A DNA stretch of 64,000 bases from Halovenus rubra. Lineage in GTDB: Archaea > Halobacteriota > Halobacteria > Halobacteriales > Haloarculaceae. Position numbers and translations under genes: made by a program. The notes beneath the pieces were generated by a model. That model did not search any database, was not told where the DNA came from, and saw only the letters and a list, made by a program, of their open reading frames with translations. Position 1 is the stretch's first letter. Each line of letters opens with the position of its first letter. The stretch covers positions 124,001 through 188,000 of the forward strand of contig NZ_JAODIY010000009.1 in the NCBI RefSeq assembly GCF_026586665.1. Reading direction: 5' to 3'. Positions 1-64,000 of this stretch are shown here, in pieces.

Positions 1-1347
1 CGGCTCGTTGAGGAAGCGGTTGAGATAGACGCTTATTGCCCCATCAAAAGCCGGGCGGTAGGCTTCTGTGGCTTCAGTCCGACGTGCAAGTTCGTGTGCA
101 GCGTTTGCGTAGCTGAACGTATGGTGAACTGTATCCCAGTCGTTGAACTCGTTGCTTGTGGCAAACTGGGCAACTCGTCGTGTTGCTGCCGTGGCCACAG
201 CGTCGGTTAGCTGTGGTGCTGTCGCACCGTCGGCGATGGCATCACAGAGGTGGTCGATGATCGCTTCGGGGTCGTCCGACAGAAGTCTGTCAACAAACTC
301 GTCGGGCTGACTCCAGGTGCTGGTGTCGCCTGTGGCGACGAGGTCGGGAAGTCGTTCGTGAGCGTCGAAGACAAGCGTCGCAACATCGACTGGTTGCCGC
401 CACGACGATTGTTCCTCAGCTCGACTTGCCTCAGTCAACTGCTCGACGGTCGCCCCAAGCACGTCGGGAGCCTTCTCCCAGCCGACATGGTCAAGCGTTT
501 CACAGGCTTTGTTGATGAAATCGAGTGTGTGGCTGTTGTTGAGGTACAGATGGTCCGTCGCTGTCGCGACCAGTATTTCGATGATATCTGCCCGTGGCAG
601 GGTCGCTGCTGCAGTTCTTATAATTCGTTCTGCCCCATTGCTGTCTCTGACCTCACAGTTTTCTTGAAACCACGATTTAAGCCGTTGCTTCGTTAGCTCC
701 TCATTGTCTAGGGCGTACTGGTCAAACCGGGCGGGAGAGCCGGAAACGTTGTCTGCGACCTCCTGTGTGCCGATATACATAGCGCGTCTTTTCTGGTCGT
801 GGTCAACCCAGTCGTAAAGATTCGCCATCGTCCCAAGTGTCGTCAGCCCGCGTCCCCAGCCCGCAGCACGGTAGTTTATCCCGAAATCTACGGTTGTCGA
901 CAACGGTGTCGAGAACCCTTCGTCGTGGGTGTCGAGATTGAGAACAGCTTTCGCCATGACAAGCGGGATGTTCTCTGCTAAGCCGTCGACGAGACGGTTT
1001 CGCCAGTGCGTTGCAGGAGAAACAGTACGTTCAGGGTCAGGGTCGAGGTAAACATCGCCATCCTGAATCGCTGTTGGATAGGTCTGTACGTCATCGGCCC
1101 AGATGTCGAACGTATCTCCACAGGATAGCTCGAACCGGGCGTGATGCCAGTGGCATGTCACGATACCATCCTCAACGCTCCCTTTCGAGAGCGGAAACCC
1201 CATGTGTGGACACCGATTGTCGACCGCGTACACATCGTCATCGTGATGGAATAGGACGACTGCATTTCCATGTGGCGACACTAGTTGTCGGCCATCTGAT
1301 TCGAGTGATTCAACGTCTGTAACGCGGACATAGCTATCTGAAACCAT
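1..1347 (-). CDS. Rieske [2Fe-2S] domain protein, 3' end cut by window
   Basis: The frame read from the complement of 1347 stays open to position 1, giving at least 449 residues; the C-terminus lies outside the window. Residues 1-105 form a Rieske domain with C46-P-H48 and C65-H-W-H68, the two Cys-His pairs that hold a 2Fe-2S cluster. The remaining 340 residues are helical and acidic, with scattered histidines, and I cannot name them. The domain order (Rieske first, long helical tail) suggests an electron-transfer or oxygenase-associated protein, but no catalytic iron-site motif is recognisable. It is divergent from a second Rieske gene starting at 1490, so the 142-bp gap probably carries both promoters. 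Confidence 0.85.
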   Translation of the reverse strand, partial: MVSDSYVRVTDVESLESDGRQLVSPHGNAVVLFHHDDDVYAVDNRCPHMGFPLSKGSVEDGIVTCHWHHARFELSCGDTFDIWADDVQTYPTAIQDGDVYLDPDPERTVSPATHWRNRLVDGLAENIPLVMAKAVLNLDTHDEGFSTPLSTTVDFGINYRAAGWGRGLTTLGTMANLYDWVDHDQKRRAMYIGTQEVADNVSGSPARFDQYALDNEELTKQRLKSWFQENCEVRDSNGAERIIRTAAATLPRADIIEILVATATDHLYLNNSHTLDFINKACETLDHVGWEKAPDVLGATVEQLTEASRAEEQSSWRQPVDVATLVFDAHERLPDLVATGDTSTWSQPDEFVDRLLSDDPEAIIDHLCDAIADGATAPQLTDAVATAATRRVAQFATSNEFNDWDTVHHTFSYANAAHELARRTEATEAYRPAFDGAISVYLNRFLNEP

Positions 1348-1489
1348 GTTCTGTTGATGGCTGTGAACTCATGTAAAGGCTTGCTGCAATCGGTTTTTGA
1401 AAGATTTCGTATGAAAACCACATTATAATCGGTAGCTGTTTTAGAACAGACTTCGAGAGAATTATACCCGAGAGTTCGTAACCCGAGAT

Positions 1490-1921
1490 ATGACAGATCG
1501 GCATCGGTTGACCAGTGTCGACACGGTTGAAGAAGACGGGGCGTGGCTGTTTACGGTTCGTGACGCTCACGACATCAATCAGGAGGTCATGCTTGTGCCT
1601 TGCGAGGATAGCAGTCAGAAAGTAAACGCCTATATCAACACCTGTACGCATGAACAGCAACCCCTCTATCGTGATGAGGTTGGGGTTGTAATGCGGGATG
1701 GCGGTGTCGTCTGTCCGAAGCACGGTTCGGTCTTTGACTCCTGTTCTGGAGAGTGTGATAATGGTCCTGCTACGGGCACCACGCTCTCAGAGATTGCTAT
1801 CGATGTTGATGACGGACAGGTGTACCTGACTGATGACAGCGTCGACTTCCTCTGGGGCGGGGGTGACACCGACGATGATGATGATGGGAGTCCAAGCTCG
1901 ACGTCACACCTGCGATTTTAG
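1490..1921 (+). CDS. Small Rieske [2Fe-2S] ferredoxin-like protein
   Basis: This 143-residue protein is a stand-alone Rieske domain. The cluster ligands are C52-T-H54 and C75-P-K-H78, followed by the G-S-x-F-D strand typical of the family. The C-terminus, after about residue 123, is a Gly/Asp-rich disordered tail common in halophilic proteins. Its likely role is one-electron transfer to a partner oxygenase or reductase, but no partner is encoded beside it. It is divergent from the longer Rieske protein at 1-1347. The ATG start fits the beginning of the domain. Confidence 0.85.
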   Translation: MTDRHRLTSVDTVEEDGAWLFTVRDAHDINQEVMLVPCEDSSQKVNAYINTCTHEQQPLYRDEVGVVMRDGGVVCPKHGSVFDSCSGECDNGPATGTTLSEIAIDVDDGQVYLTDDSVDFLWGGGDTDDDDDGSPSSTSHLRF

Positions 1922-2099
1922 CTGACTACAGGCGCTAATCCCCCGTCTTCAACGAGTGGACAGCATCGGCCACAAGCGAGTAAGGTAGGCTAATTCACTG
2001 GCCTGTAAGGGGGTTCGGTCTTCTTTTCGAGGGTCTACAGTAGCGGCGAAATCGAAGGGAGTGGCTTTTGTATGAGAACAAAGTAATTGGGGATAACAG

Positions 2100-3242
2100 A
2101 TGAGCGAGGACTTCTACGATATCCTTGGCGTATCCCAGGACGCTTCCGAAGACGAAATAGAGGAGGCGTACCGCAATGCTGTCCGTAAATATCACCCGGA
2201 CGTGAGTGACGAACCCGACGCAGAGGAGAAGTTCAAGAAAGCCAAGAAGGCAAAAGAGGTACTGACAGATGATGAAAAGCGCCGCCAGTACGACCAGATG
2301 GGTCACGAGCGGTTCTCTGAAGCCCAAAAGCGCGGCGGCGTCGGTGGTGGGAGACGGCAGGGAGGCGGCGGCGACCCGTTCGGTGGTGGTGGCTCGTTCA
2401 ACGACGTGCAGGATATCTTCGACCAGTTCTTCGGTGGCGGCGGCCAGTCACGAAGTCGACCACAGAGCGGCCGTGACCTCAAAACATCTCTCACGGTCGA
2501 CCTCGAAACCGCATATCACGGTGCCGAAAAAGAAATCACTGTCGCCCGTCCCGAAGAGTGTGGCGACTGTAGCGGGCGTGGGCATCCGCCGAGTGCGGAC
2601 TCCCAGACATGTCCGGAATGTAACGGTAGCGGACAGGTGACACAGGTCCAACAGACTGCCTTTGGCCGGATGCAACAGCGCTCGACTTGTCGTCGCTGTG
2701 AGGGACAAGGCACCCTTTATGAGGAGACTTGTTCGAGCTGTCGAGGTGATGGCATCGTACGCAATGAGGCAACGCTCCAAGTCGAAATCCCGCCCGGTAT
2801 CCGCAGCGGACAGACGCTCCGAATGGACGGCGAAGGTGCACCCGGTGAACAGGGCGCGCGAAAAGGAGACCTCCATGTTGAAATCTCTGTCAGTGACCAT
2901 CCTGACTTCGAGCGTGACGGTAACGACCTCAAAATGCGAAAACCGATTTCGTTCCCACAGGCTGTCTTCGGCGATACGCTCGAAGTAGAGACGTTCGACG
3001 GACCGGTTGAGTTTGATATTGACGACGGAACCCAGAGTGGCGAGACATTCCGTCTCAGCGGGAAAGGTATTCCACGCCTGCGGCGGCGTGGTCATGGCGA
3101 CCTCTACGTGCAGGTGCAAGTCGTGACCCCAGATAGCCTGAACGAGGAACAGCAAGAGGCGCTCGAAGCGTACGCCGAAGCAGGCGGCGAAGATGTTGAG
3201 GTCGACAGAGGCTTTTTCGACCGGCTCAAAAGTACCTTCTGA
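2100..3242 (+). CDS. dnaJ: Molecular chaperone DnaJ
   Basis: DnaJ is the co-chaperone that stimulates the ATPase of DnaK and delivers unfolded clients. All parts of a type I DnaJ are present in 380 residues: an N-terminal J domain with the H-P-D motif at 32-34, a Gly/Phe-rich linker at about 75-115, four C-x-x-C-x-G-x-G zinc motifs between about 145 and 215, and two C-terminal beta-sandwich domains. A TATA-like stretch near 2063-2070 lies about 30 nt before the ATG, consistent with a leaderless transcript. No dnaK or grpE is next to it in this window. The following gene starts 2 nt after the stop, so the two are probably co-transcribed. Confidence 0.96.
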   Translation: MSEDFYDILGVSQDASEDEIEEAYRNAVRKYHPDVSDEPDAEEKFKKAKKAKEVLTDDEKRRQYDQMGHERFSEAQKRGGVGGGRRQGGGGDPFGGGGSFNDVQDIFDQFFGGGGQSRSRPQSGRDLKTSLTVDLETAYHGAEKEITVARPEECGDCSGRGHPPSADSQTCPECNGSGQVTQVQQTAFGRMQQRSTCRRCEGQGTLYEETCSSCRGDGIVRNEATLQVEIPPGIRSGQTLRMDGEGAPGEQGARKGDLHVEISVSDHPDFERDGNDLKMRKPISFPQAVFGDTLEVETFDGPVEFDIDDGTQSGETFRLSGKGIPRLRRRGHGDLYVQVQVVTPDSLNEEQQEALEAYAEAGGEDVEVDRGFFDRLKSTF

Positions 3243-3243
3243 G

Positions 3244-4095
3244 ATGGGTACATCCCACGTCAGTGAGTACGAAACGCTAAAAGATATTGTTGGGGCCGGT
3301 CGCAATCGTGAGGGGACAGCTCTTGATATCACTGGGCGCGCAGCACCGTACAGCTACAATAAGTTCTGTACGAACATCTGGAAGGCAGGAAATCTTCTTG
3401 GGCATTACGGCGTCCATACGATGGGTGAACTGGCTGTCGCAATTGGACCTAAATCTGTCGGCGATAAATCGCCCGACAGCAGCTCGCGGTCACACGAGCT
3501 AGGTGGACTCGACGCTGGAGAGCCGCTGCTTGCAGCCTTCGGCGGGATGATACTCGGAGCAGTTGTCGATGTTGTCCCTGATGAACCGGTCGACGCACCG
3601 GCACTCGTCGCGCCGGCACAGTGGCAGATGGAGGCAGCACCCGGGTGTCGCAATCTAGCCTACGGTGGTCCACCCGAGGCGTCAGAGGTTATCCACTTCG
3701 AACGCTCTGTCTGGAGCGAGAATCCTATCGAACCACCGGAGCAGGTGACACCCGACGATGAAGCACTTCGGTTTGCCAACGAAACGTGGACACATGAAGA
3801 GTTGCTTATGAGTGTCTCAGAGCTAGTGTCGTCTTACGATATTAGCACCGGCACAACTGTGATGTTGGAGGCACCGCTGACTGAACCGGGAGCGTTTACC
3901 GCCGGTATTCTTGCACCGTTTGCTGTTGGTGCCACAGTCGTCATCCCCGAAAATCAGCCACATGTCGATAACAAAAATGCGAACGGTACGGAATTAGAAG
4001 CGTCAACGCGCGTTGTTACAGCAGAGCAGACCGGCGAAAAACTGATTCCGGCAAGTAAAATCACAGACTCGATGCGCGAGATTCACCGGCAATAA
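3244..4095 (+). CDS. Degenerate adenylate-forming (ANL) superfamily-like protein
   Basis: This protein of 283 residues begins 2 nt after the dnaJ stop. An in-frame start at 3193 lies inside dnaJ and is less likely. The stretch from about residue 140 to 235 resembles an internal part of acyl/acetyl-CoA synthetases: a pairing of an F-A-N-E-T-W-T-H segment with a later hydrophobic G-A-F-T-A-G-I-L-A-P-F region and G-A-T-V-V-I-P-E. The glycine/serine-rich AMP-binding loop and the C-terminal lysine domain of working synthetases are absent. It is therefore probably non-catalytic or a regulator. The last 35 bp overlap the convergent small membrane gene at 4061-4261. The family assignment is by resemblance only. 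Confidence 0.6.
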   Translation: MGTSHVSEYETLKDIVGAGRNREGTALDITGRAAPYSYNKFCTNIWKAGNLLGHYGVHTMGELAVAIGPKSVGDKSPDSSSRSHELGGLDAGEPLLAAFGGMILGAVVDVVPDEPVDAPALVAPAQWQMEAAPGCRNLAYGGPPEASEVIHFERSVWSENPIEPPEQVTPDDEALRFANETWTHEELLMSVSELVSSYDISTGTTVMLEAPLTEPGAFTAGILAPFAVGATVVIPENQPHVDNKNANGTELEASTRVVTAEQTGEKLIPASKITDSMREIHRQ

Positions 4096-4261
4096 CGCCG
4101 AGCGCAAACGTAATTGCTGCGAAGACGACCATCGATGGCAGTACCATCGTAAACAGCGTATCCTGCCCCATCACGTCCATCATCCACAACCCGAGAAACC
4201 CGGCAGCGATGATTGCTGCGACGATACCGCCTGAAGCTGGGACACTAAGTCTTGGTGCCAT
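4061..4261 (-). CDS. Small two-TM membrane protein
   Basis: This 66-residue protein has two hydrophobic segments (about 12-31 and 39-59) joined by a short acidic loop. It matches my memory of a small conserved haloarchaeal membrane protein family of unknown function (DUF7333-like), but I cannot confirm that here. It overlaps the 3' end of the plus-strand gene at 3244-4095 by 35 bp in a convergent arrangement. It lies downstream of the larger membrane gene on the same strand. The transmembrane pattern and haloarchaeal composition support its being real. Confidence 0.6.
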   Translation of the reverse strand: MAPRLSVPASGGIVAAIIAAGFLGLWMMDVMGQDTLFTMVLPSMVVFAAITFALGVIAGESRASSL

Positions 4262-4305
4262 AGCTGAGTTTGAGGACTCAGTGTGTAAATAATTTTAGGA
4301 ACTGG

Positions 4306-5052
4306 CTACTCACCTTTCGGTCGGATGAGGTCGGCCAACGAGACGAGGATGCCAAGCACCCAACCGACCGGGAACGAGACAACAAACCAGATGATTGCGT
4401 GGTCGTGTTCTTGACGGTTGAACCGTTCGCCAAGAGGGTCCGTGATTGCTTCTGGCCCTGTCTGGAATGCCCAGCGGAACAAATCATCACCTTGGTCAAT
4501 GATAATTTCACCCAGTGGCTCCCAGAACAGTGCTGCGACAACTGGCGGCAAGAAGAGTGCAGTCATCGCAAACGGGTAGGCAAACAGGACTGTAATGAAC
4601 CGCCCACCGAGTTGCCAGAAGATATACGACAGCGCTGCGGCGACGACGGCAACAGCACTGGCGGCAGAGATCCCAACAACTGCACCTTCCTGTAAGACTC
4701 CCTGTAACTGGAAATAGACAAGGGCAGTGAGGCCACCCCAAAGAAGTGTAAACACCAGTATCACGCCGAAAAAGCCCAAACGAGAAGCCGTCATGTTGAG
4801 TTTTCGGGCTTGGTATCTGAAGAAGTATCCCAACAATACTAGCGGGTAGAAGATGCTGATGATAGGAATACCCAGCGCATACCAGAGCCGATAACTAATT
4901 ACTTCACTGGTGTTCTCGGGTTTCCACTTGCCGAGTACAGTTCCTGCTGCCCCCCGCTGTCTGGGGAAAAACATCTCCATCCACGTCTCATGCATCAGTT
5001 GGACATCATATTTGATTGCGCCCAACGTTCCCTGTTCGTTCCCGGCAGCCAT
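4306..5052 (-). CDS. Polytopic membrane protein, unknown function
   Basis: This protein has 248 residues. I chose the ATG at 5052; a TTG nine bases upstream is the only other start. After an acidic cytoplasmic N-terminus of about 55 residues there are four to five hydrophobic segments (roughly 58-80, 92-118, 122-145, 155-180 and 218-242), with acidic loops between them. No catalytic motif, signal peptide or transporter signature is visible. It probably sits in the cytoplasmic membrane. It is followed at a gap of about 45 bp by the small membrane protein at 4061-4261, so the pair may be one transcription unit. Confidence 0.75.
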   Translation of the reverse strand: MAAGNEQGTLGAIKYDVQLMHETWMEMFFPRQRGAAGTVLGKWKPENTSEVISYRLWYALGIPIISIFYPLVLLGYFFRYQARKLNMTASRLGFFGVILVFTLLWGGLTALVYFQLQGVLQEGAVVGISAASAVAVVAAALSYIFWQLGGRFITVLFAYPFAMTALFLPPVVAALFWEPLGEIIIDQGDDLFRWAFQTGPEAITDPLGERFNRQEHDHAIIWFVVSFPVGWVLGILVSLADLIRPKGE

Positions 5053-5130
5053 ATGTCCCAATTTTTTGACGGCCCCGTGTATATGCTTTCCTGACGCTTC
5101 CGAAAAAGACAGGACTCTGCCGTCGACGCC

Positions 5131-5961
5131 TTAGCTCCAAGCGTCCGGGCCGAAATCAGGGTCCACTTTGCGGTTGCGTGTTGTAATATCGTCTATTTCT
5201 GCAAGCTCTTGGTCGCTGAGTGTGATATCGAGACTCTCCCAATTGTCGCGAATATGGGCAGTGCTTGTCGCCTTTGGAATCGCCGTAACTCCTCTGGCAC
5301 GGAGCCACGCAAGGGCAACCTGTGCCTCGCTTGCATCGTGGCTGTCAGCAATGTTGGCGAGTGTTTCGTTCCCAATGACATCGCTCCGGGCGAGTGGTGA
5401 GTACGCGACAAGTTCGAGGTCTGTCGACTCGGCGTACTCTCTCAGGGCTGTCTGTGGCAAGAACGGATGCGTTTCGACCTGGTTGGCAAAGAGCGGCGCA
5501 TCGAGATGCTCTCTGGCTTCGTCGACGTGGTCTGGCTCGAAATTCGAGACACCGACGTTCCGGATGACGCCATCGTCGTAGAGCTCATCGAAGGCACGGA
5601 GTGTCTCCGAGGGGTCGTACTCGCCCGCCGGCCAGTGGACGTACAGCAAGTCGAGATACTCTGTACCGAGCTTGTCGAGACTCTCTTCTGTCGAGGACAG
5701 GACATCTTCGTACGAGAGGTTCGTAATCCAGACCTTGGTTGCAAGGAAGATATCGTCGCGGGAAACATCTGCACGCTCGATGCCGTCGCCGACAGCATCT
5801 TCATTTTTGTATATCTGGGCCGTATCGATGTGGCGATACCCCATCTCAAGGGCAGTCTGTACGCTCTTGGCACACTCGTCAGGATTGTCGTTCTCCCAGG
5901 TCCCGAGTCCGAGCATTGGCATTGTTTCAGCAACTGGCACGTCTGCTGGTGTCGGTGACAT
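5131..5961 (-). CDS. Aldo/keto reductase
   Basis: This NADPH-dependent oxidoreductase has a TIM-barrel fold and 276 residues from the ATG at 5961, the normal family length. The catalytic tetrad is visible as D46, Y51, K76 and H109. The family signature G-x-R-H-I-D-T-A and the C-terminal I-P-K-A-T cofactor-binding segment are also present. Members reduce aldehydes, ketones or sugar-derived carbonyls; the substrate cannot be read from sequence. It resembles the 2,5-diketo-gluconate-reductase branch. An upstream in-frame start at 5985 would add eight residues before the conserved start and is less likely. The gene is monocistronic and divergent from the DUF1611 gene. Confidence 0.93.
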   Translation of the reverse strand: MSPTPADVPVAETMPMLGLGTWENDNPDECAKSVQTALEMGYRHIDTAQIYKNEDAVGDGIERADVSRDDIFLATKVWITNLSYEDVLSSTEESLDKLGTEYLDLLYVHWPAGEYDPSETLRAFDELYDDGVIRNVGVSNFEPDHVDEAREHLDAPLFANQVETHPFLPQTALREYAESTDLELVAYSPLARSDVIGNETLANIADSHDASEAQVALAWLRARGVTAIPKATSTAHIRDNWESLDITLSDQELAEIDDITTRNRKVDPDFGPDAWS

Positions 5962-6055
5962 AGAAAGCACTCGGGCTGGCAGCACAAAATGCGTTCGGAA
6001 ACAGCACCGCGGGAATTTCTGGACAGATTAGCTGTGTGAGCCGACAGAACAGTAT

Positions 6056-6063
6056 CCTTTTAG
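6056..6063 (+). promoter_or_regulatory. TATA-like box for the DUF1611 gene
   Basis: The CTTTTAG stretch is centred about 28 nt before the ATG at 6088. This is the spacing expected when a haloarchaeal transcript starts at or next to the start codon. It argues for the ATG at 6088 over the in-frame GTG at 6073. Confidence 0.5.
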
Positions 6064-6087
6064 TGTATCCGGGTGGCGACACAGAGT

Positions 6088-7095
6088 ATGCGCGTAGCAA
6101 TCCTCGCCCACGAGAAGTTCCCTGAGCGAGCGAAGACTGCGGTCGGGGTGCTTCGATACAGTGACCACGAAATCGTCGGTGTCCTTGACCGCGAGCACGC
6201 TGGTGAGCGCGTTACGGATTATATACCAGATGTACAGGACGCACCAATCGTCGAAACGATGGCAGAAGTGCCGGAGTGTGATGCTCTCATTATCGGTGTT
6301 GCTCCCATCGGTGGCGGATTCGAGGAATCGTGGCGAGCAGATATTCGGACAGCAATTGAGCACGGCTGTGATATCGTCGCCGGTCTCCACTACTTCCTTT
6401 CTGACGACGATGAATTCGGGGCACTTGCTGACGAACACGACGTTGAACTCCGTGATGTTCGCAACCCACCAGATGATCTCACTGTCGCCGATGGTAATGC
6501 AAAGGACGTAGACGGGGACGTTGTCCTTACGGTGGGAACAGATTGTTCGTCAGGCAAGATGACGACCTCATTCGAGTTACGTAATGCGGCTCGCGAGCGC
6601 GGACTCGATGCAGCGGTTGTCCCGACTGGCCAGACTGGAATCATGATAACTGGGTGGGGAATCGCTGTTGACCGTGTTATCTCCGATTTCGCTGCTGGCG
6701 CAACAGAGCGACTCATCAACGAGGCTGGCGACCACGATATCTTGTTTGTCGAGGGGCAGGGGTCACTTGCACACCCAGCGTATTCAGGAGTTACTACGTC
6801 GATTCTGCACGGAGCACAGCCCGATTCGATGGTCCTCTGTCACGTCGCCGGAAAAGAGACTGTCGGGGGCTATCCGGAGTTCGAGGTTCCGAGCCCCGAA
6901 ACGTACGTCCAGTTGTATGAAGACGTAGCCGCGCCGATAACGGATGCGACGGTTGATGCTGGCGTCATCAACACGAGCGGGATGGACGAAATAGAAGCTG
7001 ACCCAACAATCGCACGCTACAGCGAACAAATCGGTGTCCCGGCGACAGACCCTGTCCGCCACGGTGCGGACGAGATACTAGACGCTATCCTCTGA
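6088..7095 (+). CDS. DUF1611 family P-loop protein (DgcN-like)
   Basis: This 335-residue protein belongs to the DUF1611/DgcN group. It has an N-terminal Rossmann-like domain (1-130) and a C-terminal P-loop domain with a phosphate-binding loop G-T-D-C-S-S-G-K-M-T at 150-159. Characterised members are N-acetyltransferase-like proteins acting on D-amino acids, paired with a DgcA racemase, but no racemase is adjacent here. The start is taken at the ATG supported by the TATA box rather than at the GTG at 6073. Eight bases separate it from the sulfatase-like gene, so the two are probably one operon. Confidence 0.8.
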   Translation: MRVAILAHEKFPERAKTAVGVLRYSDHEIVGVLDREHAGERVTDYIPDVQDAPIVETMAEVPECDALIIGVAPIGGGFEESWRADIRTAIEHGCDIVAGLHYFLSDDDEFGALADEHDVELRDVRNPPDDLTVADGNAKDVDGDVVLTVGTDCSSGKMTTSFELRNAARERGLDAAVVPTGQTGIMITGWGIAVDRVISDFAAGATERLINEAGDHDILFVEGQGSLAHPAYSGVTTSILHGAQPDSMVLCHVAGKETVGGYPEFEVPSPETYVQLYEDVAAPITDATVDAGVINTSGMDEIEADPTIARYSEQIGVPATDPVRHGADEILDAIL

Positions 7096-7102
7096 TGACA
7101 GG

Positions 7103-8380
7103 ATGAACAAGCAGCCTACTGTCGTCTTATTCGTTCTCGACACCGTTCGCCGTGACCGGGTTTCAGCTTATGGATACGACCGAGAAACGACACCTGCGTT
7201 CGACGAGTTTGCGAAGAAGGGGACGCTTTTCGAGGATGCGGTCTCGCAGTCATCGTGGTCCGTACCAAGCCACGCGTCGCTATTTACCGGCGAGTATCCG
7301 ACCACACATGGCGCAACGACTGTCCGTCCAGTTTTACGGGCAACGAATCCACTCCCGGCCCGGCTCGCCACGACAGGATACGAAACGTATGCAGTTTGTC
7401 CAAATGTATACATTCGCCCGGCAACGGGATTTGGGACTGGGTTTGACGAGTTCTATACTGGCCGTCGCATGAGTGTTCCCGAGTCGGTCATCCAGTACAC
7501 GGGGTCAGCGGTGAACCGAATCACTGCAACCCCCGCAATTCGTCGACCACTGGAGCGAGCGTTTAACTGGTGGCAGTTCCGTGGACCCAAAACGGGCACC
7601 ACCTCACCGCCGACCTATGGCCTGCTCGAACGTGTTGAATCAATTGTTGAGAACGCGAGCGAACCATTCTTTCTTTTTGTTAACCTCCCCCATTCACATC
7701 TCCCACGGTCGCCGGCTCCTGAGTACAGGGACAAGTTTGTCGACGACGGTCTTCCTGTTGACGCGGTCTCACGGAACGGCTGGCAACATACACATGCTGG
7801 GCAAGGAATGAGTTCCGGAGAGCGGGCTGCCATGAGCCAACTGTACGACGCCGATGTCCGGACCGCTGATGACCGTCTTCGGGACCTTCTCGGTTGTCTC
7901 AACGACCGCGGTGTGACTGATGATGCACTAGTTATCGTTACTGCAGACCATGGCGAACATCTTGGAGAGAACGGTCTCGTAGGTCACCAACACAGCGTCT
8001 TTGACCCGGTCGTCTCGGTACCCCTCGCCGTCGATTTTCCGTCAAACGCTCCTGAGAGGATTACCGGACAGGTCGAAACACGCCGTATCTACCAGACAAT
8101 CCTCGACACCGCTGGAGTCGCGCCGTATCCAGACCGCTCGCTCTTGTCGACGAACCCAGATGAAACTGCTCGGGGCTCGTACTCAAGTCCAATGTTAGAC
8201 CTGTCGAAACTCCTGCAAGACAAGAGTATCGAGTACGGTGCAGAGTTTCTCGGAGAACCACTGACGTTTCGGCGAAAACACGGGAAGAAGCTCCTGTGCT
8301 TCGACGGAGACTGCTGGGAAGTCCCGGGCAGTGACTCAGATAGCCGTTGTCTCTCCCCAACCACACGTATCGCCAGATAA
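7103..8380 (+). CDS. Sulfatase-like hydrolase/transferase
   Basis: This is an alkaline-phosphatase-superfamily enzyme of 425 residues. The first metal-binding Asp is D13 in the V-L-D-T-V-R strand. The nucleophile region is S53-V-P-S-H57 followed by A-S-L-F-T-G, and a second metal site occurs in T-A-D-H-G-E-H at about residue 290. The position that becomes formylglycine in true sulfatases is Ser here and the usual Arg is His. It therefore fits the broad sulfatase/phosphotransferase group common beside archaeal surface-glycan genes better than a proven aryl-sulfatase. There is no signal peptide, so it is likely cytoplasmic. The glycosylation-associated Agl23 gene follows convergently. Confidence 0.85.
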   Translation: MNKQPTVVLFVLDTVRRDRVSAYGYDRETTPAFDEFAKKGTLFEDAVSQSSWSVPSHASLFTGEYPTTHGATTVRPVLRATNPLPARLATTGYETYAVCPNVYIRPATGFGTGFDEFYTGRRMSVPESVIQYTGSAVNRITATPAIRRPLERAFNWWQFRGPKTGTTSPPTYGLLERVESIVENASEPFFLFVNLPHSHLPRSPAPEYRDKFVDDGLPVDAVSRNGWQHTHAGQGMSSGERAAMSQLYDADVRTADDRLRDLLGCLNDRGVTDDALVIVTADHGEHLGENGLVGHQHSVFDPVVSVPLAVDFPSNAPERITGQVETRRIYQTILDTAGVAPYPDRSLLSTNPDETARGSYSSPMLDLSKLLQDKSIEYGAEFLGEPLTFRRKHGKKLLCFDGDCWEVPGSDSDSRCLSPTTRIAR

Positions 8381-8676
8381 CAGCGGGCTTTCGCTAATCG
8401 AAAAAGACGTTACAACACCAGTGGAAGTACCTATACAAGAATACCCAGACGGACCTTTGGTCTGTACGCTCAGTCGTGAACAACAGTCATCTTTTCTAAG
8501 AGGCCCCACAGTTGGGACAGTTGCTCTGCATTTTGGCCTCTCAATACCTGTTTGACACACCTGACGGGCAGTGTTCTCTCTGCTGGATTCGGGTCGGCTC
8601 CGCTTGTGCTAACTAAATACAGGCACTGATGATGAGGGTTGGACTGTACCTGTTTGCCTTGGCTACAGACGAATGG

Positions 8677-10611
8677 CTACGATTGGTCAGTAGACTGTTG
8701 GGTGTAGACAACTACTTCTTCGCCAACGTTTCGGAGGTAGTACGACTGTTTAGTATACGAGTCGTCGAAGGCATTCTCTGGAACAGTCGAATCTCCAGGG
8801 ACAGTGATAACTATGGGTATATCGCCATCAGTGACCGACGATGCAAGTTGCGTCGGGCTCCGTTCACAGTCTGCCTGTGAGCCTGTAACCGAGAAATACC
8901 AGTTCAGTGGCTGTGATTCGCCCCATACCGAGCATGTCGGCTCGACCTGCCAGTCACCAGCGAAGCTGCGACTGATGTTACGATGTACTAGTGCTTCACC
9001 ATCCTCGTAGCTTTGATTTTTCTCACCGTAGTAGAGCATCACGTCTGTTCCTTGGTTCTCAGCAGCAACCTCCTCCATGCTCTCAATGAGCGGCCCAAGG
9101 TCTGAGGCTGGCTGAGCGTACTGTACAAGTTCGTTATCGTCTGCTGTATCGTTGAGATACACTGCCTGCGCTGGAATAGCCCATCCCCAGACCCCGACCA
9201 ACAAGACGAGAACCGCAACCACAACAACTGGATTAACTGACCTCTTGGCTACCAGCTCACGGATCCGGTCATACGTCCATGCAACACCGACAGACGCAGG
9301 GACGAGCAGCGGGATAATAACGTGTACTGAGAGCCATCCTGAGTCACCCTGAATATGCGAGCCCAGCGGATACCCGACCAGTGATGCAACCCCACAATAG
9401 GACATGAACATGATGAGCGCCCGTGAGTGCTCGCTCGCGTATCTCTCGAAAATAATTCCCAAGAGGGCAAAGGCAGTCATAAGCGGCGCGTATTCGATGA
9501 GAATGGTGACATAATCTCCGAGAAAAGAAATGTAGGTGTCCAGTGTTGTTCCCTCGGACTGTGCAAACCATTCGATATACCCGCTGTACGCTTCGTTGAG
9601 TGTTTCGTCGACCAATGTGGGGACCTGTCCCGGGCTGCCGACTGCATCTTTAAGTGTAACCGGGTCAGCGTCAGTAGTTGGGTTGAATCGCCTTTCCTTT
9701 CCTTGACCGCGGGGCGCAAACACGACGACCAGAGTTGCGACAAATGAGAGGAACCCAGCGATTGCATAATCTATACGATACGCAGCTGCCTTCAAACTGT
9801 TCCAGTACGTGCCAAACCGCTCGGTTACGTGGTCGAGTCCAGTGGTTTCGCTTGCTGGACGGTGGAGATACTGGTCAGCAAGCACCCCAAGAGCACCTCC
9901 CCAGGTGAGTAGATAGATGATAGCGTTTTCTTTCGAGCCAAATCCAAGCCCGAAGACGACACCGGCAACAAGGAGGTACCGGACCTTTCGCGTGTCGTAG
10001 AAACGAACCAACAGTCCGAACGCGGTAAACATGAATGCGGCGACGAGCACGTCACTTCGCATGAACCGTGAGTAGTAGAGGAGAACTGGGTTCAAAGCAA
10101 GCAAGACAGCGAGGGCGACGGTTTCGGTACGCCGAAGATGCTTCCGGTAGAGGGTCGCGCTAAGTGGCAGGACTCCTCCGACAACTGCGACAGGCAAGCG
10201 CGCTGTGAAGTCATTGACACCAAAGAACTCGAACATTCGTGCTGCAGCGAGCTGTGCGAGTGGTCCGTGCTCTTCATAATGGTAGGCAGACGCCCCAGTG
10301 TCAGTATAGAAGTACGACCAGTACGCGACCCGTGCTTCGTCCCAGTGTGCGGCTCGTGCCCCCAGTGCGACGAGTCGCAACACTATCGCAAGGAGTGTAA
10401 TTGCACCAACAACGCGAAACAGCGTGAGAGACTCGTATCGGTCGAATAACGCTTTTTTCCCCGACTCAGATAGGTTCTTCGACGAATCTTCATCGGCCGT
10501 TTCAGCCGATCTGTCGGGAGATAACGGCATTTCGTCTTCATTTTGACTCGCATGTGTCTCTCCGTTGAGGCCCTCGCCGTCGTTTTCGTCATCTGCGGGA
10601 CGACCGCTCAT
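8677..10611 (-). CDS. agl23: Flippase-associated glycosylation membrane protein Agl23 (TIGR03663)
   Basis: This protein has about 644 residues. An acidic N-terminal tail of about 55 residues is followed by roughly ten membrane segments and a soluble C-terminal domain of about 150 residues. The first external loop carries the H-W-D-E-A motif typical of PMT/ArnT-type glycosyltransferases, with the aspartate positioned for lipid-linked sugar use. The overall pattern fits TIGR03663, the Agl23 group associated with flippases of archaeal N-glycosylation. The ATG at 10611 is preferred; another start lies 9 nt upstream. It is divergent from the RuvC-like gene, and the sulfatase-like gene is convergent. 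Confidence 0.8.
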   Translation of the reverse strand: MSGRPADDENDGEGLNGETHASQNEDEMPLSPDRSAETADEDSSKNLSESGKKALFDRYESLTLFRVVGAITLLAIVLRLVALGARAAHWDEARVAYWSYFYTDTGASAYHYEEHGPLAQLAAARMFEFFGVNDFTARLPVAVVGGVLPLSATLYRKHLRRTETVALAVLLALNPVLLYYSRFMRSDVLVAAFMFTAFGLLVRFYDTRKVRYLLVAGVVFGLGFGSKENAIIYLLTWGGALGVLADQYLHRPASETTGLDHVTERFGTYWNSLKAAAYRIDYAIAGFLSFVATLVVVFAPRGQGKERRFNPTTDADPVTLKDAVGSPGQVPTLVDETLNEAYSGYIEWFAQSEGTTLDTYISFLGDYVTILIEYAPLMTAFALLGIIFERYASEHSRALIMFMSYCGVASLVGYPLGSHIQGDSGWLSVHVIIPLLVPASVGVAWTYDRIRELVAKRSVNPVVVVAVLVLLVGVWGWAIPAQAVYLNDTADDNELVQYAQPASDLGPLIESMEEVAAENQGTDVMLYYGEKNQSYEDGEALVHRNISRSFAGDWQVEPTCSVWGESQPLNWYFSVTGSQADCERSPTQLASSVTDGDIPIVITVPGDSTVPENAFDDSYTKQSYYLRNVGEEVVVYTQQSTDQS

Positions 10612-10640
10612 ATCTACCATCCCGGAGGGCTTCCAATAGA

Positions 10641-10704
10641 ATGGTTACGGTTGCGTCTCGCTATCGTAAACTCTGTATCGCGGACTACTCTTAGACGTAA
10701 CCAT
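10641..10704. promoter_or_regulatory. Inverted repeat in divergent promoter region
   Basis: ATGGTTACG at 10641-10649 is an exact inverted copy of CGTAACCAT at 10696-10704, with 46 nt between them. The pair lies between the divergent genes agl23 and the RuvC-like gene. It could be a two-site operator or two halves of separate promoter elements. No regulator is known from the sequence. Confidence 0.35.
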
Positions 10705-10734
10705 CGCCCCGTATATTTCGCTGCAGGTAAGTAG

Positions 10735-11493
10735 ATGTGCCCCATAGAAAGCAGTGTGATTGTCGTCGCGACGGAGGATTTTGAACTCTATCACGAGATT
10801 GTCACTGAACTCCGAGACCGCAGTCTCTCATTTACCACTATCGAACCCGACGACGAGATACCAGCCAACGCAACCGCTATTGTGACCAGTGTCGCTGATC
10901 CAACCCCTGAAACAGATATCCCTGTAATTACGGGAGAGCCGGGTAACCCACGAGAGACAGTCGAAGACGTCATTGCGGTCGTGCGGGGGAACAATGGACG
11001 AACCGTTATCGGAATCGACCCCGGAGAGACGCCCGGTATTGCTGTCCTGTCCGGTGACATGGTTGTTGCCACGTATCAGGTCCAACCGAGCGAGGTCGCC
11101 GAGATTGTCCACGAGGAAGCGACAGATTTTGCCGAACCACTGGTTCGAATTGGCGATGGCGCTCGTCTCATCGGTGCCCGCATTATCGACGATATCGAGG
11201 ACGTACCAATCGAACTTGTCGATGAAACGGGGACGACACCATACCTCGGGACTGGAGCAGGAGAGCGTGGCATGGCAGACATTCTTGCGGCCGTCAACAT
11301 TGCACAGATGGAGGGAAAACGAGTCGAAAGCAGAGATGTCCAGCCCACAGACGGTGAGCTACAGCGAATCAAGGAGCGCTCCCGTGAGCAGAGTGCCGAA
11401 AACCGTGCTATCGGTGAGGAATTAGCCCGTCGGGTGGCGGCTGGTGAGTTGACAATCAAAGAAGCACTCTCTAAACATCAAGAGAGTACATGA
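10735..11493 (+). CDS. RuvC/YqgF-like RNase H-fold protein
   Basis: This conserved haloarchaeal protein has 252 residues. The central part starts with V-I-G-I-D-P-G-E-T-P-G (91-101), the first-strand signature of RuvC/YqgF-type RNase H folds, with D95 in the metal-binding position. It continues with G-D-G-A-R-L and a later G-A-G-E-R-G-M-A-D segment, which resembles the second and third acidic strands. The first 85 residues look like a separate alpha/beta domain, and the C-terminus (about 200-250) is a charged helix. I infer a nuclease or nucleic-acid-binding role; the junction-resolving activity itself is unproven. Confidence 0.7.
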   Translation: MCPIESSVIVVATEDFELYHEIVTELRDRSLSFTTIEPDDEIPANATAIVTSVADPTPETDIPVITGEPGNPRETVEDVIAVVRGNNGRTVIGIDPGETPGIAVLSGDMVVATYQVQPSEVAEIVHEEATDFAEPLVRIGDGARLIGARIIDDIEDVPIELVDETGTTPYLGTGAGERGMADILAAVNIAQMEGKRVESRDVQPTDGELQRIKERSREQSAENRAIGEELARRVAAGELTIKEALSKHQEST

Positions 11494-11518
11494 GTCCGGT
11501 GGCTGTCGGCAACCGGAA

Positions 11519-11526
11519 ACTTATAC
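11519..11526 (+). promoter_or_regulatory. TATA-like box for the PLP-lyase gene
   Basis: ACTTATAC is centred about 28 nt before the ATG at 11551, the spacing of a leaderless haloarchaeal promoter. Confidence 0.5.
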
Positions 11527-11550
11527 CACGATACCGCCCACATAGCAAGT

Positions 11551-12573
11551 ATGGCAGATGGGTACCAACCGGTCGACTCCCCCGACCAGACGACAGTGTT
11601 CCCGTATCACGAGTTGACGCCACCGACGACAGCTGACGTATACGAAGCACGCGAGCAGGTGTCGAGACACCTCCCGAAGACACCGCTAGTCCGAAGCGAT
11701 TGGCTTTCTGAGGAACTTGATGCAGACATTTATCTCAAGCGCGAAGACACGTTGCCGACAGGTGCGTTCAAGATCCGTGGCGGGATTGCGCTGGGGGCAA
11801 ACGTTGATGAGGAGTTCAGAGAGCACGGGTTGATAGCTGCGAGTACAGGAAACCACGGCCAGTCAGTCGCATATGCTGGTCAGAAATTCAACGTCCCGGC
11901 AACGATTTGTGTTCCTGAAGACGTAAACCAATCCAAAGTCAGCTCGATGGAAACATACGGGGCAGACATCAAGTATTATGGTGAGGATTACGACGAGGCA
12001 CGAACGCGTGCCGAGGAGATGGCAGTCGAAAGACAGTATCGGTATGTGCATTCAGCCAACGAGCCAGATCTCGTCGCAGGAGTCGGAACTGCAGGGCTTG
12101 AAATTGTCGAGGAACTCCCCGACGTGGACCTCGTTTTCTCTCCTATCGGTGGCGGGACCTGTGCTTCAGGGTTCTGTTTGACTATCGGCGACATCCTCGG
12201 CAGCGATGTCATCGGTGTCCAGTCTGCACAGGCACCAGCAGCACATCGTGCATGGGAAGAAGGCCATCTCAAACCACACGACAGAATGGAGACAACAGCG
12301 GAAGGATTGGCAACTCGTGTCCCATTCGCGATGACGATGGATATACTCCGCGACAAACTGTCCGATTTCGTCTTGGTTGACGATGAGGCCACGCTCGATG
12401 CACTCCGAGACATGATTGTCCGGTCGGGAATTATCATGGAAGGAGCATGTGCAACAACGATTGCCGCCGCGCTTGCACATCCGGAACTGGTCCGCGGACA
12501 GACTGTCGTGTTGCCAGTAACTGGGCGGAACCTCGCGGCGGACAAACTTTCGTGGTTGCTTGAGGGTCGATGA
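11551..12573 (+). CDS. PLP-dependent threonine dehydratase / serine racemase family enzyme
   Basis: This fold-type II pyridoxal-phosphate enzyme has 340 residues. The Schiff-base lysine is K74 in G-A-F-K-I-R-G. The S-T-G-N-H-G-Q-S loop (98-105) holds the substrate carboxylate, and the glycine loop G-G-G-T near residue 197 holds the phosphate. Members deaminate threonine or serine to 2-oxo acids, or racemise serine. There is no C-terminal ACT domain, so allosteric inhibition by isoleucine is unlikely; this favours the catabolic or racemase type over biosynthetic IlvA. It is followed by two same-strand genes at short gaps. Confidence 0.9.
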   Translation: MADGYQPVDSPDQTTVFPYHELTPPTTADVYEAREQVSRHLPKTPLVRSDWLSEELDADIYLKREDTLPTGAFKIRGGIALGANVDEEFREHGLIAASTGNHGQSVAYAGQKFNVPATICVPEDVNQSKVSSMETYGADIKYYGEDYDEARTRAEEMAVERQYRYVHSANEPDLVAGVGTAGLEIVEELPDVDLVFSPIGGGTCASGFCLTIGDILGSDVIGVQSAQAPAAHRAWEEGHLKPHDRMETTAEGLATRVPFAMTMDILRDKLSDFVLVDDEATLDALRDMIVRSGIIMEGACATTIAAALAHPELVRGQTVVLPVTGRNLAADKLSWLLEGR

Positions 12574-12612
12574 CGGCCAACATTCAAGACGGTCCCCCCC
12601 ACACAGTCGTTT

Positions 12613-12900
12613 GTGGACCGCGAACGCCTCGTTGAAGAGCTTGCTGATGCTTTCGGTGGTACTGAGACTGCATTACGGGCAGTGTCCCGGCAGGCCCGGG
12701 ATCTTACAGATTCCGGACGAATTGAGGAAGATTTGGAGTATAAACCGACTGTCGAAGACGTGCTCTCAAATCTCGAAGACGCTCCTGAAGAGTATTCGGT
12801 AATCGAGCGATGGAACTGGTGGATTGGCTCGCTTGAACTCTCTTATGGCGATTACCAACGCTTTCGCGTACGCTCTGACATAGAAGATCCGGCGGAGTAA
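12613..12900 (+). CDS. Conserved haloarchaeal protein of unknown function
   Basis: This acidic, mostly helical 95-residue protein starts with GTG. The first 50 residues look like amphipathic helices (L-V-E-E-L-A-D-A-F, then T-A-L-R-A-V-S-R-Q). The C-terminal half contains a tryptophan-rich E-R-W-N-W-W-I-G segment and a Y-G-D-Y-Q-R-F-R-V strand. I recognise no catalytic or metal-binding motif. It lies 40 bp after the PLP lyase and 11 bp before the beta-CASP nuclease, so it probably belongs to the same transcript. Confidence 0.65.
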   Translation: MDRERLVEELADAFGGTETALRAVSRQARDLTDSGRIEEDLEYKPTVEDVLSNLEDAPEEYSVIERWNWWIGSLELSYGDYQRFRVRSDIEDPAE

Positions 12901-12911
12901 GGTATCTGATT

Positions 12912-14159
12912 ATGAATATCAACTTTCTTGGTGGCGCTCGTGAAGTCGGCCGGAGTGCAATTCTCATCAATGACTCATTGTTACTTGATTACGGACTAGA
13001 AACCTCGAACCCACCACGGTACCCAGTTGGCGAGATCGACCCGGAAGCCGTAGTCGTCAGTCACGGACATCTTGACCATGTGGGGGCTGTGCCTTCACTC
13101 CTCTCTGGCACTGCAAGACCGCCGATTCACTGGACACCACCGACGAGAGCGCTCGCATTACGACTTGCGGAAGATACGCTCAAAATCCACGGGAATACGC
13201 CCCAGTGTCCGTTCACAGAGACACATGTTCGGCGCATGACGCAGGTTTCGGAAACACAGATGTATGGCCAACCGTTCCAAGCGGCTGGACACGAGGTAAC
13301 GTTATTAAACGCAGGCCATATTCCCGGTAGTGCACATGTACTGGTCGACGACGGTGAAACAACATTACTCTATACCGGCGACATTGGACCACTTGATATC
13401 GATAGCAGGGGTCAGCGACTGGTTACGGGAACGACTGCACGACCCGATGCAGATGTCGTCATCACTGAAAGTACCTACGCTACACAAGAACACGATGACC
13501 GGGCGGACGTAGAAAACAGGTTCGTCGAGAGCATCGAGACAACAATCTGGCAGGGCGGGACCGTTATTGTCCCGGTCTTTGCCATCGGGCGGGCACAAGA
13601 GATTATGTTGGTATGTGCCGCCAATGATATCGACTGTTATCTTGATGGCATGGCGACTGAGGTCACAGGGTTGGTCCGTCAGTATCCGTCATTCCTCCGG
13701 GACCCAGAGGCACTTCAGCGAGCGAAATCAAACGCCCGATTCGTGACGGGAAAGGACGGACAACGAAAGCGCATCGCTGACCAGAATACAGTTATTTTGA
13801 CGACTGCCGGAATGCTCGGAGGTGGGCCTGTCGTCTCCTACATTCCCCATATCCGACAGAATCCGACGAATAAGGTTGCTCTTACGGGGTATCAGGTTGA
13901 TGGAACGCCGGGCAAGGAACTGGTTGATACTGGACGTGCCGAGTTCGACGGACGGGTTTTGCCTGTTAGTGCACAGGTCGAGCAATACAACTTTTCAGCA
14001 CATGCAGACCGTGAGGAGCTCCAGTCGTTTCTGGAGCCATACGAGAGCTCAAAGATTCTGGTCAACCACGGCGACCAGTGTGAGCAGTTCGCTACGTTCC
14101 TTCGACAAGACGGCTATGAGGCGACTGCTCCACCACTGGCAGAAAGTATTGACACGTAG
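12912..14159 (+). CDS. Beta-CASP metallo-beta-lactamase-fold nuclease (aCPSF2/RNase J-like)
   Basis: This 415-residue protein combines a metallo-beta-lactamase fold with an inserted beta-CASP domain, the architecture of archaeal CPSF73/RNase J relatives. The zinc ligands are visible: H51-x-H53-x-D55-H56, the His of N-A-G-H-I-P-G-S near 134, and the Asp of Y-T-G-D-I-G near 156. The C-terminal S-A-H-A-D and N-H-G-D motifs complete the site. No N-terminal KH domains are present, which separates it from aCPSF1. Its expected role is 5'-3' exonuclease or endonuclease activity on RNA in the cytoplasm. It is the third gene of a probable operon. Confidence 0.88.
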   Translation: MNINFLGGAREVGRSAILINDSLLLDYGLETSNPPRYPVGEIDPEAVVVSHGHLDHVGAVPSLLSGTARPPIHWTPPTRALALRLAEDTLKIHGNTPQCPFTETHVRRMTQVSETQMYGQPFQAAGHEVTLLNAGHIPGSAHVLVDDGETTLLYTGDIGPLDIDSRGQRLVTGTTARPDADVVITESTYATQEHDDRADVENRFVESIETTIWQGGTVIVPVFAIGRAQEIMLVCAANDIDCYLDGMATEVTGLVRQYPSFLRDPEALQRAKSNARFVTGKDGQRKRIADQNTVILTTAGMLGGGPVVSYIPHIRQNPTNKVALTGYQVDGTPGKELVDTGRAEFDGRVLPVSAQVEQYNFSAHADREELQSFLEPYESSKILVNHGDQCEQFATFLRQDGYEATAPPLAESIDT

Positions 14160-14293
14160 TCCTGTCAAGACGACTGTTCTCGCTTTGGCTTGAGACATAG
14201 AAAGCCAAAAAGAGCGTACCGGGGGATTTAGCTCCCAGCTTGGTGTCGATATTCGTCATAGTAGAGAGACTTTTGCGAGTAGCACACATAGCG

Positions 14294-14956
14294 ATGCCCA
14301 TGCCCAACGAGAACGGCAACAGCCCGTTGCCGACAGAACGCAACTCTCCAGTTGGTGACCCCGTTGTTCGAGGTGACCCCACAGTTACTGGTGACGCTGA
14401 CGCTGTATCGTTTGACCCTGACGACTCCGAAAGCGTCGCGACTGCCAGCGAAACAGTCGACACGTTCGCCACTGCAGACCCCGGCGAAATGGACACAAAG
14501 GCGATGTTGCGTGGGGCTGCAGCGTGTGCCGTTCTCGTTCGAGGAGAAGGCTCCTACAAAGATGCCGCAGAGCGAACAGGAGAGGAAGTTGGTGTCTCGT
14601 TTGTGCGGACATGGGCGCGAGTCCACGACCTGCCTCGGCCGGTCAGACGACACGTCGGATTAGGAGATATTGCCCCTTCAACAGCCAAACATATCGGACG
14701 GCTCACCGGAACCGACCGGTTGCACCTTGCTTGGGCAGCGATTGACCACGATATGACGGTGCGGGAGGTACGCTCAGTAGTACGTGATGTTACGGAGGGA
14801 ACCACACTCGAAACAGCACTTGCGGAGCTTGGGTACCGTCTGGGTGAGATAACGGTCGAACTCCCGGTCAGCGAGTACTGTCTCCTCCGGCGGAATTCAT
14901 CTGTGGCCGGGCAATCGCCCGGGGAGACCATCGCCGAACTGTTTCGCGAATCGTAA
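14294..14956 (+). CDS. Conserved haloarchaeal protein with ParB-like helical region
   Basis: This protein has about 220 residues from the ATG at 14294; a nearby ATG at 14300 is equally possible. The first 70 residues are acidic and low-complexity. Residues from about 80 to 180 are helical, and one segment (A-P-S-T-A-K-H-I-G-R-L, then L-A-W-A-A-I, then M-T-V-R-E-V-R-S-V-V) resembles the helix-turn-helix and spacing of ParB/KorB DNA-binding domains. I infer nucleic-acid binding, but it may simply be the haloarchaeal DUF7119-type family without known function. The gene ends 34 bp before tRNA-Lys. Confidence 0.65.
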   Translation: MPMPNENGNSPLPTERNSPVGDPVVRGDPTVTGDADAVSFDPDDSESVATASETVDTFATADPGEMDTKAMLRGAAACAVLVRGEGSYKDAAERTGEEVGVSFVRTWARVHDLPRPVRRHVGLGDIAPSTAKHIGRLTGTDRLHLAWAAIDHDMTVREVRSVVRDVTEGTTLETALAELGYRLGEITVELPVSEYCLLRRNSSVAGQSPGETIAELFRES

Positions 14957-14957
14957 G

Positions 14958-14965
14958 TATTTAAC
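14958..14965 (+). promoter_or_regulatory. TATA box of tRNA-Lys
   Basis: TATTTAAC is centred about 30 nt upstream of the first base of the tRNA and lies directly after the stop codon of the preceding gene. Confidence 0.6.
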
Positions 14966-14990
14966 TCACCACCACCTGAATGGAGAGTGA

Positions 14991-15064
14991 GGGCCGGTAG
15001 CTCAGTTTGGCAGAGCGTCTGGCTTTTAACCAGATGGCCGCGTGTTCAAATCGCGCCCGGCCCG
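14991..15064 (+). tRNA. tRNA-Lys(UUU)
   Basis: A full cloverleaf can be drawn. The acceptor stem pairs GGGCCGG (14991-14997) with CCGGCCC (15057-15063), with discriminator G at 15064. The D stem is GCTC/GAGC. The anticodon stem is TCTGG/CCAGA with loop CTTTTAA, giving anticodon UUU. The T stem is GCGTG/CGCGC (with one G-U pair) around TTCAAAT. CCA is not encoded, as usual in archaea. No intron is seen. Confidence 0.95.
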
Positions 15065-15194
15065 TGCAACAAACTGCCGAGTGGCAACGAGGCAGTGAGT
15101 GGACCGACAGCACTCCATGTGACTGTAGGGCAGTCATAGCCCGAACAGAGAGAGTGACTTGCTTCTTGCCGGATAGTAACGAGACAGTAGTTCC

Positions 15195-16505
15195 CTACTT
15201 GTACAGGTGACAGGCAACTGGTTGCTCGTCGTCGGTAAGCTGGGGGTTCGACGTCTCGCAGATGCTTTCGTACTCGGACCTGAGTTCAGTCGCAGCGCGT
15301 TCCCACTCTTCGTCTACAAGATGGGCGATTGCGTCGTTAACAGTAGATTCGTGCGACGACGGCAGTTCTATATCGAGCACTTCGTCTTTTACTGTCTCGA
15401 CAAACGCCTTCTGTTCTCTGCTGTCGAGTTCTGTTGCGCTTTCGGAAATCCCGGCATCTTGGGCAATCTTGTGGACTGAAATTTCTTCGTTCTCAACCAA
15501 CTCTCTGAAGTGCATGAGTTCACGATAAACGTGCTGGTCAATATCCATGCTGTTTGGTGATATGACCTCCGGGCAGCGTGTTCTGAACCGGCAGCCACTT
15601 GGTGGGTTTCGTGGCGAGGGGACATCCCCTTGTAGTGTCTCGATATCTCTGTCACGCTCGGCTGTCTCAGCTCGAGGAACACTCTCAAGCAGTGCCTTTG
15701 TATAGGGATGTTTTGGCGATTCAAACAGTGTGTCCACGTCTGCAATCTCAGCGATTTCGCCGAGATACATCACCGCAACGCGGTCACAGATGTGTCGAAT
15801 AACTGAAAGGTCATGAGAGATAAGTAGGTAGGTCAGTTCAAACTCCTCTTGTAAGTCAGCGAGAAGGTTGAGTATCTGGGCCTGCACCGAGACATCGAGC
15901 GCACTTGTCGGTTCATCGAGGACCAGAAAGTCGGGATTCAATGCCAGTGCACGTGCGATACCAATCCGCTGTCGCTGTCCCCCGGAGAACTCACTCGGGT
16001 AGCGGTCGAATTGGTCTTCTGAGAGCCCGACGCGTTCAAGAAGGTCACGAACTCGCTCGTTACGCTCTGTTTTTGTCCCGATATTGTGAATATCGAGCGC
16101 TTCTCGTACTGTCTGGCCGACAGGGACCCGCGGGTCAAGGCTCGTATAAGGGTCTTGAAAGACAACCTGAGCGTTCCGTCGGAACTCAGAGAGGTCATCT
16201 CCGTTCATCTCAAACACTCGGTCGCCTCTGAACTGAACACTACCGTCTGTCGCCTCTTGGAGGCGAAGAACCGTCTCACCAGTGGTAGATTTGCCACAGC
16301 CGGATTCTCCCACGAGACCTAGCGTTTCACCACGGTGTATGTTGAACGAGATACCGTCAACCGCGCGAATAGAAACCGGTCCATTCCCAAGCAGTCGGTC
16401 AATAATGTTGTCGTTATCGTAGAAATGCTTTTCTAGGTTCCGGACTTCCACGAGTGGCCCACTCGACTCTGGCTGTGCTGACCGGAGTGTGTCTTTGAGG
16501 CTCAT
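15195..16505 (-). CDS. dppF: Peptide ABC transporter ATPase (DppF/OppF)
   Basis: This is the second ATPase subunit of the peptide importer, 436 residues. The Walker A loop G-E-S-G-C-G-K-S-T spans 66-74; a Q-loop V-F-Q-D-P-Y, signature S-G-G-Q-R-Q-R and Walker [12 protein letters not shown] follow. The oligopeptide-transporter C-terminal zone has the R-F-R-T-R-C-P motif. An extra helical stretch of about 90 residues separates this motif from the terminal A-C-H-L-Y, making the protein longer than bacterial OppF (about 330). Its start overlaps the stop of the DppD gene by 4 bp. It is the last gene of the operon. Confidence 0.93.
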
Positions 16506-17683
16506 GAGTCTTCACCTTCAAACTGACCGGGGTCCAGAGCGTCCGACTCGTCGTACTCCTCTTTAGCGAGGACACATTGTACTTCATGCTCCTTTGCACC
16601 GTCGACAGACAGATCCGCCGGTTTCTCCAAGCAGGTCTTCATGGCTTTCGGGCAGCGGTCGGCAAAGTAACACCGATTCCCCATTTCTTCGTCCATCAAA
16701 CTCGGCACGTTCCCCTCAATAGGCTGTAATCGGCCGCCAGCACTGCCTATGTCAGGAATCGAGCCAAGTAGGCCTTTAGTGTACGGATGCACCGCTTCAT
16801 CAAAGATATTAGAGAGAGTCCCGCGCTCAACAATCTCACCTGCGTACATCACTCCGACGCGGTCACACATCCTCGCGATAACGCCGAGGTTGTGCGTGAT
16901 GAGTAGTATTGTCATGCCTGTCTCCTCTTGTATGTCCCGGAGAAGATTGAGGACCTGTGCCTGAATAGTGACATCGAGTGCAGTCGTCGGTTCGTCAGCG
17001 ACCAAGATATCCGGCTCTCCGGCCAGTGCCTGAGCAATCATCGCCCGCTGGAGCATTCCACCGGAGTACTCGTGTGGATACTCGTCGACGCGCTCTTCTG
17101 GGTCAGGAATCCCAACTTGCTGAAGCAGTTCGACAGCCCGGTCTTTACTCTCGGAGCTAACGTAGCTCCTGTTGGGCATTATCGTCCCGTAAGCATAGGA
17201 ACGAAGCGAGTACGCCGAAGAACTCGTTCGTGATTTGACCGAACGCGGGTTCGAACTGGCCCGTCGCTGAACCTCGACAGCCTCAGCAATCTGCTCGCCG
17301 ACAGTCAATGTCGGGTTGAAGCTGCTCTCAGGGTCCTGAAAAATCATGCTGAATGACGGCCCTCTCAACGACCGGACAACATCTTCCGGAAGCGCAGCCA
17401 AATCAACGTAGTCACCGTCAACAGCTTCTGGATTGCTGTCTTCGATTTCGTCGGCGACTTCGGCGTTCCTGTACTCTATTTTGCCTGCTGTAATCTTTCC
17501 TGGCGATTCGATGAGGCGGATTAGCGACCGCGCTGTCACGCTTTTGCCGCTACCACTCTCACCGACGATGCCAAACACTTCACCGTCATCGATAGACATC
17601 GAGAGCGATTCGACTGCGTTTACTTGGCCCGATTTCGTGAAAAATCGGGTCGAGAGGTCAGAGATACGGAGTATTGGTTTCAT
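16502..17683 (-). CDS. dppD: Peptide ABC transporter ATPase (DppD/OppD)
   Basis: This is the first ATPase subunit, 393 residues. It has Walker A G-E-S-G-S-G-K-S, a Q-loop I-F-Q-D-P-E, an S-G-G-M-L-Q-R signature and Walker [12 protein letters not shown]. The C-terminal oligopeptide domain has the C-Y-F-A-D-R-C-P motif. An insertion of about 50 residues rich in Ser, Arg and Tyr between the Q-loop and the signature is longer than in bacterial DppD. ATP hydrolysis by the DppD-DppF pair would power uptake through DppB-DppC. It directly abuts the permease gene dppC (no spacer) and overlaps dppF by 4 bp. Confidence 0.93.
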
Positions 17684-18688
17684 TTACATGCCACCTCCTT
17701 CGCCTTCAATATCTGGATCCAGTGCATCCCGCAACCAGTCGCCGACAAGATTGATGCCGATGACGGCAAGGACAATCGCTAAGCCGGGAACGGTCGCAAT
17801 CCACCATGAGGTCGCAAGCAGGTCACGCCCTTGTGAGATGTCGAACCCCCATGAGAGGTTCGTCCCGGAGAATCCGAGGAACGAGAGCGAACTTTCTAGC
17901 AGGATAATGACTGCAACTTGAATTGTTGCCAGCACGATAATCGGTGTCAGACTGTTTGGTAAGACATGCCGAATCATTAACCGTGGGTTGCTTGCCCCCA
18001 GACTGCGAGACGCTTTGACGTAATTGCGCTCGCGCACGGTCAATGCCTCGCCCCGCGCGACTCTGGCGAACCAGACCCAGTTGACCAATGCGACAACAAG
18101 TGTCACAGTTAAGGGTAGGGTAAACGAACTGGGCATTCCATCGACAAGACCTAGGGCCACGAACGGATCAGGTATATCAATTGTTTGAGGTCCGAGTAAC
18201 CCGATAAGTGCGATTGCTAATACGAGCGCAGGGAACGCGAGCATGATATCTGCAAAGCGCATCAACCCGTCGTCGACACGGCCGCCGTAAAAGCCCGCGA
18301 TTAACCCTACAGTGACACCAGTTAACATAGCAATTAGCGTTCCAAGAACCCCAACAGCGAGCGATGTACGTGCCCCATACACAACCCTAGAGAACATGTC
18401 CTGTCCGAGCTGATTCGTTCCCAGTGGATGGTCGAGACTCCCGCCCACTGTCTCTGTGACCGTCTGTCGTTCGCCATCAATAAACTGGATTTCTTCGGTA
18501 CTTTCGGTAAAGCCTACTGGCGGAATGTTCGACTCCGAGAGGTTCTGTTCTTTTGGGTTTTGCGTGGCTAAAAACGGCGCAAAGGTGGCAACAAGAATGA
18601 TGGCGACCACCAAGACAATGCCGATTTTCGCCATAAGGCTTCTGCGCAACTCTGCACGAATGCTCTGCTTGACACGGTCAGAAATCAT
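17684..18688 (-). CDS. dppC: Peptide ABC transporter permease DppC
   Basis: This inner-membrane permease has 334 residues from the ATG at 18688; the in-frame start at 18754 would lie within dppB and is rejected. One N-terminal membrane helix (about 20-42) is followed by a periplasmic loop and five helices. The ATPase-contacting EAA-type motif is visible in the segment around A-S-R-S-L-G-A-S-N-P-R. It forms the translocation channel with DppB. The gene lies 16 bp after dppB and immediately before dppD. Confidence 0.92.
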   Translation of the reverse strand: MISDRVKQSIRAELRRSLMAKIGIVLVVAIILVATFAPFLATQNPKEQNLSESNIPPVGFTESTEEIQFIDGERQTVTETVGGSLDHPLGTNQLGQDMFSRVVYGARTSLAVGVLGTLIAMLTGVTVGLIAGFYGGRVDDGLMRFADIMLAFPALVLAIALIGLLGPQTIDIPDPFVALGLVDGMPSSFTLPLTVTLVVALVNWVWFARVARGEALTVRERNYVKASRSLGASNPRLMIRHVLPNSLTPIIVLATIQVAVIILLESSLSFLGFSGTNLSWGFDISQGRDLLATSWWIATVPGLAIVLAVIGINLVGDWLRDALDPDIEGEGGGM

Positions 18689-18704
18689 TGTATCAACTCC
18701 CTGT

Positions 18705-19694
18705 TCATTCGAACTCCACCTGTGGATTGAGGTACGTGTACAGCGCGTCCACAAATATATTTATGATAACGAACCCGGTACCGATGATGATGATTGTCCC
18801 TTGAATTAGCGGCCAGTCACGCTGATTGATTGCGTCGATAACCAGCGTCCCGAGTCCCGGCCAAGAGAACACTGATTCGGTAATGACCGCGCCGCCAATG
18901 AGTGTTCCCAACTGCAATCCGAGAACAGTGATGATTGGAATCATCGTATTCCGGAGGACGTGTTTATATCGGACAAGTGTCTCCGGTAGTCCCTTCGCAC
19001 GCGAGGACTCCACGTATGATTTGCCAAGTTCTTCGAGCATCCCACTTCTCGTGAGACGGACAATCAGTGCCGTGAAGTAGGTTCCAAGGGTGACTGCGGG
19101 CAAAATGATGTGTTCCAACCAGGCACGGATACCCAGTGTACTCTGGTCGAAAATCAGCATCTCGACCGCTGGAGCAAACCCGATGATTCGCCTGCTCGTG
19201 GGGAGGAGTTCGAACTGGACACCCACCACGAGAATGAGCATAATCCCCAACCAGAAGTTGGGTGTGCTGATGCCAGCCAACGAGAAACTCGTTGCAGCGT
19301 AGTCGACTGGTTCGTTCCGACGGGTTGCACTAATAACGCCAAGCGGTATCGAGAACACGATAGCGACAACTGTCGACGCAATTGCTAACTCGAGCGTTGC
19401 CGGAAGACGCCGGAAGATGATGTCACTTGCCGGCTGCCCCCGCAGGAACGAGTAGCCCATATCCCCTTGTACGAGGCTTGTGACATATTCGAAGTACTGG
19501 ACATACAGCGGCTTGTCGAGCCCGAGATCGGCGGCCAGTGACTGCCGCAGCTCCGGCGACGCATCCAGCGGTGCGACAAAGTCTATCGGGTTTCCTGGCG
19601 TGATAAACCGCAACAGGAAGACGATAGTAATCACTCCCCACACCACGAGAAGCCCCTGTAACGTTCGCCTGATGAAGAATCTGGTTAGTCGCAT
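18705..19694 (-). CDS. dppB: Peptide ABC transporter permease DppB
   Basis: This 329-residue permease has the usual six membrane helices and the DppB/OppB opening F-F-I-R-R-T-L-Q-G at residues 6-14. The coupling motif appears as S-S-R-A-K-G-L-P-E-T near residue 225. It pairs with DppC to form the transmembrane channel. It starts 35 bp downstream of the binding-protein gene, and dppC follows at a 16-bp gap, so all five genes read as one operon. Confidence 0.93.
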   Translation of the reverse strand: MRLTRFFIRRTLQGLLVVWGVITIVFLLRFITPGNPIDFVAPLDASPELRQSLAADLGLDKPLYVQYFEYVTSLVQGDMGYSFLRGQPASDIIFRRLPATLELAIASTVVAIVFSIPLGVISATRRNEPVDYAATSFSLAGISTPNFWLGIMLILVVGVQFELLPTSRRIIGFAPAVEMLIFDQSTLGIRAWLEHIILPAVTLGTYFTALIVRLTRSGMLEELGKSYVESSRAKGLPETLVRYKHVLRNTMIPIITVLGLQLGTLIGGAVITESVFSWPGLGTLVIDAINQRDWPLIQGTIIIIGTGFVIINIFVDALYTYLNPQVEFE

Positions 19695-19729
19695 TAGCAG
19701 GATTGAAACGTATACGTCGAGTGACCGTT

Positions 19730-21460
19730 CTATTCAGCCCGATCCATCCCCTGAGCGAGGAAGAACTCGTCTTGGCGGGGCTCCCATTCAATACGGTTGT
19801 TGATACCATAGACGAGGAACTCCTGATTGAGGAATACCCATGTTGCATCGTCGTGAGCTAATTGGTTCGCTTCCTTGAACAACTGCTCACGTTCCTCTGG
19901 GTCGGCCTCTTCGCTCGCTTGGGAAAGCAAACGTCCCATCTCCTCGTTGACGTAATGGTATCCAGAGGTTCCCTCAGTCAACCAGAAGACCATGGTCTGT
20001 GAGGCATCGAACGTTGTGTTCCCCCACCCAATATTGTAGAACTCTGGCTGGGTCGTAATATCTCCGTCAAGCAACTCTCCAGTAAGCGTTCCGAAATCAC
20101 GACTCACAGCTTCACAGGAAACGTTGCTCAACTCATCGATAAACCCAGCGGCCGCCTGCACAAGCTCGTCGTTTAGGAGATACCGTCCAGCCGGATACTC
20201 GATTTCGATTTCTGCGCCGGCATGTCCGCTCTCTTCGACGAGTTGCTCTGCCTGTTCCGGGTCGTACGGATACGGCTCGATATCTTCGTTGTGGCCGAAG
20301 AATCCTGGGAGAGTTGGCTGGCCGGTCGGTTTACCGAACCCACGAAGGATTTCTTCGATCATCTGTTCGAGGTCGATAGCGTAATTCATCGCCTGCCGGA
20401 ACTCGGTACTCGAGAACGGCTCCACGTCGTACCGCATCGGCATGAACAGAATCCGCGTACTCCCTGTGTCAGCAATTCGCAGGTCGTCTGCGCCCTGAAT
20501 CCGGCCCGCATCTGCTGGGGGAACTGCTGAGACAATATCAGTCTCTCCGGCTTCAAGTTGTCCCGTTCGGGTGCTATTTTCACTTGCCGCGATAATCTCA
20601 ACTTGCGTAGCGTCCGGCATCTCTCCCCAGTAGTCGTCGTACCGTTCGAACACTGTCGACTCTCCTTCGTTGTACTCTGCAAGCTGATATGGGCCAGTTC
20701 CGTTTATATCGACAGCAATATCATCGGAAGACTTGTCGGAAATCCATTGCTCGCTGACGACCGGACAGTAGGAGGCAATCTCTTGGAACACCATCGGGTT
20801 GACGCCGTCCGAGTGGACGATGATAGCGTTTTCACCATCGACCACCTCGGCGTCAACGATACCTGCAAGCTGGTCACGCTGGGGACTTTCTAGTCCGCCC
20901 ACGTCTGGGTCGACAACGCGCTTAACGCTGAATGCGCAGTCACTGGGCGTAAGCTCAGTACCATCGTGGAACGTGACACCTTCCCGGATTGTGAACTTGT
21001 GCCTGTCGGGGGCAAGCTGTTCCCATTCCGTAGCGAGACTTTCGATAATCTCACCGCTTCCGGTCCGCCAGAGAATGCCCTCGTACGCGTGCAGTAAGAC
21101 GTTATCTGTTGTGGTTTCACGGTGGTCGTGTGGGTCAAGCGTCGTCGGGTCCTGCCGCTGAGTCATTGTAATCTCAAATGGCTCACTATCACTACCGTCA
21201 CTGCCATCTTCCCCATCTTCGCTTCCGCCATCACTACCGTCTTCGCTTCCGCCGTCACTACCGTCTTCGCTTCCGCCGTCACTACCGTCTTCAGTTCCGC
21301 CATCACTACCGTCTTCAGTTCCGCCATCACTACCGTCTTCTAGTTCATCTTCACTATCGCCCGTACAACCTGCCAGAGCGAGGCTTGTCACTGCCGCCCC
21401 AGTCGCTCCAGCATATTCCAAGAATCCACGTCTGTCCAGCTCTTCGTTATCTTCTGCCAT
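19730..21460 (-). CDS. dppA: Peptide ABC transporter substrate-binding lipoprotein (DppA/OppA family)
   Basis: This extracellular peptide-binding protein has 576 residues. The N-terminus carries a Tat motif R10-R-G-F-L and a lipobox L-A-L-A-G-C with the lipidated Cys at 32, so it is exported folded and anchored to the membrane. Residues 41-92 are an acidic linker made of an eight-residue unit (E-D-G-S-D-G-G-T/S) repeated five times plus variants. The remainder is a family 5 solute-binding fold, with the conserved start of strand T-L-D-P-H-D and the F-R-Q-A-M-N-Y-A-I-D motif. It is the first gene of the dpp operon. Substrate class (peptide or nickel) cannot be decided from sequence. Confidence 0.93.
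   Translation of the reverse strand: MAEDNEELDRRGFLEYAGATGAAVTSLALAGCTGDSEDELEDGSDGGTEDGSDGGTEDGSDGGSEDGSDGGSEDGSDGGSEDGEDGSDGSDSEPFEITMTQRQDPTTLDPHDHRETTTDNVLLHAYEGILWRTGSGEIIESLATEWEQLAPDRHKFTIREGVTFHDGTELTPSDCAFSVKRVVDPDVGGLESPQRDQLAGIVDAEVVDGENAIIVHSDGVNPMVFQEIASYCPVVSEQWISDKSSDDIAVDINGTGPYQLAEYNEGESTVFERYDDYWGEMPDATQVEIIAASENSTRTGQLEAGETDIVSAVPPADAGRIQGADDLRIADTGSTRILFMPMRYDVEPFSSTEFRQAMNYAIDLEQMIEEILRGFGKPTGQPTLPGFFGHNEDIEPYPYDPEQAEQLVEESGHAGAEIEIEYPAGRYLLNDELVQAAAGFIDELSNVSCEAVSRDFGTLTGELLDGDITTQPEFYNIGWGNTTFDASQTMVFWLTEGTSGYHYVNEEMGRLLSQASEEADPEEREQLFKEANQLAHDDATWVFLNQEFLVYGINNRIEWEPRQDEFFLAQGMDRAE
21221..21340 (-). repeat. Five tandem 24-bp units in the dppA linker
   Basis: Five near-identical 24-bp units encode residues 41-80 of the binding protein as E-D-G-S-D-G-G-T/S. 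Two shorter variant units follow. The unit length is a multiple of three, so gain or loss of a unit keeps the frame and only changes the spacer between the lipid anchor and the binding domain. Confidence 0.9.
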
Positions 21461-21624
21461 AGCCGTGGTAACGAATGTCTCCTATATAAAATCTGTGCCC
21501 TAGTCAACCATTGTCGTTGTCGCCAAACAGCACAGTTATTGTTGGTCTTTGTTGTCCGTTGTCTCTCTCATCTGGCGATCGGACAACAGACAGCTTTTTT
21601 TTTAGCACTCCCTCAATGCTTGGT

Positions 21625-22116
21625 ATGACCGATGAGGAAGCTACGAGTTCGCCGTTTAATGCCTTCTGGCAGGACCTTCTGGATGATACAGCAGCAACTG
21701 CAGCTGAATACGAGTCCGAAGGGTGGACTGTCCACACACTTTCTCCTGGCGACGTGACAGCGGTCTACGACAGGGAGGGACCGGACCGCTTGAGCGTACT
21801 CGTTCCCGACGCCGAGTTCGAGGAAACTCAGAATCTCGTCGACACTGGGACGTTTGACACTGTAGAGGTCTATAGAAAGACCGTCAGCTCGGTTGTGTTC
21901 TTGCTCGTTGTCGAACAGGACTCTGAATCCGAGACGGCCATTATGCTTCCGGTGTACTACAACACTGTGTCTGATTCGGAATTCTCCGACGTAATTCAGA
22001 AAAACGAGGAGATACTTCTCCATGTTCATCCCCTCGACAATGATGACGGAGTGACATTCGCTCATGAAGACATTTCGCCGTTTCTTCCTGATGCTGCCCC
22101 AGAGAGCTCCGAGTAG
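21625..22116 (+). CDS. Conserved haloarchaeal protein of unknown function (DUF7529-like)
   Basis: This acidic cytoplasmic protein has 163 residues from the ATG at 21625; ATG 21616 is an alternative, and the longer frame from 21511 has an atypical Ser-rich extension that I reject. A helical N-terminus (F-W-Q-D-L-L-D-D-T) is followed by alternating strands, including V-V-F-L-L-V-V-E and A-I-M-L-P-V-Y-Y. The last part has two histidines in L-L-H-V-H-P-L. No catalytic residues can be assigned. A run of nine T lies just upstream. The family name is from memory. Confidence 0.65.
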   Translation: MTDEEATSSPFNAFWQDLLDDTAATAAEYESEGWTVHTLSPGDVTAVYDREGPDRLSVLVPDAEFEETQNLVDTGTFDTVEVYRKTVSSVVFLLVVEQDSESETAIMLPVYYNTVSDSEFSDVIQKNEEILLHVHPLDNDDGVTFAHEDISPFLPDAAPESSE

Positions 22117-22161
22117 TACCCTCTCTCAAACGATACACGAAAGCGATTCGACAACAACCCC

Positions 22162-22746
22162 TCAATCAGTGTCTCCTGATTCGGCAACCGATTCGGTCCA
22201 CGGACCAGCCGGCGGGTCTGCTGTCTCCTTTCGTACATCGAGGGGGAGTCTTTCACGTGCCCATTCGACACCAACGGCAACGTTTTGACCGGTTCCGTCG
22301 ACGTGGTTGACACTTTCGTCCGGGTTGACACTCGATGACTCTTCGTGGGCATACACGTCAGTGCGTGCGTCGTCGGTCGCAAATAGCATGACATGGAGCT
22401 GGCGATTGGCAAGTGGTGACTCCCGATAGACCCACGAGCCACACTCGGACCTGCCGCCCAGTGTTTTGACCCGAGAAAACGGATTCCGGACAAAGTTCTG
22501 TTCCCAGAGAAATGTGTCGACGACTGCAGGGGGCATATTCAGTGTCCCGGCATACTCTCCGACTGTGATTGGTCGAGGACCCATCCGTGTGTCGACGTGG
22601 GCACCAAGATGAGAGAGGCTCTGCCGAACAGACTCCCACCAGCGGCCTTCTGGTCCAATGTTGTATCGAACCGGCAGGGCATACGTCATCACAAACCCGA
22701 GTCCCGCACCGAACCGTATCACAGCATCAGGGAGTCCAGACTTCAT
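22162..22746 (-). CDS. Conserved haloarchaeal protein of unknown function
   Basis: This protein has about 194 residues from the ATG at 22746; the longer frame to 22821 is less likely because it would run into the divergent promoter. The N-terminus is hydrophobic (V-I-R-F-G-A-G-L-G-F-V-M-T-Y-A-L-P) but not a clear signal peptide. The centre has G-R-S-E-C-G-S-W-V-Y-R-E-S-P followed by L-H-V-M-L-F-A, suggesting an alpha/beta fold. It is convergent with the gene ending at 22116 and divergent from the small membrane gene at 22835. Confidence 0.6.
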   Translation of the reverse strand: MKSGLPDAVIRFGAGLGFVMTYALPVRYNIGPEGRWWESVRQSLSHLGAHVDTRMGPRPITVGEYAGTLNMPPAVVDTFLWEQNFVRNPFSRVKTLGGRSECGSWVYRESPLANRQLHVMLFATDDARTDVYAHEESSSVNPDESVNHVDGTGQNVAVGVEWARERLPLDVRKETADPPAGPWTESVAESGDTD

Positions 22747-22834
22747 ACCGCCAGCGTTGTACGCACTGGCAGATATACTTTTAAAATCGGTCGAAACCAC
22801 GGGACTTACCACGGAGAACACCGACAGTCAAGAT

Positions 22835-23083
22835 ATGAGCGTACTCACATACGACGACAAACTCGAAATTCTCGGGCTTCTAGGTGGTGTATTCATCATC
22901 CTCGTCGCGCTGGGAACGCTGCTTGAACCCCCGTGGACGACGAATGGGGCCACAGGAGCAGCAATCGTTCAAACAATCGGTGTTTTTCTTTCGGTCGCTG
23001 TTGGGTTGGTCCTTATAGAGATCACGTACGGTGGTGGCCTTCGTGGCCTTCTTCCGGGTGGCTCTTCAGAGACTGAGACGTAA
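22835..23083 (+). CDS. Small two-TM membrane protein
   Basis: This protein has 82 residues from the ATG at 22835. Two hydrophobic segments (about 10-32 and 45-66) are separated by a short loop with P-P-W-T. It appears to be a conserved haloarchaeal membrane protein, as the composition and length are typical. Its function is unknown. It lies 57 bp before the CDC48 gene on the same strand, but a separate TATA-like box before CDC48 suggests independent transcription. Confidence 0.6.
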   Translation: MSVLTYDDKLEILGLLGGVFIILVALGTLLEPPWTTNGATGAAIVQTIGVFLSVAVGLVLIEITYGGGLRGLLPGGSSETET

Positions 23084-23140
23084 CAGCTCAATGAGAAACG
23101 CTCCGTAAAGATAAACCGAGCGTCGCCCGTATCGCCGGAT

Positions 23141-25252
23141 ATGACAGACGGCGATGGCATCGTTGAGGTCCGGGTCGAGGGCGCTCGCAAGAGCGATGCA
23201 GGGCGCGGTCGGGCACGGATTCCTGATGCAATAAAGACGAAACTTGAAGTGTTGAGTGGCGACCCTGTAATCATCGAGGGCTCCAGATTGACGGTAGCGA
23301 AAGTTTGGCCCAGCGATGAGGATGGACAGTTCGTCCGCATTGACTCAGACACGCGCGCGAGTGCAGGCGTAAACATCGGCGACACAGTCAGAGTTCGGAC
23401 CGGAAGTGTCGAAGATGCACAACAGGTTACACTTCACCCAGCCACTGAACACGCTAATGAGACAGCATCTGAGCAATCACTCCGTCAACAACTTCGTGAC
23501 GACCTTATCAGGAAAGGCAAGCAGATCCGCGTTGAAGGGTACGGTCCGTACGTTGTGACGAACACCACACCGGCCGGTTCGGTAAAGATTACTGGCTCAA
23601 CCCAGGTAGAGCTAGTACCGTCTGTTGCGTCCATCGAAGAAAGTAACAAGAACCCAGCAGACTCTGAGACAGAGAGGCCAGTCGAAACAGCGACGACCTA
23701 CGAAGATATCGGTGGTCTCGACGAAGAGTTAGATCTCGTCCGTGAGATGATTGAACTCCCGCTCTCGGAGCCGGAGCTGTTCACGCGTTTGGGCATCGAA
23801 CCACCAAAAGGAGTCCTGCTTTATGGGCCGCCTGGGACTGGAAAAACACTGATTGCTCGCGCGGTTGCGAACGAAGTAGATGCGTATTTTGACACCATCT
23901 CAGGGCCGGAAATTGTCTCGAAGTACAAAGGCGAGTCCGAAGAACGGCTTCGACAGGCCTTCGAGGATGCCAGCGAGAACGCCCCGGCAATTTTATTTAT
24001 CGATGAGATTGATTCAATAGCTGGTGCACGCGACAAGGACGCCGACATGGAAAACCGCGTTGTCGCACAGCTGTTGACGCTGCTTGACGGGCTCGAAGCG
24101 AACGAACAGGTCATTGTCATCGGGGCAACCAACCGCGTCGATGCTATCGATGATGCAATTCGTCGGGGCGGTCGGTTCGACCGCGAGATTGAAATTGGTG
24201 TCCCGGATGTCACTGCTCGGCGAGAGATTCTGGAGGTACATACTCGTGATATGCCACTCGGCGAGGATGTCGACCCTGTGACAGTTGCCGACCGAACACA
24301 CGGGTTCGTCGGTGCTGACCTTGCATCGCTGTGTCGAGAAGCCGGGATGAGTGCACTCCGTCGCGGTAATCACGACGCAGCGGAGCTTGAAGTTAGCTAC
24401 GCCGACTTCGAGACCGCAATGACGGGCGTCGAGCCCTCTGGCATGAGAGAGTATGTCGCCGAGCAACCGGATACGACCTTTGAGGAGGTTGGTGGACTCG
24501 AGGAAACCAAAAACCGGCTGACAGAGGCGGTTGAATGGCCCCTTACATATGGTCCTCTGTTTGAGGAGGCAGGAACCGACCCGCCATCGGGCGTCCTCCT
24601 CTATGGCCCCCCAGGCACAGGGAAAACGCTGCTTGCAGAAGGAATAGCCGGCGAGAGTGGTGTCAACTTTGTTCGAGTAAACGGTCCCGAGATACTGGAC
24701 AGGTACGTTGGCGAATCTGAGGCTGCAATCAGAGACTTGTTTGAGCGGGCAAGACAGGCAGCTCCCTCTATTGTCTTTCTCGATGAACTGGACGCAATTG
24801 CAAGTAGCCGCGGCGATGGAAACGAAGTCTCCGAGCGTGTCGTTTCTCAGTTACTCACCGAGATGGACCGCGCTGCGAGCCACCCCAAGCTGGTTGTTCT
24901 CGCTGCGACCAACCGTAAAGCCGATGTCGATCCAGCATTGTTGCGACCAGGCCGACTCGAACAACATATCGAAGTACCAAATCCAGACGAGGCCGCCCGG
25001 CGAGAGATTCTGGAAGTTCACACGAACGGTGCGCCACTTGAAGAGACAGTTAATCTCGATGAGCTTGCGACATCAACAGCAGGCTACTCCGGTGCAGATA
25101 TCGAGGCACTTGCTCGTGAGGCCTCAATGCGAGCGATTCGAACTGTTGCAACCGAAATTGACCCTGACGAAATAGAGCAACAGGCCGATACTGTCACGAT
25201 TACAGACGAAGACTTCGAGCAGGCGCGGCAAACGCTCAACGAGCGGCAGTAA
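23141..25252 (+). CDS. cdc48: CDC48/VCP-family AAA+ ATPase
   Basis: This 703-residue double-ring AAA+ unfoldase has an N-terminal double-psi-barrel region (about 1-165). It is followed by two ATPase domains, each with G-P-P-G-T-G-K-T (near 228 and 488) and Walker B D-E-I-D or D-E-L-D. Sensor and arginine-finger segments read R-R-G-G-R-F-D-R in D1 and L-R-P-G-R-L-E in D2. It should unfold and extract proteins for the archaeal proteasome. It is shorter than the usual 740-750-residue haloarchaeal CDC48 because the C-terminal tail is nearly absent; it may be a second paralogue. A TATA-like box about 30 nt upstream fits a leaderless start. Confidence 0.93.
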
Positions 25253-25391
25253 CTCCTTTCAATCTCTCAATATGGGGTCTATCGGGGAGTGCACAACAGA
25301 TGTTGGGGCAGATGCTCTCGACCACACAATGTCTCTCCCCGTGACATTAAGTGACAGGCATATCATAACACATATCGCAACTAGTTAATTT

Positions 25392-26444
25392 ATGAGCGAC
25401 GATGGGACTGTCCCTACCCATAGTTCGGACACCGACGACCTATCGCGGTATGCGTATCTAGTTGAACAAGCCGAAGATGGACTGTATATGCTGGACGAGA
25501 ATGGACGTTTTAGTGTTGTCAACGAGGCATTTGTGGATCTAACGGGCTATGAACGAGATGAGATAATCGGTAACCGGGTAACGATGGTATTAGAAGACAA
25601 TGCCCGTAAAGAAATTAATGCAACCATCCGGTCTGCAATGCGGACCGGCGAGGGGTCGGGCTCAGCGCTGACGACGTTACTCTCTAAATCTGGGGGAGAG
25701 AAACCCGTCGAAATCCGGTTCAAACTGCTTCCGTTCGCAGATGGGTACAACGGGCTGACAGGAGTTGCACGGGATATACGTGCCCGTCAGCATCGAGAAC
25801 AGAAATTAGACGTGTTGAGCCGCGTTCTCAGGCACAACGTCCGGAACAAACTGAATCTTATTTTCGGCCACGCGCAGACGCTTCAGAACACCGAAGAGGA
25901 CCATCTACAGGAGGCCGCTGAACAGATAGAAGCCGCTGCAGACGAGCTCATCCAGTTGAGTGAGAAAGCGCGGACAGCACAGACAGAAGTCGGGTTCAAT
26001 CCGACAGTAGAGCGTCAGATGAGTGTCGTTGAACTTATCGAGCACCTTGCTGTGCAACACCAGCGAAAATATCCTGATTCGCGTATCAAAACAGATCTAC
26101 CCCAAGAGCTCGTTGCAGATATCCCAAAGTCGTATCGAATTGCGATCTCTGAGCTTGTAGAAAACGCAATCGAACACAATCCGGACGATGAGCCCCGTGT
26201 GCAAATCAGACTAAAGCGAGTCGATTCCGACATCATCACCGTCATCGAAGATGCGTGTCCACCGATACCCAGCACGGACCAGGAAGCCATCAATGTCGGC
26301 GAGGAGACACCGCTCGTACACTCGATGGGAATTGGGCTGTGGCTGGCAAACTGGGTTGCAGATACTGTTGGGGGAGAACTGGAACTCGACCGACTCGACG
26401 ATGATACCGGAAACAGGGCAACATTACGGCTCCACGGTCTTTGA
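25392..26444 (+). CDS. PAS-domain sensor histidine kinase
   Basis: This soluble two-component kinase has 350 residues. Residues 20-130 form a PAS domain for sensing a small ligand, redox state or light. The phospho-acceptor helix follows, with the H-box V-L-R-H-N-V-R-N-K-L-N (His near 147), the form typical of haloarchaeal kinases. The C-terminal ATP-binding domain shows the N box (E-L-V-E-N-A-I-E-H-N) and G-I-G-L-W-L. There are no membrane segments and no partner response regulator nearby. It may act through a separate receiver protein elsewhere in the genome. Confidence 0.9.
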   Translation: MSDDGTVPTHSSDTDDLSRYAYLVEQAEDGLYMLDENGRFSVVNEAFVDLTGYERDEIIGNRVTMVLEDNARKEINATIRSAMRTGEGSGSALTTLLSKSGGEKPVEIRFKLLPFADGYNGLTGVARDIRARQHREQKLDVLSRVLRHNVRNKLNLIFGHAQTLQNTEEDHLQEAAEQIEAAADELIQLSEKARTAQTEVGFNPTVERQMSVVELIEHLAVQHQRKYPDSRIKTDLPQELVADIPKSYRIAISELVENAIEHNPDDEPRVQIRLKRVDSDIITVIEDACPPIPSTDQEAINVGEETPLVHSMGIGLWLANWVADTVGGELELDRLDDDTGNRATLRLHGL

Positions 26445-26514
26445 GAAATTACAGCACCGCTTTGACAACGAATACGTCGTCCGAGACGTGTCGAAAAAGC
26501 GTCGGGACGAGGAG

Positions 26515-26534
26515 AGGGTCGTCCGGACGACCCT
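26515..26534. promoter_or_regulatory. Perfect 20-bp palindrome after the kinase gene
   Basis: AGGGTCGTCC directly joined to GGACGACCCT is a perfect 20-bp palindrome 71 bp after the kinase stop. Weaker TCGTCC/GGACGA halves surround it. The zero-length loop favours a protein-binding site over a hairpin terminator. The stretch is between convergent genes, where an operator is unexpected. Confidence 0.4.
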
Positions 26535-26649
26535 ATTGGCCCGCCGAGGAGAAACTGGCCGAATGTTGTGTGCCGGTCCGACGTGAAAAGCGTCTCCCGG
26601 CAGACAGTACAAGGTGGCTATTATGTTTAAAACCCCCGGCTGTGGCAAT

Positions 26650-27465
26650 CTAGTATCGGCGGTCTTCTAGCGCCGGAAACTCTGTCCGTCGTTGCTGAAC
26701 TTCTGTGTGTTCAATTTGTGTTGTCACAATTCCCGGTTCTTCGTCGAGTCGGGCGACTGCGGTTCCCCATGGGTCATACACCGTCGAACGGCCAACCAAC
26801 GTCGCGTCATCGAACGTTCCGGACCCGTTTATCGTCGCCACATAGCAGAGATTCTCAACTGCACGCGCCCGCGGAAGGAGTTTCCAGTGTTCGACGCGTG
26901 GGTACGGCCAGGCACTTGGCACAAGAATTAGCGACACGCCTTTGTCAACAAGTCGGCGATACAGTTCCGGGAACCGGAGATCATAGCAGGTTGTCATTCC
27001 AACAGTAAAGTTACCGAACGCGACCGTCGCGAGTGACTCCCCGCTTGTTAGTAGGTCCTGTTCAGCAGAGTCGTACCCGAACAAATGGTGTTTTCGATAG
27101 ACGCCCTGGGATGTCCCATCAGTATCGATAAACACCGAAGCGTTCGCGTACCCACTCTCAGCAGGCGTCTCGAAACCGGCATTTGAGCTGGCTTCGAGGT
27201 CTTCAACGATACTTCCCGCCAGCACGCCAATATCGTGCTTGGCTGCGACAGCCTGCAACTTCTTGACTGTTTTCCCGTCAAGTGGTTCAGCGTGCTCGGC
27301 GTAGCTATCGAATGCAAAGTACCCGACAGTGAATATCTCCGGGAGAGCAACGAGATCAGCACCACGGTTTGCGGCAGCTTCGACAGCATCGACAGCGCGT
27401 GCCCTGTTTCCGGCTACGTCTCCACTGTCTATTTCGAGTTGTGCGAGTGCCAGTGTCAGTGCCAT
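26650..27465 (-). CDS. Carbon-nitrogen hydrolase (nitrilase superfamily)
   Basis: This 271-residue enzyme hydrolyses non-peptide C-N bonds. The catalytic triad is E43 (L-P-E-I-F), K125 (Y-R-K-H-H-L-F) and C160 (T-C-Y-D-L-R-F-P-E). The start is the ATG at 27465, which begins the first conserved strand A-L-T-L-A-L-A-Q; the upstream start adds nine residues of no known use. The family includes omega-amidase and deaminated-glutathione amidase (Nit1/Nit2); the residues around the Cys resemble that branch, but the substrate is uncertain. Confidence 0.92.
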   Translation of the reverse strand: MALTLALAQLEIDSGDVAGNRARAVDAVEAAANRGADLVALPEIFTVGYFAFDSYAEHAEPLDGKTVKKLQAVAAKHDIGVLAGSIVEDLEASSNAGFETPAESGYANASVFIDTDGTSQGVYRKHHLFGYDSAEQDLLTSGESLATVAFGNFTVGMTTCYDLRFPELYRRLVDKGVSLILVPSAWPYPRVEHWKLLPRARAVENLCYVATINGSGTFDDATLVGRSTVYDPWGTAVARLDEEPGIVTTQIEHTEVQQRRTEFPALEDRRY

Positions 27466-27519
27466 TGACGAGTGGTCACACCCTGCAGTCAAAGAGATTG
27501 GCCTTTGTCGTTTCGATTC

Positions 27520-27771
27520 TCAGCCCTGTGTGACACGCCACGTCGTTGAGCGTGCTCTGCCCCATTTTTCGATTTCCACGTCGTCAGTTTCCTCATCAAG
27601 CTTCGGAAGGCGCGCGCCGACCTGTTTCGAAGAGAGCCCGATGTGCTTGGCAATATTTTTCGAGCGAAAATAACTCTCACCTCGAGATACCTGGTCGCGG
27701 AGGTAATCGAGAATCTGCCGGTCCTCCTCGCTGAGGTCGATTTGTGGGTCGTCCTCACTCTGAGTGGTCAT
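27520..27771 (-). CDS. Small winged-helix DNA-binding protein (DUF7123-like)
   Basis: This 83-residue protein is a compact winged helix. Helix 1 is at about 14-28 (E-D-R-Q-I-L-D-Y-L-R). A recognition pair follows with F-R-S-K-N-I-A-K-H-I-G and L-S-S-K-Q-V-G-A-R-L. The wing carries W-G-R-A-R-S-T-T-W-R-V. This is the pattern of a conserved haloarchaeal putative transcription factor family. Its targets are unknown. It lies 55 bp upstream of the nitrilase gene on the same strand, so co-transcription is possible. Confidence 0.75.
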   Translation of the reverse strand: MTTQSEDDPQIDLSEEDRQILDYLRDQVSRGESYFRSKNIAKHIGLSSKQVGARLPKLDEETDDVEIEKWGRARSTTWRVTQG

Positions 27772-27859
27772 TATTGTATGTAGGTAGTCAAGCGTATTAA
27801 CGGTTATTAGTGAGTTTAAAAATCGGCGGTGCGTCCTGCATAGTGTGCTGACGGATCTG

Positions 27860-28075
27860 CTACTCGTAGACGTGGATAGCGACGATAGCGAGACTGCCAG
27901 CGATTAGCGCGACGGTCAGGGCCAATCCCGAGAAAAGTTGCATTGATTCGCTATGGTCTCCCATAAACGAGATATATGATGATGCTGCCGTGCCAACTGA
28001 TGCTAGCACAGCAATAATTCCGAGCAAGAGTCCAAGCCCCGTTGCCATATCTGACTGCTGTGAAGTCTCTGCCAT
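27860..28075 (-). CDS. Small two-TM membrane protein (DUF7525-like)
   Basis: This 71-residue protein has two transmembrane segments (about 12-34 and 47-68) and a polar loop S-F-M-G-D-H-S-E-S. It fits a conserved haloarchaeal membrane family without known function. It is flanked by a winged-helix gene and a PhoU-like gene on the same strand, with separate gaps of 89 and 53 bp. Confidence 0.65.
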   Translation of the reverse strand: MAETSQQSDMATGLGLLLGIIAVLASVGTAASSYISFMGDHSESMQLFSGLALTVALIAGSLAIVAIHVYE

Positions 28076-28127
28076 ACACTCTGATTTAGTTGTTCGCTAC
28101 TTAGTTTGTGTGGTACTGAGCGATTAG

Positions 28128-29165
28128 TTACTGGAGCGTGATATGGTCTGACTCCTCGTCAAGTGCAAGGTTTGTCGCTATCTCAGCATTTCGGACAGCA
28201 TAGCGGGCTGTCTCGTCGAGACTTACCAGGACTTCTCGACTCTGGAGTAACTGTGTGTTCTGCATCTCAGGCAGGTCAGCAAGGATATCTCGTTCGCGGT
28301 TTTCTACCTCGCCAAACCGTTTTTTAACCTCGATTGCTGTTTGGTAGTCGCGTTCGACAGCAGATTCGACCGCAAGCTCGGTTAACTCGTTGACTTCTTC
28401 AGTGTACTCTCTGATTCGGCGCATGGTCTCGCTTTCGACGTTGAGTGCATGTCCCTCCGCTTTGAGTGCGGTTTCAGCGATATCTTCGGCGTTATCCGCT
28501 GTCAGTTCGAGATTTTTTGCGACCGAGCGATAGCCAATAAGCGGGAAACTGTCGTTCAGACCGACTGACCGCGCTAGGTTGGGGTTCTGATACGCGGTAA
28601 ACAGGAGTCGAAGCACCAACACGAATATTTTGTTTGCTTGCCGTTCCCTGTTCAGTGCTCGTTGCGCGAGATCTGGGTTCTCGTGTGCCAGCGACCGAAT
28701 CGCTTCGTTGCGCATCGTACTCCCCGTCGATTCGAGCCGCTCAAGCAGGTTGTCGAGCGTAAAATCTTCTGGGTCGACAGAGCAACGAATTGTAATTCGT
28801 TCGGGGGTTTCTTCGACGACACCGAGCCCCATCAACTGGGTCTCCGCGTTGTACACTGCGTTGATGTGGTTGCTTGGCAGGGTAGGTTTATTCTCGCCGA
28901 CTTCTACATGAATGATGCGTCGACCGAGAACGTACTGGGCAATAATGGCTCGTTCAACCGAGTCAGCGTCCAGTCCGCTGGTCGTAATGACGGCTTCAGT
29001 GCCTTCGCTGTGTGCGGACTCTGGCAACACTGTTAAGGTTCCCTTGCCGCCAAGTCTGAGCGATACTTCGTCACCTTTCTCGACGTTGTACTCACCTGCC
29101 CACTCTGCTGGCAGCGTCATCGCGAGGGTTGATGGCCCCAAACGCTGTACCTTCCGGGTTTCCAT
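28128..29165 (-). CDS. AbrB-PhoU phosphate-uptake regulator
   Basis: This 345-residue protein joins an N-terminal AbrB/SpoVT DNA-binding domain (M-E-T-R-K-V-Q-R, then S-T-L-A-M-T-L-P-A-E-W, residues 1-50) with a C-terminal PhoU helical bundle (about 140-335) carrying an E-x-x-A-D-N-A-E-D metal-binding motif. The arrangement is typical of archaeal PhoU regulators that control phosphate transporter genes. No pst genes occur in this window, so it acts at a distance or has a different target. Confidence 0.9.
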   Translation of the reverse strand: METRKVQRLGPSTLAMTLPAEWAGEYNVEKGDEVSLRLGGKGTLTVLPESAHSEGTEAVITTSGLDADSVERAIIAQYVLGRRIIHVEVGENKPTLPSNHINAVYNAETQLMGLGVVEETPERITIRCSVDPEDFTLDNLLERLESTGSTMRNEAIRSLAHENPDLAQRALNRERQANKIFVLVLRLLFTAYQNPNLARSVGLNDSFPLIGYRSVAKNLELTADNAEDIAETALKAEGHALNVESETMRRIREYTEEVNELTELAVESAVERDYQTAIEVKKRFGEVENRERDILADLPEMQNTQLLQSREVLVSLDETARYAVRNAEIATNLALDEESDHITLQ

Positions 29166-29224
29166 GTACCCTTTATTATTTGCTTTTCACCTTAAGGATA
29201 TCCATACCTCCTAGATGACACACA

Positions 29225-30298
29225 CTATACGACTTCCATCAAGCGTCGCTCGTGGCGACCGACGCGGACACGCTGCCATCCCCGGAGTCTCTCGTCGAGG
29301 GCCTCGTCGCCGGTATCGACCCGAAGAACGCCAATATCGTCAAGTTTTCGACGGGAAGCAACAATTTCGATATCCGAGCGTCGGAGTACGTCCGGTGAGA
29401 TTTGCTGATTCCCACGGCCAAATACGAACCCCTGTCCTCCAATGGGGGAGACAACAACCACATTGTTCTCCCCAAGTGCACCACGAATCTCGTCTGCAGC
29501 TCCATCTTCGACCAGCAACTCTCCGCCACGGTAGACATCAACGCCGAGCGCAGTTCCGTCCACGCCAAGTTTCTCTGCGATAGTTCCCACTGTGCTCCCG
29601 GGAGCGAGAACACAGGTCATATCGGCTGTGATCTCTTCTGTAAATCCTTCAGCAAGACCCTGAACTGAGCCGCCGCCCAGTTGTTTACTCGACTGTCGTT
29701 GTTCGGCAGCCGGCACTGAGGCGAGTGCACGGAGTTCTGTTTTCACCTCGCCGTCCCGATACTCGTCTTCGTCGATATCGTTGACCTCTGCAGGCTCAGT
29801 CTCGTGAAAGGTTGCCGCGATGTGACCTGCTGCCTCTGGCGAGACACCAAACACCTCTGAGTAGACTTTTACTCCGGCAGGAACACCTAAAATAGGGATC
29901 TCTTGGTCAGTCTCTTCAATCAGGGTTGCGACGTCGACCGCGGTTCCATCGCCGCCCACAAAGAGGACTAAATCAATATCATGCTTGAGGTATTCGGAGA
30001 CGGCATCGCGGGTGTCGGTTGCGCGCGTTTCGGTTTTTGCTCCATCCGGCTGGCCGACAACAGTTGGTTCGATACCGACTTCGCGGGCTTGGTCTGCGCC
30101 CATGACCCCACCGTAGGTGTATAGCTTGAGCTCAGCACTAGCATCAGCAAGTGCAACGAGTGCGTCACGTGCCCGGTCAGGAGCACGCATTTCTGCCCCG
30201 CGCTGGATTGCTTCTGATACTTTTCCATCTGTCCCTTTAAGACCAACACGACCGCCCATCCCTGCGATAGGGTTGACGACAAACCCGATTCGACGCAT
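29225..30298 (-). CDS. ATP-NAD kinase family protein
   Basis: This 357-residue protein is of the COG3199 NAD-kinase-like group. It opens with G-F-V-V-N-P-I-A-G-M-G-G, carries the phosphate-donor signature G-G-D-G-T near residue 116, and has a second domain with V-S-P-I-G-G-Q-G-F at about 290. Canonical NAD kinases phosphorylate NAD to NADP; the COG3199 branch is longer and its exact activity is less certain. It is divergent from the tiny membrane gene at 30389 and lies 59 bp upstream of the PhoU gene, both on the minus strand. Confidence 0.85.
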   Translation of the reverse strand: MRRIGFVVNPIAGMGGRVGLKGTDGKVSEAIQRGAEMRAPDRARDALVALADASAELKLYTYGGVMGADQAREVGIEPTVVGQPDGAKTETRATDTRDAVSEYLKHDIDLVLFVGGDGTAVDVATLIEETDQEIPILGVPAGVKVYSEVFGVSPEAAGHIAATFHETEPAEVNDIDEDEYRDGEVKTELRALASVPAAEQRQSSKQLGGGSVQGLAEGFTEEITADMTCVLAPGSTVGTIAEKLGVDGTALGVDVYRGGELLVEDGAADEIRGALGENNVVVVSPIGGQGFVFGRGNQQISPDVLRRSDIEIVASRRKLDDIGVLRVDTGDEALDERLRGWQRVRVGRHERRLMEVV

Positions 30299-30388
30299 CT
30301 TACGGTAGTTCGGGCGTTGTGGTAAAAAGCACCATCATACTAAATCAAAACGGAATACATTAATTACGCTCGGGTCTAAGAGTCAGTC

Positions 30389-30517
30389 ATGAGTGAACTA
30401 GTCCTTGAAGCCACACAGGTCGGAGTCGGTGCGAGCACTGTCGACGCAGCAGCGTGGGTACTCCTGCTTGGCGGTATCGTTCTCGCAGCACTCTGGGTCA
30501 GAGCACTGACCACGTAA
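30389..30517 (+). CDS. 42-residue single-TM protein
   Basis: This short gene, ATG at 30389 to TAA at 30515-30517, encodes a 42-residue peptide. Its N-terminus is acidic to neutral (M-S-E-L-V-L-E-A-T), and one transmembrane helix (about 21-38, A-W-V-L-L-L-G-G-I-V-L-A) ends in W-V-R-A-L. It has a start, clear hydrophobic pattern and no competing gene on either strand, and it sits between divergent NAD kinase and convergent CinA genes. Comparable miniproteins are common in haloarchaea. The function is unknown. Confidence 0.55.
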   Translation: MSELVLEATQVGVGASTVDAAAWVLLLGGIVLAALWVRALTT

Positions 30518-30523
30518 TTTCAC

Positions 30524-31213
30524 CTACTCTGTCGGTTCGACGCGTTCCTGTAACCAAGATACTGCGCCCGACACTGTTTTTTCGCTGGTTCCCTCAACCC
30601 GCAACCGAACGTCTTCGCCCGGATAGCTTCCAACGCTGACATCGAATTCCTCTTGAACTGTGACGATTCTATCAAGCAGGTGACTCTCTGGCTCGGGCGT
30701 CCTGACAGTTTCCACGTACGTCTGCTCGCCGCTGAACTCGTCTGCCACTTCCTGAAACATTGCTTTCATCTCTGCTGGAACACCTGGCAAAACGTATGCT
30801 TTTTCGATGACACAGCCCGGCGCAACTCCCTCAGGATTCGGTAACATCGTCGCTTGTTTGGGGACATGTGTCGTCTTGGGAGCTAGGTCATCGTTGCTGT
30901 ACCCTTTCTCCGATTCGAGCCACTGAGTGACTTCTTCGTCGTGAGCAAGTTCTGTCCCGAACGCGGCGGCCACCCCTTTCATCGTCATGTCATCGGGAGT
31001 CGGTCCGAGACCACCCGTGACGATGACAGCGTCGTACTCTGCGTGATATTCGTTAACAACACGGGCAATATCTGAGACGCTGTCCGGAACGGCAGCCATC
31101 CGACCGACGGTGACACCAAACCCTTGAAGCTGTCGGCCGAGCCAGGCTGCATTCGTATTTGTCGTCTCACCGTTGAGTATCTCGTCTCCGACGGTGACTA
31201 GGGCAACGTGCAT
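30524..31213 (-). CDS. CinA-type molybdopterin-binding-domain protein
   Basis: This 229-residue protein is the N-terminal half of the CinA family. It starts V-T-V-G-D-E-I-L-N-G-E-T-T-N-T-N, and T-G-G-L-G-P-T-P-D-D follows near residue 66, the ligand loop of the MoaB/MogA-like fold. The C-terminal half of bacterial CinA, the nicotinamide-nucleotide deamidase, is missing, as in most archaeal versions. It is thought to act in nucleotide or pyridine-cofactor clean-up, but the substrate is not established. It lies 84 bp downstream of photolyase on the same strand. Confidence 0.88.
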   Translation of the reverse strand: MHVALVTVGDEILNGETTNTNAAWLGRQLQGFGVTVGRMAAVPDSVSDIARVVNEYHAEYDAVIVTGGLGPTPDDMTMKGVAAAFGTELAHDEEVTQWLESEKGYSNDDLAPKTTHVPKQATMLPNPEGVAPGCVIEKAYVLPGVPAEMKAMFQEVADEFSGEQTYVETVRTPEPESHLLDRIVTVQEEFDVSVGSYPGEDVRLRVEGTSEKTVSGAVSWLQERVEPTE

Positions 31214-31297
31214 GCACAGAATCTTGGACGCTATGGCTAAAAGGGCAGCCTCTCGATGCGGCGATTATTTACCGGCTGTGTTAACAGTAGGCACGAT

Positions 31298-32764
31298 TCA
31301 CTCGTCGCCACGTGCTCGCTCAAACATCGAGATTGCCTGCTCACGGCGCTCGCTGTGGTCGACAATCGGTGATGGGTAGTCGGCTGCGTGCCGTTTCCGT
31401 GTTCCAAGGTCCTGTTCGTGCCAGGAATGAATGATATCCGCAGACACTCCTTTTAACTCGTCGACGTACTCCATGATATATTCGGCGTCTGGGTCGTACC
31501 GCTCGCCTTGTGTCATCGGGTTAAAGATGCGGAAATACGGTTGTGAATCGGTTCCCGTAGAGGCAGCCCACTGCCAGCCACCATTGTCGTTTGCAGTGTC
31601 GTGGTCGACGAGTTTCTGCTTGAACCAGTCGTAGCCTTCCCGCCAGTCAATGAGCAAATCCTTCGTGAGAAACGACGCAACAATCATCCGTACCCTGTTG
31701 TGCATGTACCCTTCTTTTCTGAGCTGGCGCATTCCGGCGTCGACAATTGGATAGCCAGTTTTGCCGTCTTTCCACGCCTGCAAGTCAGACTCATCGGTTC
31801 GCCACTCGATTGGGTTCTCGTACTCCTTGAAATTCGCCGTCACAACATTTGGCCGATCCCAAAGCACCTGTGTGTAGAACTCGCGCCAGGCAAGTTGGTC
31901 TTGATACTCGTAGACCGATTCGCGTTCTTCGTCGGTGTCAGCAGACGCCTTTGCTTGTTCAGTTGCGTTGTAGACGGTACGAATCCCGATTGTTCCGTAC
32001 TTGAGATGTGGCGAGAGGTGTGACGTACAGCTGTCGGCTGGATAGTCTCGCCGCTCGGCGTATCGGTAGATATCGCCCTCACAAAAGGAGTCGAGCAACG
32101 CCTTCGCACTCTCTGTCCCTCCCGTCGGGACCGTTGGACCCGGAGTATCGAAGCCAAGTTCCTCCAGAGACGGAATCGAGCTATAGAGCGTGACATCGTC
32201 TTCGTCGTCTCCGCGCTTGGCAGCACCAATCGTCTCAACAACGTCTGTATGACCGAGTGTCGCAAGCGAGTCTGGCGTTGGCGGCGCAACTGGCTCTGTT
32301 TTCGGGCGCTTGTGCCATTTTTTTGAGAAGTAGGTGAACACCTTGTAGGGGTCTCCAGCATTTGTCGTAATCTCTCCCGGTGCGTGATGGACGGCGTCGT
32401 CGACTGTATGTCGGTCTATATCTGTGTCGTCAAGCGCTCGCCTGACTGCACTGTCGCGCTGCCGAGCCAAGCCTGAGTAGTCACGGCACCATGTCACTGT
32501 CTCTGCATCGACCGCGTTGGCAACCGCTGGGACAGCGTCTGTTGGATTTCCGTGTGCTATCAATAGCGTGGCGTCACGCTTTCGATACGCCGCCTGCAGG
32601 GCTTGGAGTGAATCGAGAAGGAACGCCATCCGTGGGGGTGTGGCGTTTCGCAAAATTGTGGGGTCGAATACGAACAGGGAGACTGTTTGGTCCGCATCTA
32701 CGTCGGCGACAAGCCCTCGGTTGTCGCTCAGGCGCAGATCCTTGCGGTGCCAGTGAAGGTGCAT
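31298..32764 (-). CDS. phr: Deoxyribodipyrimidine photolyase
   Basis: This light-driven DNA repair enzyme has 488 residues. The photolyase alpha/beta antenna domain begins with L-H-W-H-R-K-D-L-R-L-S-D-N. The FAD-binding C-terminal half contains W-R-E-F-Y, the G-Y-P-I-V-D-A-G-M-R-Q-L-R substrate site, and N-D-N-G-G-W-Q-W-A-A-S-T-G-T-D. These agree with class I CPD photolyases of the Phr2/cryptochrome-like type. The tryptophans of the electron chain are present. The ATG at 32764 starts the first strand; an upstream start adds eight residues and is not preferred. Confidence 0.93.
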   Translation of the reverse strand: MHLHWHRKDLRLSDNRGLVADVDADQTVSLFVFDPTILRNATPPRMAFLLDSLQALQAAYRKRDATLLIAHGNPTDAVPAVANAVDAETVTWCRDYSGLARQRDSAVRRALDDTDIDRHTVDDAVHHAPGEITTNAGDPYKVFTYFSKKWHKRPKTEPVAPPTPDSLATLGHTDVVETIGAAKRGDDEDDVTLYSSIPSLEELGFDTPGPTVPTGGTESAKALLDSFCEGDIYRYAERRDYPADSCTSHLSPHLKYGTIGIRTVYNATEQAKASADTDEERESVYEYQDQLAWREFYTQVLWDRPNVVTANFKEYENPIEWRTDESDLQAWKDGKTGYPIVDAGMRQLRKEGYMHNRVRMIVASFLTKDLLIDWREGYDWFKQKLVDHDTANDNGGWQWAASTGTDSQPYFRIFNPMTQGERYDPDAEYIMEYVDELKGVSADIIHSWHEQDLGTRKRHAADYPSPIVDHSERREQAISMFERARGDE

Positions 32765-32824
32765 GTACTGTCGTTGGACTCTGCGCACTTCAAGCCAGGC
32801 GACTGCCTTCCTGATACAGACCCG

Positions 32825-33052
32825 TCATGTTTGTGTATAGAGTGGGTTCCCAACGAGCAGGGCAGGATTCTCGACTGTCGGCGAGACAGCCAGATAGGGG
32901 CGGTCTACTGGACCAAAGAGATCAACCACATGCCCAACAGTGTCTAAGGAGTCATCGACAAGCTCAGTTCCGAGTGTTAGCTCGTCACCGTTGGGCATCC
33001 GAACGACAACGACCCCCTGTGCTATCCCCACAGCAGTTCCGGCCCGTTTCAT
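32825..33052 (-). CDS. gar1: H/ACA RNP protein Gar1
   Basis: This 75-residue protein is the core of Gar1, a beta-barrel subunit of the H/ACA pseudouridylation complex that binds Cbf5. The segments [19 protein letters not shown] and P-Y-L-A-V-S-P are the characteristic strands. The N- and C-terminal Gly/Arg domains of eukaryotic Gar1 are absent, as in all archaea. It overlaps the preceding srp19 stop by 4 bp, so the two are translated from one transcript; this srp19-gar1 order is conserved among haloarchaea. Confidence 0.9.
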
Positions 33053-33327
33053 TTCCGAATCGCACCAAGATAAGCTGCGGTCGCGCTGACGAGGTCACTC
33101 TTGCTTGCGTCGTCTGCACCCTGTACAAGAACACGACCGCGTGGTTCGTACTCTCTGGGATAGGTCTTTTTTCGTTCGATAACAGCGTCGTAGCCCACCT
33201 GCTGGACGGCTTTGGCAATTTCGTCGACTGTCGGCTCCGATACTGCCATCTCCTCGGGCACGCGCCGTCCCTCAGAACGAGGAAGGTCTAAATCGAAATA
33301 CGCTGGCCAGATGACGTTTTCAACCAT
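33049..33327 (-). CDS. srp19: Signal recognition particle subunit SRP19
   Basis: SRP19 binds helices of the 7S RNA and lets SRP54 join for co-translational targeting to the membrane. The 92 residues from the ATG at 33327 contain [16 protein letters not shown] and [13 protein letters not shown], the RNA-contacting signatures. An in-frame start at 33387 would add twenty residues of low conservation and is rejected. The stop overlaps the gar1 start by 4 bp. Confidence 0.92.
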
Positions 33328-33411
33328 ACTGGCATTTGGGACACGATGGTACAAACCTCTTGTTTTGCAAGACGGAGTTACCTTCATTAGGATGGCCGGG
33401 AAACCTGTACT

Positions 33412-33813
33412 GTGGACAGAAACGACCAGTCGGGGTCACAACCTGACGGCAGCCCACTAGAGACGGACCTACCTGACGAAGCCAAGCCAGCACCGACGGT
33501 CAGCTGTTCAGTCTGCGACGAAGAATGGGAGTTGTCCTACGAGCTTACTGAGTTGCATGCGGGGAATCGTGCGATCGAACAATTTGCGCTTGATCACTGT
33601 CGTCATACTGGACATTATCCCGACGACATCGCTCCGTGGACTGTCTCCTGTGAGGACTGCCAGGCAGAAGAACGATACCTCGAGCAACGGCCTGCTAAGC
33701 GGTTCGGTAAAACCCATGTACGGCACACAGGCCACAGCGTTAGTGTCGACAGCCCGACCCAAGAAACACACCAGATTGAGCCCAGCACAGTCCCGGCACA
33801 CGAATCCGAGTAA
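33412..33813 (+). CDS. Putative zinc-binding protein with two CxxC motifs
   Basis: This 133-residue protein starts with GTG. It contains two related halves. The first has C-S-V-C-D-E-E-W, then H-C-R-H-T-G-H. The second has C-E-D-C-Q-A-E-E and H-V-R-H-T-G-H. Each half supplies two Cys and several His, consistent with two small zinc sites. It is acidic and has no transmembrane segment. It is divergent from srp19 and ends 102 bp before the cheF pair. A nucleic-acid-binding role is possible but not shown. Confidence 0.7.
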
Positions 33814-33872
33814 CCACAGCACCAATCGTCGCCGGTTTGGTCGTGTGTCAGGCGTCGGACGACGTGGGAGGC

Positions 33873-33880
33873 CTTTTATA
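33873..33880 (+). promoter_or_regulatory. TATA-like box upstream of first cheF gene
   Basis: CTTTTATA is centred about 39 nt before the ATG at 33916, suggesting a transcript with a short leader of roughly 12 nt. A second TATA-like GTATAAG lies too close to the start to serve. Confidence 0.4.
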
Positions 33881-33915
33881 CCAGTCACCACATATGACCA
33901 GTATAAGAGACGCGA

Positions 33916-34782
33916 ATGAGCGAGGGTGAACAGAAGCTTGTCGATACGTCAGGCGATTATCTCTATGCAATCAAGAGCGGTGAGCCTCTTGCAGACGCCA
34001 GTTGGCGCTCTTGTCGAATCGTGTTGACCGACAAGCGACTCGTCCTCTCGACAAACAGTAATAAACAAGCAATCCCTCACTCGAAAATCAGGCTTCTCAA
34101 AGACGAGACGACACTACCCGAGACATATCAGGATGGTAGAGCAACGCCACTTCGTATCGGCTCGAATGTTATTCTTGTCGACGCACAGCAGGTCGATTCG
34201 TTTGAAATCGAGTTCTGCCGTGCGGCGTTGCACGACGAGGTTATTCTGACAAAACACCCTGCGAAGGTCGGCGGTGTTGTCCAAGATGATGCAAGCTGGT
34301 CGAAAGCCAAATTTCGACTAAACGGAGACCGCATATCGCTTCGCTTGCCAGAAAATCAGACACTCTCCTTTCCCATCGAAGACGTGGGAACTATCGAAAC
34401 AGCACAACAGCACGTGATGGGTGAAGAGCGGACTATCGTCGAAGCTGAACATACTGACGAAGACGACCGAAGCGTTGAGACCCATCTCTCTGGAACAGAC
34501 CGGCATACAGAGGCCCTCGATTCACTGCTAACGACTACGATAGAGCAACGTGAAGACGAATATGAACTGTCAGAAGTCGAAAGCCAAGTGCTGATGGCTC
34601 TCTATTCAGGTGTTTCTCCGTTTGAGATAGCAGACTTCGTCGGCATTCCGGTCGACGAAGTCGAAGAAGTGTACCAGACGCTCCTTGAGGCAGGGGCGGT
34701 TGATAAAATTCGCACGCGGACTGAAGTCTCTCTGAATGCACACGGTCGGAATCTTGCCAGCGAAGCGATGAACGAGCGCTAA
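33916..34782 (+). CDS. cheF: CheF family chemotaxis-archaellum adaptor
   Basis: CheF (DUF439) proteins connect the chemotaxis response regulator CheY to the archaellum motor in haloarchaea. The 288 residues match this family: an N-terminal beta-rich region with S-W-R-S-C-R-I-V-L-T-D-K-R-L-V, the motif V-I-L-T-K-H-P-A-K-V-G-G-V at about 110-122, and a C-terminal winged-helix-like end with L-M-A-L-Y-S-G-V-S-P-F-E-I. A paralogue follows at 34874. No other che or archaellum gene is in this window. Confidence 0.88.
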   Translation: MSEGEQKLVDTSGDYLYAIKSGEPLADASWRSCRIVLTDKRLVLSTNSNKQAIPHSKIRLLKDETTLPETYQDGRATPLRIGSNVILVDAQQVDSFEIEFCRAALHDEVILTKHPAKVGGVVQDDASWSKAKFRLNGDRISLRLPENQTLSFPIEDVGTIETAQQHVMGEERTIVEAEHTDEDDRSVETHLSGTDRHTEALDSLLTTTIEQREDEYELSEVESQVLMALYSGVSPFEIADFVGIPVDEVEEVYQTLLEAGAVDKIRTRTEVSLNAHGRNLASEAMNER

Positions 34783-34873
34783 TTGAGCCGACCACTTGTA
34801 CGCCTCTCACCCTACGAAGGCCACAACGTATAATTGCGTCCACGAAAAATCATAAGCAGGAAAACCGTCTCCA

Positions 34874-35737
34874 ATGAGTTCGTCAGAAACGAAAATAGAA
34901 GATACGCAGGGGAAATTTTTACACGCTGTAAAGAACGGGCAAGAACTGACTACCGCGGAGTGGCAGCAGTGCCGGGTAATGTTGACCAACAAGCGCATCG
35001 TAATCGTCTCTGACGGAAAAATAACGATACCGCTCAGCGATATAAACCAGATGGGCGAACGGTATGACATTAACCAGCAGGCGGCCTCAGAGACACGGTA
35101 TACGACGCTCCACGTTGGAAACGAAGTGTTGCTGGTGACAACACCAGACCACGAAGTGTTCGAAACAAATTTTTACAGGGCTTTTTTAGACGGCGCGGTC
35201 ATCTACGTGAAACACCCTGCAGTTGTTGGCGGTGTCATCCAAGGCATTGACTGGCAGCGTGGCCGGCTTAAAGTCACGAAAGACGATGTCAAGATGGTGT
35301 TGGAGGACGGACAGAAATTCGTCATTGAGCGTGACGACATTGGGGAGTTCGAAACCGACGAACGTACCGTTGCCGGGGAAGAACGGAATATTCTAGAAGT
35401 CGAACACACTGACGAAGATGGACGCAGTGTCCAAACGTATCTCTCGGGACGGGAGCACCATATCTCCGTACTAAAACAGGTACTCGAAGAGGGGGCTGAG
35501 CAAAATCGTGCAGATCTCGAACTTGACCCGATAGAACGCCGTGTCGTCATGGCTCTATACAGCGGTGTCTCTCCGTTTGCTATCTCCGAGTTTGTCGGCA
35601 TTGATGTCGAAAAAGCCGAGAATATCTACGACGAACTCATTGAACTGGATGTTATTGAAGTCGTCCGTGAACGCAGAGAGGTTTCACTGACGGCACAGGG
35701 CCGCAAGGTAGCCGGCGAGGCGATGGGCGAACAGTGA
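34874..35737 (+). CDS. cheF: CheF family chemotaxis-archaellum adaptor (paralogue)
   Basis: This second CheF has 287 residues and lies 91 bp after the first on the same strand. It keeps the same architecture and motifs: a V-I-Y-V-K-H-P-A-V-V-G-G-V strand and the C-terminal M-A-L-Y-S-G-V-S-P-F-A-I-S. The central acidic loop and N-terminal strand differ enough to show an old duplication. In Halobacterium two CheF proteins act with CheY and the archaellum complex, so the pair here may be functionally equivalent. Expression from the first gene's promoter or its own is undecided. Confidence 0.88.
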   Translation: MSSSETKIEDTQGKFLHAVKNGQELTTAEWQQCRVMLTNKRIVIVSDGKITIPLSDINQMGERYDINQQAASETRYTTLHVGNEVLLVTTPDHEVFETNFYRAFLDGAVIYVKHPAVVGGVIQGIDWQRGRLKVTKDDVKMVLEDGQKFVIERDDIGEFETDERTVAGEERNILEVEHTDEDGRSVQTYLSGREHHISVLKQVLEEGAEQNRADLELDPIERRVVMALYSGVSPFAISEFVGIDVEKAENIYDELIELDVIEVVRERREVSLTAQGRKVAGEAMGEQ

Positions 35738-35749
35738 TAACGGCAGCAC

Positions 35750-35757
35750 AAATTACA
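35750..35757 (+). promoter_or_regulatory. TATA-like box of the nucleotidyltransferase-glmS operon
   Basis: AAATTACA is centred about 30 nt before the ATG at 35784, which matches a leaderless start. Confidence 0.4.
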
Positions 35758-35783
35758 TACTTTCGGCAAAATCATATACGTAT

Positions 35784-36974
35784 ATGAATTTCTCGACGGC
35801 GGTCGTCTTGGCGGCGGGTGAAGGCACACGGCTTCGCCCACTGACAGACAACCGTCCCAAGCCGATGTTACCGGCAGCCAACCAACCAATTCTGCAACAT
35901 GTCCTGAACGCGTTGGTCGAAGCAGGCATACAAGAGATTGCGATTGTTGTCGGCTATCGGCGCGAGCGGATACAGGAATATTTCGGCTCGCAGTATCGTG
36001 ATACGCAGATAACGTACGTTACTCAAGAGAAGCAACTTGGCAGCGGACATGCGCTACACCAAGCCCGTCACGCCGTTGACGGTCCGCATATCGTCGTCAA
36101 CGGAGACCAACTCGTCGACGGGGAGTCTGTTGCCCGTGTCTGCCATGCGTTCGACGAAGCACCGGGACCTGTTATGGCAGTGGTCAACCGCGCCCACGCC
36201 AACCGGTACGGTGTTGTTAAACTGGACGGCCAACAGGTAACAGAGCTTATTGAAAAGCCTGATACAGACGAACACCGACTGATTAACGCTGGTGTGTACG
36301 CTTTTGACGACGATGTCTTCGAGACTATCGAAAACATACCACGGACAGATGGCGAACTCATGCTCACGGATGTGCTCGACAGACAGATTGATAACACCTT
36401 CGTTCAGGGGACGCGCATCGAAGGACTCTGGGCCGATGCAACGTACCCTTGGGACTTACTAAACGTCGCTCAAGAGATCTTCGAACGTGGCCGAACTGGT
36501 GTGTCTGAGCAGGATGACCAGGTCTGGATAGATGATGATGCAGCTATCCACGATTCAGCGACGGTACAGCCGCCGGTTGCTATCGGGCCAAACTGCGAAA
36601 TCGGCCCGTCCTCAGTTGTTGGTCCAAACGTCTCACTTGCGGAGAATTCGACGGTCGGTGCGAATGTTACGATACGACGATCTGTCGTCGGCAACGATTG
36701 TCGTATCAGCCATGGCTCAACAGTCGTCGATACTGTGCTAGGACAGGATGTACATCTGGGTATAAATGTCGCCATCCCTGGCGGGCCAGCTGATGTTCGA
36801 GTTGGAACGGAAATCGTCGAATCACGGCAGTTAGGCGCGGTGCTCGCCGACCGTGTCCGTGCAGCTGGAAACGTTGCATTCGAGCCAGGAACGCTGGTCG
36901 GTACCCAAGCATCTATTAAGACTGGTGCGACAGTTGGTGGACTTGTTAGTGAAGGCGTGGAGGTGGTTCGCTGA
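35784..36974 (+). CDS. Bifunctional sugar-1-phosphate nucleotidylyltransferase/acetyltransferase (GlmU-like)
   Basis: This 396-residue enzyme has an N-terminal nucleotidyltransferase domain with the signature L-A-A-G-E-G-T-R-L-R-P-L-T at 9-21, then K-P-M-L-P. The C-terminal domain has left-handed beta-helix hexapeptides (I-G-P-N-C-E, V-V-G-P-N-V, V-G-A-N-V-T) and a final A-S-I-K-T-G-A region. Archaeal GlmU-type enzymes acetylate GlcN-1-P and form UDP-GlcNAc. The stop shares one base with the glmS start, so the two genes form an amino-sugar operon. Some related enzymes, such as AglF, use other sugars, so the exact nucleotide sugar is not certain. Confidence 0.88.
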   Translation: MNFSTAVVLAAGEGTRLRPLTDNRPKPMLPAANQPILQHVLNALVEAGIQEIAIVVGYRRERIQEYFGSQYRDTQITYVTQEKQLGSGHALHQARHAVDGPHIVVNGDQLVDGESVARVCHAFDEAPGPVMAVVNRAHANRYGVVKLDGQQVTELIEKPDTDEHRLINAGVYAFDDDVFETIENIPRTDGELMLTDVLDRQIDNTFVQGTRIEGLWADATYPWDLLNVAQEIFERGRTGVSEQDDQVWIDDDAAIHDSATVQPPVAIGPNCEIGPSSVVGPNVSLAENSTVGANVTIRRSVVGNDCRISHGSTVVDTVLGQDVHLGINVAIPGGPADVRVGTEIVESRQLGAVLADRVRAAGNVAFEPGTLVGTQASIKTGATVGGLVSEGVEVVR

Positions 36975-38788
36975 TGTGTGGCATTATTGGCTGTATCGGA
37001 CGCGGCTCTCAGACGCTCGATACGCTCGTCCATGGTCTTAGCAAACTCGAATACAGGGGGTACGACTCCGCTGGCGTTGCGCTCGGTGGAACAGAGCTTT
37101 CGGTCTCAAAAACCGCTGGTGAGGTTGCCGACCTGCGTGAAAAACTCAATGGGCAGAACCTCCGAGGCGGCGCTGGAATCGCCCACACTCGATGGTCTAC
37201 TCACGGGCCACCCACCGACGAGAATGCTCATCCGCACACTGACTGTGCCGATTCGGTGACAGTCGTCCACAATGGTATCATAGAGAACTATCAGTCGCTG
37301 CGCGATCAGCTTGTTTCCGATGGTCATACATTTACCAGCGATACGGACACTGAGGTTGTACCCCACCTCATCGAGACCTATCTATCAGCAGGCGAGAACC
37401 CAGCAGATGCTTTCCGGGCTGCTATCAATGATATCCAAGGTAGCTACGCCATTGCCGCACTAATCGACGGCGCAAACGGACTGTTCGCTGCTCGGAATGA
37501 TTCACCACTCGTTGTGGGGCTTGGTGATGGTGCAGATTTCAACACAGAGGGAGGAGTTTTCTACCTTGCCAGTGACGTACCGGCGTTCCGTGATTTCACC
37601 GACGAGGTAGTGTACCTCGAAGATGGAGAGTTTGTACGCTTTGACCGTGGGATACAGGTAACCGATCGCAGTGGCACAGTTGTTGACAAAGACGTGCATA
37701 CAATCGACTGGGATGCAGAAGAGACTGGCAAAAGCGGGTACGACCATTTCATGCTCAAAGAGATTTACGAGCAACCGCGTGCGCTTCGTCAATGTCTGCG
37801 GGGCAGAATCGAAGAGCAGACAGCGACCGTCGATATTGGTGACCTTGGTGGGCTGAATCCCACGGGCGTACAGCTTGTTGCCTGTGGAACTTCCTACCAC
37901 GCAGCGAAATACGGGGCGCAACTGTTCCGTGACGCTGGCGTGTCGGCCCAAGCGTTACTTGCCCACGAGTACGCAACTGCTCCACCGCCGATTGGGAACG
38001 ACCTTGTTGTCGGTATCAGCCAAAGTGGCGAGACTGCGGATACTCTCTCGGCGCTTCGAGAAGCACGTCGTCGTGGTGCACGGACGCTTACGGTAACGAA
38101 TACGGTTGGGTCAACAATGGACCGCGAGTGTGACCATACTCTCTATATCCGGTCAGGTCCCGAGATTGGTGTTGCCGCAACCAAAACGTTCGCTGGGCAA
38201 CTCACTGCGCTGAATCTGCTCTCATTGGCGACCAGTGAGGGATCGAACAAGCGACGTACGGTGGTACCAGCGCTCCGTGACCTCGCGGGCCACGTACAGC
38301 GGATTCTGGATTCGTCAGCCGCGTCGACGGTAGCTGAACAGTATGATGACGCTGAGTCATATTTCTTTATTGGGCGCGGATACCAGCATCCAGTCGCGCT
38401 AGAAGGTGCACTAAAGCTCAAGGAAATTAGCTACGAGCACGCCGAAGGGTTCGCTGCTGGCGAGTTGAAACACGGCTCTCTTGCGCTCGTCGATGAGAAC
38501 ACGCCCGTGTTTGCAATTGTTGTCGGCGATGGCGAGAAAGCGCAGAAAACGGTGGGGAACATCAAGGAAGTTGAGGCACGTGATGCGCCCGTCGTTGCCG
38601 TCACCGACGGCCAAAGCGACGCCGAGCGCTACGCTGATCATGTACTCACTATCCCAGAGAGTCGTCCACGAACCGCCGCGGTGTTAGCAAACGTCCAGCT
38701 ACAGCTAGTTGCGTACCACGTCGCTGACCGTCTCGGGCGATCCATCGATAAACCCCGAAATCTAGCCAAAAGCGTCACTGTCGAGTAG
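36974..38788 (+). CDS. glmS: Glutamine--fructose-6-phosphate aminotransferase
   Basis: GlmS forms glucosamine-6-phosphate from fructose-6-phosphate and glutamine. The 604 residues show an N-terminal Ntn-hydrolase glutaminase with Cys2 as nucleophile (M-C-G-I-I-G), then two SIS isomerase domains including V-A-C-G-T-S-Y-H-A and G-I-S-Q-S-G-E-T-A-D-T. The C-terminus L-A-K-S-V-T-V-E is the conserved tail that closes the active site. Translation starts on the last base of the upstream stop (TGATG), which indicates coupling. The pair supplies UDP-GlcNAc for glycoproteins or lipids. Confidence 0.96.
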   Translation: MCGIIGCIGRGSQTLDTLVHGLSKLEYRGYDSAGVALGGTELSVSKTAGEVADLREKLNGQNLRGGAGIAHTRWSTHGPPTDENAHPHTDCADSVTVVHNGIIENYQSLRDQLVSDGHTFTSDTDTEVVPHLIETYLSAGENPADAFRAAINDIQGSYAIAALIDGANGLFAARNDSPLVVGLGDGADFNTEGGVFYLASDVPAFRDFTDEVVYLEDGEFVRFDRGIQVTDRSGTVVDKDVHTIDWDAEETGKSGYDHFMLKEIYEQPRALRQCLRGRIEEQTATVDIGDLGGLNPTGVQLVACGTSYHAAKYGAQLFRDAGVSAQALLAHEYATAPPPIGNDLVVGISQSGETADTLSALREARRRGARTLTVTNTVGSTMDRECDHTLYIRSGPEIGVAATKTFAGQLTALNLLSLATSEGSNKRRTVVPALRDLAGHVQRILDSSAASTVAEQYDDAESYFFIGRGYQHPVALEGALKLKEISYEHAEGFAAGELKHGSLALVDENTPVFAIVVGDGEKAQKTVGNIKEVEARDAPVVAVTDGQSDAERYADHVLTIPESRPRTAAVLANVQLQLVAYHVADRLGRSIDKPRNLAKSVTVE

Positions 38789-38841
38789 TTCAGTCACCGG
38801 AGACACGCAAAACAGATTCTTTATTCTCGACGCCCGGTTGT

Positions 38842-39135
38842 CTATTCTTCTTTGAGCGTGATGTGTGCAGGCAGGGTGATGAGTTTCTTTTTCGTGGTAT
38901 CATCCGTAATTTCGACCTGATAGGCTTCTCCCTGCTCACCGACGACAGTTCCAACCTCACCGTTGAACCGAGGGTGGAACCGACCATCTTGTACGCTCGG
39001 GTCGAGACTCAAGTGTACCTTGTCGCCGTCGTCGAACTTCTCGACTGTCTGCTCTGGCGGGGAAGTTCCTCGTGAGCGTGCGTCGTTCTGGAGCTTGTGC
39101 CGCGTCCCTTGCTGTGGTCCGTTAGAGTTGGGCAT
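38842..39135 (-). CDS. rpl21e: 50S ribosomal protein L21e
   Basis: This 97-residue archaeal/eukaryotic ribosomal protein is complete. The N-terminus has [15 protein letters not shown], the centre [12 protein letters not shown] and [11 protein letters not shown], the SH3-like core. The C-terminus [10 protein letters not shown] is the rRNA-contacting tail. It is convergent with glmS. In other archaea it is often near eukaryote-like translation genes; here it is next to tRNA-Ala. Confidence 0.95.
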
Positions 39136-39345
39136 TCGTGTGGTGTCGTTATCTTGTCGTGCTTATAAATGGAGCGTTCTGTCACCGTTGTAGATTAGAG
39201 ATGGCTCAGGAAAGCGGTTACCGACTGGGGTGTTCACTGATGTCGTCCATATCCTACAACCGCAATCGGACAATCAGTAGTAACGGGCGCTGTTCATCGG
39301 TGGATTCGTGTGCCTCTCATACAATGTGCAGGCCTTTCCGATGGG

Positions 39346-39351
39346 TTTAAA
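39346..39351 (+). promoter_or_regulatory. TATA box upstream of tRNA-Ala
   Basis: TTTAAA is centred about 36 nt before the mature tRNA start, compatible with a precursor that has a short 5' leader. Confidence 0.45.
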
Positions 39352-39383
39352 CAAGCAGACCGTGAACTGATGAATGCCTACGC

Positions 39384-39455
39384 GGGCTCGTAGATCAGTG
39401 GTAGATCACTCCCTTGGCATGGGAGAGGCCCCGGGTTCAAATCCCGGCGAGTCCA
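39384..39455 (+). tRNA. tRNA-Ala(GGC), integration site
   Basis: The cloverleaf is complete. The acceptor stem pairs GGGCTCG (39384-39390) with CGAGTCC (39448-39454), including one G-U. The anticodon stem is CTCCC/GGGAG with loop TTGGCAT, anticodon GGC. The T arm has CCGGG/CCCGG around TTCAAAT. The discriminator A is at 39455, and no CCA is encoded. The last six bases AGTCCA begin the long direct repeat found again at 48462, so this gene is the attachment site of the island. Confidence 0.95.
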
Positions 39456-39638
39456 CTACCTTTCCTCCGCCGTATACAGGGCTCACTACCGCAAGGTAGG
39501 AGTTCTGTATCGGCCGGATTCGCCATTTTTGGGCCAAGAAACAATCCCTCAGTAAAGAGAGTTCAACAAAAATTAGACGCGGGTAGCCGCAGTCGTGCGG
39601 TTTTCGCAGGGAGTAGGAGGTGGTCGAAATGACCCGTT
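39450..39638 (+). repeat. Left copy of 188-bp direct repeat (tRNA-linked att region)
   Basis: It starts in the tRNA 3' end and aligns with 48462-48650 at a constant offset of 9,012 with no gaps. About 17 mismatches, mostly transitions, occur in about 188 bases. The first 20 bases are identical. Both copies contain the small inverted repeat CTACC-gcaa-GGTAG and repeated CACTACC, which may be integrase arm or core sites. The copy ends at the ATG of the small zinc gene at 39629. Confidence 0.9.
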
Positions 39639-39850
39639 ACGACAACGGTGTTGACCCCGTCCCACCGATCTGCGAATACTGCGGCTGCGTTATCAACTAT
39701 TCACGATTGAAGCACTACTACAGCGAGGGAAGCCGCGCTGGTGCTGGTTCGAGAAACCTGACACTGCATGATTACTGTAACTGCTGTCATGTCGATGCGA
39801 AAATCCAGTCGGCAAGATCGGTGATTACTCTTTTATCAACATTTTTATGA
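39629..39850 (+). CDS. Small zinc-finger-like protein next to attachment site
   Basis: This 73-residue protein has ATG at 39629 within the left repeat, so its promoter lies in the repeat. Cysteines C15, C18 and C20 (C-E-Y-C-G-C) and C50, C52 and C53 (Y-C-N-C-C-H) could hold zinc, resembling small regulators or excisionase-like proteins. The last 21 residues are antisense to the 3' end of the hydrolase gene and look accidental. The original C-terminus was perhaps lost when that gene arrived. The second repeat copy has GTG at the matching position, but its frame is disrupted. Confidence 0.5.
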   Translation: MTRYDNGVDPVPPICEYCGCVINYSRLKHYYSEGSRAGAGSRNLTLHDYCNCCHVDAKIQSARSVITLLSTFL

Positions 39851-41034
39851 AATAATACAGGCTCTAGTATCGACCGCGGTTGTTCACCTCGCTGACAGTT
39901 ATGATTCAGTTCCGATCCTCGATGGATGGTATCTCGATCATTCGAAAGGACTTCTCGCCAACGCTCCCGTTTCTCTGCTGGGGCCTGCCGATTCAATTCC
40001 ATTTCGTACAGTAAAAGTGGCGTCGAAAGGGACGCTGCTGTCTCAAACTGGTCGTAGTTCCACATTGAGTTCAAAAATACCGATGGCTGGTTGTCTGCAG
40101 ACTGCGAGTGAAACTGCTCTTTTTGCGTCCTGTAATTTTTGACGGCCTGCTCAAAGTGGGGAGGTACCAGCCCGTCGATTTTAAGGAGATTTCGCAACTG
40201 TTGACCATCTCCCTCCAGCGGTTTTATAACCGGAGGATCGAGCGCTGCAACGCCTCCCGCATCGCCATACTGGCGAGCCATTTCGAACGCACAGCGGCCA
40301 CCCTGGCTGTGGCCAACAAAGACGACGGAATCGGTATCGACACGTTTCGCAGCTCGTTGTGCCGCCCGTACACCATCGGTGAAATAGAGGTTTTCCAGCG
40401 TCCGTTTTTCCTCGGGTATCTCGGTGACTGCCTCCCGTTTATCATATCGTAGTGTCGCGATGTTTTCTGTGGCCAGGCCCCACGCAATATCCTGAAACAG
40501 TTTGTTTGGACCGACGGTTGCATTTTTGTCAATCTCACCAGCACCCGGGACAAGAACCGCAACAGGGACGCTCTCGCTTGAAGTCGGGACAGTGGCAATG
40601 GCGTCGAGTTCTGTTCCCTCTGCATCGAGTGTGATTGAATATTCTTCGAAATCCGATGCATCCGCATACGACGGCGGCGTGTATCTGTCGGGACTGGAGA
40701 GGTTGACAGCGTTCCCATCACGATCGAACTCAACGGAGAGCTCTTGTCGAGAGTCTTCACACTCGAACGTGAGGAGGACAGTGACCATTTCGTCTGTTTC
40801 GTTCATCTGACGGGCAGAGACGCTTTTGATATCACCGTTGAGAGCCCGCACTGCACATCGCAATCGGCGAAGGAAAAATTCGAGGTCATCGCCCAGCGGC
40901 AAGTTGTGTCTCGCTCGGATTTCGTCGACGAGTTGTATCTTTTCTGGCCCGAACAGCGCAACAGCGTCGTCGAAGTCCCTGTCGCGAACTGCTCTTCCGA
41001 AAGAGACTGCGATGTCGGCGTGTGACGGTGACAT
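39787..41034 (-). CDS. Alpha/beta hydrolase with N-terminal DUF3887-like domain
   Basis: This protein has 415 residues from the ATG at 41034. The N-terminal 110 residues resemble the NTF2/DUF3887 domain (F-D-D-A-V-A-L-F-G-P) and are followed by an alpha/beta-hydrolase. The nucleophile is in G-H-S-Q-G-G, and an oxyanion-region V-L-V-P-G-A-G precedes it. The catalytic His is probably in the E-L-N-H segment; the family end F-H-K-N-V-D-K-R-V is also present. It may be an esterase or peptidase of unknown substrate. It has no signal peptide. It ends inside the small zinc gene and is likely a later insertion in the element. Confidence 0.85.
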   Translation of the reverse strand: MSPSHADIAVSFGRAVRDRDFDDAVALFGPEKIQLVDEIRARHNLPLGDDLEFFLRRLRCAVRALNGDIKSVSARQMNETDEMVTVLLTFECEDSRQELSVEFDRDGNAVNLSSPDRYTPPSYADASDFEEYSITLDAEGTELDAIATVPTSSESVPVAVLVPGAGEIDKNATVGPNKLFQDIAWGLATENIATLRYDKREAVTEIPEEKRTLENLYFTDGVRAAQRAAKRVDTDSVVFVGHSQGGRCAFEMARQYGDAGGVAALDPPVIKPLEGDGQQLRNLLKIDGLVPPHFEQAVKNYRTQKEQFHSQSADNQPSVFLNSMWNYDQFETAASLSTPLLLYEMELNRQAPAEKRERWREVLSNDRDTIHRGSELNHNCQRGEQPRSILEPVLFHKNVDKRVITDLADWIFAST

Positions 41035-41443
41035 TGTTGTTGACCGCCTATTCAATGGTCAATCTTTTAACAATATCGTCTCTGGTCTTCGGGGGCGCTG
41101 TCTTGTTGGGGAGCGTTTTGAGGCTTGAGAACAAGGACGCGCCCAGGCCTCTGTCAAGGCGTTCGGTGTGTGTGGCAACAATCTATAGGATGGTCTCTTC
41201 GTAATGTCATCTATTGCTGCTTCAGACCTGAACCTATAGATTTAATGACTCTACTATCGACTGGCAGTTCAGGACTGCCGATGCCCGCATCAAACTCTGC
41301 CGGCTATATCCAACAAATCACGATTGAAGCGACATTAGGGGTATTTTTCGTATCAGTTATGCTCCGTTAATTTGCTCTCTCACCACATCTATCAGATTAT
41401 TAACAATTCCATCAAATCCCAACCGATAAGATATAGCAAAGCT
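41035..41443. other. Gene-free AT-rich spacer
   Basis: The 409 bp between the hydrolase and the next gene holds only short frames without coding character. The second half is markedly AT-rich. No repeat or RNA is recognised. Confidence 0.5.
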
Positions 41444-41836
41444 CTATGCAATGGAAAGAACACAGAAGTAGTGCTTCAGGAGCTTTTCATTCTTATAAAG
41501 CAGTTTACGAAGATCCTCAGCAACGTTTGGCTTCGCCTCTCCCGCCCTTTGTTGAAGTTGTAGACTCTGCTCATAGTCGTCCACTACACGCTTTTGAAAC
41601 CGGGGAAGTACGCTGAGCATAACATTCTCGTGTTGTCTGCTCACCTGCTGAATGGTCTTTGCGATGAGATCGTCAATTAGGGTAGTACTCTGAGTTACGA
41701 ACTCGTCGACTGCTACCAGTATCTCATAGCTGTCTTGGTCAGTGTCGGGATAGGAAACAGACGAACGACCGTTGTATTCAATAAGAATCTCCTGTGATTG
41801 GTCGTCATATGTGAACTCGGGAGCCTGCTCGGACAT
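41444..41836 (-). CDS. Hypothetical protein, possible coiled region
   Basis: This 130-residue protein is acidic at the N-terminus (F-T-Y-D-D-Q-S-Q-E-I-L-I-E-Y-N-G). From about residue 45 it is a long helix with heptad-like hydrophobics (V-D-E-F-V-T-Q-S-T-T-L-I-D-D-L-I). It has no metal motif, membrane segment or family I recognise. An ATG start with nothing overlapping and an AT-rich codon pattern typical of the element support a real gene. No partner is evident. Confidence 0.55.
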   Translation of the reverse strand: MSEQAPEFTYDDQSQEILIEYNGRSSVSYPDTDQDSYEILVAVDEFVTQSTTLIDDLIAKTIQQVSRQHENVMLSVLPRFQKRVVDDYEQSLQLQQRAGEAKPNVAEDLRKLLYKNEKLLKHYFCVLSIA

Positions 41837-41946
41837 ATCAGGCTACTTGATTGGATGATTGTTAATATTGACTATTCGACTGGTAATTCAAACCAGTCGT
41901 AAGCAATATCAGGGAAACATATTCATTTTGCAAAGCAACGGTACGT

Positions 41947-42796
41947 ATGGTTACCATCCCGTCCGAGGGCGGCGTCGAGCGCTCGCTCCTCTCATGGCTC
42001 GATGGCGTTGGATGGGAAACACACGGATTAGACGGTGGGCGGGGTGCTGGCGTTCTTGATGAGGCCTACGAGCGGAGCAACTGCGAGGTAGTCTACTGGG
42101 ACCTCCTTGCAGAGCAGGTCGTCGCGCTGAACGAGGATGTGAACGCGGAAAATGTGGGCAAGTTCATCTTCGCTCAAGCGCAATCTCGACGTAGAGAACT
42201 TAATGGATAGCAACCGCGCATTCCACCAGTTGCTGACTAAGGGGAAATAGTTCAGTGTCCAGCGCGATGACGGGACGAGTGAGACGGTCTACGTCGACCT
42301 CATCGACCACCAGAACCCCGAGAGCAATCGCTTCCACGCAGTCAACCAGTTCTCCGTCTCTCGTGGTGGGACACCCATCCGCCCCGACATCACCCTATTC
42401 GTCAATGGCATCCCGCTGGTGACGATGGAACTGAAAAGCCTTGCGCAGGATAACGACTACTACGACGCTATCAGCGACCTTCACGCCTACGAGGAAGACA
42501 TTCCCCGCCTGTTCGTTCCTGGCCTGTTCAACATCGCCACCGGCTCGACAGAGTTGCGCTACGGTGGCGTCGGTGCCCCTACGCAGTTTTACATGAAGTG
42601 GGCTGATGCCCCACCGGAGTACGCTGACAAAAATGACAACAAGCAAGCGATAAAGGCACTTTGAAACCCCAAAACGGCCGTAGACATCCTGGAAAATTTC
42701 GTGTTCTACGAACGCCGGGCCGGGGGCGACGCGAAGATCACGCAGAGCCACCACAGGAGGCCACAGCATGAGTGGTCAATCGCAGGGCGATACTGA
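41947..42796 (+). pseudogene. hsdR: Decayed type I restriction subunit HsdR, N-terminal part
   Basis: This is a decayed, truncated HsdR. The first frame (to about 42150) reads as the N-terminal part, including V-V-Y-W-D-L-L-A-E-Q-V-V-A-L-N-E-D. A shift near 42150-42180 moves to another frame, which continues N-L-D-V-E-N-L-M-D-S-N-R-A-F-H-Q-L-L-T-K-G-K, a TAG (probably a former CAG), then F-S-V-Q-R-D-D. A second stop at about 42662 precedes N-F-V-F-Y-E-R-R-A-G-G-D-A-K. The nuclease motif P-D, then V-T-M-E-L-K is preserved. The helicase domains and HsdM/HsdS are absent. It is certainly non-functional. Confidence 0.85.
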
Positions 42797-42800
42797 GCGG

Positions 42801-43004
42801 TCAGTGGCTCGTGGCGAGTTGGTCGAGACTGTAAGCGATGTGGATGAGCAGGTAGAGTGTAGCGAACCCCAGTCCGATCCAGATCCCCATTATCAGCATG
42901 AACCCCTCGTATGAGATAGCAGTAATGAAGAATCCCGGCAATATACAGGCGATGAGAATCAGTACAACTGTCTTACCGTACCGAGGGGACGAATCAGAGG
43001 GCAT
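42801..43004 (-). CDS. Small membrane protein, two TM segments
   Basis: This 67-residue protein has two hydrophobic stretches (about 11-30 and 34-56) with short polar ends. It begins at an ATG, with a plausible haloarchaeal composition. It is convergent with the decayed HsdR gene, 4 bp away. No function is known. Small TM proteins like this are common in haloarchaeal viruses and plasmids. Confidence 0.5.
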   Translation of the reverse strand: MPSDSSPRYGKTVVLILIACILPGFFITAISYEGFMLIMGIWIGLGFATLYLLIHIAYSLDQLATSH

Positions 43005-43243
43005 AGTGTCGACTCAATACGGAGAGCTATTCGGTCTTACGGTCTTTCTTTCGTGAGAGTCAGGAATAATCGGTCACTCCAGTTGGAGACTGACCGCTCG
43101 GAGGGGTCGCAATGACCTGCGAAACCGATCTCGACACAGAACACATGAGCAAGCCGTCGACGCCCGCACTACCGAGCATCTCGTCGACTTAGAACAGACC
43201 CATCTTGACGCCCGCTTCTGGCGTACAGCCTAACAAACGAGAG

Positions 43244-43450
43244 TCACTTCGGGCCGTCCTGCTCGACGGCCTCCTGCATCGCTTCTTTTTCATCCTTGCC
43301 CGGCTGTGGCTTGTACGGCTGTTTAGAGGCGAACCAGCGGCCGAAGCCAGCGAGCCGTTCCATGCCGTAGCGCGTCGGGACAACCATCCCCGCAAGGAAC
43401 GCCAGTAGCGCCACACTCAGCGACGAGAAAGAGGCCAGCCCGCCAGTCAT
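43244..43450 (-). CDS. Small membrane protein of virus/plasmid type
   Basis: This protein has 68 residues from the ATG at 43450. One hydrophobic segment (about 6-25, S-V-A-L-L-A-F-L-A-G-M-V-V) is followed by a basic/aromatic linker and a charged C-terminus (K-D-E-K-E-A-M-Q-E-A-V-E-Q). The start overlaps the stop of the upstream gene by 4 bp (ATGA), so the two are translated together. The pair may encode a membrane-associated virion or plasmid protein and its partner, but no homologue can be shown here. Confidence 0.55.
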   Translation of the reverse strand: MTGGLASFSSLSVALLAFLAGMVVPTRYGMERLAGFGRWFASKQPYKPQPGKDEKEAMQEAVEQDGPK

Positions 43451-44112
43451 CCGATCCACCTCCGGACGACTCCATGGGACTCTCGCTCGAACCGTAGTGT
43501 CACCTCGTCGGTGTCCTTCGGCACGCCGCCCGAGTTCTCTGTCTCGTGCCAAACGTGCGTTGTGTCGTCGTCTCTCACCGTGAGAGCAAATGATTCATAC
43601 TGATATGGCAACAACCACAGCTGGGCTTGAGTCGATCCGTCTTCCGTTTTCCTCACCCGTCCGCTCGTGGGAAATATGCCGGCAGATCGCACCCATTCAG
43701 CATTTGGGATAGGGTCGCCGTGAGCATCTTGAACCGTAACGATAACGTCCCGAAACTCACCGGTCGGGATAACCACGCCGTCCGGTCTTAAGACTGTCTC
43801 ACCGAGCCCGTCGTCTGTGGCATCGAGTGTCTGCACGCTATCGAGGAGAGGCCCACTCTCAAATCGAGTGTGTCTGTGCCCGCTATCGACGGCTTCGGCG
43901 TGGTCGCGGTCGGGGACGTGCTGGCGGCTCAACCGGACCACCTCGACGAGCCAGCCGTCGGTCCCAGGCTGGCCGAGTCTGACACGCGCTCCGGTGCTGA
44001 TTCGGTTGGCGATGCGTTGTGCCCAGTCTGGGAAGCCGACGGTGTCGAAATGCCGACCCTCACGGACCTGGACTGTCCAGAATTGTTCTGTCTTACTTGT
44101 CGCTGTGTGCAT
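43447..44112 (-). CDS. Element protein with beta-rich C-terminal domain
   Basis: This protein has 221 residues from the ATG at 44112. A GTG at 44184 would add 24 residues of a helix-like leader. The N-terminus (E-Q-F-W-T-V-Q-V-R-E-G-R-H-F) and G-A-R-V-R-L-G-Q form one alpha/beta unit. The C-terminal 100 residues are beta-rich, with V-I-V-T-V-Q-D-A-H-G-D-P-I-P-N-A, like a carboxypeptidase regulatory/Ig fold. It is coupled to the small membrane gene downstream by a 4-bp overlap and divergent from the AbrB-like gene. Its role is unknown; a surface or virion function is possible. Confidence 0.5.
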   Translation of the reverse strand: MHTATSKTEQFWTVQVREGRHFDTVGFPDWAQRIANRISTGARVRLGQPGTDGWLVEVVRLSRQHVPDRDHAEAVDSGHRHTRFESGPLLDSVQTLDATDDGLGETVLRPDGVVIPTGEFRDVIVTVQDAHGDPIPNAEWVRSAGIFPTSGRVRKTEDGSTQAQLWLLPYQYESFALTVRDDDTTHVWHETENSGGVPKDTDEVTLRFERESHGVVRRWIG

Positions 44113-44232
44113 CCATACAGGCAAGACGTAGACGAGCGATTCCAAAAGGCGAGGCGCTGGTTTATGTCCAAGTATAAACTCCACATCCCCCAGATTCGGG
44201 CATTTTAGTAGATTCTCTGCCTGCTTCTGTGT

Positions 44233-44475
44233 ATGTCACAGAGTACTGCCGAAACAGCCGTCTTGCAGGCTATCACTGGCGATGGGGCGCTCAGTCCCTA
44301 CGGGACCGCGAAGGTACAAATGCAGGATACGACGGCTTACGCCGCCATTCCTATCGAGGTCGCCTCAGCTTACGATGTCCAGCAGGGCTACGAGGTTCAG
44401 CGGGCTTATCACGCAGAGACGGGCTGTCTTATCAACTGCCTGCGCCCCGAAGTGGACCTGTTCGGGGTGAAATAG
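44233..44475 (+). CDS. AbrB/SpoVT-like small protein
   Basis: This 80-residue protein has a swapped-hairpin-like core. The segment P-Y-G-T-A-K-V-Q and A-Y-A-A-I-P-I-E-V-A, then Q-Q-G-Y-E-V-Q-R, follows the AbrB pattern (x-I-P-x-x-V, then G-D-E-V). It is divergent from the gene at 43447 and could control both. A related but decayed copy lies at 45647-45820. It may be a repressor of the element. The start at ATG 44233 gives a full domain. Confidence 0.55.
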   Translation: MSQSTAETAVLQAITGDGALSPYGTAKVQMQDTTAYAAIPIEVASAYDVQQGYEVQRAYHAETGCLINCLRPEVDLFGVK

Positions 44476-44506
44476 CCGAAGTGAATTGAACGCTGACTTC
44501 TTCTAT

Positions 44507-44695
44507 TTAGTGGTTCCCAATGAGATCTGAGACAAGTTCCGTGAGAATCCACAACGGAAGGATATACATCAACAAAATCGCAACAATTCCAATTGCATCT
44601 AATACTTGATTTTCAGTGGTTCCAGATGCTGTTTGGAGGAAGATCAAAATCACGAACCAAAGTGTGAGGATTTGGACCAATTCGTTTCTTTCCAT
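44507..44695 (-). CDS. Small two-TM membrane protein
   Basis: This protein has 62 residues from the ATG at 44695; an earlier start at 44707 is possible, while the long frame to 44887 overlaps the divergent zinc-ribbon gene. Two hydrophobic helices (about 6-21 and 35-55) leave little loop. AT-rich coding and overlap-free placement make it plausible. It lies divergently beside the TIGR02391 gene and may be its membrane partner, but this is only positional. Confidence 0.45.
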   Translation of the reverse strand: MERNELVQILTLWFVILIFLQTASGTTENQVLDAIGIVAILLMYILPLWILTELVSDLIGNH

Positions 44696-44823
44696 TGCTA
44701 CACACATTGTGATGAGATAAATACGAGTATTTTCTGATTGTCGTCGGATGTAACTGGTTTGATGGCTAATCGGGTACCCCGCAGCGAAATTAATATCCGA
44801 ATTACTCTGTAATATGTTAACAA

Positions 44824-45522
44824 ATGGTCCGAAAAGAATATGACGTAATGCAGGTGTGTTTGGAAGGACACAAAATAACTGGTGCATACAGTAATCCTGA
44901 GTTTCGTCAACCCGCCTGCGAAGAATGCGGCTCTGACACGATTCATCAATGTCCCAATTGTGACGCGGACATTAAGGGGCGGTATCTGGGAGGTGTCATA
45001 GGTGGGACTGGACCTGAAGTAAAAGAGTTCTGCGATCGCTGTGGAGAGCCTTATCCATGGGCCGATGAAGCTGAAGATTTTACAGAAGTCGACTCCTCAG
45101 TACTTGATAACGAACTGGTTGAAAGAAGCATTTCTCAGTATGAAAGTGGACACTACCAGAGTGCAGTTCAGTCCGCATTCATTGTCTTAGAAGAACGAGT
45201 ACGCGACAGGGGAAATTTCGGACGTGATATTCACGGCTCGGATTTAATGACGGAGGCTTTCACGCCAGAAAGGGGGCCGCTTTCTTTTGGCGAAACCGGT
45301 AGCGAGCAGGAAGGAGTAATGTTCTTGTATCGTGGTGCGATGCAGTCATTGCGCAACCCAGCAAGTCATCGGTTTATCGAAGAGGTTGATGAAGAGTATG
45401 CTCGAGACGTGATTCATACAGTGAACCTACTACTCCGACTGATGGAATCAAACACATCCTCGGATACAACCTCTAAGCTTGAACAACGGGCAGAGAGTGA
45501 CGCCGTTAATTCTGATAATTGA
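44824..45522 (+). CDS. Zinc-ribbon (DUF2321-like) protein with TIGR02391/Ymh domain
   Basis: This 232-residue protein has two parts. Residues 12-80 have C-x2-C pairs (C-E-E-C-G, C-P-N-C-D, C-D-R-C-G), a DUF2321-like zinc ribbon. Residues 95-210 are helical and carry the TIGR02391 (Hypoth_ymh) features: Y-E-S-G-H-Y-Q-S-A-V, L-E-E-R-V-R-D, G-S-D-L-M, and a P-A-S-H-R near the end. TIGR02391 proteins are frequent in phage-defence and restriction loci, but the biochemical activity is unknown. This copy is AT-rich and stands alone. Confidence 0.7.
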   Translation: MVRKEYDVMQVCLEGHKITGAYSNPEFRQPACEECGSDTIHQCPNCDADIKGRYLGGVIGGTGPEVKEFCDRCGEPYPWADEAEDFTEVDSSVLDNELVERSISQYESGHYQSAVQSAFIVLEERVRDRGNFGRDIHGSDLMTEAFTPERGPLSFGETGSEQEGVMFLYRGAMQSLRNPASHRFIEEVDEEYARDVIHTVNLLLRLMESNTSSDTTSKLEQRAESDAVNSDN

Positions 45523-45580
45523 ACATCTGCAATGGCCTTACGACTCGCTGTGATGATCAAATATGGGTTTCCGAGAATGT

Positions 45581-45595
45581 CCATAGACCCGGACA
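45581..45595 (+). repeat. 15-bp direct repeat, left copy
   Basis: CCATAGACCCGGACA occurs here and again at 47645-47659, both exact and in the same orientation. Between them lie the decayed AbrB-like gene, the HIT gene and the membrane/TIR pair. Confidence 0.75.
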
Positions 45596-45646
45596 AACGC
45601 CGAGAGACGAGTGAAGCAGACCCTCATCGACATATCTGGACTTTAA

Positions 45647-45820
45647 CCGGAGGGGACCACGAAAGCACAGCAAAACAGCGGTTCGGTGTACGTCGCCGTG
45701 CCGATTGACAAGGTCGATCATCACGGTATCGGACAGGGTGACGAAGTTGAACGAGCCTGCCACGCCGAAACGAACACGCTCCTGGTCTCTCTCGACGGGG
45801 AGCCTCTTTTCGACTTGTAG
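45647..45820 (+). pseudogene. Decayed AbrB-like gene
   Basis: After an in-frame TAA at 45644 the frame reads P-E-G-T-T-K-A-Q, V-Y-V-A-V-P-I-D-K-V, Q-G-D-E-V-E-R-A-C-H-A-E-T and ends L-F-D-L. It aligns almost without gaps to the middle and end of the 80-residue protein at 44233, which has P-Y-G-T-A-K, I-P-I-E-V and R-A-Y-H-A-E-T. No start codon or N-terminus is present, so it is a fragment. The paralogy suggests that two related elements met here. Confidence 0.6.
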
Positions 45821-46024
45821 ACTGTCCAATCAGCGTGTGATAGAATCATTCTTAACCGATCAGGTGTGGAGTGAAATGACTCTTGCAGAAATTCTAGGTG
45901 AATATGATATCTGCACTGGTATACGAGATATAGAGGATGTAGTCAGCAGACGATAAAAATCCCATTCAAAAACCGATTCAGTTGTTGGAATAAACTGTAT
46001 ACTGCCCAGAAGCGAAATCAAAAA

Positions 46025-46453
46025 TTAGCATTCAGTGTCATTTAACCGTTCTTTGATGATTTCCGCGTCAGAGTCCATCTCTGGACGATCCAAGTCCAAC
46101 CGCGGACCTTCCAAGCCAATTTTGTCCGTTTCTGATCTTGGCAACACGTGAAGATGAACGTGAAACACTTCCTGACCGGCTGCTCCCCCGTCTGCTAGCC
46201 AAAAGTTAATCCCTTTACTCTCTATTTCTGAAGCTCTGAGAGACTCAGATATCTTCATCCCCAGTTTAAACAGCTCTCCACCAGTATTATAGCCCAAATT
46301 TGATAGCGAGTCTGCATGTTCTTTTGGTATTACGAGGATGTGACCTCTGGTCATCGGCCGAAGCGTCATCATAGCCAAAGTACGATCATCCTGATAAACA
46401 AGGCTGCTCGGCGCGTCTCCGGCTACAATCTTGCAGAACTCACAATCTACCAT
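46025..46453 (-). CDS. HIT-family nucleotide hydrolase
   Basis: This protein has 142 residues from the ATG at 46453; the start at 46495 adds fourteen unconserved residues. It has F-C-K-I-V-A-G and the histidine triad H-V-H-L-H-V-L-P near residue 98. HIT proteins hydrolyse nucleoside phosphoramidates or dinucleoside polyphosphates. The C-E-F-C start could hold zinc with a later His, as in PKCI-type members. It is AT-rich, like the TIR genes upstream on the same strand, and is separated from the membrane gene by about 106 bp. Confidence 0.88.
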   Translation of the reverse strand: MVDCEFCKIVAGDAPSSLVYQDDRTLAMMTLRPMTRGHILVIPKEHADSLSNLGYNTGGELFKLGMKISESLRASEIESKGINFWLADGGAAGQEVFHVHLHVLPRSETDKIGLEGPRLDLDRPEMDSDAEIIKERLNDTEC

Positions 46454-46559
46454 AGTATTAGTTTTACAGTCAGAAGTTATTATTTGTTCTCCCATTCGTT
46501 ATTTGGTACCGATAAAATACCTCAAATTAAACAAATCAGATTAAGATTATTGGTCGTAA

Positions 46560-46985
46560 TTATATACCACAAATTTCAGGAAGCAACCACAAAAAGAAGA
46601 CAAAAGCCGAATAGACTAATAATAGGATAAAAATCGTTCCGTGGAAAATCGCTAATGACCTTGAGAACATTAATTTGGGGATTGAGTCTACACTATACGC
46701 AGATGAATCCATCTTGAATTTCTCCCTATCTTGGTTTCCTGTCCTTGCGTCCTTGTACATAGCTCGATATCTTCGCTCAAGTTGGAGGTAGTATGCGTCT
46801 AAAATCCAGAATCCGAAGAGTGGTATAAACGCAATCAAGAGATGCAAATCGCTAGTCCGGAAGAGAAGGACTACGACAATAAGAGTGATCGACCATCCTT
46901 TGATTTTAAATAGATTTCCGGATAATCGAGTGATGATATCTTGAATAAATTCAAGATCTTTTGTATGGGGTTCATCGTCGCTCAT
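46560..46985 (-). CDS. Three-TM membrane protein coupled to a TIR-like protein
   Basis: This 141-residue protein has an acidic N-terminus with L-E-F-I-Q-D-I-I-T-R-L. Three hydrophobic segments (31-42, 47-63, 111-134) follow, with a basic loop R-R-Y-R-A-M-Y-K at 71-78. The first part, S-G-N-L-F-K-I-K-G-W, is a recurring pattern in small bacterial membrane proteins that I remember next to DUF1863-type TIR proteins; I cannot verify that here. Its ATG uses the last base of the TIR stop (TAATG), so it is translated with it. A membrane-permeabilising effector is a reasonable guess. Confidence 0.7.
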   Translation of the reverse strand: MSDDEPHTKDLEFIQDIITRLSGNLFKIKGWSITLIVVVLLFRTSDLHLLIAFIPLFGFWILDAYYLQLERRYRAMYKDARTGNQDREKFKMDSSAYSVDSIPKLMFSRSLAIFHGTIFILLLVYSAFVFFLWLLPEICGI

Positions 46986-47470
46986 TACCGGTCAACAATT
47001 TGAGCCGCTTTCTCCACCCAATCTCCTAAATTGTCGTGCCCATTATCGTCTACCCAATCATAGGTATTGAATATAGAAGACAGGCTATCACCTGTATCTG
47101 CGTCGTGATACTTTGACAACGGGTTTTTACCACGTTGATCTCTGTTTTCATCTTCATCTTTTATTTTGTGAATCCTAACACCGACTAACCCCATTCCAGA
47201 TTCATAACTGTTCTCAATTTCGTAGTTTATCCATTTCCTATTGTATGTATCGCTACCAATTAAAACAACCGTGACAGAACAACCCTTCATTTGCTTATCT
47301 ATCCACTCTCGAACTGCATCATCTCCCTCACGTTTTAATGATTCCCAACTTGCGCCATCAATAAATCCTGACTCCTGAACACCTTGGTCGACGACATCTG
47401 AATTCCTGACCTGACTAGCTCTCCAGATATCGTTATCGTAGTGAAAGCTAAAGAATGTCGTTCGTGCCAT
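46985..47470 (-). CDS. TIR-like (ThsB/DUF1863 type) protein
   Basis: This protein has 161 residues from the ATG at 47470; the longer frame to 47629 has no conserved residues. It opens T-T-F-F-S-F-H-Y-D-N-D, typical of the MTH538-like TIR family (pfam08937). It has V-T-V-V-L-I-G-S-D-T-Y, then W-I-N-Y-E-I-E-N-S (candidate catalytic Glu E84), and G-L-V-G-V-R-I-H-K-I-K. In Thoeris systems such ThsB proteins sense phage infection and make a signalling nucleotide from NAD. The usual ThsA partner is not adjacent; the coupled partner is a membrane protein instead. Confidence 0.85.
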   Translation of the reverse strand: MARTTFFSFHYDNDIWRASQVRNSDVVDQGVQESGFIDGASWESLKREGDDAVREWIDKQMKGCSVTVVLIGSDTYNRKWINYEIENSYESGMGLVGVRIHKIKDEDENRDQRGKNPLSKYHDADTGDSLSSIFNTYDWVDDNGHDNLGDWVEKAAQIVDR

Positions 47471-47644
47471 GCGTGTACTTTCATTTAGACAATAATTATA
47501 TTCTTTGGTTAGTTGTAATTGAGATATCAAAATAGAAGCAGTTCTGGTAACACATTTGCGCGTTGTATCTTGCACGCGCGTCTTGACAACACTTAGACAA
47601 GAAAAGCGTGCGAATTTTTTCAGACACACTCTGTCCGCTTCTCA

Positions 47645-47659
47645 CCATAGACCCGGACA
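47645..47659 (+). repeat. 15-bp direct repeat, right copy
   Basis: This is an exact copy of 45581-45595, lying directly between the TIR gene's upstream region and the integrase promoter. Confidence 0.75.
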
Positions 47660-47722
47660 CTCACAGGGTAAACTGTCGCTGATTCCGGCCTGATCGGCCC
47701 GAGTCACCCCATCGATTCGGAG

Positions 47723-47729
47723 GTTTATG
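47723..47729 (+). promoter_or_regulatory. TATA-like box of the integrase gene
   Basis: GTTTATG is centred about 30 nt before the ATG at 47756. The gene is likely to have its own promoter and a leaderless transcript. Confidence 0.45.
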
Positions 47730-47755
47730 TCCGACTTCCCCACCATTACGGATGG

Positions 47756-48343
47756 ATGAACCTCGAAGACTACCCCGAAGATGACGGAAAGAAAGTGTGG
47801 CTGTCCGAGCGAGAAGTACAGCAATTGCTGAACAAACTCGACGACACCATGCAGAGCGCCGCGGTGAAACTCGGCGTTCGGTGCGGCCTACGTACGCACG
47901 AGATCGTCGAAGTCGCACCTCAACATGTCGCCGACACTGACGCCGGGACGATGCTTCGAGTGTGGGTGTCCGCGAAGACCAATCACTATCGAGAGACGCT
48001 AATCCCGCCGGAGTTCGCAACCACCATTCAGACTACCGACGGCGTCCGTGATGAGCCCGCTGACGCACCGCTCGTCGACGTGACGAAGCGGACGCTTCGG
48101 CGCTGGATGGAAAACGCCACCGAGCAACTGCAAGAGGAGACGGACGATCCTGGCTGGCAGTTCGTCGGCTTCCACGATCTCCGGCGGACGTGGGCAACCC
48201 AGCTCCGGAGTGCCGACGTTGACGCGATGGTTGTCTGTGATTGGGGCGGCTGGGAAAGTCTTGAAACCTTCCTCGACCACTACCGCGGTACCCACACCCC
48301 GGAAGCCCAGCGATGGGAACGTCAGAAAGTCGACTGGCTGTAA
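47756..48343 (+). CDS. int: Short tyrosine integrase (IntSNJ2-like)
   Basis: This 195-residue recombinase lacks the N-terminal core-binding domain of ordinary phage integrases, but the catalytic set is complete: R46, K74, H140-x-x-R143, W166 and the nucleophile Y176 in D-H-Y-R-G. The end is K-V-D-W-L, as in related haloarchaeal enzymes. It resembles the short integrases of the pleolipovirus SNJ2 family, which act at tRNA genes with help from neighbouring small proteins. An ATG at 47752 is out of frame. It sits about 120 bp from the right repeat, ideally placed to act on it. Confidence 0.85.
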   Translation: MNLEDYPEDDGKKVWLSEREVQQLLNKLDDTMQSAAVKLGVRCGLRTHEIVEVAPQHVADTDAGTMLRVWVSAKTNHYRETLIPPEFATTIQTTDGVRDEPADAPLVDVTKRTLRRWMENATEQLQEETDDPGWQFVGFHDLRRTWATQLRSADVDAMVVCDWGGWESLETFLDHYRGTHTPEAQRWERQKVDWL

Positions 48344-48461
48344 GGCTATTTGTCGCTCTTGCGACTAACCGCGAACCGCATTATCCAGTGTAGGTATTGG
48401 CTGATTGCGTGTGTCTATTTCTCCATTGAGAGACTGCTGCCCAACCCAAGCTATTTCCCAC

Positions 48462-48650
48462 AGTCCACTACCTTTCCTCCGTCGTATCCAGGGTACACTA
48501 CCGCAAGGTAGGAGTTCTGTAACGGCCGGATTCGTCATTTTTGGGCCAAGAAACAATCCCTCAGTAAAGTGGGTTTAACAAAAATTGGACGCGGGTAGCC
48601 GCAGTCACGCGGTTTTTGCAGGGAATTGGAAGTGGTCGAAGTGACCCGTA
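48462..48650 (+). repeat. Right copy of 188-bp direct repeat
   Basis: This copy aligns ungapped with 39450-39638. Only AGTCCA of the tRNA end is repeated before the shared downstream sequence, so the tRNA itself is not rebuilt here. Downstream of GTG at 48641 the zinc-gene frame seen in the left copy is not continued. Confidence 0.9.
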
Positions 48651-48932
48651 AGCGGATTTCACCACAGAAGACCTCGACGAGAATGGATGTGATGTTCTGC
48701 TTAGCGAACACCTCACTAATCACTGAGAGTGGATACTGATCGGTCGAATCAATCGTCAGAACCAATTGGACAGTGAGCGTACTCTGGATTTGGGACTCCG
48801 GCATCTAACACCTGAGCAGCTCCCTTCTTGAGACGTATCAACTGCTACCTCGTTGCAGTGAGTAGCGACGGAACTCTAAACGGTTTTGCGACGCGACCGG
48901 TTTTTATTGCTTTAGGAAGTATATCTGATTTG

Positions 48933-49865
48933 ATGGTCAAGCCACTATGTCTGGCGGCAGACCAAAAACGTGGTACATCTCCCATTATCGGGAACATCTT
49001 ATTACTGGCCATTGTTATTGTTCTGGCAGTTGTAATGGTCACATTGTCCCTAAGTTTCCTTGAGGGACTACAACCCAAGTCCCCCAATGTAGTGACCGAT
49101 GGCACAATCACCGATGGCGAAATCAGGTTCGTGCATAGATCTGGGGTCAATCTAGACACCTCGAATCTCGAAGTCGTCGTGAGGACGCAAGATGAGACGA
49201 AACGTGTGCCCTTTTCTCAGGGGACACTGACTGGAGAAGAGACATCTTTCAGTGCTGGCAACCGCTGGCGCTACTGTCAGGTTGCAGAACCTGGATCAGA
49301 GGTCGAAACAACGCTTGTTCACACACAGTCTAATTCTGTTCTCTCGAAGATCGAACAGTCCGCACAAGAGACACAGAAGACCGGGCTTGAGTACCGATGT
49401 GGTTCCGCTGCGCGTCGTAGTGGCCGTGGCGGTGGCTGGGCGACATTCTCGATGAAGAACTTCGCAACTGAAGATGTTGATATTGAGACAATTAAACTCT
49501 CCTCAGATACTGAAGCCACGAAATTAGATGGATTGAACGAAAGCGGCGTTGACCATACTGAAGTTTACATTGATGCTAACGGCGATGAAGTATACAACTA
49601 CCCCCCGGAAGATGCGTATGCATATGCTTCCGGATCAGCGGATTATACTATTGGTTCGAAAATCGATGTAATATCCGTTGGTACATCAAATAACTACGCG
49701 AGTATTCAACCCGGTGCAACTGCTCACTTTTCACTCTATCAATTTCAAGATGCGTCCGACAACTACGCCGACATACGTGGAGCAAAGCTTACAGTGACAA
49801 TCTACTTTATTGATCGTCCTCCCCGAACGTACTCAATCATCTTACCCCGAACACTGAGCGGTTGA
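48933..49865 (+). CDS. Archaeal type IV pilin-like secreted protein
   Basis: This protein has 310 residues from the ATG at 48933; an upstream in-frame start at 48828 adds unlikely sequence. The N-terminus is Q-K-R-G-T-S-P-I-I-G-N-I-L-L-L-A-I-V, the class III signal of archaeal pilins, cut after G in the R-G-T-S-P region by prepilin peptidase (PibD). The hydrophobic helix builds the fibre core. The large soluble domain is rich in Thr, Ser and Asp, with a Gly/Arg patch near residue 175. A TATA-like TTTTTATTG sits about 30 nt upstream. No other pilus genes are near. Confidence 0.82.
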   Translation: MVKPLCLAADQKRGTSPIIGNILLLAIVIVLAVVMVTLSLSFLEGLQPKSPNVVTDGTITDGEIRFVHRSGVNLDTSNLEVVVRTQDETKRVPFSQGTLTGEETSFSAGNRWRYCQVAEPGSEVETTLVHTQSNSVLSKIEQSAQETQKTGLEYRCGSAARRSGRGGGWATFSMKNFATEDVDIETIKLSSDTEATKLDGLNESGVDHTEVYIDANGDEVYNYPPEDAYAYASGSADYTIGSKIDVISVGTSNNYASIQPGATAHFSLYQFQDASDNYADIRGAKLTVTIYFIDRPPRTYSIILPRTLSG

Positions 49866-50024
49866 GCCCCGGTCGAAATAGTGTCATATTCCACATAAAA
49901 TGACGAAGGTCACCGGGTGAGATGACTCATGCGAACCAGGGAAATTGGAACGAAAAAAAATCACGCCGCGGACTGAATAAAGAAACCGTATTTCAACAAC
50001 CGACATTCATCATATTAATGACAT

Positions 50025-51428
50025 TCAAGTATTACAGTATGTCGTATACTCTGCATCGAACTCTCGTGGCGGTGGTTGCTGGAATTGTGAATCCATATCT
50101 TTCGATGTATAGGGATTTTCTACCACGGTTAACAACTCCTCGAATTTGGATAGATTCCCAGTTTCGAGATACTCATCCAGTGCCTCTTCAACCAGATAGT
50201 TGCGGGGGATATACCGCGGATTGGCTTCTTGCATCAACTCCTCATCTAAACCGACAGCAGCCAATTTATGGCGAAGCTGTTCGAATTCTGCAGTTGCAAA
50301 CACTGAGTCATCAAACGTACCAGGCGTCTCTAATTCTAGGAACGTATTGGTGTAGTCTGCGTTCGATCTGCGAAGCCACGCTAAGAATTCATCGACCAGC
50401 TCACGGGAGCCATCTGAGTCGATACCCAGTTTCTTCCGCATCATCGTGTAGTACTGTGCATCAAATCGTTCCTCAAACTCGCCCAGCTTGTTTTCCAGTT
50501 CATCATACGTGAGCGCTGATTGTGTACACAGCGGTTGAAGTGCCTTTGCGAACCGTTCGAGATTCCATCGCAAGATGGGTCGCTGGTTTCCGAATGCATA
50601 GCGCCCGTGCTTATCGATCGAACTGAAGACTGCCTCCTCATCATAATAATTCATGAACGCGCAAGGTCCGTAATCAAATGTTTCTCCATCGACACTCATA
50701 TTGTCCGTATTCATCACGCCATGGATGAATCCGACACGCAACCAGTCAACGACCATCTCAATCGAGGACTGTATGACTGCATCGAAGAACTCTAAGTATG
50801 TGCGATCCGTTTCATCTAGCTGTGGGTAGTGCCTGTCAATAACATAGTCTGTGAATCGTTGTAGCTCGTCGGATGCTTTGCCTGCAACATACTGGAATGT
50901 CCCGTACCGAATGTGGCTGTTCATCACTCGAACAAGGATGGCTCCAGGTTCTGTCCGTCGTCGTTCAACTGCTTCGTCAGTTTCGACGACTGCCAGACTC
51001 CTCGATGTTTTGATATGCAGGTTTTGCATCGCATATGAATACAGATACTCTCTGAGCATCGAGCTGACAGTTGCGTTGCCATCGCCTCGTCCAGAGTACG
51101 GTGTTCGACCGGACCCCTTCAGTTGAATGTCGTATCTATTATCATCGTGTACATGTTCGCCGAGAATTATCGCTCTCCCATCACCCAAGACAGTAAAACT
51201 CCCATACTGGTGGCCTGCATACGCCTGGGCGATTGGTTCTTCCAGGCGGTTCTGGCCTGCGAGAACGTCAGCATCGAGTTTCGCTGCATCCAATCCAAGA
51301 TCAGCACACAGTCGGTCATTACGAACCAATATTTCGGGATTGGCGATACTTTTGGGCGTTACTCTCGAATAAAGATCTGAGTCTATATCTTTGTAAGTGG
51401 TATCAAACGAAAAGGGCATTAGTTTCAT
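50025..51428 (-). CDS. selO: SelO family protein AMPylase (UPF0061)
   Basis: This pseudokinase-fold protein transfers AMP to protein hydroxyls and lets cells respond to oxidative stress in bacteria and mitochondria. The 467 residues keep the ATP site, with L-K-G-S-G-R-T-P-Y-S near residue 100 and R-G-D-G-N-A. The metal/active segment H-G-V-M-N-T-D-N-M-S-V and D-Y-G-P-C-A-F-M are near 240-262. The C-terminus ends Y-C-N-T, giving the penultimate-region Cys often seen in the family. An ATG nine bases downstream is an alternative start. It is an unusual cargo for a haloarchaeal element. Confidence 0.9.
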   Translation of the reverse strand: MKLMPFSFDTTYKDIDSDLYSRVTPKSIANPEILVRNDRLCADLGLDAAKLDADVLAGQNRLEEPIAQAYAGHQYGSFTVLGDGRAIILGEHVHDDNRYDIQLKGSGRTPYSGRGDGNATVSSMLREYLYSYAMQNLHIKTSRSLAVVETDEAVERRRTEPGAILVRVMNSHIRYGTFQYVAGKASDELQRFTDYVIDRHYPQLDETDRTYLEFFDAVIQSSIEMVVDWLRVGFIHGVMNTDNMSVDGETFDYGPCAFMNYYDEEAVFSSIDKHGRYAFGNQRPILRWNLERFAKALQPLCTQSALTYDELENKLGEFEERFDAQYYTMMRKKLGIDSDGSRELVDEFLAWLRRSNADYTNTFLELETPGTFDDSVFATAEFEQLRHKLAAVGLDEELMQEANPRYIPRNYLVEEALDEYLETGNLSKFEELLTVVENPYTSKDMDSQFQQPPPREFDAEYTTYCNT

Positions 51429-51909
51429 ACGATGTTATGTTCCTTGTTTTAATAATCTTGTTTCGGGGCTGTTTCGAATCGAACAATTAGAGAACTTCAG
51501 ATCGGCGTGTATTAGAGACACTCCCTGTATTCAGCACACACCATCTGTTATCTGTAGAACTGTAGTTCGGAACTTGAATAATAAGTACGACTCTGTCTCG
51601 AAAGTCACGCTCGACGGCATTCTCCAGACACTACCAAATTTCTTGGAGTTCCGTGCCAGCATCGACGTCGTCGAAGATGGGATCCGCGAACAGGTCATCA
51701 TGCTGTCAACGATCAAATCGATTCCCTCTAGCCACAACGATTGGCTCAGGAACGTCCGAGGAAAGCCAACGAATGATTGCACCGCGACGAACCGCATGAG
51801 GAGACTGTGATGACGGACATTTCGACGAAACAGAGCCACCAAGCATGGGAGGCCATGCTTGATGCGTGACAAGAATACTCACTCTGGGAACGATATTTAT
51901 TGATTGCCG
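51429..51909. other. Spacer with no recognisable gene
   Basis: One open frame of 137 codons (51397-51810) runs through here, but it overlaps the SelO start region and has no family or haloarchaeal composition. I see no RNA, repeat or promoter. It is probably decayed element DNA. Confidence 0.4.
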
Positions 51910-52134
51910 TCAGCCGACAATCATGCTAAGGGCACCGATGGCACCAATGACCGACATTCCAATCCCCAGTATTCGAGTGAGGCCTACTTTCCAGTCCGCA
52001 GGTTCAACTTCTGACCACGATCGGCGGCTCCCAATGCTGTCAAATTGCTCTTGGAGTCGTGAGAGCTTATACGGCCAGAGGGCTCCAGGGAGACCGAAAG
52101 CTAACAAGACGGGGACTATTATTATGGCTTCCAT
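51910..52134 (-). CDS. Small two-TM membrane protein
   Basis: This protein has 74 residues from the ATG at 52134. The first helix (about 2-16, I-I-I-V-P-V-L-L-A-F-G-L) and the second (about 54-72) flank a polar loop with R-R-S-W-S-E-V-E-P-A-D-W. The pattern W-P-Y-K-L-S-R-L-Q-E-Q-F between helix and loop resembles small bacterial/archaeal DUF6199-type proteins. No function is known. Confidence 0.5.
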   Translation of the reverse strand: MEAIIIVPVLLAFGLPGALWPYKLSRLQEQFDSIGSRRSWSEVEPADWKVGLTRILGIGMSVIGAIGALSMIVG

Positions 52135-52299
52135 ATTGGCTCTCAACAGGTGGGTAGTATAGCTTTTGTGGAACAGCACCATATGCCAGCAGCCGATGAC
52201 GCTTCTTCCAGCCGCAGTGAGGTCGTCATGGACAATAGAAACCGCTGGGTAGAGCCGGGAACACAGCCATCAGGAGCTGAGCGGTGAGGCAGATGACGG

Positions 52300-52859
52300 C
52301 CTCAATTCGATGTTGCCACAGAAAGCAGTCGAGTTGTGGACCCTGACGAGCAGTGTCTCGCGATTAGACACCGACCTGAGACTGCGACGCCGCTGAATCA
52401 TAAGCTCTCTCCAGAGCAATTCGTCGCGGTCGGTACGCATCACGCGTAGATTCGCGAAGATTAGACTGCGGGTAACCGTCACGATATGACCGACGAGTAC
52501 GGCCGCAAGCCGCTTATTACGACCTCTCAGGGGTGGCTTACTGAGGTCCCCATCCGCCAGACGGCCTACAAGTGGACCAGGCCCTGTATGATTTAAGAGT
52601 GCCCACACGACAGGGACCCAGAATCGTGCGAGTGGATGGAGTACACGCAGATGAGTGGCTGCCTATCGTCTCAACCGCCCCACGTGATGCAACGCGGATC
52701 AATGACAATCGACTTCGGGACGGGACACCCGAGGCAGTCATTACCAATCGAGTGAACGTTTCCAGAGACACAGTTAAACAGCACTACGAAAAGCGGACAG
52801 AGCGCGAAAACATGCAGACGCGGTGCGAGCTCTTTGAGGATTTAAACGGAGTTAGATAG
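52300..52859 (+). pseudogene. Decayed phage-type integrase
   Basis: Fragments of a longer tyrosine recombinase can be read in two frames. First come D-E-Q-C-L-A-I-R-H-R-P-E-T and, after two stops, E-Y-G-R-K-P-L-I-T-T-S-Q-G and T-R-P-C-M. Then after another stop come E-C-P-H-D-R-D-P-E-S-C and P-P-H-V-M-Q-R-G-S, the H-x-x-R box. Near 52690 the frame shifts to T-P-E-A-V-I-T-N-R-V-N-V-S and K-Q-H-Y-E-K-R-T-E-R with the nucleophile Tyr. Several stops and one frameshift make it inactive. It is a different integrase family from the short gene at 47756, supporting two elements. Confidence 0.75.
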
Positions 52860-52899
52860 GATCCAACACATTCTTGCGTGTTTAGGATGGCCTAAAAGT

Positions 52900-54096
52900 A
52901 TGCAAGACGATTCCAGTGATTTTGAGGGGCCCACACGACGAGATTACATAAAGTACGGTGGCGCACTCGTCGGTAGCGGGTTGCTTGCTGGTTGTATTGA
53001 CGGAGATGACTTCCAGTCCACGACAACAGAGACAGATTCTACGCCGACCACGACGAGGACAACCGACACATCAACTGAGACGCCGACCGAAGATGGTTCC
53101 TACTCCGTGTCGACAGTACCGGTCGGCGAAGTAAGCTTTGAGTCTGTCCCCGAAACGTGGGTCGCAGAAAACGCCAGTTGGGGAGACATGGGTGTCGCAC
53201 TTGGCTTGGAAAAGCCAAGCGCAGTCGTCCTCACGGGAGAGTATCGGACGTGGGCATACGAAGACATTCCGTCTCTCTCTACAGACAAGGAAGATATGAC
53301 TTCGCTCTGGCAGGATGGCATCTCTAAGGAGACTTTCTTGGATATTGACGCAGGCGTACACTTTATCGACCCGAACTATATGATTAATCTCATCCCCAAC
53401 TGGAAGCGTGCGGATGTTACGGAGATGGCTGATCGTGTTTCTCCTTTCTGTGGCAATACGAACTTCTCGACGTATCCGTGGCACGAGGACTATCCATATT
53501 ACTCGCTGTACGAAGCCACCGAGAAAGTCGCACAAGTATTCCAGCGAATGGACCGCTTTGAAGCGCTTCAGAGGCTCCACAACGAGACCATTTCAGGCAT
53601 ACAGGAACGACTGCCACCCGAGAGCGATCGTCCGGATATCGCGCTGCTCTCCCCAGCATCAGCCGAACCGAAAAAATACTATCCCTACCGACTCGGGGAT
53701 ACGACTGCATACAAACACTGGCATGACCTCGGTGTGAGCGATGCGTTTGAAGATTCAAACATCCAGAGTTTCACCTCCGACCGCGGCACCATCGATTACG
53801 AGACACTAGTCGAGATCGATCCAGAGATAATGATGTTCTACACTGACAAGTATTGGACACGCTCGGAATTCCGTGAGACGTACCTAAGCTTCCTCCAAGG
53901 TCATAACGTAGCGAACCAACTTAGCGCGGTCAAGAACGGAGAAGTCTACCGGGCAGGCGGGATGTATCAAGGCCCGATTATCAACCTCGCAAAGACCGAG
54001 CGTGCTGCAAAACAGCTATTCTCCGACATCTTTGATCAAGACGAACGGCTGTACAGTCGCCAACGAATCGCCGATATCCGGAACGGAGATATTTAG
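52900..54096 (+). CDS. Iron/cobalamin-type ABC substrate-binding lipoprotein
   Basis: This exported lipoprotein has 398 residues. R-R-D-Y-I-K-Y at 13-19 is a Tat motif, and the lipobox L-L-A-G-C puts the lipidated Cys at about 32. A Thr-rich linker (40-65) follows, probably glycosylated. The remainder is a class III metal-chelate-binding fold: V-P-E-T-W-V-A-E start and D-P-E-I-M-M-F-Y in the second lobe. These proteins capture Fe-siderophores or cobalamin for a FecCD/BtuCD importer. No permease or ATPase is adjacent, so it is an orphan that may serve a transporter elsewhere. Confidence 0.88.
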   Translation: MQDDSSDFEGPTRRDYIKYGGALVGSGLLAGCIDGDDFQSTTTETDSTPTTTRTTDTSTETPTEDGSYSVSTVPVGEVSFESVPETWVAENASWGDMGVALGLEKPSAVVLTGEYRTWAYEDIPSLSTDKEDMTSLWQDGISKETFLDIDAGVHFIDPNYMINLIPNWKRADVTEMADRVSPFCGNTNFSTYPWHEDYPYYSLYEATEKVAQVFQRMDRFEALQRLHNETISGIQERLPPESDRPDIALLSPASAEPKKYYPYRLGDTTAYKHWHDLGVSDAFEDSNIQSFTSDRGTIDYETLVEIDPEIMMFYTDKYWTRSEFRETYLSFLQGHNVANQLSAVKNGEVYRAGGMYQGPIINLAKTERAAKQLFSDIFDQDERLYSRQRIADIRNGDI

Positions 54097-54424
54097 CGTA
54101 GAAGACGCTGTCATTGTACTGGGTCCTATTAGAGAGCAATTTCAACAACTCCCACAACAAGTGTACGGGACTGTCCGAAACACGTGCGTGCCCGGAGTCT
54201 AAGTATACTGTTGGTTAAATATCAAAACACGGATTCGACAGCCGGTCGTTGATAATAGCCATTATTATTCTGACTGGAATTGTGCGCTATATCCAGTGGG
54301 TAAACTCTCTGTGTGTCAGTGCAGTCAGCGAACGATAGAAAGCTAACAGGAGGTGAGTGCTGATCTTGTCTTTATCATCTGGTGATATGAAAATAAAACG
54401 ATGGTTTTTGTATGAGACACTAGC
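54097..54424. other. Gene-free spacer
   Basis: The 328 bp after the binding-protein gene contain no frame with coding character and no RNA I can recognise. AT-rich stretches occur in the second half. Confidence 0.4.
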
Positions 54425-55132
54425 TCAAAGCAAAAGAGAGCTAAAAGCGTATAGATTGACCAGTGCATGAGCGATTGCTGGTGCTAATATCGTGTTATGG
54501 TGCTGGTACAGATACCCGAACAGACACCCCTGAGGAAAAAGAAAAAGAATCGTCACGACCATCGACGTAGCTCCTCCAATGTAGAATAACGAGGCATACA
54601 GCAAAGCGAAGGCTGTGCCCGAAACCAGTATTGCTCCACCCGCTGACAGCGAGGTTCTCGCGTGTTCCTGCAAGACGCCACGGAAAAACGCTTCATGAAC
54701 CAGCGGTGTTAGCACCACTGCACCAATAAAAAGAACAGGTGTGCCGAAGTTTACTGCGGGGTCGAATCGCAACGCGATAACTGTTATACCATCAACAAGA
54801 CTCGCTCCCCACAGCAACTCACCAACACCAGCAAGTACGATTCCTGTAGCGACACTGCTCACTACCGTTCGACCCCCAATTGGGTTGGCGAGAAGGGAGC
54901 GAAATTTTCTCCCGATGATGCGTGTGTACCAGGTGACGATAATGGACGCTGAGATGACGTGGGCCCACGTCACTATCGTGTCGTACTGCCACCGTTCCAT
55001 TCCCCAGATGAACATAAACGGAAGCATCAAAACGCCCGGAAGCATATACCAAGCAAATCCGAGCCCCGCAACCCCAAGAAGAGTTGACTTGGGTCCAGCT
55101 ATCCGGCTTTGCTGGACCGAGGCCACCGCCAT
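54425..55132 (-). CDS. CPBP-family intramembrane metalloprotease
   Basis: This protein has about 235 residues from the ATG at 55132. A longer frame to 55288 adds 52 atypical residues. Six to seven hydrophobic helices are seen. The CPBP motif 1 is V-H-E-A-F-F-R-G: one Glu is kept, while the usual preceding Glu is His. Motif 2 includes F-A-L-L-Y-A-S, where a typical His is missing, and the last motif A-P-A-I-A-H-A-L-V-N-L keeps its His. It may therefore be weakly active or inactive. The family includes bacteriocin self-immunity and prenyl-processing enzymes. Confidence 0.8.
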   Translation of the reverse strand: MAVASVQQSRIAGPKSTLLGVAGLGFAWYMLPGVLMLPFMFIWGMERWQYDTIVTWAHVISASIIVTWYTRIIGRKFRSLLANPIGGRTVVSSVATGIVLAGVGELLWGASLVDGITVIALRFDPAVNFGTPVLFIGAVVLTPLVHEAFFRGVLQEHARTSLSAGGAILVSGTAFALLYASLFYIGGATSMVVTILFLFPQGCLFGYLYQHHNTILAPAIAHALVNLYAFSSLLL

Positions 55133-55705
55133 CTCTTGAAGGGTGACACGGTTTTCTATAATTTTCTGTAGGAATCCCACTCTATCACTCACTGGCTTTA
55201 GAAAGCATATAAATATAGGGAAACGTTCACACGCTGTGTTCAAATTCGGATTGGAAAGTGAGGCATAGCGTGGTCTGCGTGGCCCCACCCGAAAGCGCGC
55301 TACTAATATCTAAGACCAGTGAACCGGTGGGCTCGGTACTCAGGGGAGGACCGTATCGACTACTGCTGTTGACTACGCGGTCTGCGTGGTTCACTGCGTT
55401 ATTGATGGCTGTTAGATGAATTGCCACTCGTTGCGGTGTGTGTTTGGCCTGTACTGACTACCTACCGGACAGTTGTCGAGAACGTCTCTGGCCCGTTGTA
55501 TAACTTCTTGAGTGGACACAACGCTCATGCTTATCCCACTGAGTGAAGGAACCTAATACACAGAGACCAACGCGACCTGTAATAAGACACGCAATAGCTC
55601 ATAACTTGGGCAGGCGACGACCGGAGCTTTCGACTGTATTAGGTATGTAACTTCAACTCATACCACCCTCTGTTTTATTCAGGTCCCACGAAAAGTGGTT
55701 TTTGG
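55133..55705. other. Gene-free spacer, likely island boundary
   Basis: The 573 bp between the CPBP gene and the methyltransferase hold only fragments, among them a 38-codon minus-strand frame near 55410-55530 without family. The shift from AT-rich accessory DNA to core-like coding falls here, so it may contain the right edge of the island. No copy of the tRNA end repeat was found. Confidence 0.4.
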
Positions 55706-56422
55706 ATGTCATCTGACCCGTTTGGTCGTGCACTCCGCGACCACTACCGCGACGAACGCGAGGAACCGCTGCAACAGCGAGACGGTGAGGAAGTTATCGA
55801 ACACCCAATTGAAGAGTTCTACTTCGGAGAGTTTACTGCCGACCACGAGTGGGCAGGGTGGCTCGAATCCCGTCTTCAGGGGCCACTACTAGATTTGGGT
55901 GCTGGCGTTGGCAAACACGCGTTGTACTTTCAAGAGACGCTTGATACCGTCGCTCTCGAAGTCAGCGACGACCTTGTCGCCGTAATGGACGCTAGAGGCG
56001 TCGAACACACTTGCCAGGGAGATATGTTTGACCTTCAGGACCACTTCGAGCGCGACCAGTTTGGCTCTGCACTCGCGTTTGGGACGCAGGTCGGACTCGC
56101 TGGGTCGATGGACGGTCTCCGCACGTTTTTGTCGGACTTGGCGTACGTAACTCAACCTGGCGCAACTGCTCTCGTGGACTGTATTGACCCCAAGCGCAAA
56201 GGAGTCTCTGAACTGCTCGGCTACCGACCTGACCCGGCTCCAGGGCTTGCCTTTCGTGTTATGACCTTTGCCTACGCCGGAACAACGAGTGGTATCCTCC
56301 TGTTTCGGCTGTTCAGCCCGAATAGAATCGAAGAGGCGACGGTCGGTACCTGCTGGGAAGTTAACGACATCAGATACGGTGATGAGTCGACAAGCCACTA
56401 CGTTGCTGCGCTCTCAAAGTAG
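55706..56422 (+). CDS. Class I SAM-dependent methyltransferase
   Basis: This 238-residue protein has the Rossmann methyltransferase core. Motif I is L-L-D-L-G-A-G-V-G-K-H near residue 62, followed by the acidic residue of V-A-L-E-V-S at the end of strand 2, and A-L-A-F-G-T-Q-V-G-L as strand 4. The N-terminal 45 residues form a substrate lid with D-H-Y-R-D-E-R-E-E-P-L-Q. The target (small molecule or macromolecule) cannot be told. The gene stands alone between the island and a convergent peptidase. Confidence 0.85.
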   Translation: MSSDPFGRALRDHYRDEREEPLQQRDGEEVIEHPIEEFYFGEFTADHEWAGWLESRLQGPLLDLGAGVGKHALYFQETLDTVALEVSDDLVAVMDARGVEHTCQGDMFDLQDHFERDQFGSALAFGTQVGLAGSMDGLRTFLSDLAYVTQPGATALVDCIDPKRKGVSELLGYRPDPAPGLAFRVMTFAYAGTTSGILLFRLFSPNRIEEATVGTCWEVNDIRYGDESTSHYVAALSK

Positions 56423-56542
56423 TCCGTGCAATCGGGATACAACGCACTCGAACAGTGCGCGTTCATACCTCTGCTTGGGGCGGCTGGGGTGGCCGGAGAA
56501 AAATAACAACTGCATAACGAGTTTCGGCAGTTTCCAACTCGC

Positions 56543-57853
56543 TTAGCTAATATCGAGACCCTGTGCTTTGGCCCGCTCCTCGATTGTTTTCGCGTCGACA
56601 TGCTGTGGTTCTCGTTTGTCTCTTGCCAGTTCGGCAACGCCGGACGCGACGAGGACGGCGAGGTCACGGAAATCTCGCTTATCCAGTTTGTCAAGGGTGT
56701 CTGCATGGGTGTGGCCCCAACCCCTGTCATCTGAATCAGAGGCAGAATGGGCCATCAAACCGGGAACGCCGTTCTTGACGAACGGCCAGTGGTCGCTGTG
56801 TGGAACAATCTCGTCATCGACTTCAATTGGTGTCTCTAGTGACTCGCTTACGGCTTCGAACGCTGAGGTAAGTTCGTCGAACCCGTGCGTTCCGACAGCA
56901 AGCGTCCGACTGCCTCCAATCGCATCGAGGTTGATGATTGCCTTGATGTCGTCGAGAGGTCGCGTGTCCGCCATGTGGGCGGACCCGCGTAGGCCGATTT
57001 CCTCTGCGCCGAACGTGACGAATTCTACGCCGACAGTGAGGTCGTCTTCAATTTGTGAGAGTAACCGTGCAACTTCACAGACGAGCGCGGAGCCTGCGCC
57101 GTTGTCTTCGGCTCCTTCGGCGATATCGTGGGCGTCGTGGTGTGCGCTGACAAGGAGTCGTTGTTCGGTATCCGGTCCGAGGACGCCTGAGACGTTCCGA
57201 GAAGCCGTCTTCTCGTTGCGACAGTCCACTGACAGCGTCGCCCTAAGGGGCTTGCCTTCACAGTGGCGGACGAGTCGGTGGCCAAGTTCCCGCGAAACAC
57301 CGACCGCCGGAATGTCGCCTGGACCATTTTCTTGATGGATTCCACCTGTCGGCGGAAGACAGCCTTCGACGTGGTTTCGGAATACGAACCCGACTGCCCC
57401 AGCCTCAACTGCTGCCTCGTACTTCTCTTTTCGATGAATCCAGCGGTCATGAGTTTCGGGAGTCTTGCTTGATGCCATCGCAATCGCTCCATCGAGATCT
57501 GCTGTCTCGAACTCTGCTGGGGTGCCGTGACCGACATCGACGAGTTCGGCCGACTGGTCACCTTTGGGCGTCCCGGGAAGTGAGAGTACCTGATGTTGCT
57601 GAACGTAACTCCGTTCTTGCTCGGGCAGCCCAAGCGCGGAACTTTCTCGCCACCAGCCCGGGACTTCGAACTCCTCGACAGCAACATCACGGAGTCCGAC
57701 CTCCTCAAACGTCGATGCGATACATTGTGCCCCATCCCGTTCACCATCCTGTCCTGCCATCCTGTTCTCGATATCAACCAGAGACGTAAGCGTCTTCCAG
57801 GCAATCGAGTTACGATACGCATCACCGATGACCGCATCAGGGAGACGTGCCAT
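56543..57853 (-). CDS. M28-family zinc aminopeptidase
   Basis: This 436-residue metallopeptidase keeps the family metal set: S-A-H-H-D-A-H-D (His/Asp), N-G-A-G-S, F-G-A-E-E-I-G (catalytic Glu and zinc Glu), N-L-D-A-I-G-G, and G-H-T-H-A-D near the end. A PA-type insert at about 100-190 precedes the metal domain, as in aminopeptidase Y and glutamate carboxypeptidases. There is no signal peptide, so it is probably cytoplasmic and acts on peptides. It is divergent from the UPF0200 gene. Confidence 0.92.
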   Translation of the reverse strand: MARLPDAVIGDAYRNSIAWKTLTSLVDIENRMAGQDGERDGAQCIASTFEEVGLRDVAVEEFEVPGWWRESSALGLPEQERSYVQQHQVLSLPGTPKGDQSAELVDVGHGTPAEFETADLDGAIAMASSKTPETHDRWIHRKEKYEAAVEAGAVGFVFRNHVEGCLPPTGGIHQENGPGDIPAVGVSRELGHRLVRHCEGKPLRATLSVDCRNEKTASRNVSGVLGPDTEQRLLVSAHHDAHDIAEGAEDNGAGSALVCEVARLLSQIEDDLTVGVEFVTFGAEEIGLRGSAHMADTRPLDDIKAIINLDAIGGSRTLAVGTHGFDELTSAFEAVSESLETPIEVDDEIVPHSDHWPFVKNGVPGLMAHSASDSDDRGWGHTHADTLDKLDKRDFRDLAVLVASGVAELARDKREPQHVDAKTIEERAKAQGLDIS

Positions 57854-57986
57854 ATCGTCACAACTAGTCCATACTCCCTGAATCTATTGGTCACAGCAAG
57901 CCGGGTGTGGTTCCATGGAGAGAGAAAGCGTGACGAACAGAGTGCCTTCGCAGTGCTTATCTGGCGGGTAAGCTAACCACTGTGCG

Positions 57987-58538
57987 ATGACAGTCATCGG
58001 AACGGTTGGGTTGCCCGGAAGCGGAAAAAGCGAAGCTGCTACGGTCGCAGACGACTTGGGGGTCCCAGTCGTTACCATGGGAAATGTGATTCGTCAGGAG
58101 TGTCGCGACCGGGGACTTGACCCCGCGACTCACCACGGCGAGATTGCGAAGACACTCCGTGAAGAAAATGGGCCTGACGCAATCGCCGAACGGTCGCTTC
58201 CAATTATTGAATCCAAACTCGAAAAAGCAGAGACGGTTGTTGTCGACGGCATCCGTTCTGATGTCGAGGTTGCTGCTTTCACGGAAGCGTTTGGGGACGA
58301 GTTCACGCTGGTAAGTATCGAAGCACCCTTTGAGACGCGGGCAGAACGCCTCGAAGTTCGTGGCAGAGATGCCAACGCGGAGGAAGGCGGCGAATCACTT
58401 GCTGAACGTGACGAGCGCGAGCGTGGCTTTGGTATGGACGACGCGATGGCTCAGGCAGACCTCGTCATCGAAAACGATGGAAGTCTTGTTGCGTTCCACG
58501 ACCGAATCCACACGCTTCTGACCGAGGAACACTCATGA
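57987..58538 (+). CDS. UPF0200 P-loop nucleotide kinase-like protein
   Basis: This 183-residue protein has Walker A G-L-P-G-S-G-K-S at 8-15, a mid-protein V-V-D-G-I-R-S-D that matches the nucleoside/CoA-kinase LID region, and a basic R-A-E-R-L-E-V-R-G-R near 110. It is the archaeal UPF0200 (COG0237-like) family, related to dephospho-CoA and adenylate kinases. The phosphate acceptor is not known. The stop overlaps the start of the UPF0201 gene by 4 bp. The pairing is common in archaea. Confidence 0.88.
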   Translation: MTVIGTVGLPGSGKSEAATVADDLGVPVVTMGNVIRQECRDRGLDPATHHGEIAKTLREENGPDAIAERSLPIIESKLEKAETVVVDGIRSDVEVAAFTEAFGDEFTLVSIEAPFETRAERLEVRGRDANAEEGGESLAERDERERGFGMDDAMAQADLVIENDGSLVAFHDRIHTLLTEEHS

Positions 58539-58951
58539 TACACAGCATCGATGTCGAAATCACTGCACCGGTGTACGACACAGAAGTAACTGACAGAATT
58601 GCGGAGTCAATCTCGACTATCTTCCCCGGGGCCGACCCTGAAAAACGTCATGGGGAACTCACTGCAACGGTTCACGATCTCGAACAGTTCTCGCAACTGC
58701 TCCACAGACACGAGATTCTCGACACAGCGAGGGGAGTCTTTTTCGATAACAAGCGTGGCGACTCGTTCTCGTTTCGATTGAACAAACAGGCTGCCTTCGA
58801 GGGTGTGGTTAATTTTGTGGTAGACGAACCGGGCGAACTTGGCGAAATTTCAGTCCACGTTTCGGTTTCTGACCCCGCTGTTGAGGACGTTATTGATCAC
58901 ATTGCACCCCCAACCCAGGAAGGGCAACCACTGGATACCGACGACGCCTGA
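58535..58951 (+). CDS. UPF0201 RNA-binding-like protein
   Basis: This 138-residue protein is of COG1325/UPF0201. It opens H-S-I-D-V-E-I-T-A-P-V and continues I-S-T-I-F-P-G-A, F-D-N-K-R-G-D-S-F-S-F-R-L-N-K-Q-A-A. The alpha/beta fold is thought to bind RNA; crystal structures are known for archaeal members, but function is not established. Translation is coupled to UPF0200 by the 4-bp overlap, suggesting a joint function. The acidic C-terminus (L-D-T-D-D-A) is typical of halophiles. Confidence 0.88.
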   Translation: MIHSIDVEITAPVYDTEVTDRIAESISTIFPGADPEKRHGELTATVHDLEQFSQLLHRHEILDTARGVFFDNKRGDSFSFRLNKQAAFEGVVNFVVDEPGELGEISVHVSVSDPAVEDVIDHIAPPTQEGQPLDTDDA

Positions 58952-59337
58952 CTCCAAGCGGCGTTGACTACGACGACAGTCGGTCAGGTGACAGATCCCA
59001 GTGTCAGACAGGCAGGTAGGAAACCCACACTGAGTACAACGCCTCAAAGAACAGCAGCTTGCAATCTCCCTGCCGTCCCCAGAAATTAGATGTTTCTGGT
59101 GAGCAAACGAGACGCAGAACGTCTCGTTACCATTGCCAAAATGCAGACAATGGAGTCACACCCGTGGATGTGTGCTTGAATAGCGAGAGAACCGTGCTCG
59201 GACTCTGTGAACGAGCGCTTTGGGTCTGTGAGCATGCCACAGGGCGCTGAACGTGAGCTGGGAGGTCTTCTCTTCTGGACTGACGGGGGGTAAAACGAGA
59301 GTCCACGCGAACGCACGGAACTTGACGCCGAGGCGAT
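58952..59337. other. 386-bp intergenic stretch with clustered hairpins
   Basis: No convincing gene lies here. Between 59079 and 59248 there are five short perfect inverted repeats in a row: 59079-59099 (7-bp stem), 59106-59128 (9-bp stem), 59130-59153 (6 bp), 59157-59174 (5 bp) and 59214-59248 (two stacked 5-bp stems). This could be a structured RNA. A minus-strand TTG frame with several Cys is also present but overlaps UPF0201. It is described further among the findings. Confidence 0.4.
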
Positions 59338-61725
59338 TTATGTAACTGTCATAATGTATGAACTGCTGACAAGCAAGGCATTGTAGAGACCGTGGACCAC
59401 TGAGACAATCAAAACACTGGCGGTCCGGACGTAGATAACACCCCAGAGACAGGAGATAACAAAGAGCAAAGAGAGTGTAACAGCAACAGAAGGAAGGTTG
59501 CTATCGAAGTACGCTGGAAGGTGTGCGAGCGCAAAGATTGCACTTGCTACCCCAACTGCTATCCTCGGAGAGAACCACTCTTGTACGTATTTCTGGATAA
59601 CGTTACGGTACAGCAACTCCTCGACCGGCGCGTTCACGAAAAGCATTAGCGGAACAAGCACCAGCAGTAGCCATGGGTCTCCGTCCTCAGCACTGAAAAG
59701 CGGGTGGTCAGCAACAGGTAATCCCAATCCCGTGATGAGAACCGAGGCAAGAACCCAGACACCGACCGACGCGAGAACCCCGCCAGCGATAATTCCGATA
59801 TCTCGCTTTGACGGCCACGCGATGTCGAGATATGCCACGCCGCGCCGCGTTACGTAGAGAAATCCGAGTGCGACGAGTACATAACCGACGTACTCAGCGA
59901 CAAATAAAATCGGAAGCAACAGTCCAACAGGTCGGTCAAGTCCGACTACTAGCGCAACCGAAAGGCCGACAGATTGGCCAAGAACAACAGCCATCAACGA
60001 CAGTATGGCAGCTGCATAGATTGTAAACACCCGCCCGACGCCAGTCTGTTCACGACCATAGGATTCCAGTCTCGCAACAGCATACCGCCGCGAGCCGTCG
60101 ATAATGACGACAACTACGAGGCTGAACACTCCGAGTGCGAGTCCCTGTTTTGTAAGCGAGACTGGGCTGTCGGCGGCCGTTACGAGTGCAGCAAGTGCCA
60201 CAGCAGTACCGGTCAAGAGTAACGTCGTGGTTCCATGGACCAGCGCAGCAACGACCGAGGGGACTAACGTCTCGACACTGTCGAACACCTCGGAGGTTTC
60301 GAACTTCGGTAAGGCTGACCCGATACCAAGCGCGAACGCGCTACTGGCAATGACCACGCCTCCGACAAGTGGTGTCACAACCAGTACGAACGCTGGCGTG
60401 ACAAACGGGCCAGTTATGACGTAGAGCGCGATGCCAAACAGCGTTATCCCGAGACCGAGACAGCTCCCAATGAGGAGTTTAGCATGGACAAAGGTCTTGC
60501 CTGGGGTGTTAGACAAGACTAGCTGTGACAACATCGCACCCTCGGTTCCGAGCGGGTTTAAACAAAAGAGTGCTCCGGCCACCCAGACGCCACCAATAAC
60601 GAGTGTTGCTCCTATTGCAGGCGGTAGCGCGGCTGGTGATTCGAGTGCAACAGGCAGTATCACCGCCAAAATAGGCATACTATAATAAAGCAGATACACG
60701 TACTGGTCAGGGCGACGAAGTGCGCCGGTGACGTAACCGCGTGCAACTCGGAGGAGTTGTGACCGAGCAGTTAGCCCACCCAGTCTCCCGATTGTTCCAC
60801 TCGGGGGCGTCTCGAAGTCGGGAGCGTCACCGGAGACTGAACTATCGTCTACACCTCTCGACCGGGATGGCGAAGCATACCAGAATTTCGGCGCAATGCG
60901 AACTTGAACAGCAAAGACGAGCGGAATCGAAACAAGGACAAGAGCAGCGGCAAACAGCGGTCTGATACCTAGTGATCCACCGAGTGGTGACCCCACAAAC
61001 AGCAAGTCAGCGTACCAGCCAAGCGGCGTTACCGGGTCCGCGGTCGGTAGCTCGTCTGCTGTCGCGCTGGCTTGTCCCGAGAGAAAGCCACCGGTGAGCG
61101 CAAGTACAAACAAGAGCAACGAGAGAGAGGCTGTGAGGAGACGGCGAGCGTACTCAGGAAGCCCAAGTTGCTCAATGCCTACCCAGAGCAGATACGCGAG
61201 TGTGTGCCCGATAAGCAACGTCAAGACGAGTACAGGGATTATGAAAACAAACACGGCGACCGGAAACAGCGGTGAACGCGCACCGATAGCGAACGCGAGC
61301 ACGGGGACAAAAAGAAAGCCCATCGGCGTCAGCCACACGCCCAAAAAATAGAGGAATTTCCCGACGACGATTGCCCGGGTCGGGGCACTGGTCAACAACA
61401 CCGATTGTACCGGGTCCCGAGCGAGAGACTGTGCTCCACCAAGTCCGCCAAGAATTGCGAATGCGATTAGTCCCGGCACCAGGAGATTGCGTGTGACTGC
61501 GATAATCTCGATGTCGATACCGGTTCGTGAACGAACGCCGAGGCTATGCCCACCACGAATCAAAAGCAACACTGTCGGAAAGACCAGTAACGCGAGCAGG
61601 CCGTAGATGACACGCTGTCGCCGAGAGTCATTTCGTCGCCACAGGTCGGTTGCTTGCCCTCGGGCGATATACCATCCTACAAGCAGGTCCTGTAAGAGAC
61701 TGTTGGCGTTGCCTCGCCCGTTCAT
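59338..61725 (-). CDS. ABC-2-type permease fused to a CPBP protease domain
   Basis: This protein has 795 residues. The N-terminal about 560 residues are a polytopic ABC permease with two sets of helices and an acidic cytoplasmic loop near 290. The C-terminal about 200 residues are a CPBP intramembrane protease with all three motifs: E-E-L-L-Y-R-N (Glu-Glu-x-x-x-Arg), F-A-L-A-H-L-P and V-V-H-G-L-Y-N. The stop of the cognate ATPase gene upstream overlaps this start by 4 bp. The unit may be an exporter that processes or senses its substrate. Fusion instead of two adjacent genes is the unusual part. Confidence 0.85.
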   Translation of the reverse strand: MNGRGNANSLLQDLLVGWYIARGQATDLWRRNDSRRQRVIYGLLALLVFPTVLLLIRGGHSLGVRSRTGIDIEIIAVTRNLLVPGLIAFAILGGLGGAQSLARDPVQSVLLTSAPTRAIVVGKFLYFLGVWLTPMGFLFVPVLAFAIGARSPLFPVAVFVFIIPVLVLTLLIGHTLAYLLWVGIEQLGLPEYARRLLTASLSLLLFVLALTGGFLSGQASATADELPTADPVTPLGWYADLLFVGSPLGGSLGIRPLFAAALVLVSIPLVFAVQVRIAPKFWYASPSRSRGVDDSSVSGDAPDFETPPSGTIGRLGGLTARSQLLRVARGYVTGALRRPDQYVYLLYYSMPILAVILPVALESPAALPPAIGATLVIGGVWVAGALFCLNPLGTEGAMLSQLVLSNTPGKTFVHAKLLIGSCLGLGITLFGIALYVITGPFVTPAFVLVVTPLVGGVVIASSAFALGIGSALPKFETSEVFDSVETLVPSVVAALVHGTTTLLLTGTAVALAALVTAADSPVSLTKQGLALGVFSLVVVVIIDGSRRYAVARLESYGREQTGVGRVFTIYAAAILSLMAVVLGQSVGLSVALVVGLDRPVGLLLPILFVAEYVGYVLVALGFLYVTRRGVAYLDIAWPSKRDIGIIAGGVLASVGVWVLASVLITGLGLPVADHPLFSAEDGDPWLLLVLVPLMLFVNAPVEELLYRNVIQKYVQEWFSPRIAVGVASAIFALAHLPAYFDSNLPSVAVTLSLLFVISCLWGVIYVRTASVLIVSVVHGLYNALLVSSSYIMTVT

Positions 61726-62510
61726 ACGTGCTCCCGGTCGGTCGTAATCTCAAGAAACGCCTCTTCGAGCGTTCCCTGACCATCTTCTGACTCGGTGCGG
61801 TCGACGAGTTCGGTCGGAGAGTCCTCGGCAACCAACTCTCCTTCGTAGAGGACACCAACCGTATCAGCGAGTTCTTCGACTACGGAGAGAATATGTGAAG
61901 AGAGAAACACGGTTGTTCCTTGCCGTACCTGTTCGGTAACTAGGTCGATAACGGTTCGTGATGCACGTGGGTCAAGTCCACTTGTCGGCTCGTCGAGAAA
62001 CGCAACGTCTGGCTCATGAAGTAGAGCCTGTACAAGGCCGACCTTCCGGCGCATCCCCTGTGAGTAGGTAGCGATGCGGTCTCCCGCTGCATCGAGCAGG
62101 CCGATACGTTCCAGTAGCTGGTCAATTCGTTCGTCGGAGGTCGATACATCGAGGTTGCGGATATCGGCAGCGTATGCGAGCTGCTCGCGTGCGGTAAAGG
62201 TTTCATAGACGGGCGGTTCGTGTGGCAGATAGCCAATGTGTTGTTTGACTCGTTCACGATTAGTAACCGGGACACCCATCACATGGGCTTTCCCAGCAGT
62301 TGGCGAAAGTAGCGTCGTCAGCATTTCGATGGTCGTTGTTTTGCCAGCTCCATTCGGACCGAGAAATCCGTAGACGGTCCCCTGAGAAATAGCGATGTCG
62401 AGGTCCGAGACAGCAACTGTATCGCCGTACTGTTTGGTCAACTCCTCTGTAGCGATTGCTGGTCTGGCAAGGTCGTATTCATCCCCATCATGTTCGTGGC
62501 GCGGACTCAT
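61722..62510 (-). CDS. ABC transporter ATP-binding protein
   Basis: This ATPase has 262 residues from the ATG at 62510; an in-frame start at 62606 would add 32 atypical residues. It has Walker A G-P-N-G-A-G-K-T-T, a signature S-Q-G-M-R-R-K and Walker B V-A-F-L-D-E-P-T-S-G-L-D. The C-terminal extension is of the DrrA/CcmA type. It partners with the permease-CPBP fusion immediately downstream, with a 4-bp overlap. The transport direction is probably export, as for most ABC-2 systems. Confidence 0.92.
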   Translation of the reverse strand: MSPRHEHDGDEYDLARPAIATEELTKQYGDTVAVSDLDIAISQGTVYGFLGPNGAGKTTTIEMLTTLLSPTAGKAHVMGVPVTNRERVKQHIGYLPHEPPVYETFTAREQLAYAADIRNLDVSTSDERIDQLLERIGLLDAAGDRIATYSQGMRRKVGLVQALLHEPDVAFLDEPTSGLDPRASRTVIDLVTEQVRQGTTVFLSSHILSVVEELADTVGVLYEGELVAEDSPTELVDRTESEDGQGTLEEAFLEITTDREHV

Positions 62511-62862
62511 TATGTAGCTCTGATTACCCCTGTACGAAAAGTATTTATCACCGATTCCTGTCAAACAGGCCGAGTTACGCTCTGCATAGGGCATCACGTT
62601 CGACAACGACTGTTATTGGTGCAGTTCGTCAACAGTTCTCTGGAACCATGTTGTCGAATACCTCGTGTGAGCGTTTCTCAGCGTTTTGATTCTTATACTG
62701 AGATCGATATTAGAACAGTAACCAACAGAAATATTCATATTAGGGTTGTATACAGCCACATGTTTGCCAGAACAGCAAAGATTCCAACAAGTGTTTCAAA
62801 ATCCTTGTTGCGGGTACTGCTTCGACACGTTTAACCGTATACCTCCTCTCCACACTATTGCA
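62511..62862 (+). promoter_or_regulatory. Spacer with cspA promoter
   Basis: The 352 bp between the ATPase and cspA starts hold no gene. GTTTAAC at 62829-62835, about 31 nt before the cspA ATG, is a good TATA box. The rest is divergent upstream region; no binding site is recognised. Confidence 0.5.
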
Positions 62863-63057
62863 ATGGCAAACGGTAAGGTTGATTTCTTCAACGACACAGG
62901 CGGTTACGGTTTCATCGAGACAGACGACGCAGACGAAGACGTTTTCTTCCACATGGAGGACGTTGGCGGTGAAGACCTAACTGAAGGCACCGAAATCGAA
63001 TTCGACATCGAGCAGGCCCCGAAAGGACCTCGCGCGAAGAACGTCGTTCGCCTCTAA
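62863..63057 (+). CDS. cspA: Cold-shock domain protein CspA
   Basis: This small RNA/DNA-binding protein of 64 residues has a cold-shock OB fold. The start M-A-N-G-K-V-D-F-F-N-D-T-G-G-Y-G-F-I matches the family, with RNP1 G-Y-G-F-I and RNP2 D-V-F-F-H. The basic residues at the bacterial surface are partly replaced by Asp/Glu, as usual for haloarchaeal members. It probably acts as an RNA chaperone. The TATA-like box places the transcript start close to the ATG. Confidence 0.95.
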   Translation: MANGKVDFFNDTGGYGFIETDDADEDVFFHMEDVGGEDLTEGTEIEFDIEQAPKGPRAKNVVRL

Positions 63058-63253
63058 ACGAGGATTCGAATCTCACTACGGTTAGCTACTGTCTTTGACA
63101 GTGGCTGACCGATTCTTCTACTTACAACAGTTCTGAGCGGCTGCTCTGTACAGAGCAGTGCTTGGACATCTCACAAAAAGTTGCTAACGGTCAGTACACT
63201 CAACAACGAGAGTTGTTAGTCGTCAGTACAACAGACACATCGGCGGGTGCCAG

Positions 63254-63538
63254 TTACTCGATATGGCCTTCTTCACGGAGCTGGTCGGCATCTTGATTAG
63301 TGTAACGCCATTCAATGTTGGCTTTCTCGTCTTGCCAGTCCCAAGGCTCAACCAGAACAACGTCACCCTCTTCAATCCAAGTCCGGTATTTCATTCGACC
63401 CGGAATCCGCCCCAAGCGGTCCTCACCGTCCTCACACTGTACGCGTACGTGGTTGCCGCCGTCGTGTCGGGTCACGACAGCGAACAACTCGTCGTCGTTG
63501 GGCATACGAAGATTACGTCGCCCAGAATCTTCAGTCAC
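63254..63538 (-). CDS. eif1A: Translation initiation factor aIF-1A
   Basis: This 94-residue factor helps place Met-tRNA on the 30S subunit. It has the S1/OB-fold core: [31 protein letters not shown] and [12 protein letters not shown]. The C-terminal E-W-R-Y-T is the archaeal continuation. The start chosen gives the family's usual length. It is convergent with cspA. Confidence 0.96.
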
Positions 63539-63739
63539 AGCAGTACTAATAGAGGCACACAGTAAAGTCCTGCGTGATTAATGTGAGCGACACACAGGAC
63601 CGGGCTGTCATAAACTGGGTTAAGTAGCGGTGTTAGGTCAAGGCCAACTGGCGGTCAGTTGACCAACGCACATTCCAGAGGATAGTTAGTGTCGGTACGC
63701 TTTAATCCACGTAACACTCATACTGTAGTACACTATCAT

Positions 63740-64000
63740 ATGTCAGATAAAAATTCATCTACATCGTTGGAACACCTACTTACGGATTCTGTCCGAGAGG
63801 CCATGGATCACTCTGCGTATGGGAGTTGGCGCAACATTGCAACCGACGACGCTGTTTCGTTGAGCTTTGGGTTTCCGGATCCGGACCTGTTCCCTGAAGA
63901 TAAATTACATACTTCTCTCAAGACAGTTCTCGCTGACGAGGGGGACGACGCTCTTCAGTACGGTGGCGGTGACTATCAGGAATCACTGACATCGTTCCTC
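63740..64000 (+). CDS. PLP-dependent aminotransferase, 5' part only
   Basis: The frame from ATG 63740 is open to the window end (87 residues). It starts M-S-D-K-N-S-S-T and has S-L-S-F-G-F-P-D-P-D-L-F-P and A-L-Q-Y-G-G-G-D-Y, the N-terminal substrate loop and PLP-anchor region of fold-type I aminotransferases of the 2-aminoadipate/MocR type. No helix-turn-helix precedes it, so it is the stand-alone enzyme and not a MocR regulator. The catalytic lysine lies outside the window. Confidence 0.8.
   Translation, partial: MSDKNSSTSLEHLLTDSVREAMDHSAYGSWRNIATDDAVSLSFGFPDPDLFPEDKLHTSLKTVLADEGDDALQYGGGDYQESLTSFL

Follow-up and report, generated by a model that had tools for sequence, protein, structure and literature searches.

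A haloarchaeal selO gene and a family of transposase-free cassettes that may have carried it

Gene exchange across families is frequent in haloarchaea, and how the genes travel is mostly guessed. The closest described systems are the mobile insertion cassettes and MITEs that a related IS moves in trans (PMC3129680) and the PATEs, MITEs and SMRs of Haloquadratum (PMC3119063). In the relevant passages of the Haloquadratum paper, PATEs are described as having neither inverted ends nor target duplications, and four of the five MITE families as non-coding. The PATE passages of a paper on Halorubrum viruses and their hosts make no mention of SelO (PMC10544981). SelO belongs to the SelO/YdiU family (PF02696), also called UPF0061. 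Among the key features of SelO, the consulted part of a review lists Asp262 and a Cys272-Cys476 disulphide (PMC8097203). According to the excerpted text of a 2012 survey, the family occurred in 3 of 107 archaeal genomes, for which horizontal transfer was proposed (PMC3281104). Among the open-licence PubMed Central papers listed by our searches, judged by titles and the starts of abstracts, none describes such haloarchaeal cassettes, their ends or a role for archaeal SelO. Here, we analyse a selO gene in a 64,000-nucleotide stretch of haloarchaeal DNA (the window) and compare it with selO loci (L) in other genomes (G). The SelO enzyme itself is ordinary; the interesting part is the cassette family.

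The selO gene, its product and its surroundings

The preliminary description had placed a SelO gene with intact ATP-site motifs at 50025-51428, and this proved correct: that interval is an unbroken ORF of 467 codons (467 aa) on the minus strand, on whose identity Pfam, NCBIfam, the PDB and the predicted fold agree. The ATG at 51419 is more likely to be the start than that at 51428, because most tblastn matches to other haloarchaeal selO copies begin at residue 4, the in-frame position of the first ATG is mostly unconserved across the aligned upstream DNA, in one relative the two candidate ATGs are separated by an in-frame stop, and annotated haloarchaeal copies start at the residue matching ATG 51419. 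The gene and the features on its downstream side are:

39384-39456, plus strand: tRNA-Ala(GGC), the gene at which the neighbouring element is integrated
39450-39637, plus strand: left direct repeat of that element, 188 bp, 91% identical to 48462-48649
47756-48343, plus strand: tyrosine recombinase of that element, 195 aa, short (PF00589, 1.6e-14)
48462-48649, plus strand: right direct repeat of that element; selO lies beyond it
49861-50007, no strand assigned: dispersed repeat of ~147 bp, adjoining the 3' end of selO at the position expected for the right cassette end
50025-51419, minus strand: selO coding sequence, 464 aa from the preferred start; 51428 is the alternative ATG

The product of the window gene is a full-length member of the SelO/YdiU family, and its catalytic residues are intact. 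Pfam SelO (PF02696) matches residues 6-435 (E = 1.5e-106; 357 bits, cut-off 22.8), the NCBIfam YdiU subfamily model (NF000658) is passed with 465 bits against a cut-off of 431, and sequence matches to SelO/YdiU proteins in the PDB have E-values of ~1e-76 to 1e-78. Scores for the two NCBI equivalogs named "protein adenylyltransferase SelO" were below cut-off (NF040880, 308 vs 900; NF045949, 333 vs 850). The model predicted from 22 sequences (alignment A2) had a mean pLDDT of 85 and a pTM of 0.90, superposed on P. syringae SelO (6eac) with a TM of 0.87 and also matched the YdiU-NAD structures 9jyn, 9l29 and 9jym. Throughout these 22 sequences R85, K104, E127, R167, D242, N243 and D252 (window numbering) are invariant, as are C256 and C465, the latter three residues from the C-terminus. 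We take K113, E136, R176, D252 and N253 of P. syringae SelO to be the equivalents of K104, E127, R167, D242 and N243, respectively. D252 of the window protein corresponds to D262 in the numbering of the review passages cited above (PMC8097203). As for the cysteine pair, the activation-loop Cys272 aligns with a Ser, the C-terminal Cys (C465) is kept, and the invariant C256 lies nearby.

These residues are compatible with an active nucleotidyl transferase. Conservation and fold together make a pseudokinase of the SelO/YdiU type, which would bind ATP and transfer AMP to proteins under redox control, the most likely reading. That NAD+ hydrolysis or UMPylation, not AMPylation, is the main reaction is a lesser possibility, although one with several points in its favour: human SelO is reported to be an NADase that needs its C-terminal Sec/Cys, as quoted from a 2026 commentary (PMC13391479), the corresponding C465 is present and invariant in A2, the predicted model matches the three YdiU-NAD structures, and Salmonella YdiU is reported to be a UMPylation enzyme (PMC13355359). 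However, the AMP-transfer residues are conserved to an equal degree, and the SelO copy of G278 lacks the C-terminal tail.

The left 188-bp repeat begins within the 3' end of the tRNA-Ala gene, and the integrase gene lies directly inside the right repeat. The interval 39450-48649 is a 9-kb element integrated at tRNA-Ala and bounded by these repeats. It holds, at 46025-47629, adjacent genes for a TIR protein (ThsB / PDC-M50B), a small membrane protein (PDC-M50A) and a HIT protein (ThsC-like), a row that is a candidate Thoeris-like defence set. The right repeat is 1375 bp from selO, which places selO outside the only bounded element found. Its earlier placement "inside integrated DNA" therefore fails for the tRNA-Ala element. 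The DNA around selO does vary, and it is flanked by two gene blocks that are conserved among same-genus genomes (two or three compared). G002, G003 and G004 retain the left block (CheF-GlmS side), with the CheF match missing from G003; the right block (methyltransferase, M28 peptidase, kinase, CPBP, ABC) is kept in G002 and G004 and partly in G012. Pieces of the ~147-bp repeat, 75-83% identical and with nearly the same ends, occur in five haloarchaeal plasmid records, and we read this repeat as MITE-like.

Distribution of selO and its transfer among haloarchaea

The preliminary description had proposed transfer of selO, an idea to be abandoned if the gene were widely and vertically present in Halobacteria at one locus. 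Instead, its presence is patchy: with the source genome counted, the family was found in 34 of 391 Halobacteria genomes (16 of 86 genera) and in 4 of 18 genomes of the same genus, and a sample of the phylum gave 5 of 294, all five within the same order. Almost no flanking DNA is common to the window and other selO loci. Three of the 34 genomes (G217, G263 and G378) have broken or split copies, and the match in G089 is shortened. In Natrarchaeobaculum sulfurireducens AArc-Mg (L320:6001-8808), an IS4-family transposase gene interrupts selO.

Most intact copies are ~81-92% identical to the window SelO at the protein level, four divergent ones 68-74%, and the closest bacterial proteins among the matches listed ~42-46%. 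In a FastTree phylogeny, for which the program flagged long branches, all haloarchaeal SelO proteins group in a single clade with a support of 100 and a long stem. The phylogeny thus delivered the one haloarchaeal clade but no close bacterial sister, and the indications of a bacterial origin are indirect. The window SelO is sister to that of G304, from a different family (99), and one tight group mixes members of three families.

Silent-site and G+C comparisons used 32 coding sequences, a set outside which G217, G263 and G089 fall. At four-fold degenerate sites, the 56 different-family pairs of the main clade, which leave out the divergent branch (G116, G278 and G241), had an identity of 0.72 in selO vs 0.42 in GlmS, a reference with paralogues in several genomes for which best hits were taken. 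With the divergent branch included, the values for all 90 different-family pairs were 0.61 and 0.41, selO being higher in 76 of the 90; the extreme was G176-G331, with 0.95 in selO vs 0.37 in GlmS. The mean G+C content of selO is 48.7%, compared to 58.1% in the flanks, and selO was lower in 32/32 loci. In most of the listed pairs the gene is ~80-93% identical while the flanks are unrelated, with the exception of a few groups of near relatives. The patchy spread, the unshared flanks, the low G+C and the high cross-family silent-site identity all support recent transfer of selO within the haloarchaea, across families.

No neighbour is conserved in all selO loci, and 240 of 277 neighbour clusters are confined to one locus; some of these ORFs are spurious, as the ORF finder was mechanical. 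Twelve haloarchaeal plasmid records contain selO, one copy being broken. L317, L318 and L319 have almost the same plasmid genes around selO (TnpB genes, an AAA ATPase and a sliding clamp) across families, their hosts being Halorientalis (Haloarculaceae) and Haloplanus and Halobellus (both Haloferacaceae). Viral carriage was considered and rejected: the single window protein had no match in viral_contigs; an alignment search of the same set gave three contigs at 41-45%, and SelO matches in phage records reached only 34-39%. A SelO-like gene, matching over ~300 residues at 38-39% identity, is present in seven Microcystis phage/cyanophage records of the MaMV group (H65-H71). The second copies in G380 and G396 were considered as proof of gene-level mobility and rejected, since they are part of long, 99.96-100% identical duplications of their surroundings.

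The selO unit and the transposase-free cassettes

Loci were compared in a set of 35, which omits G012 (cut by contig ends), G378 (two contigs) and the second copies in G380 and G396. Across 43000-60000 of the window, other selO loci align only over the gene, an upstream block and a few downstream bases, except for a 55-bp match in L044 and, in L042, a repeated copy of the gene's tail. For the nine best matches listed, homology ends at most 18 bp past the stop codon, and on the promoter side it extends for 39-120 bp. Two features lie on the promoter side:

51449-51455, minus strand: TATA-like TTATTAA inside the conserved upstream block, 30-36 nt upstream of the preferred start
51519-51536, minus strand: cassette end motif TGCTGAATACAGGGAGTG, one mismatch to the consensus TGCTGAATACAGAGNG; left end of the selO unit

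The TATA-like element, as TTATTVA at -38..-35, recurs in 24/35 loci, against a null rate of 0.0022. In one group of seven genomes from three families selO forms a discrete unit: homology extends from about -98/-127 to +127/+160 and then ends, reaching further only among near relatives, and its outer limit coincides with the motif TGCTGAATACAGAG or TGCAAGATACAGAG upstream and with the inverse downstream. At up to two mismatches, the end motif is present upstream in 13/35 loci (null 0.0009) and absent there in 22/35; inverted, it occurs downstream in 7/33 (null 0.0083). Six further named plasmid loci had the upstream motif in 0/6 at up to three mismatches and the downstream motif, at exactly three mismatches, in 4/6. 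Both outer tips are kept in one of the 35 loci, G063, with a 6/8 target duplication, and one clear outer tip is kept in two more (G331 and G278). Long inverted repeats around selO were rejected, as local alignment of upstream against downstream DNA beat shuffled sequences in only 2/35 loci. In the window, the outer tip GGCTCTGTTGAAAT was not found beside the motif at 51519-51536. A mobile insertion cassette has two tips and a duplication, whereas the window copy keeps the gene, its promoter and, of the ends, the promoter-side inner motif only. With neither outer tip nor other end, we interpret the window copy as an old insertion, probably immobile, and a relic rather than an intact cassette.

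Similar ends bound other genes. The exact 16-base pattern is present in 102 of 242 genomes of the class; reversed, it occurs in no genome listed. From 90 loci fetched because they hold the motif (some overlapping, and one being a selO locus), so that the end counts are no survey, we obtained 92 ends consisting of the tip GGCTCTGTTGAAAT and the inner motif, with 25 inverted pairs before removal of repeats; reversed or block-shuffled controls gave two ends and no pairs. There are 19 unique cassette pairs. In 18 of these the spacing from tip to inner motif is ~38 (37-40) at one end and ~43 (42-44) at the other, while in L190 it is 43 at both. A target duplication of at least 7/8 flanks ten of the 19; L242 reaches 8/8 after a one-base shift, and eight fall short of 7/8. 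Seventeen of the 19 carry an ORF of at least 100 aa (107-383 aa). Pfam gave names to eight of the 17 main cargo ORFs: an aldo/keto reductase, a GNAT acetyltransferase, a Na/Ca exchanger, BrkB-like and ABC-2 membrane proteins, an FAD oxidoreductase, a luciferase-like monooxygenase and a methyltransferase. One more had a weak DUF2207 match below cut-off, eight had no match, and no transposase family was found by Pfam among the 17. An SDR and a histidine kinase are encoded in further motif-bounded loci, which failed the strict pairing.

These generic cassettes have the features by which mobile insertion cassettes are recognized, namely IS tips, a passenger gene, no transposase found and the same duplication length. 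Having inverted ends and duplications, they are by definition not PATEs. One cassette (L211:3134-4742) lies within an IS5-like (ISHxa2-like) transposase gene and is flanked by a 7/8 target duplication, which makes it useful as a marked insertion.

The interrupted transposase belongs to the IS5-family ISHxa2 group. In Halostagnicola larsenii, both ends of an IS copy bear the tip GGCTCTGTTGAAATCCTC, and its 8-bp duplication is AGAAGCTC; in G396, the two ends of a copy match the tip with zero and two mismatches, and the duplication is GTATCAGT; and a G031 copy with internal stops has a 7/8 duplication. Target duplications were thus found in three of 17 IS copies examined, one of the three with internal stops. 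Among 36 selO genomes, 32 have a relative of the transposase at E ≤ 1e-30, and in at least 13 this relative is at least 78% identical over at least 240 residues (one with internal stops); relatives in the window genome are only 35-43% identical. IS6 was tried as partner and rejected, since 0/12 PF13610 loci from eight genomes were tipped at both ends; IS6 loci L266 and L275 have a cassette-type end near one edge. Because tips and duplication length match, an IS5/ISHxa2-type transposase is the most likely agent moving the cassettes in trans.

Candidate vehicle, possible cellular role and comparison with known systems

We consider it moderately probable, at roughly 0.6, that selO was passed to this genome from other haloarchaea in the form of a small transposase-free cassette, with mobilization in trans by an ISHxa2-type transposase. 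Such a cassette would consist of the gene, its own promoter and short inverted ends, and would be one member of a larger haloarchaeal family of transposase-free elements, most of which carry one gene. The transposase, supplied in trans, would move cassettes tipped with GGCTCTGTTGAAATCCTC and generate 8-bp target duplications. We infer that selO travelled in this way rather than on plasmids alone, and that the window copy is an old relic that has kept its promoter-side end motif and lost its outer tip and other end. For the broader proposition, that haloarchaea share a class-wide pool of cassettes, most with one gene and all with asymmetric ends of the IS5/ISHxa2 type, moved in trans by resident ISHxa2-type transposases, with selO as one of them and, in several lineages, beside SufB, ferredoxin and KorB genes, we see about even odds.

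A competing account is that selO spreads solely via megaplasmids and homologous recombination, the end motifs being co-copied remnants of small insertions nearby. The 12 plasmid records, the near-same neighbourhood in Halorientalis, Haloplanus and Halobellus and the absence of recognizable tips from most selO loci are all consistent with this account. It is nevertheless rather unlikely, as the flanks are unrelated in most listed pairs despite genes ~80-93% identical, the promoter-side motif stands at a near-constant distance in many lineages, and its inverse downstream is far above chance. The preliminary description had also suggested a role in host-element conflict, with selO acting for the neighbouring integrated element against host or rival proteins. 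The gene does lie 1.4 kb from an element carrying TIR/ThsB-like, PDC-M50A-like and HIT/ThsC-like genes, but these belong to that element, selO lies beyond its direct repeats, no PADLOC model matches SelO, and other loci align with 43000-60000 only over selO, its upstream block and a few downstream bases, apart from the 55 bp in L044. We regard this role as very improbable. Ancestral presence in haloarchaea with many losses, although compatible with the single clade in the tree, is the least credible account, given the cross-family silent-site identity, the G+C, the gene tree, the absence of a common locus and the restriction of the five hits in the 294-genome sample to one order.

The neighbourhoods of selO point to a cellular role. 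In 8 of the 35 loci, an accessory sufB is found no more than 6 kb from selO (midpoints within 5 kb). These loci represent five lineages in our grouping, for which the chance probability is ~5e-6 under uniform placement, though both gene sets favour plasmids. All eight loci have a small ORF with two CxxC pairs and no Pfam or NCBIfam match, which we label zinc-ribbon-like; ferredoxin is present in five and KorB in four. Profiles were run on the G004, G396 and G165 copies. Some accessory sufB copies are broken, e.g., that in G368, and pairs of SufBD hits elsewhere in the same eight genomes were read as the core sufB-sufD. The accessory sufB lies beside selO in L067, L035, L050 and L316, accompanied in L035 and L316 by ferredoxin and the 2-oxoacid:ferredoxin oxidoreductase beta subunit. 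For L067, L035 and L050, the genome has its core suf locus elsewhere. One strand in Halorubrum ezzemoulense carries, in succession, sufB, ferredoxin, a hypothetical gene, the oxidoreductase subunit and selO, and in Haloarcula sinaiiensis selO lies between sufB and cytochrome oxidase subunit I; both loci probably fall within lineages already counted. No sufB was found beside selO in the window or in five other named plasmid stretches. The redox role suggested earlier thus draws on other genomes, with no such neighbours in the window itself. Because these accessory genes sit beside selO in some other genomes, a redox or Fe-S role is favoured, if only hinted at, and the benefit of selO is likely to be help with redox or Fe-S stress. 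If the proposed pool is real, SelO beside SufB, ferredoxin and KorB would protect or tune Fe-S metabolism.

Short ends that bound single genes, 8-bp duplications and a match to a common IS amount to a concrete, searchable vehicle. Spread by cassette would explain how an originally bacterial selO keeps moving among haloarchaea, and it offers a testable account of this regulator as a recurrent accessory gene (16 of the 86 genera sampled). If the proposed class-wide pool exists, archaea would have their own equivalent of mobile insertion cassettes, and accessory genes would pass from one family to another mainly, or in large part, by this route.

Compared with described systems, the window protein resembles the SelO/YdiU adenylyltransferases in its full-length family match, predicted 6eac-like fold, catalytic residues and Cys three from the C-terminus, and differs in scoring below the narrow SelO equivalog cut-offs. 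In place of the activation-loop Cys272 described in the passages of PMC8097203, it has a Ser, with the invariant C256 instead. The cassettes have the GGCTCTGTTGAAATCCTC tips and 8-bp duplication in common with the ISHxa2 group, which however has its own transposase and, in the end sequences examined, no inner TGCTGAATACAGAG motif. As transposase-free haloarchaeal repeats they are akin to the Haloquadratum PATEs, MITEs and SMRs, but the generic cassettes carry ORFs of 107-383 aa between inverted ends, in contrast to the PATEs and MITEs as portrayed in the consulted passages (PMC3119063). The likeness to mobile insertion cassettes and MITEs moved in trans, as sketched in the excerpted source (PMC3129680), lies in the IS-like tips, the passenger gene and the 8-bp duplication. 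The generic cassettes differ from them in being haloarchaeal and of the IS5/ISHxa2 type, with unequal end spacing (~38 vs 43 in 18/19), and the selO units differ in that most are without outer tips.
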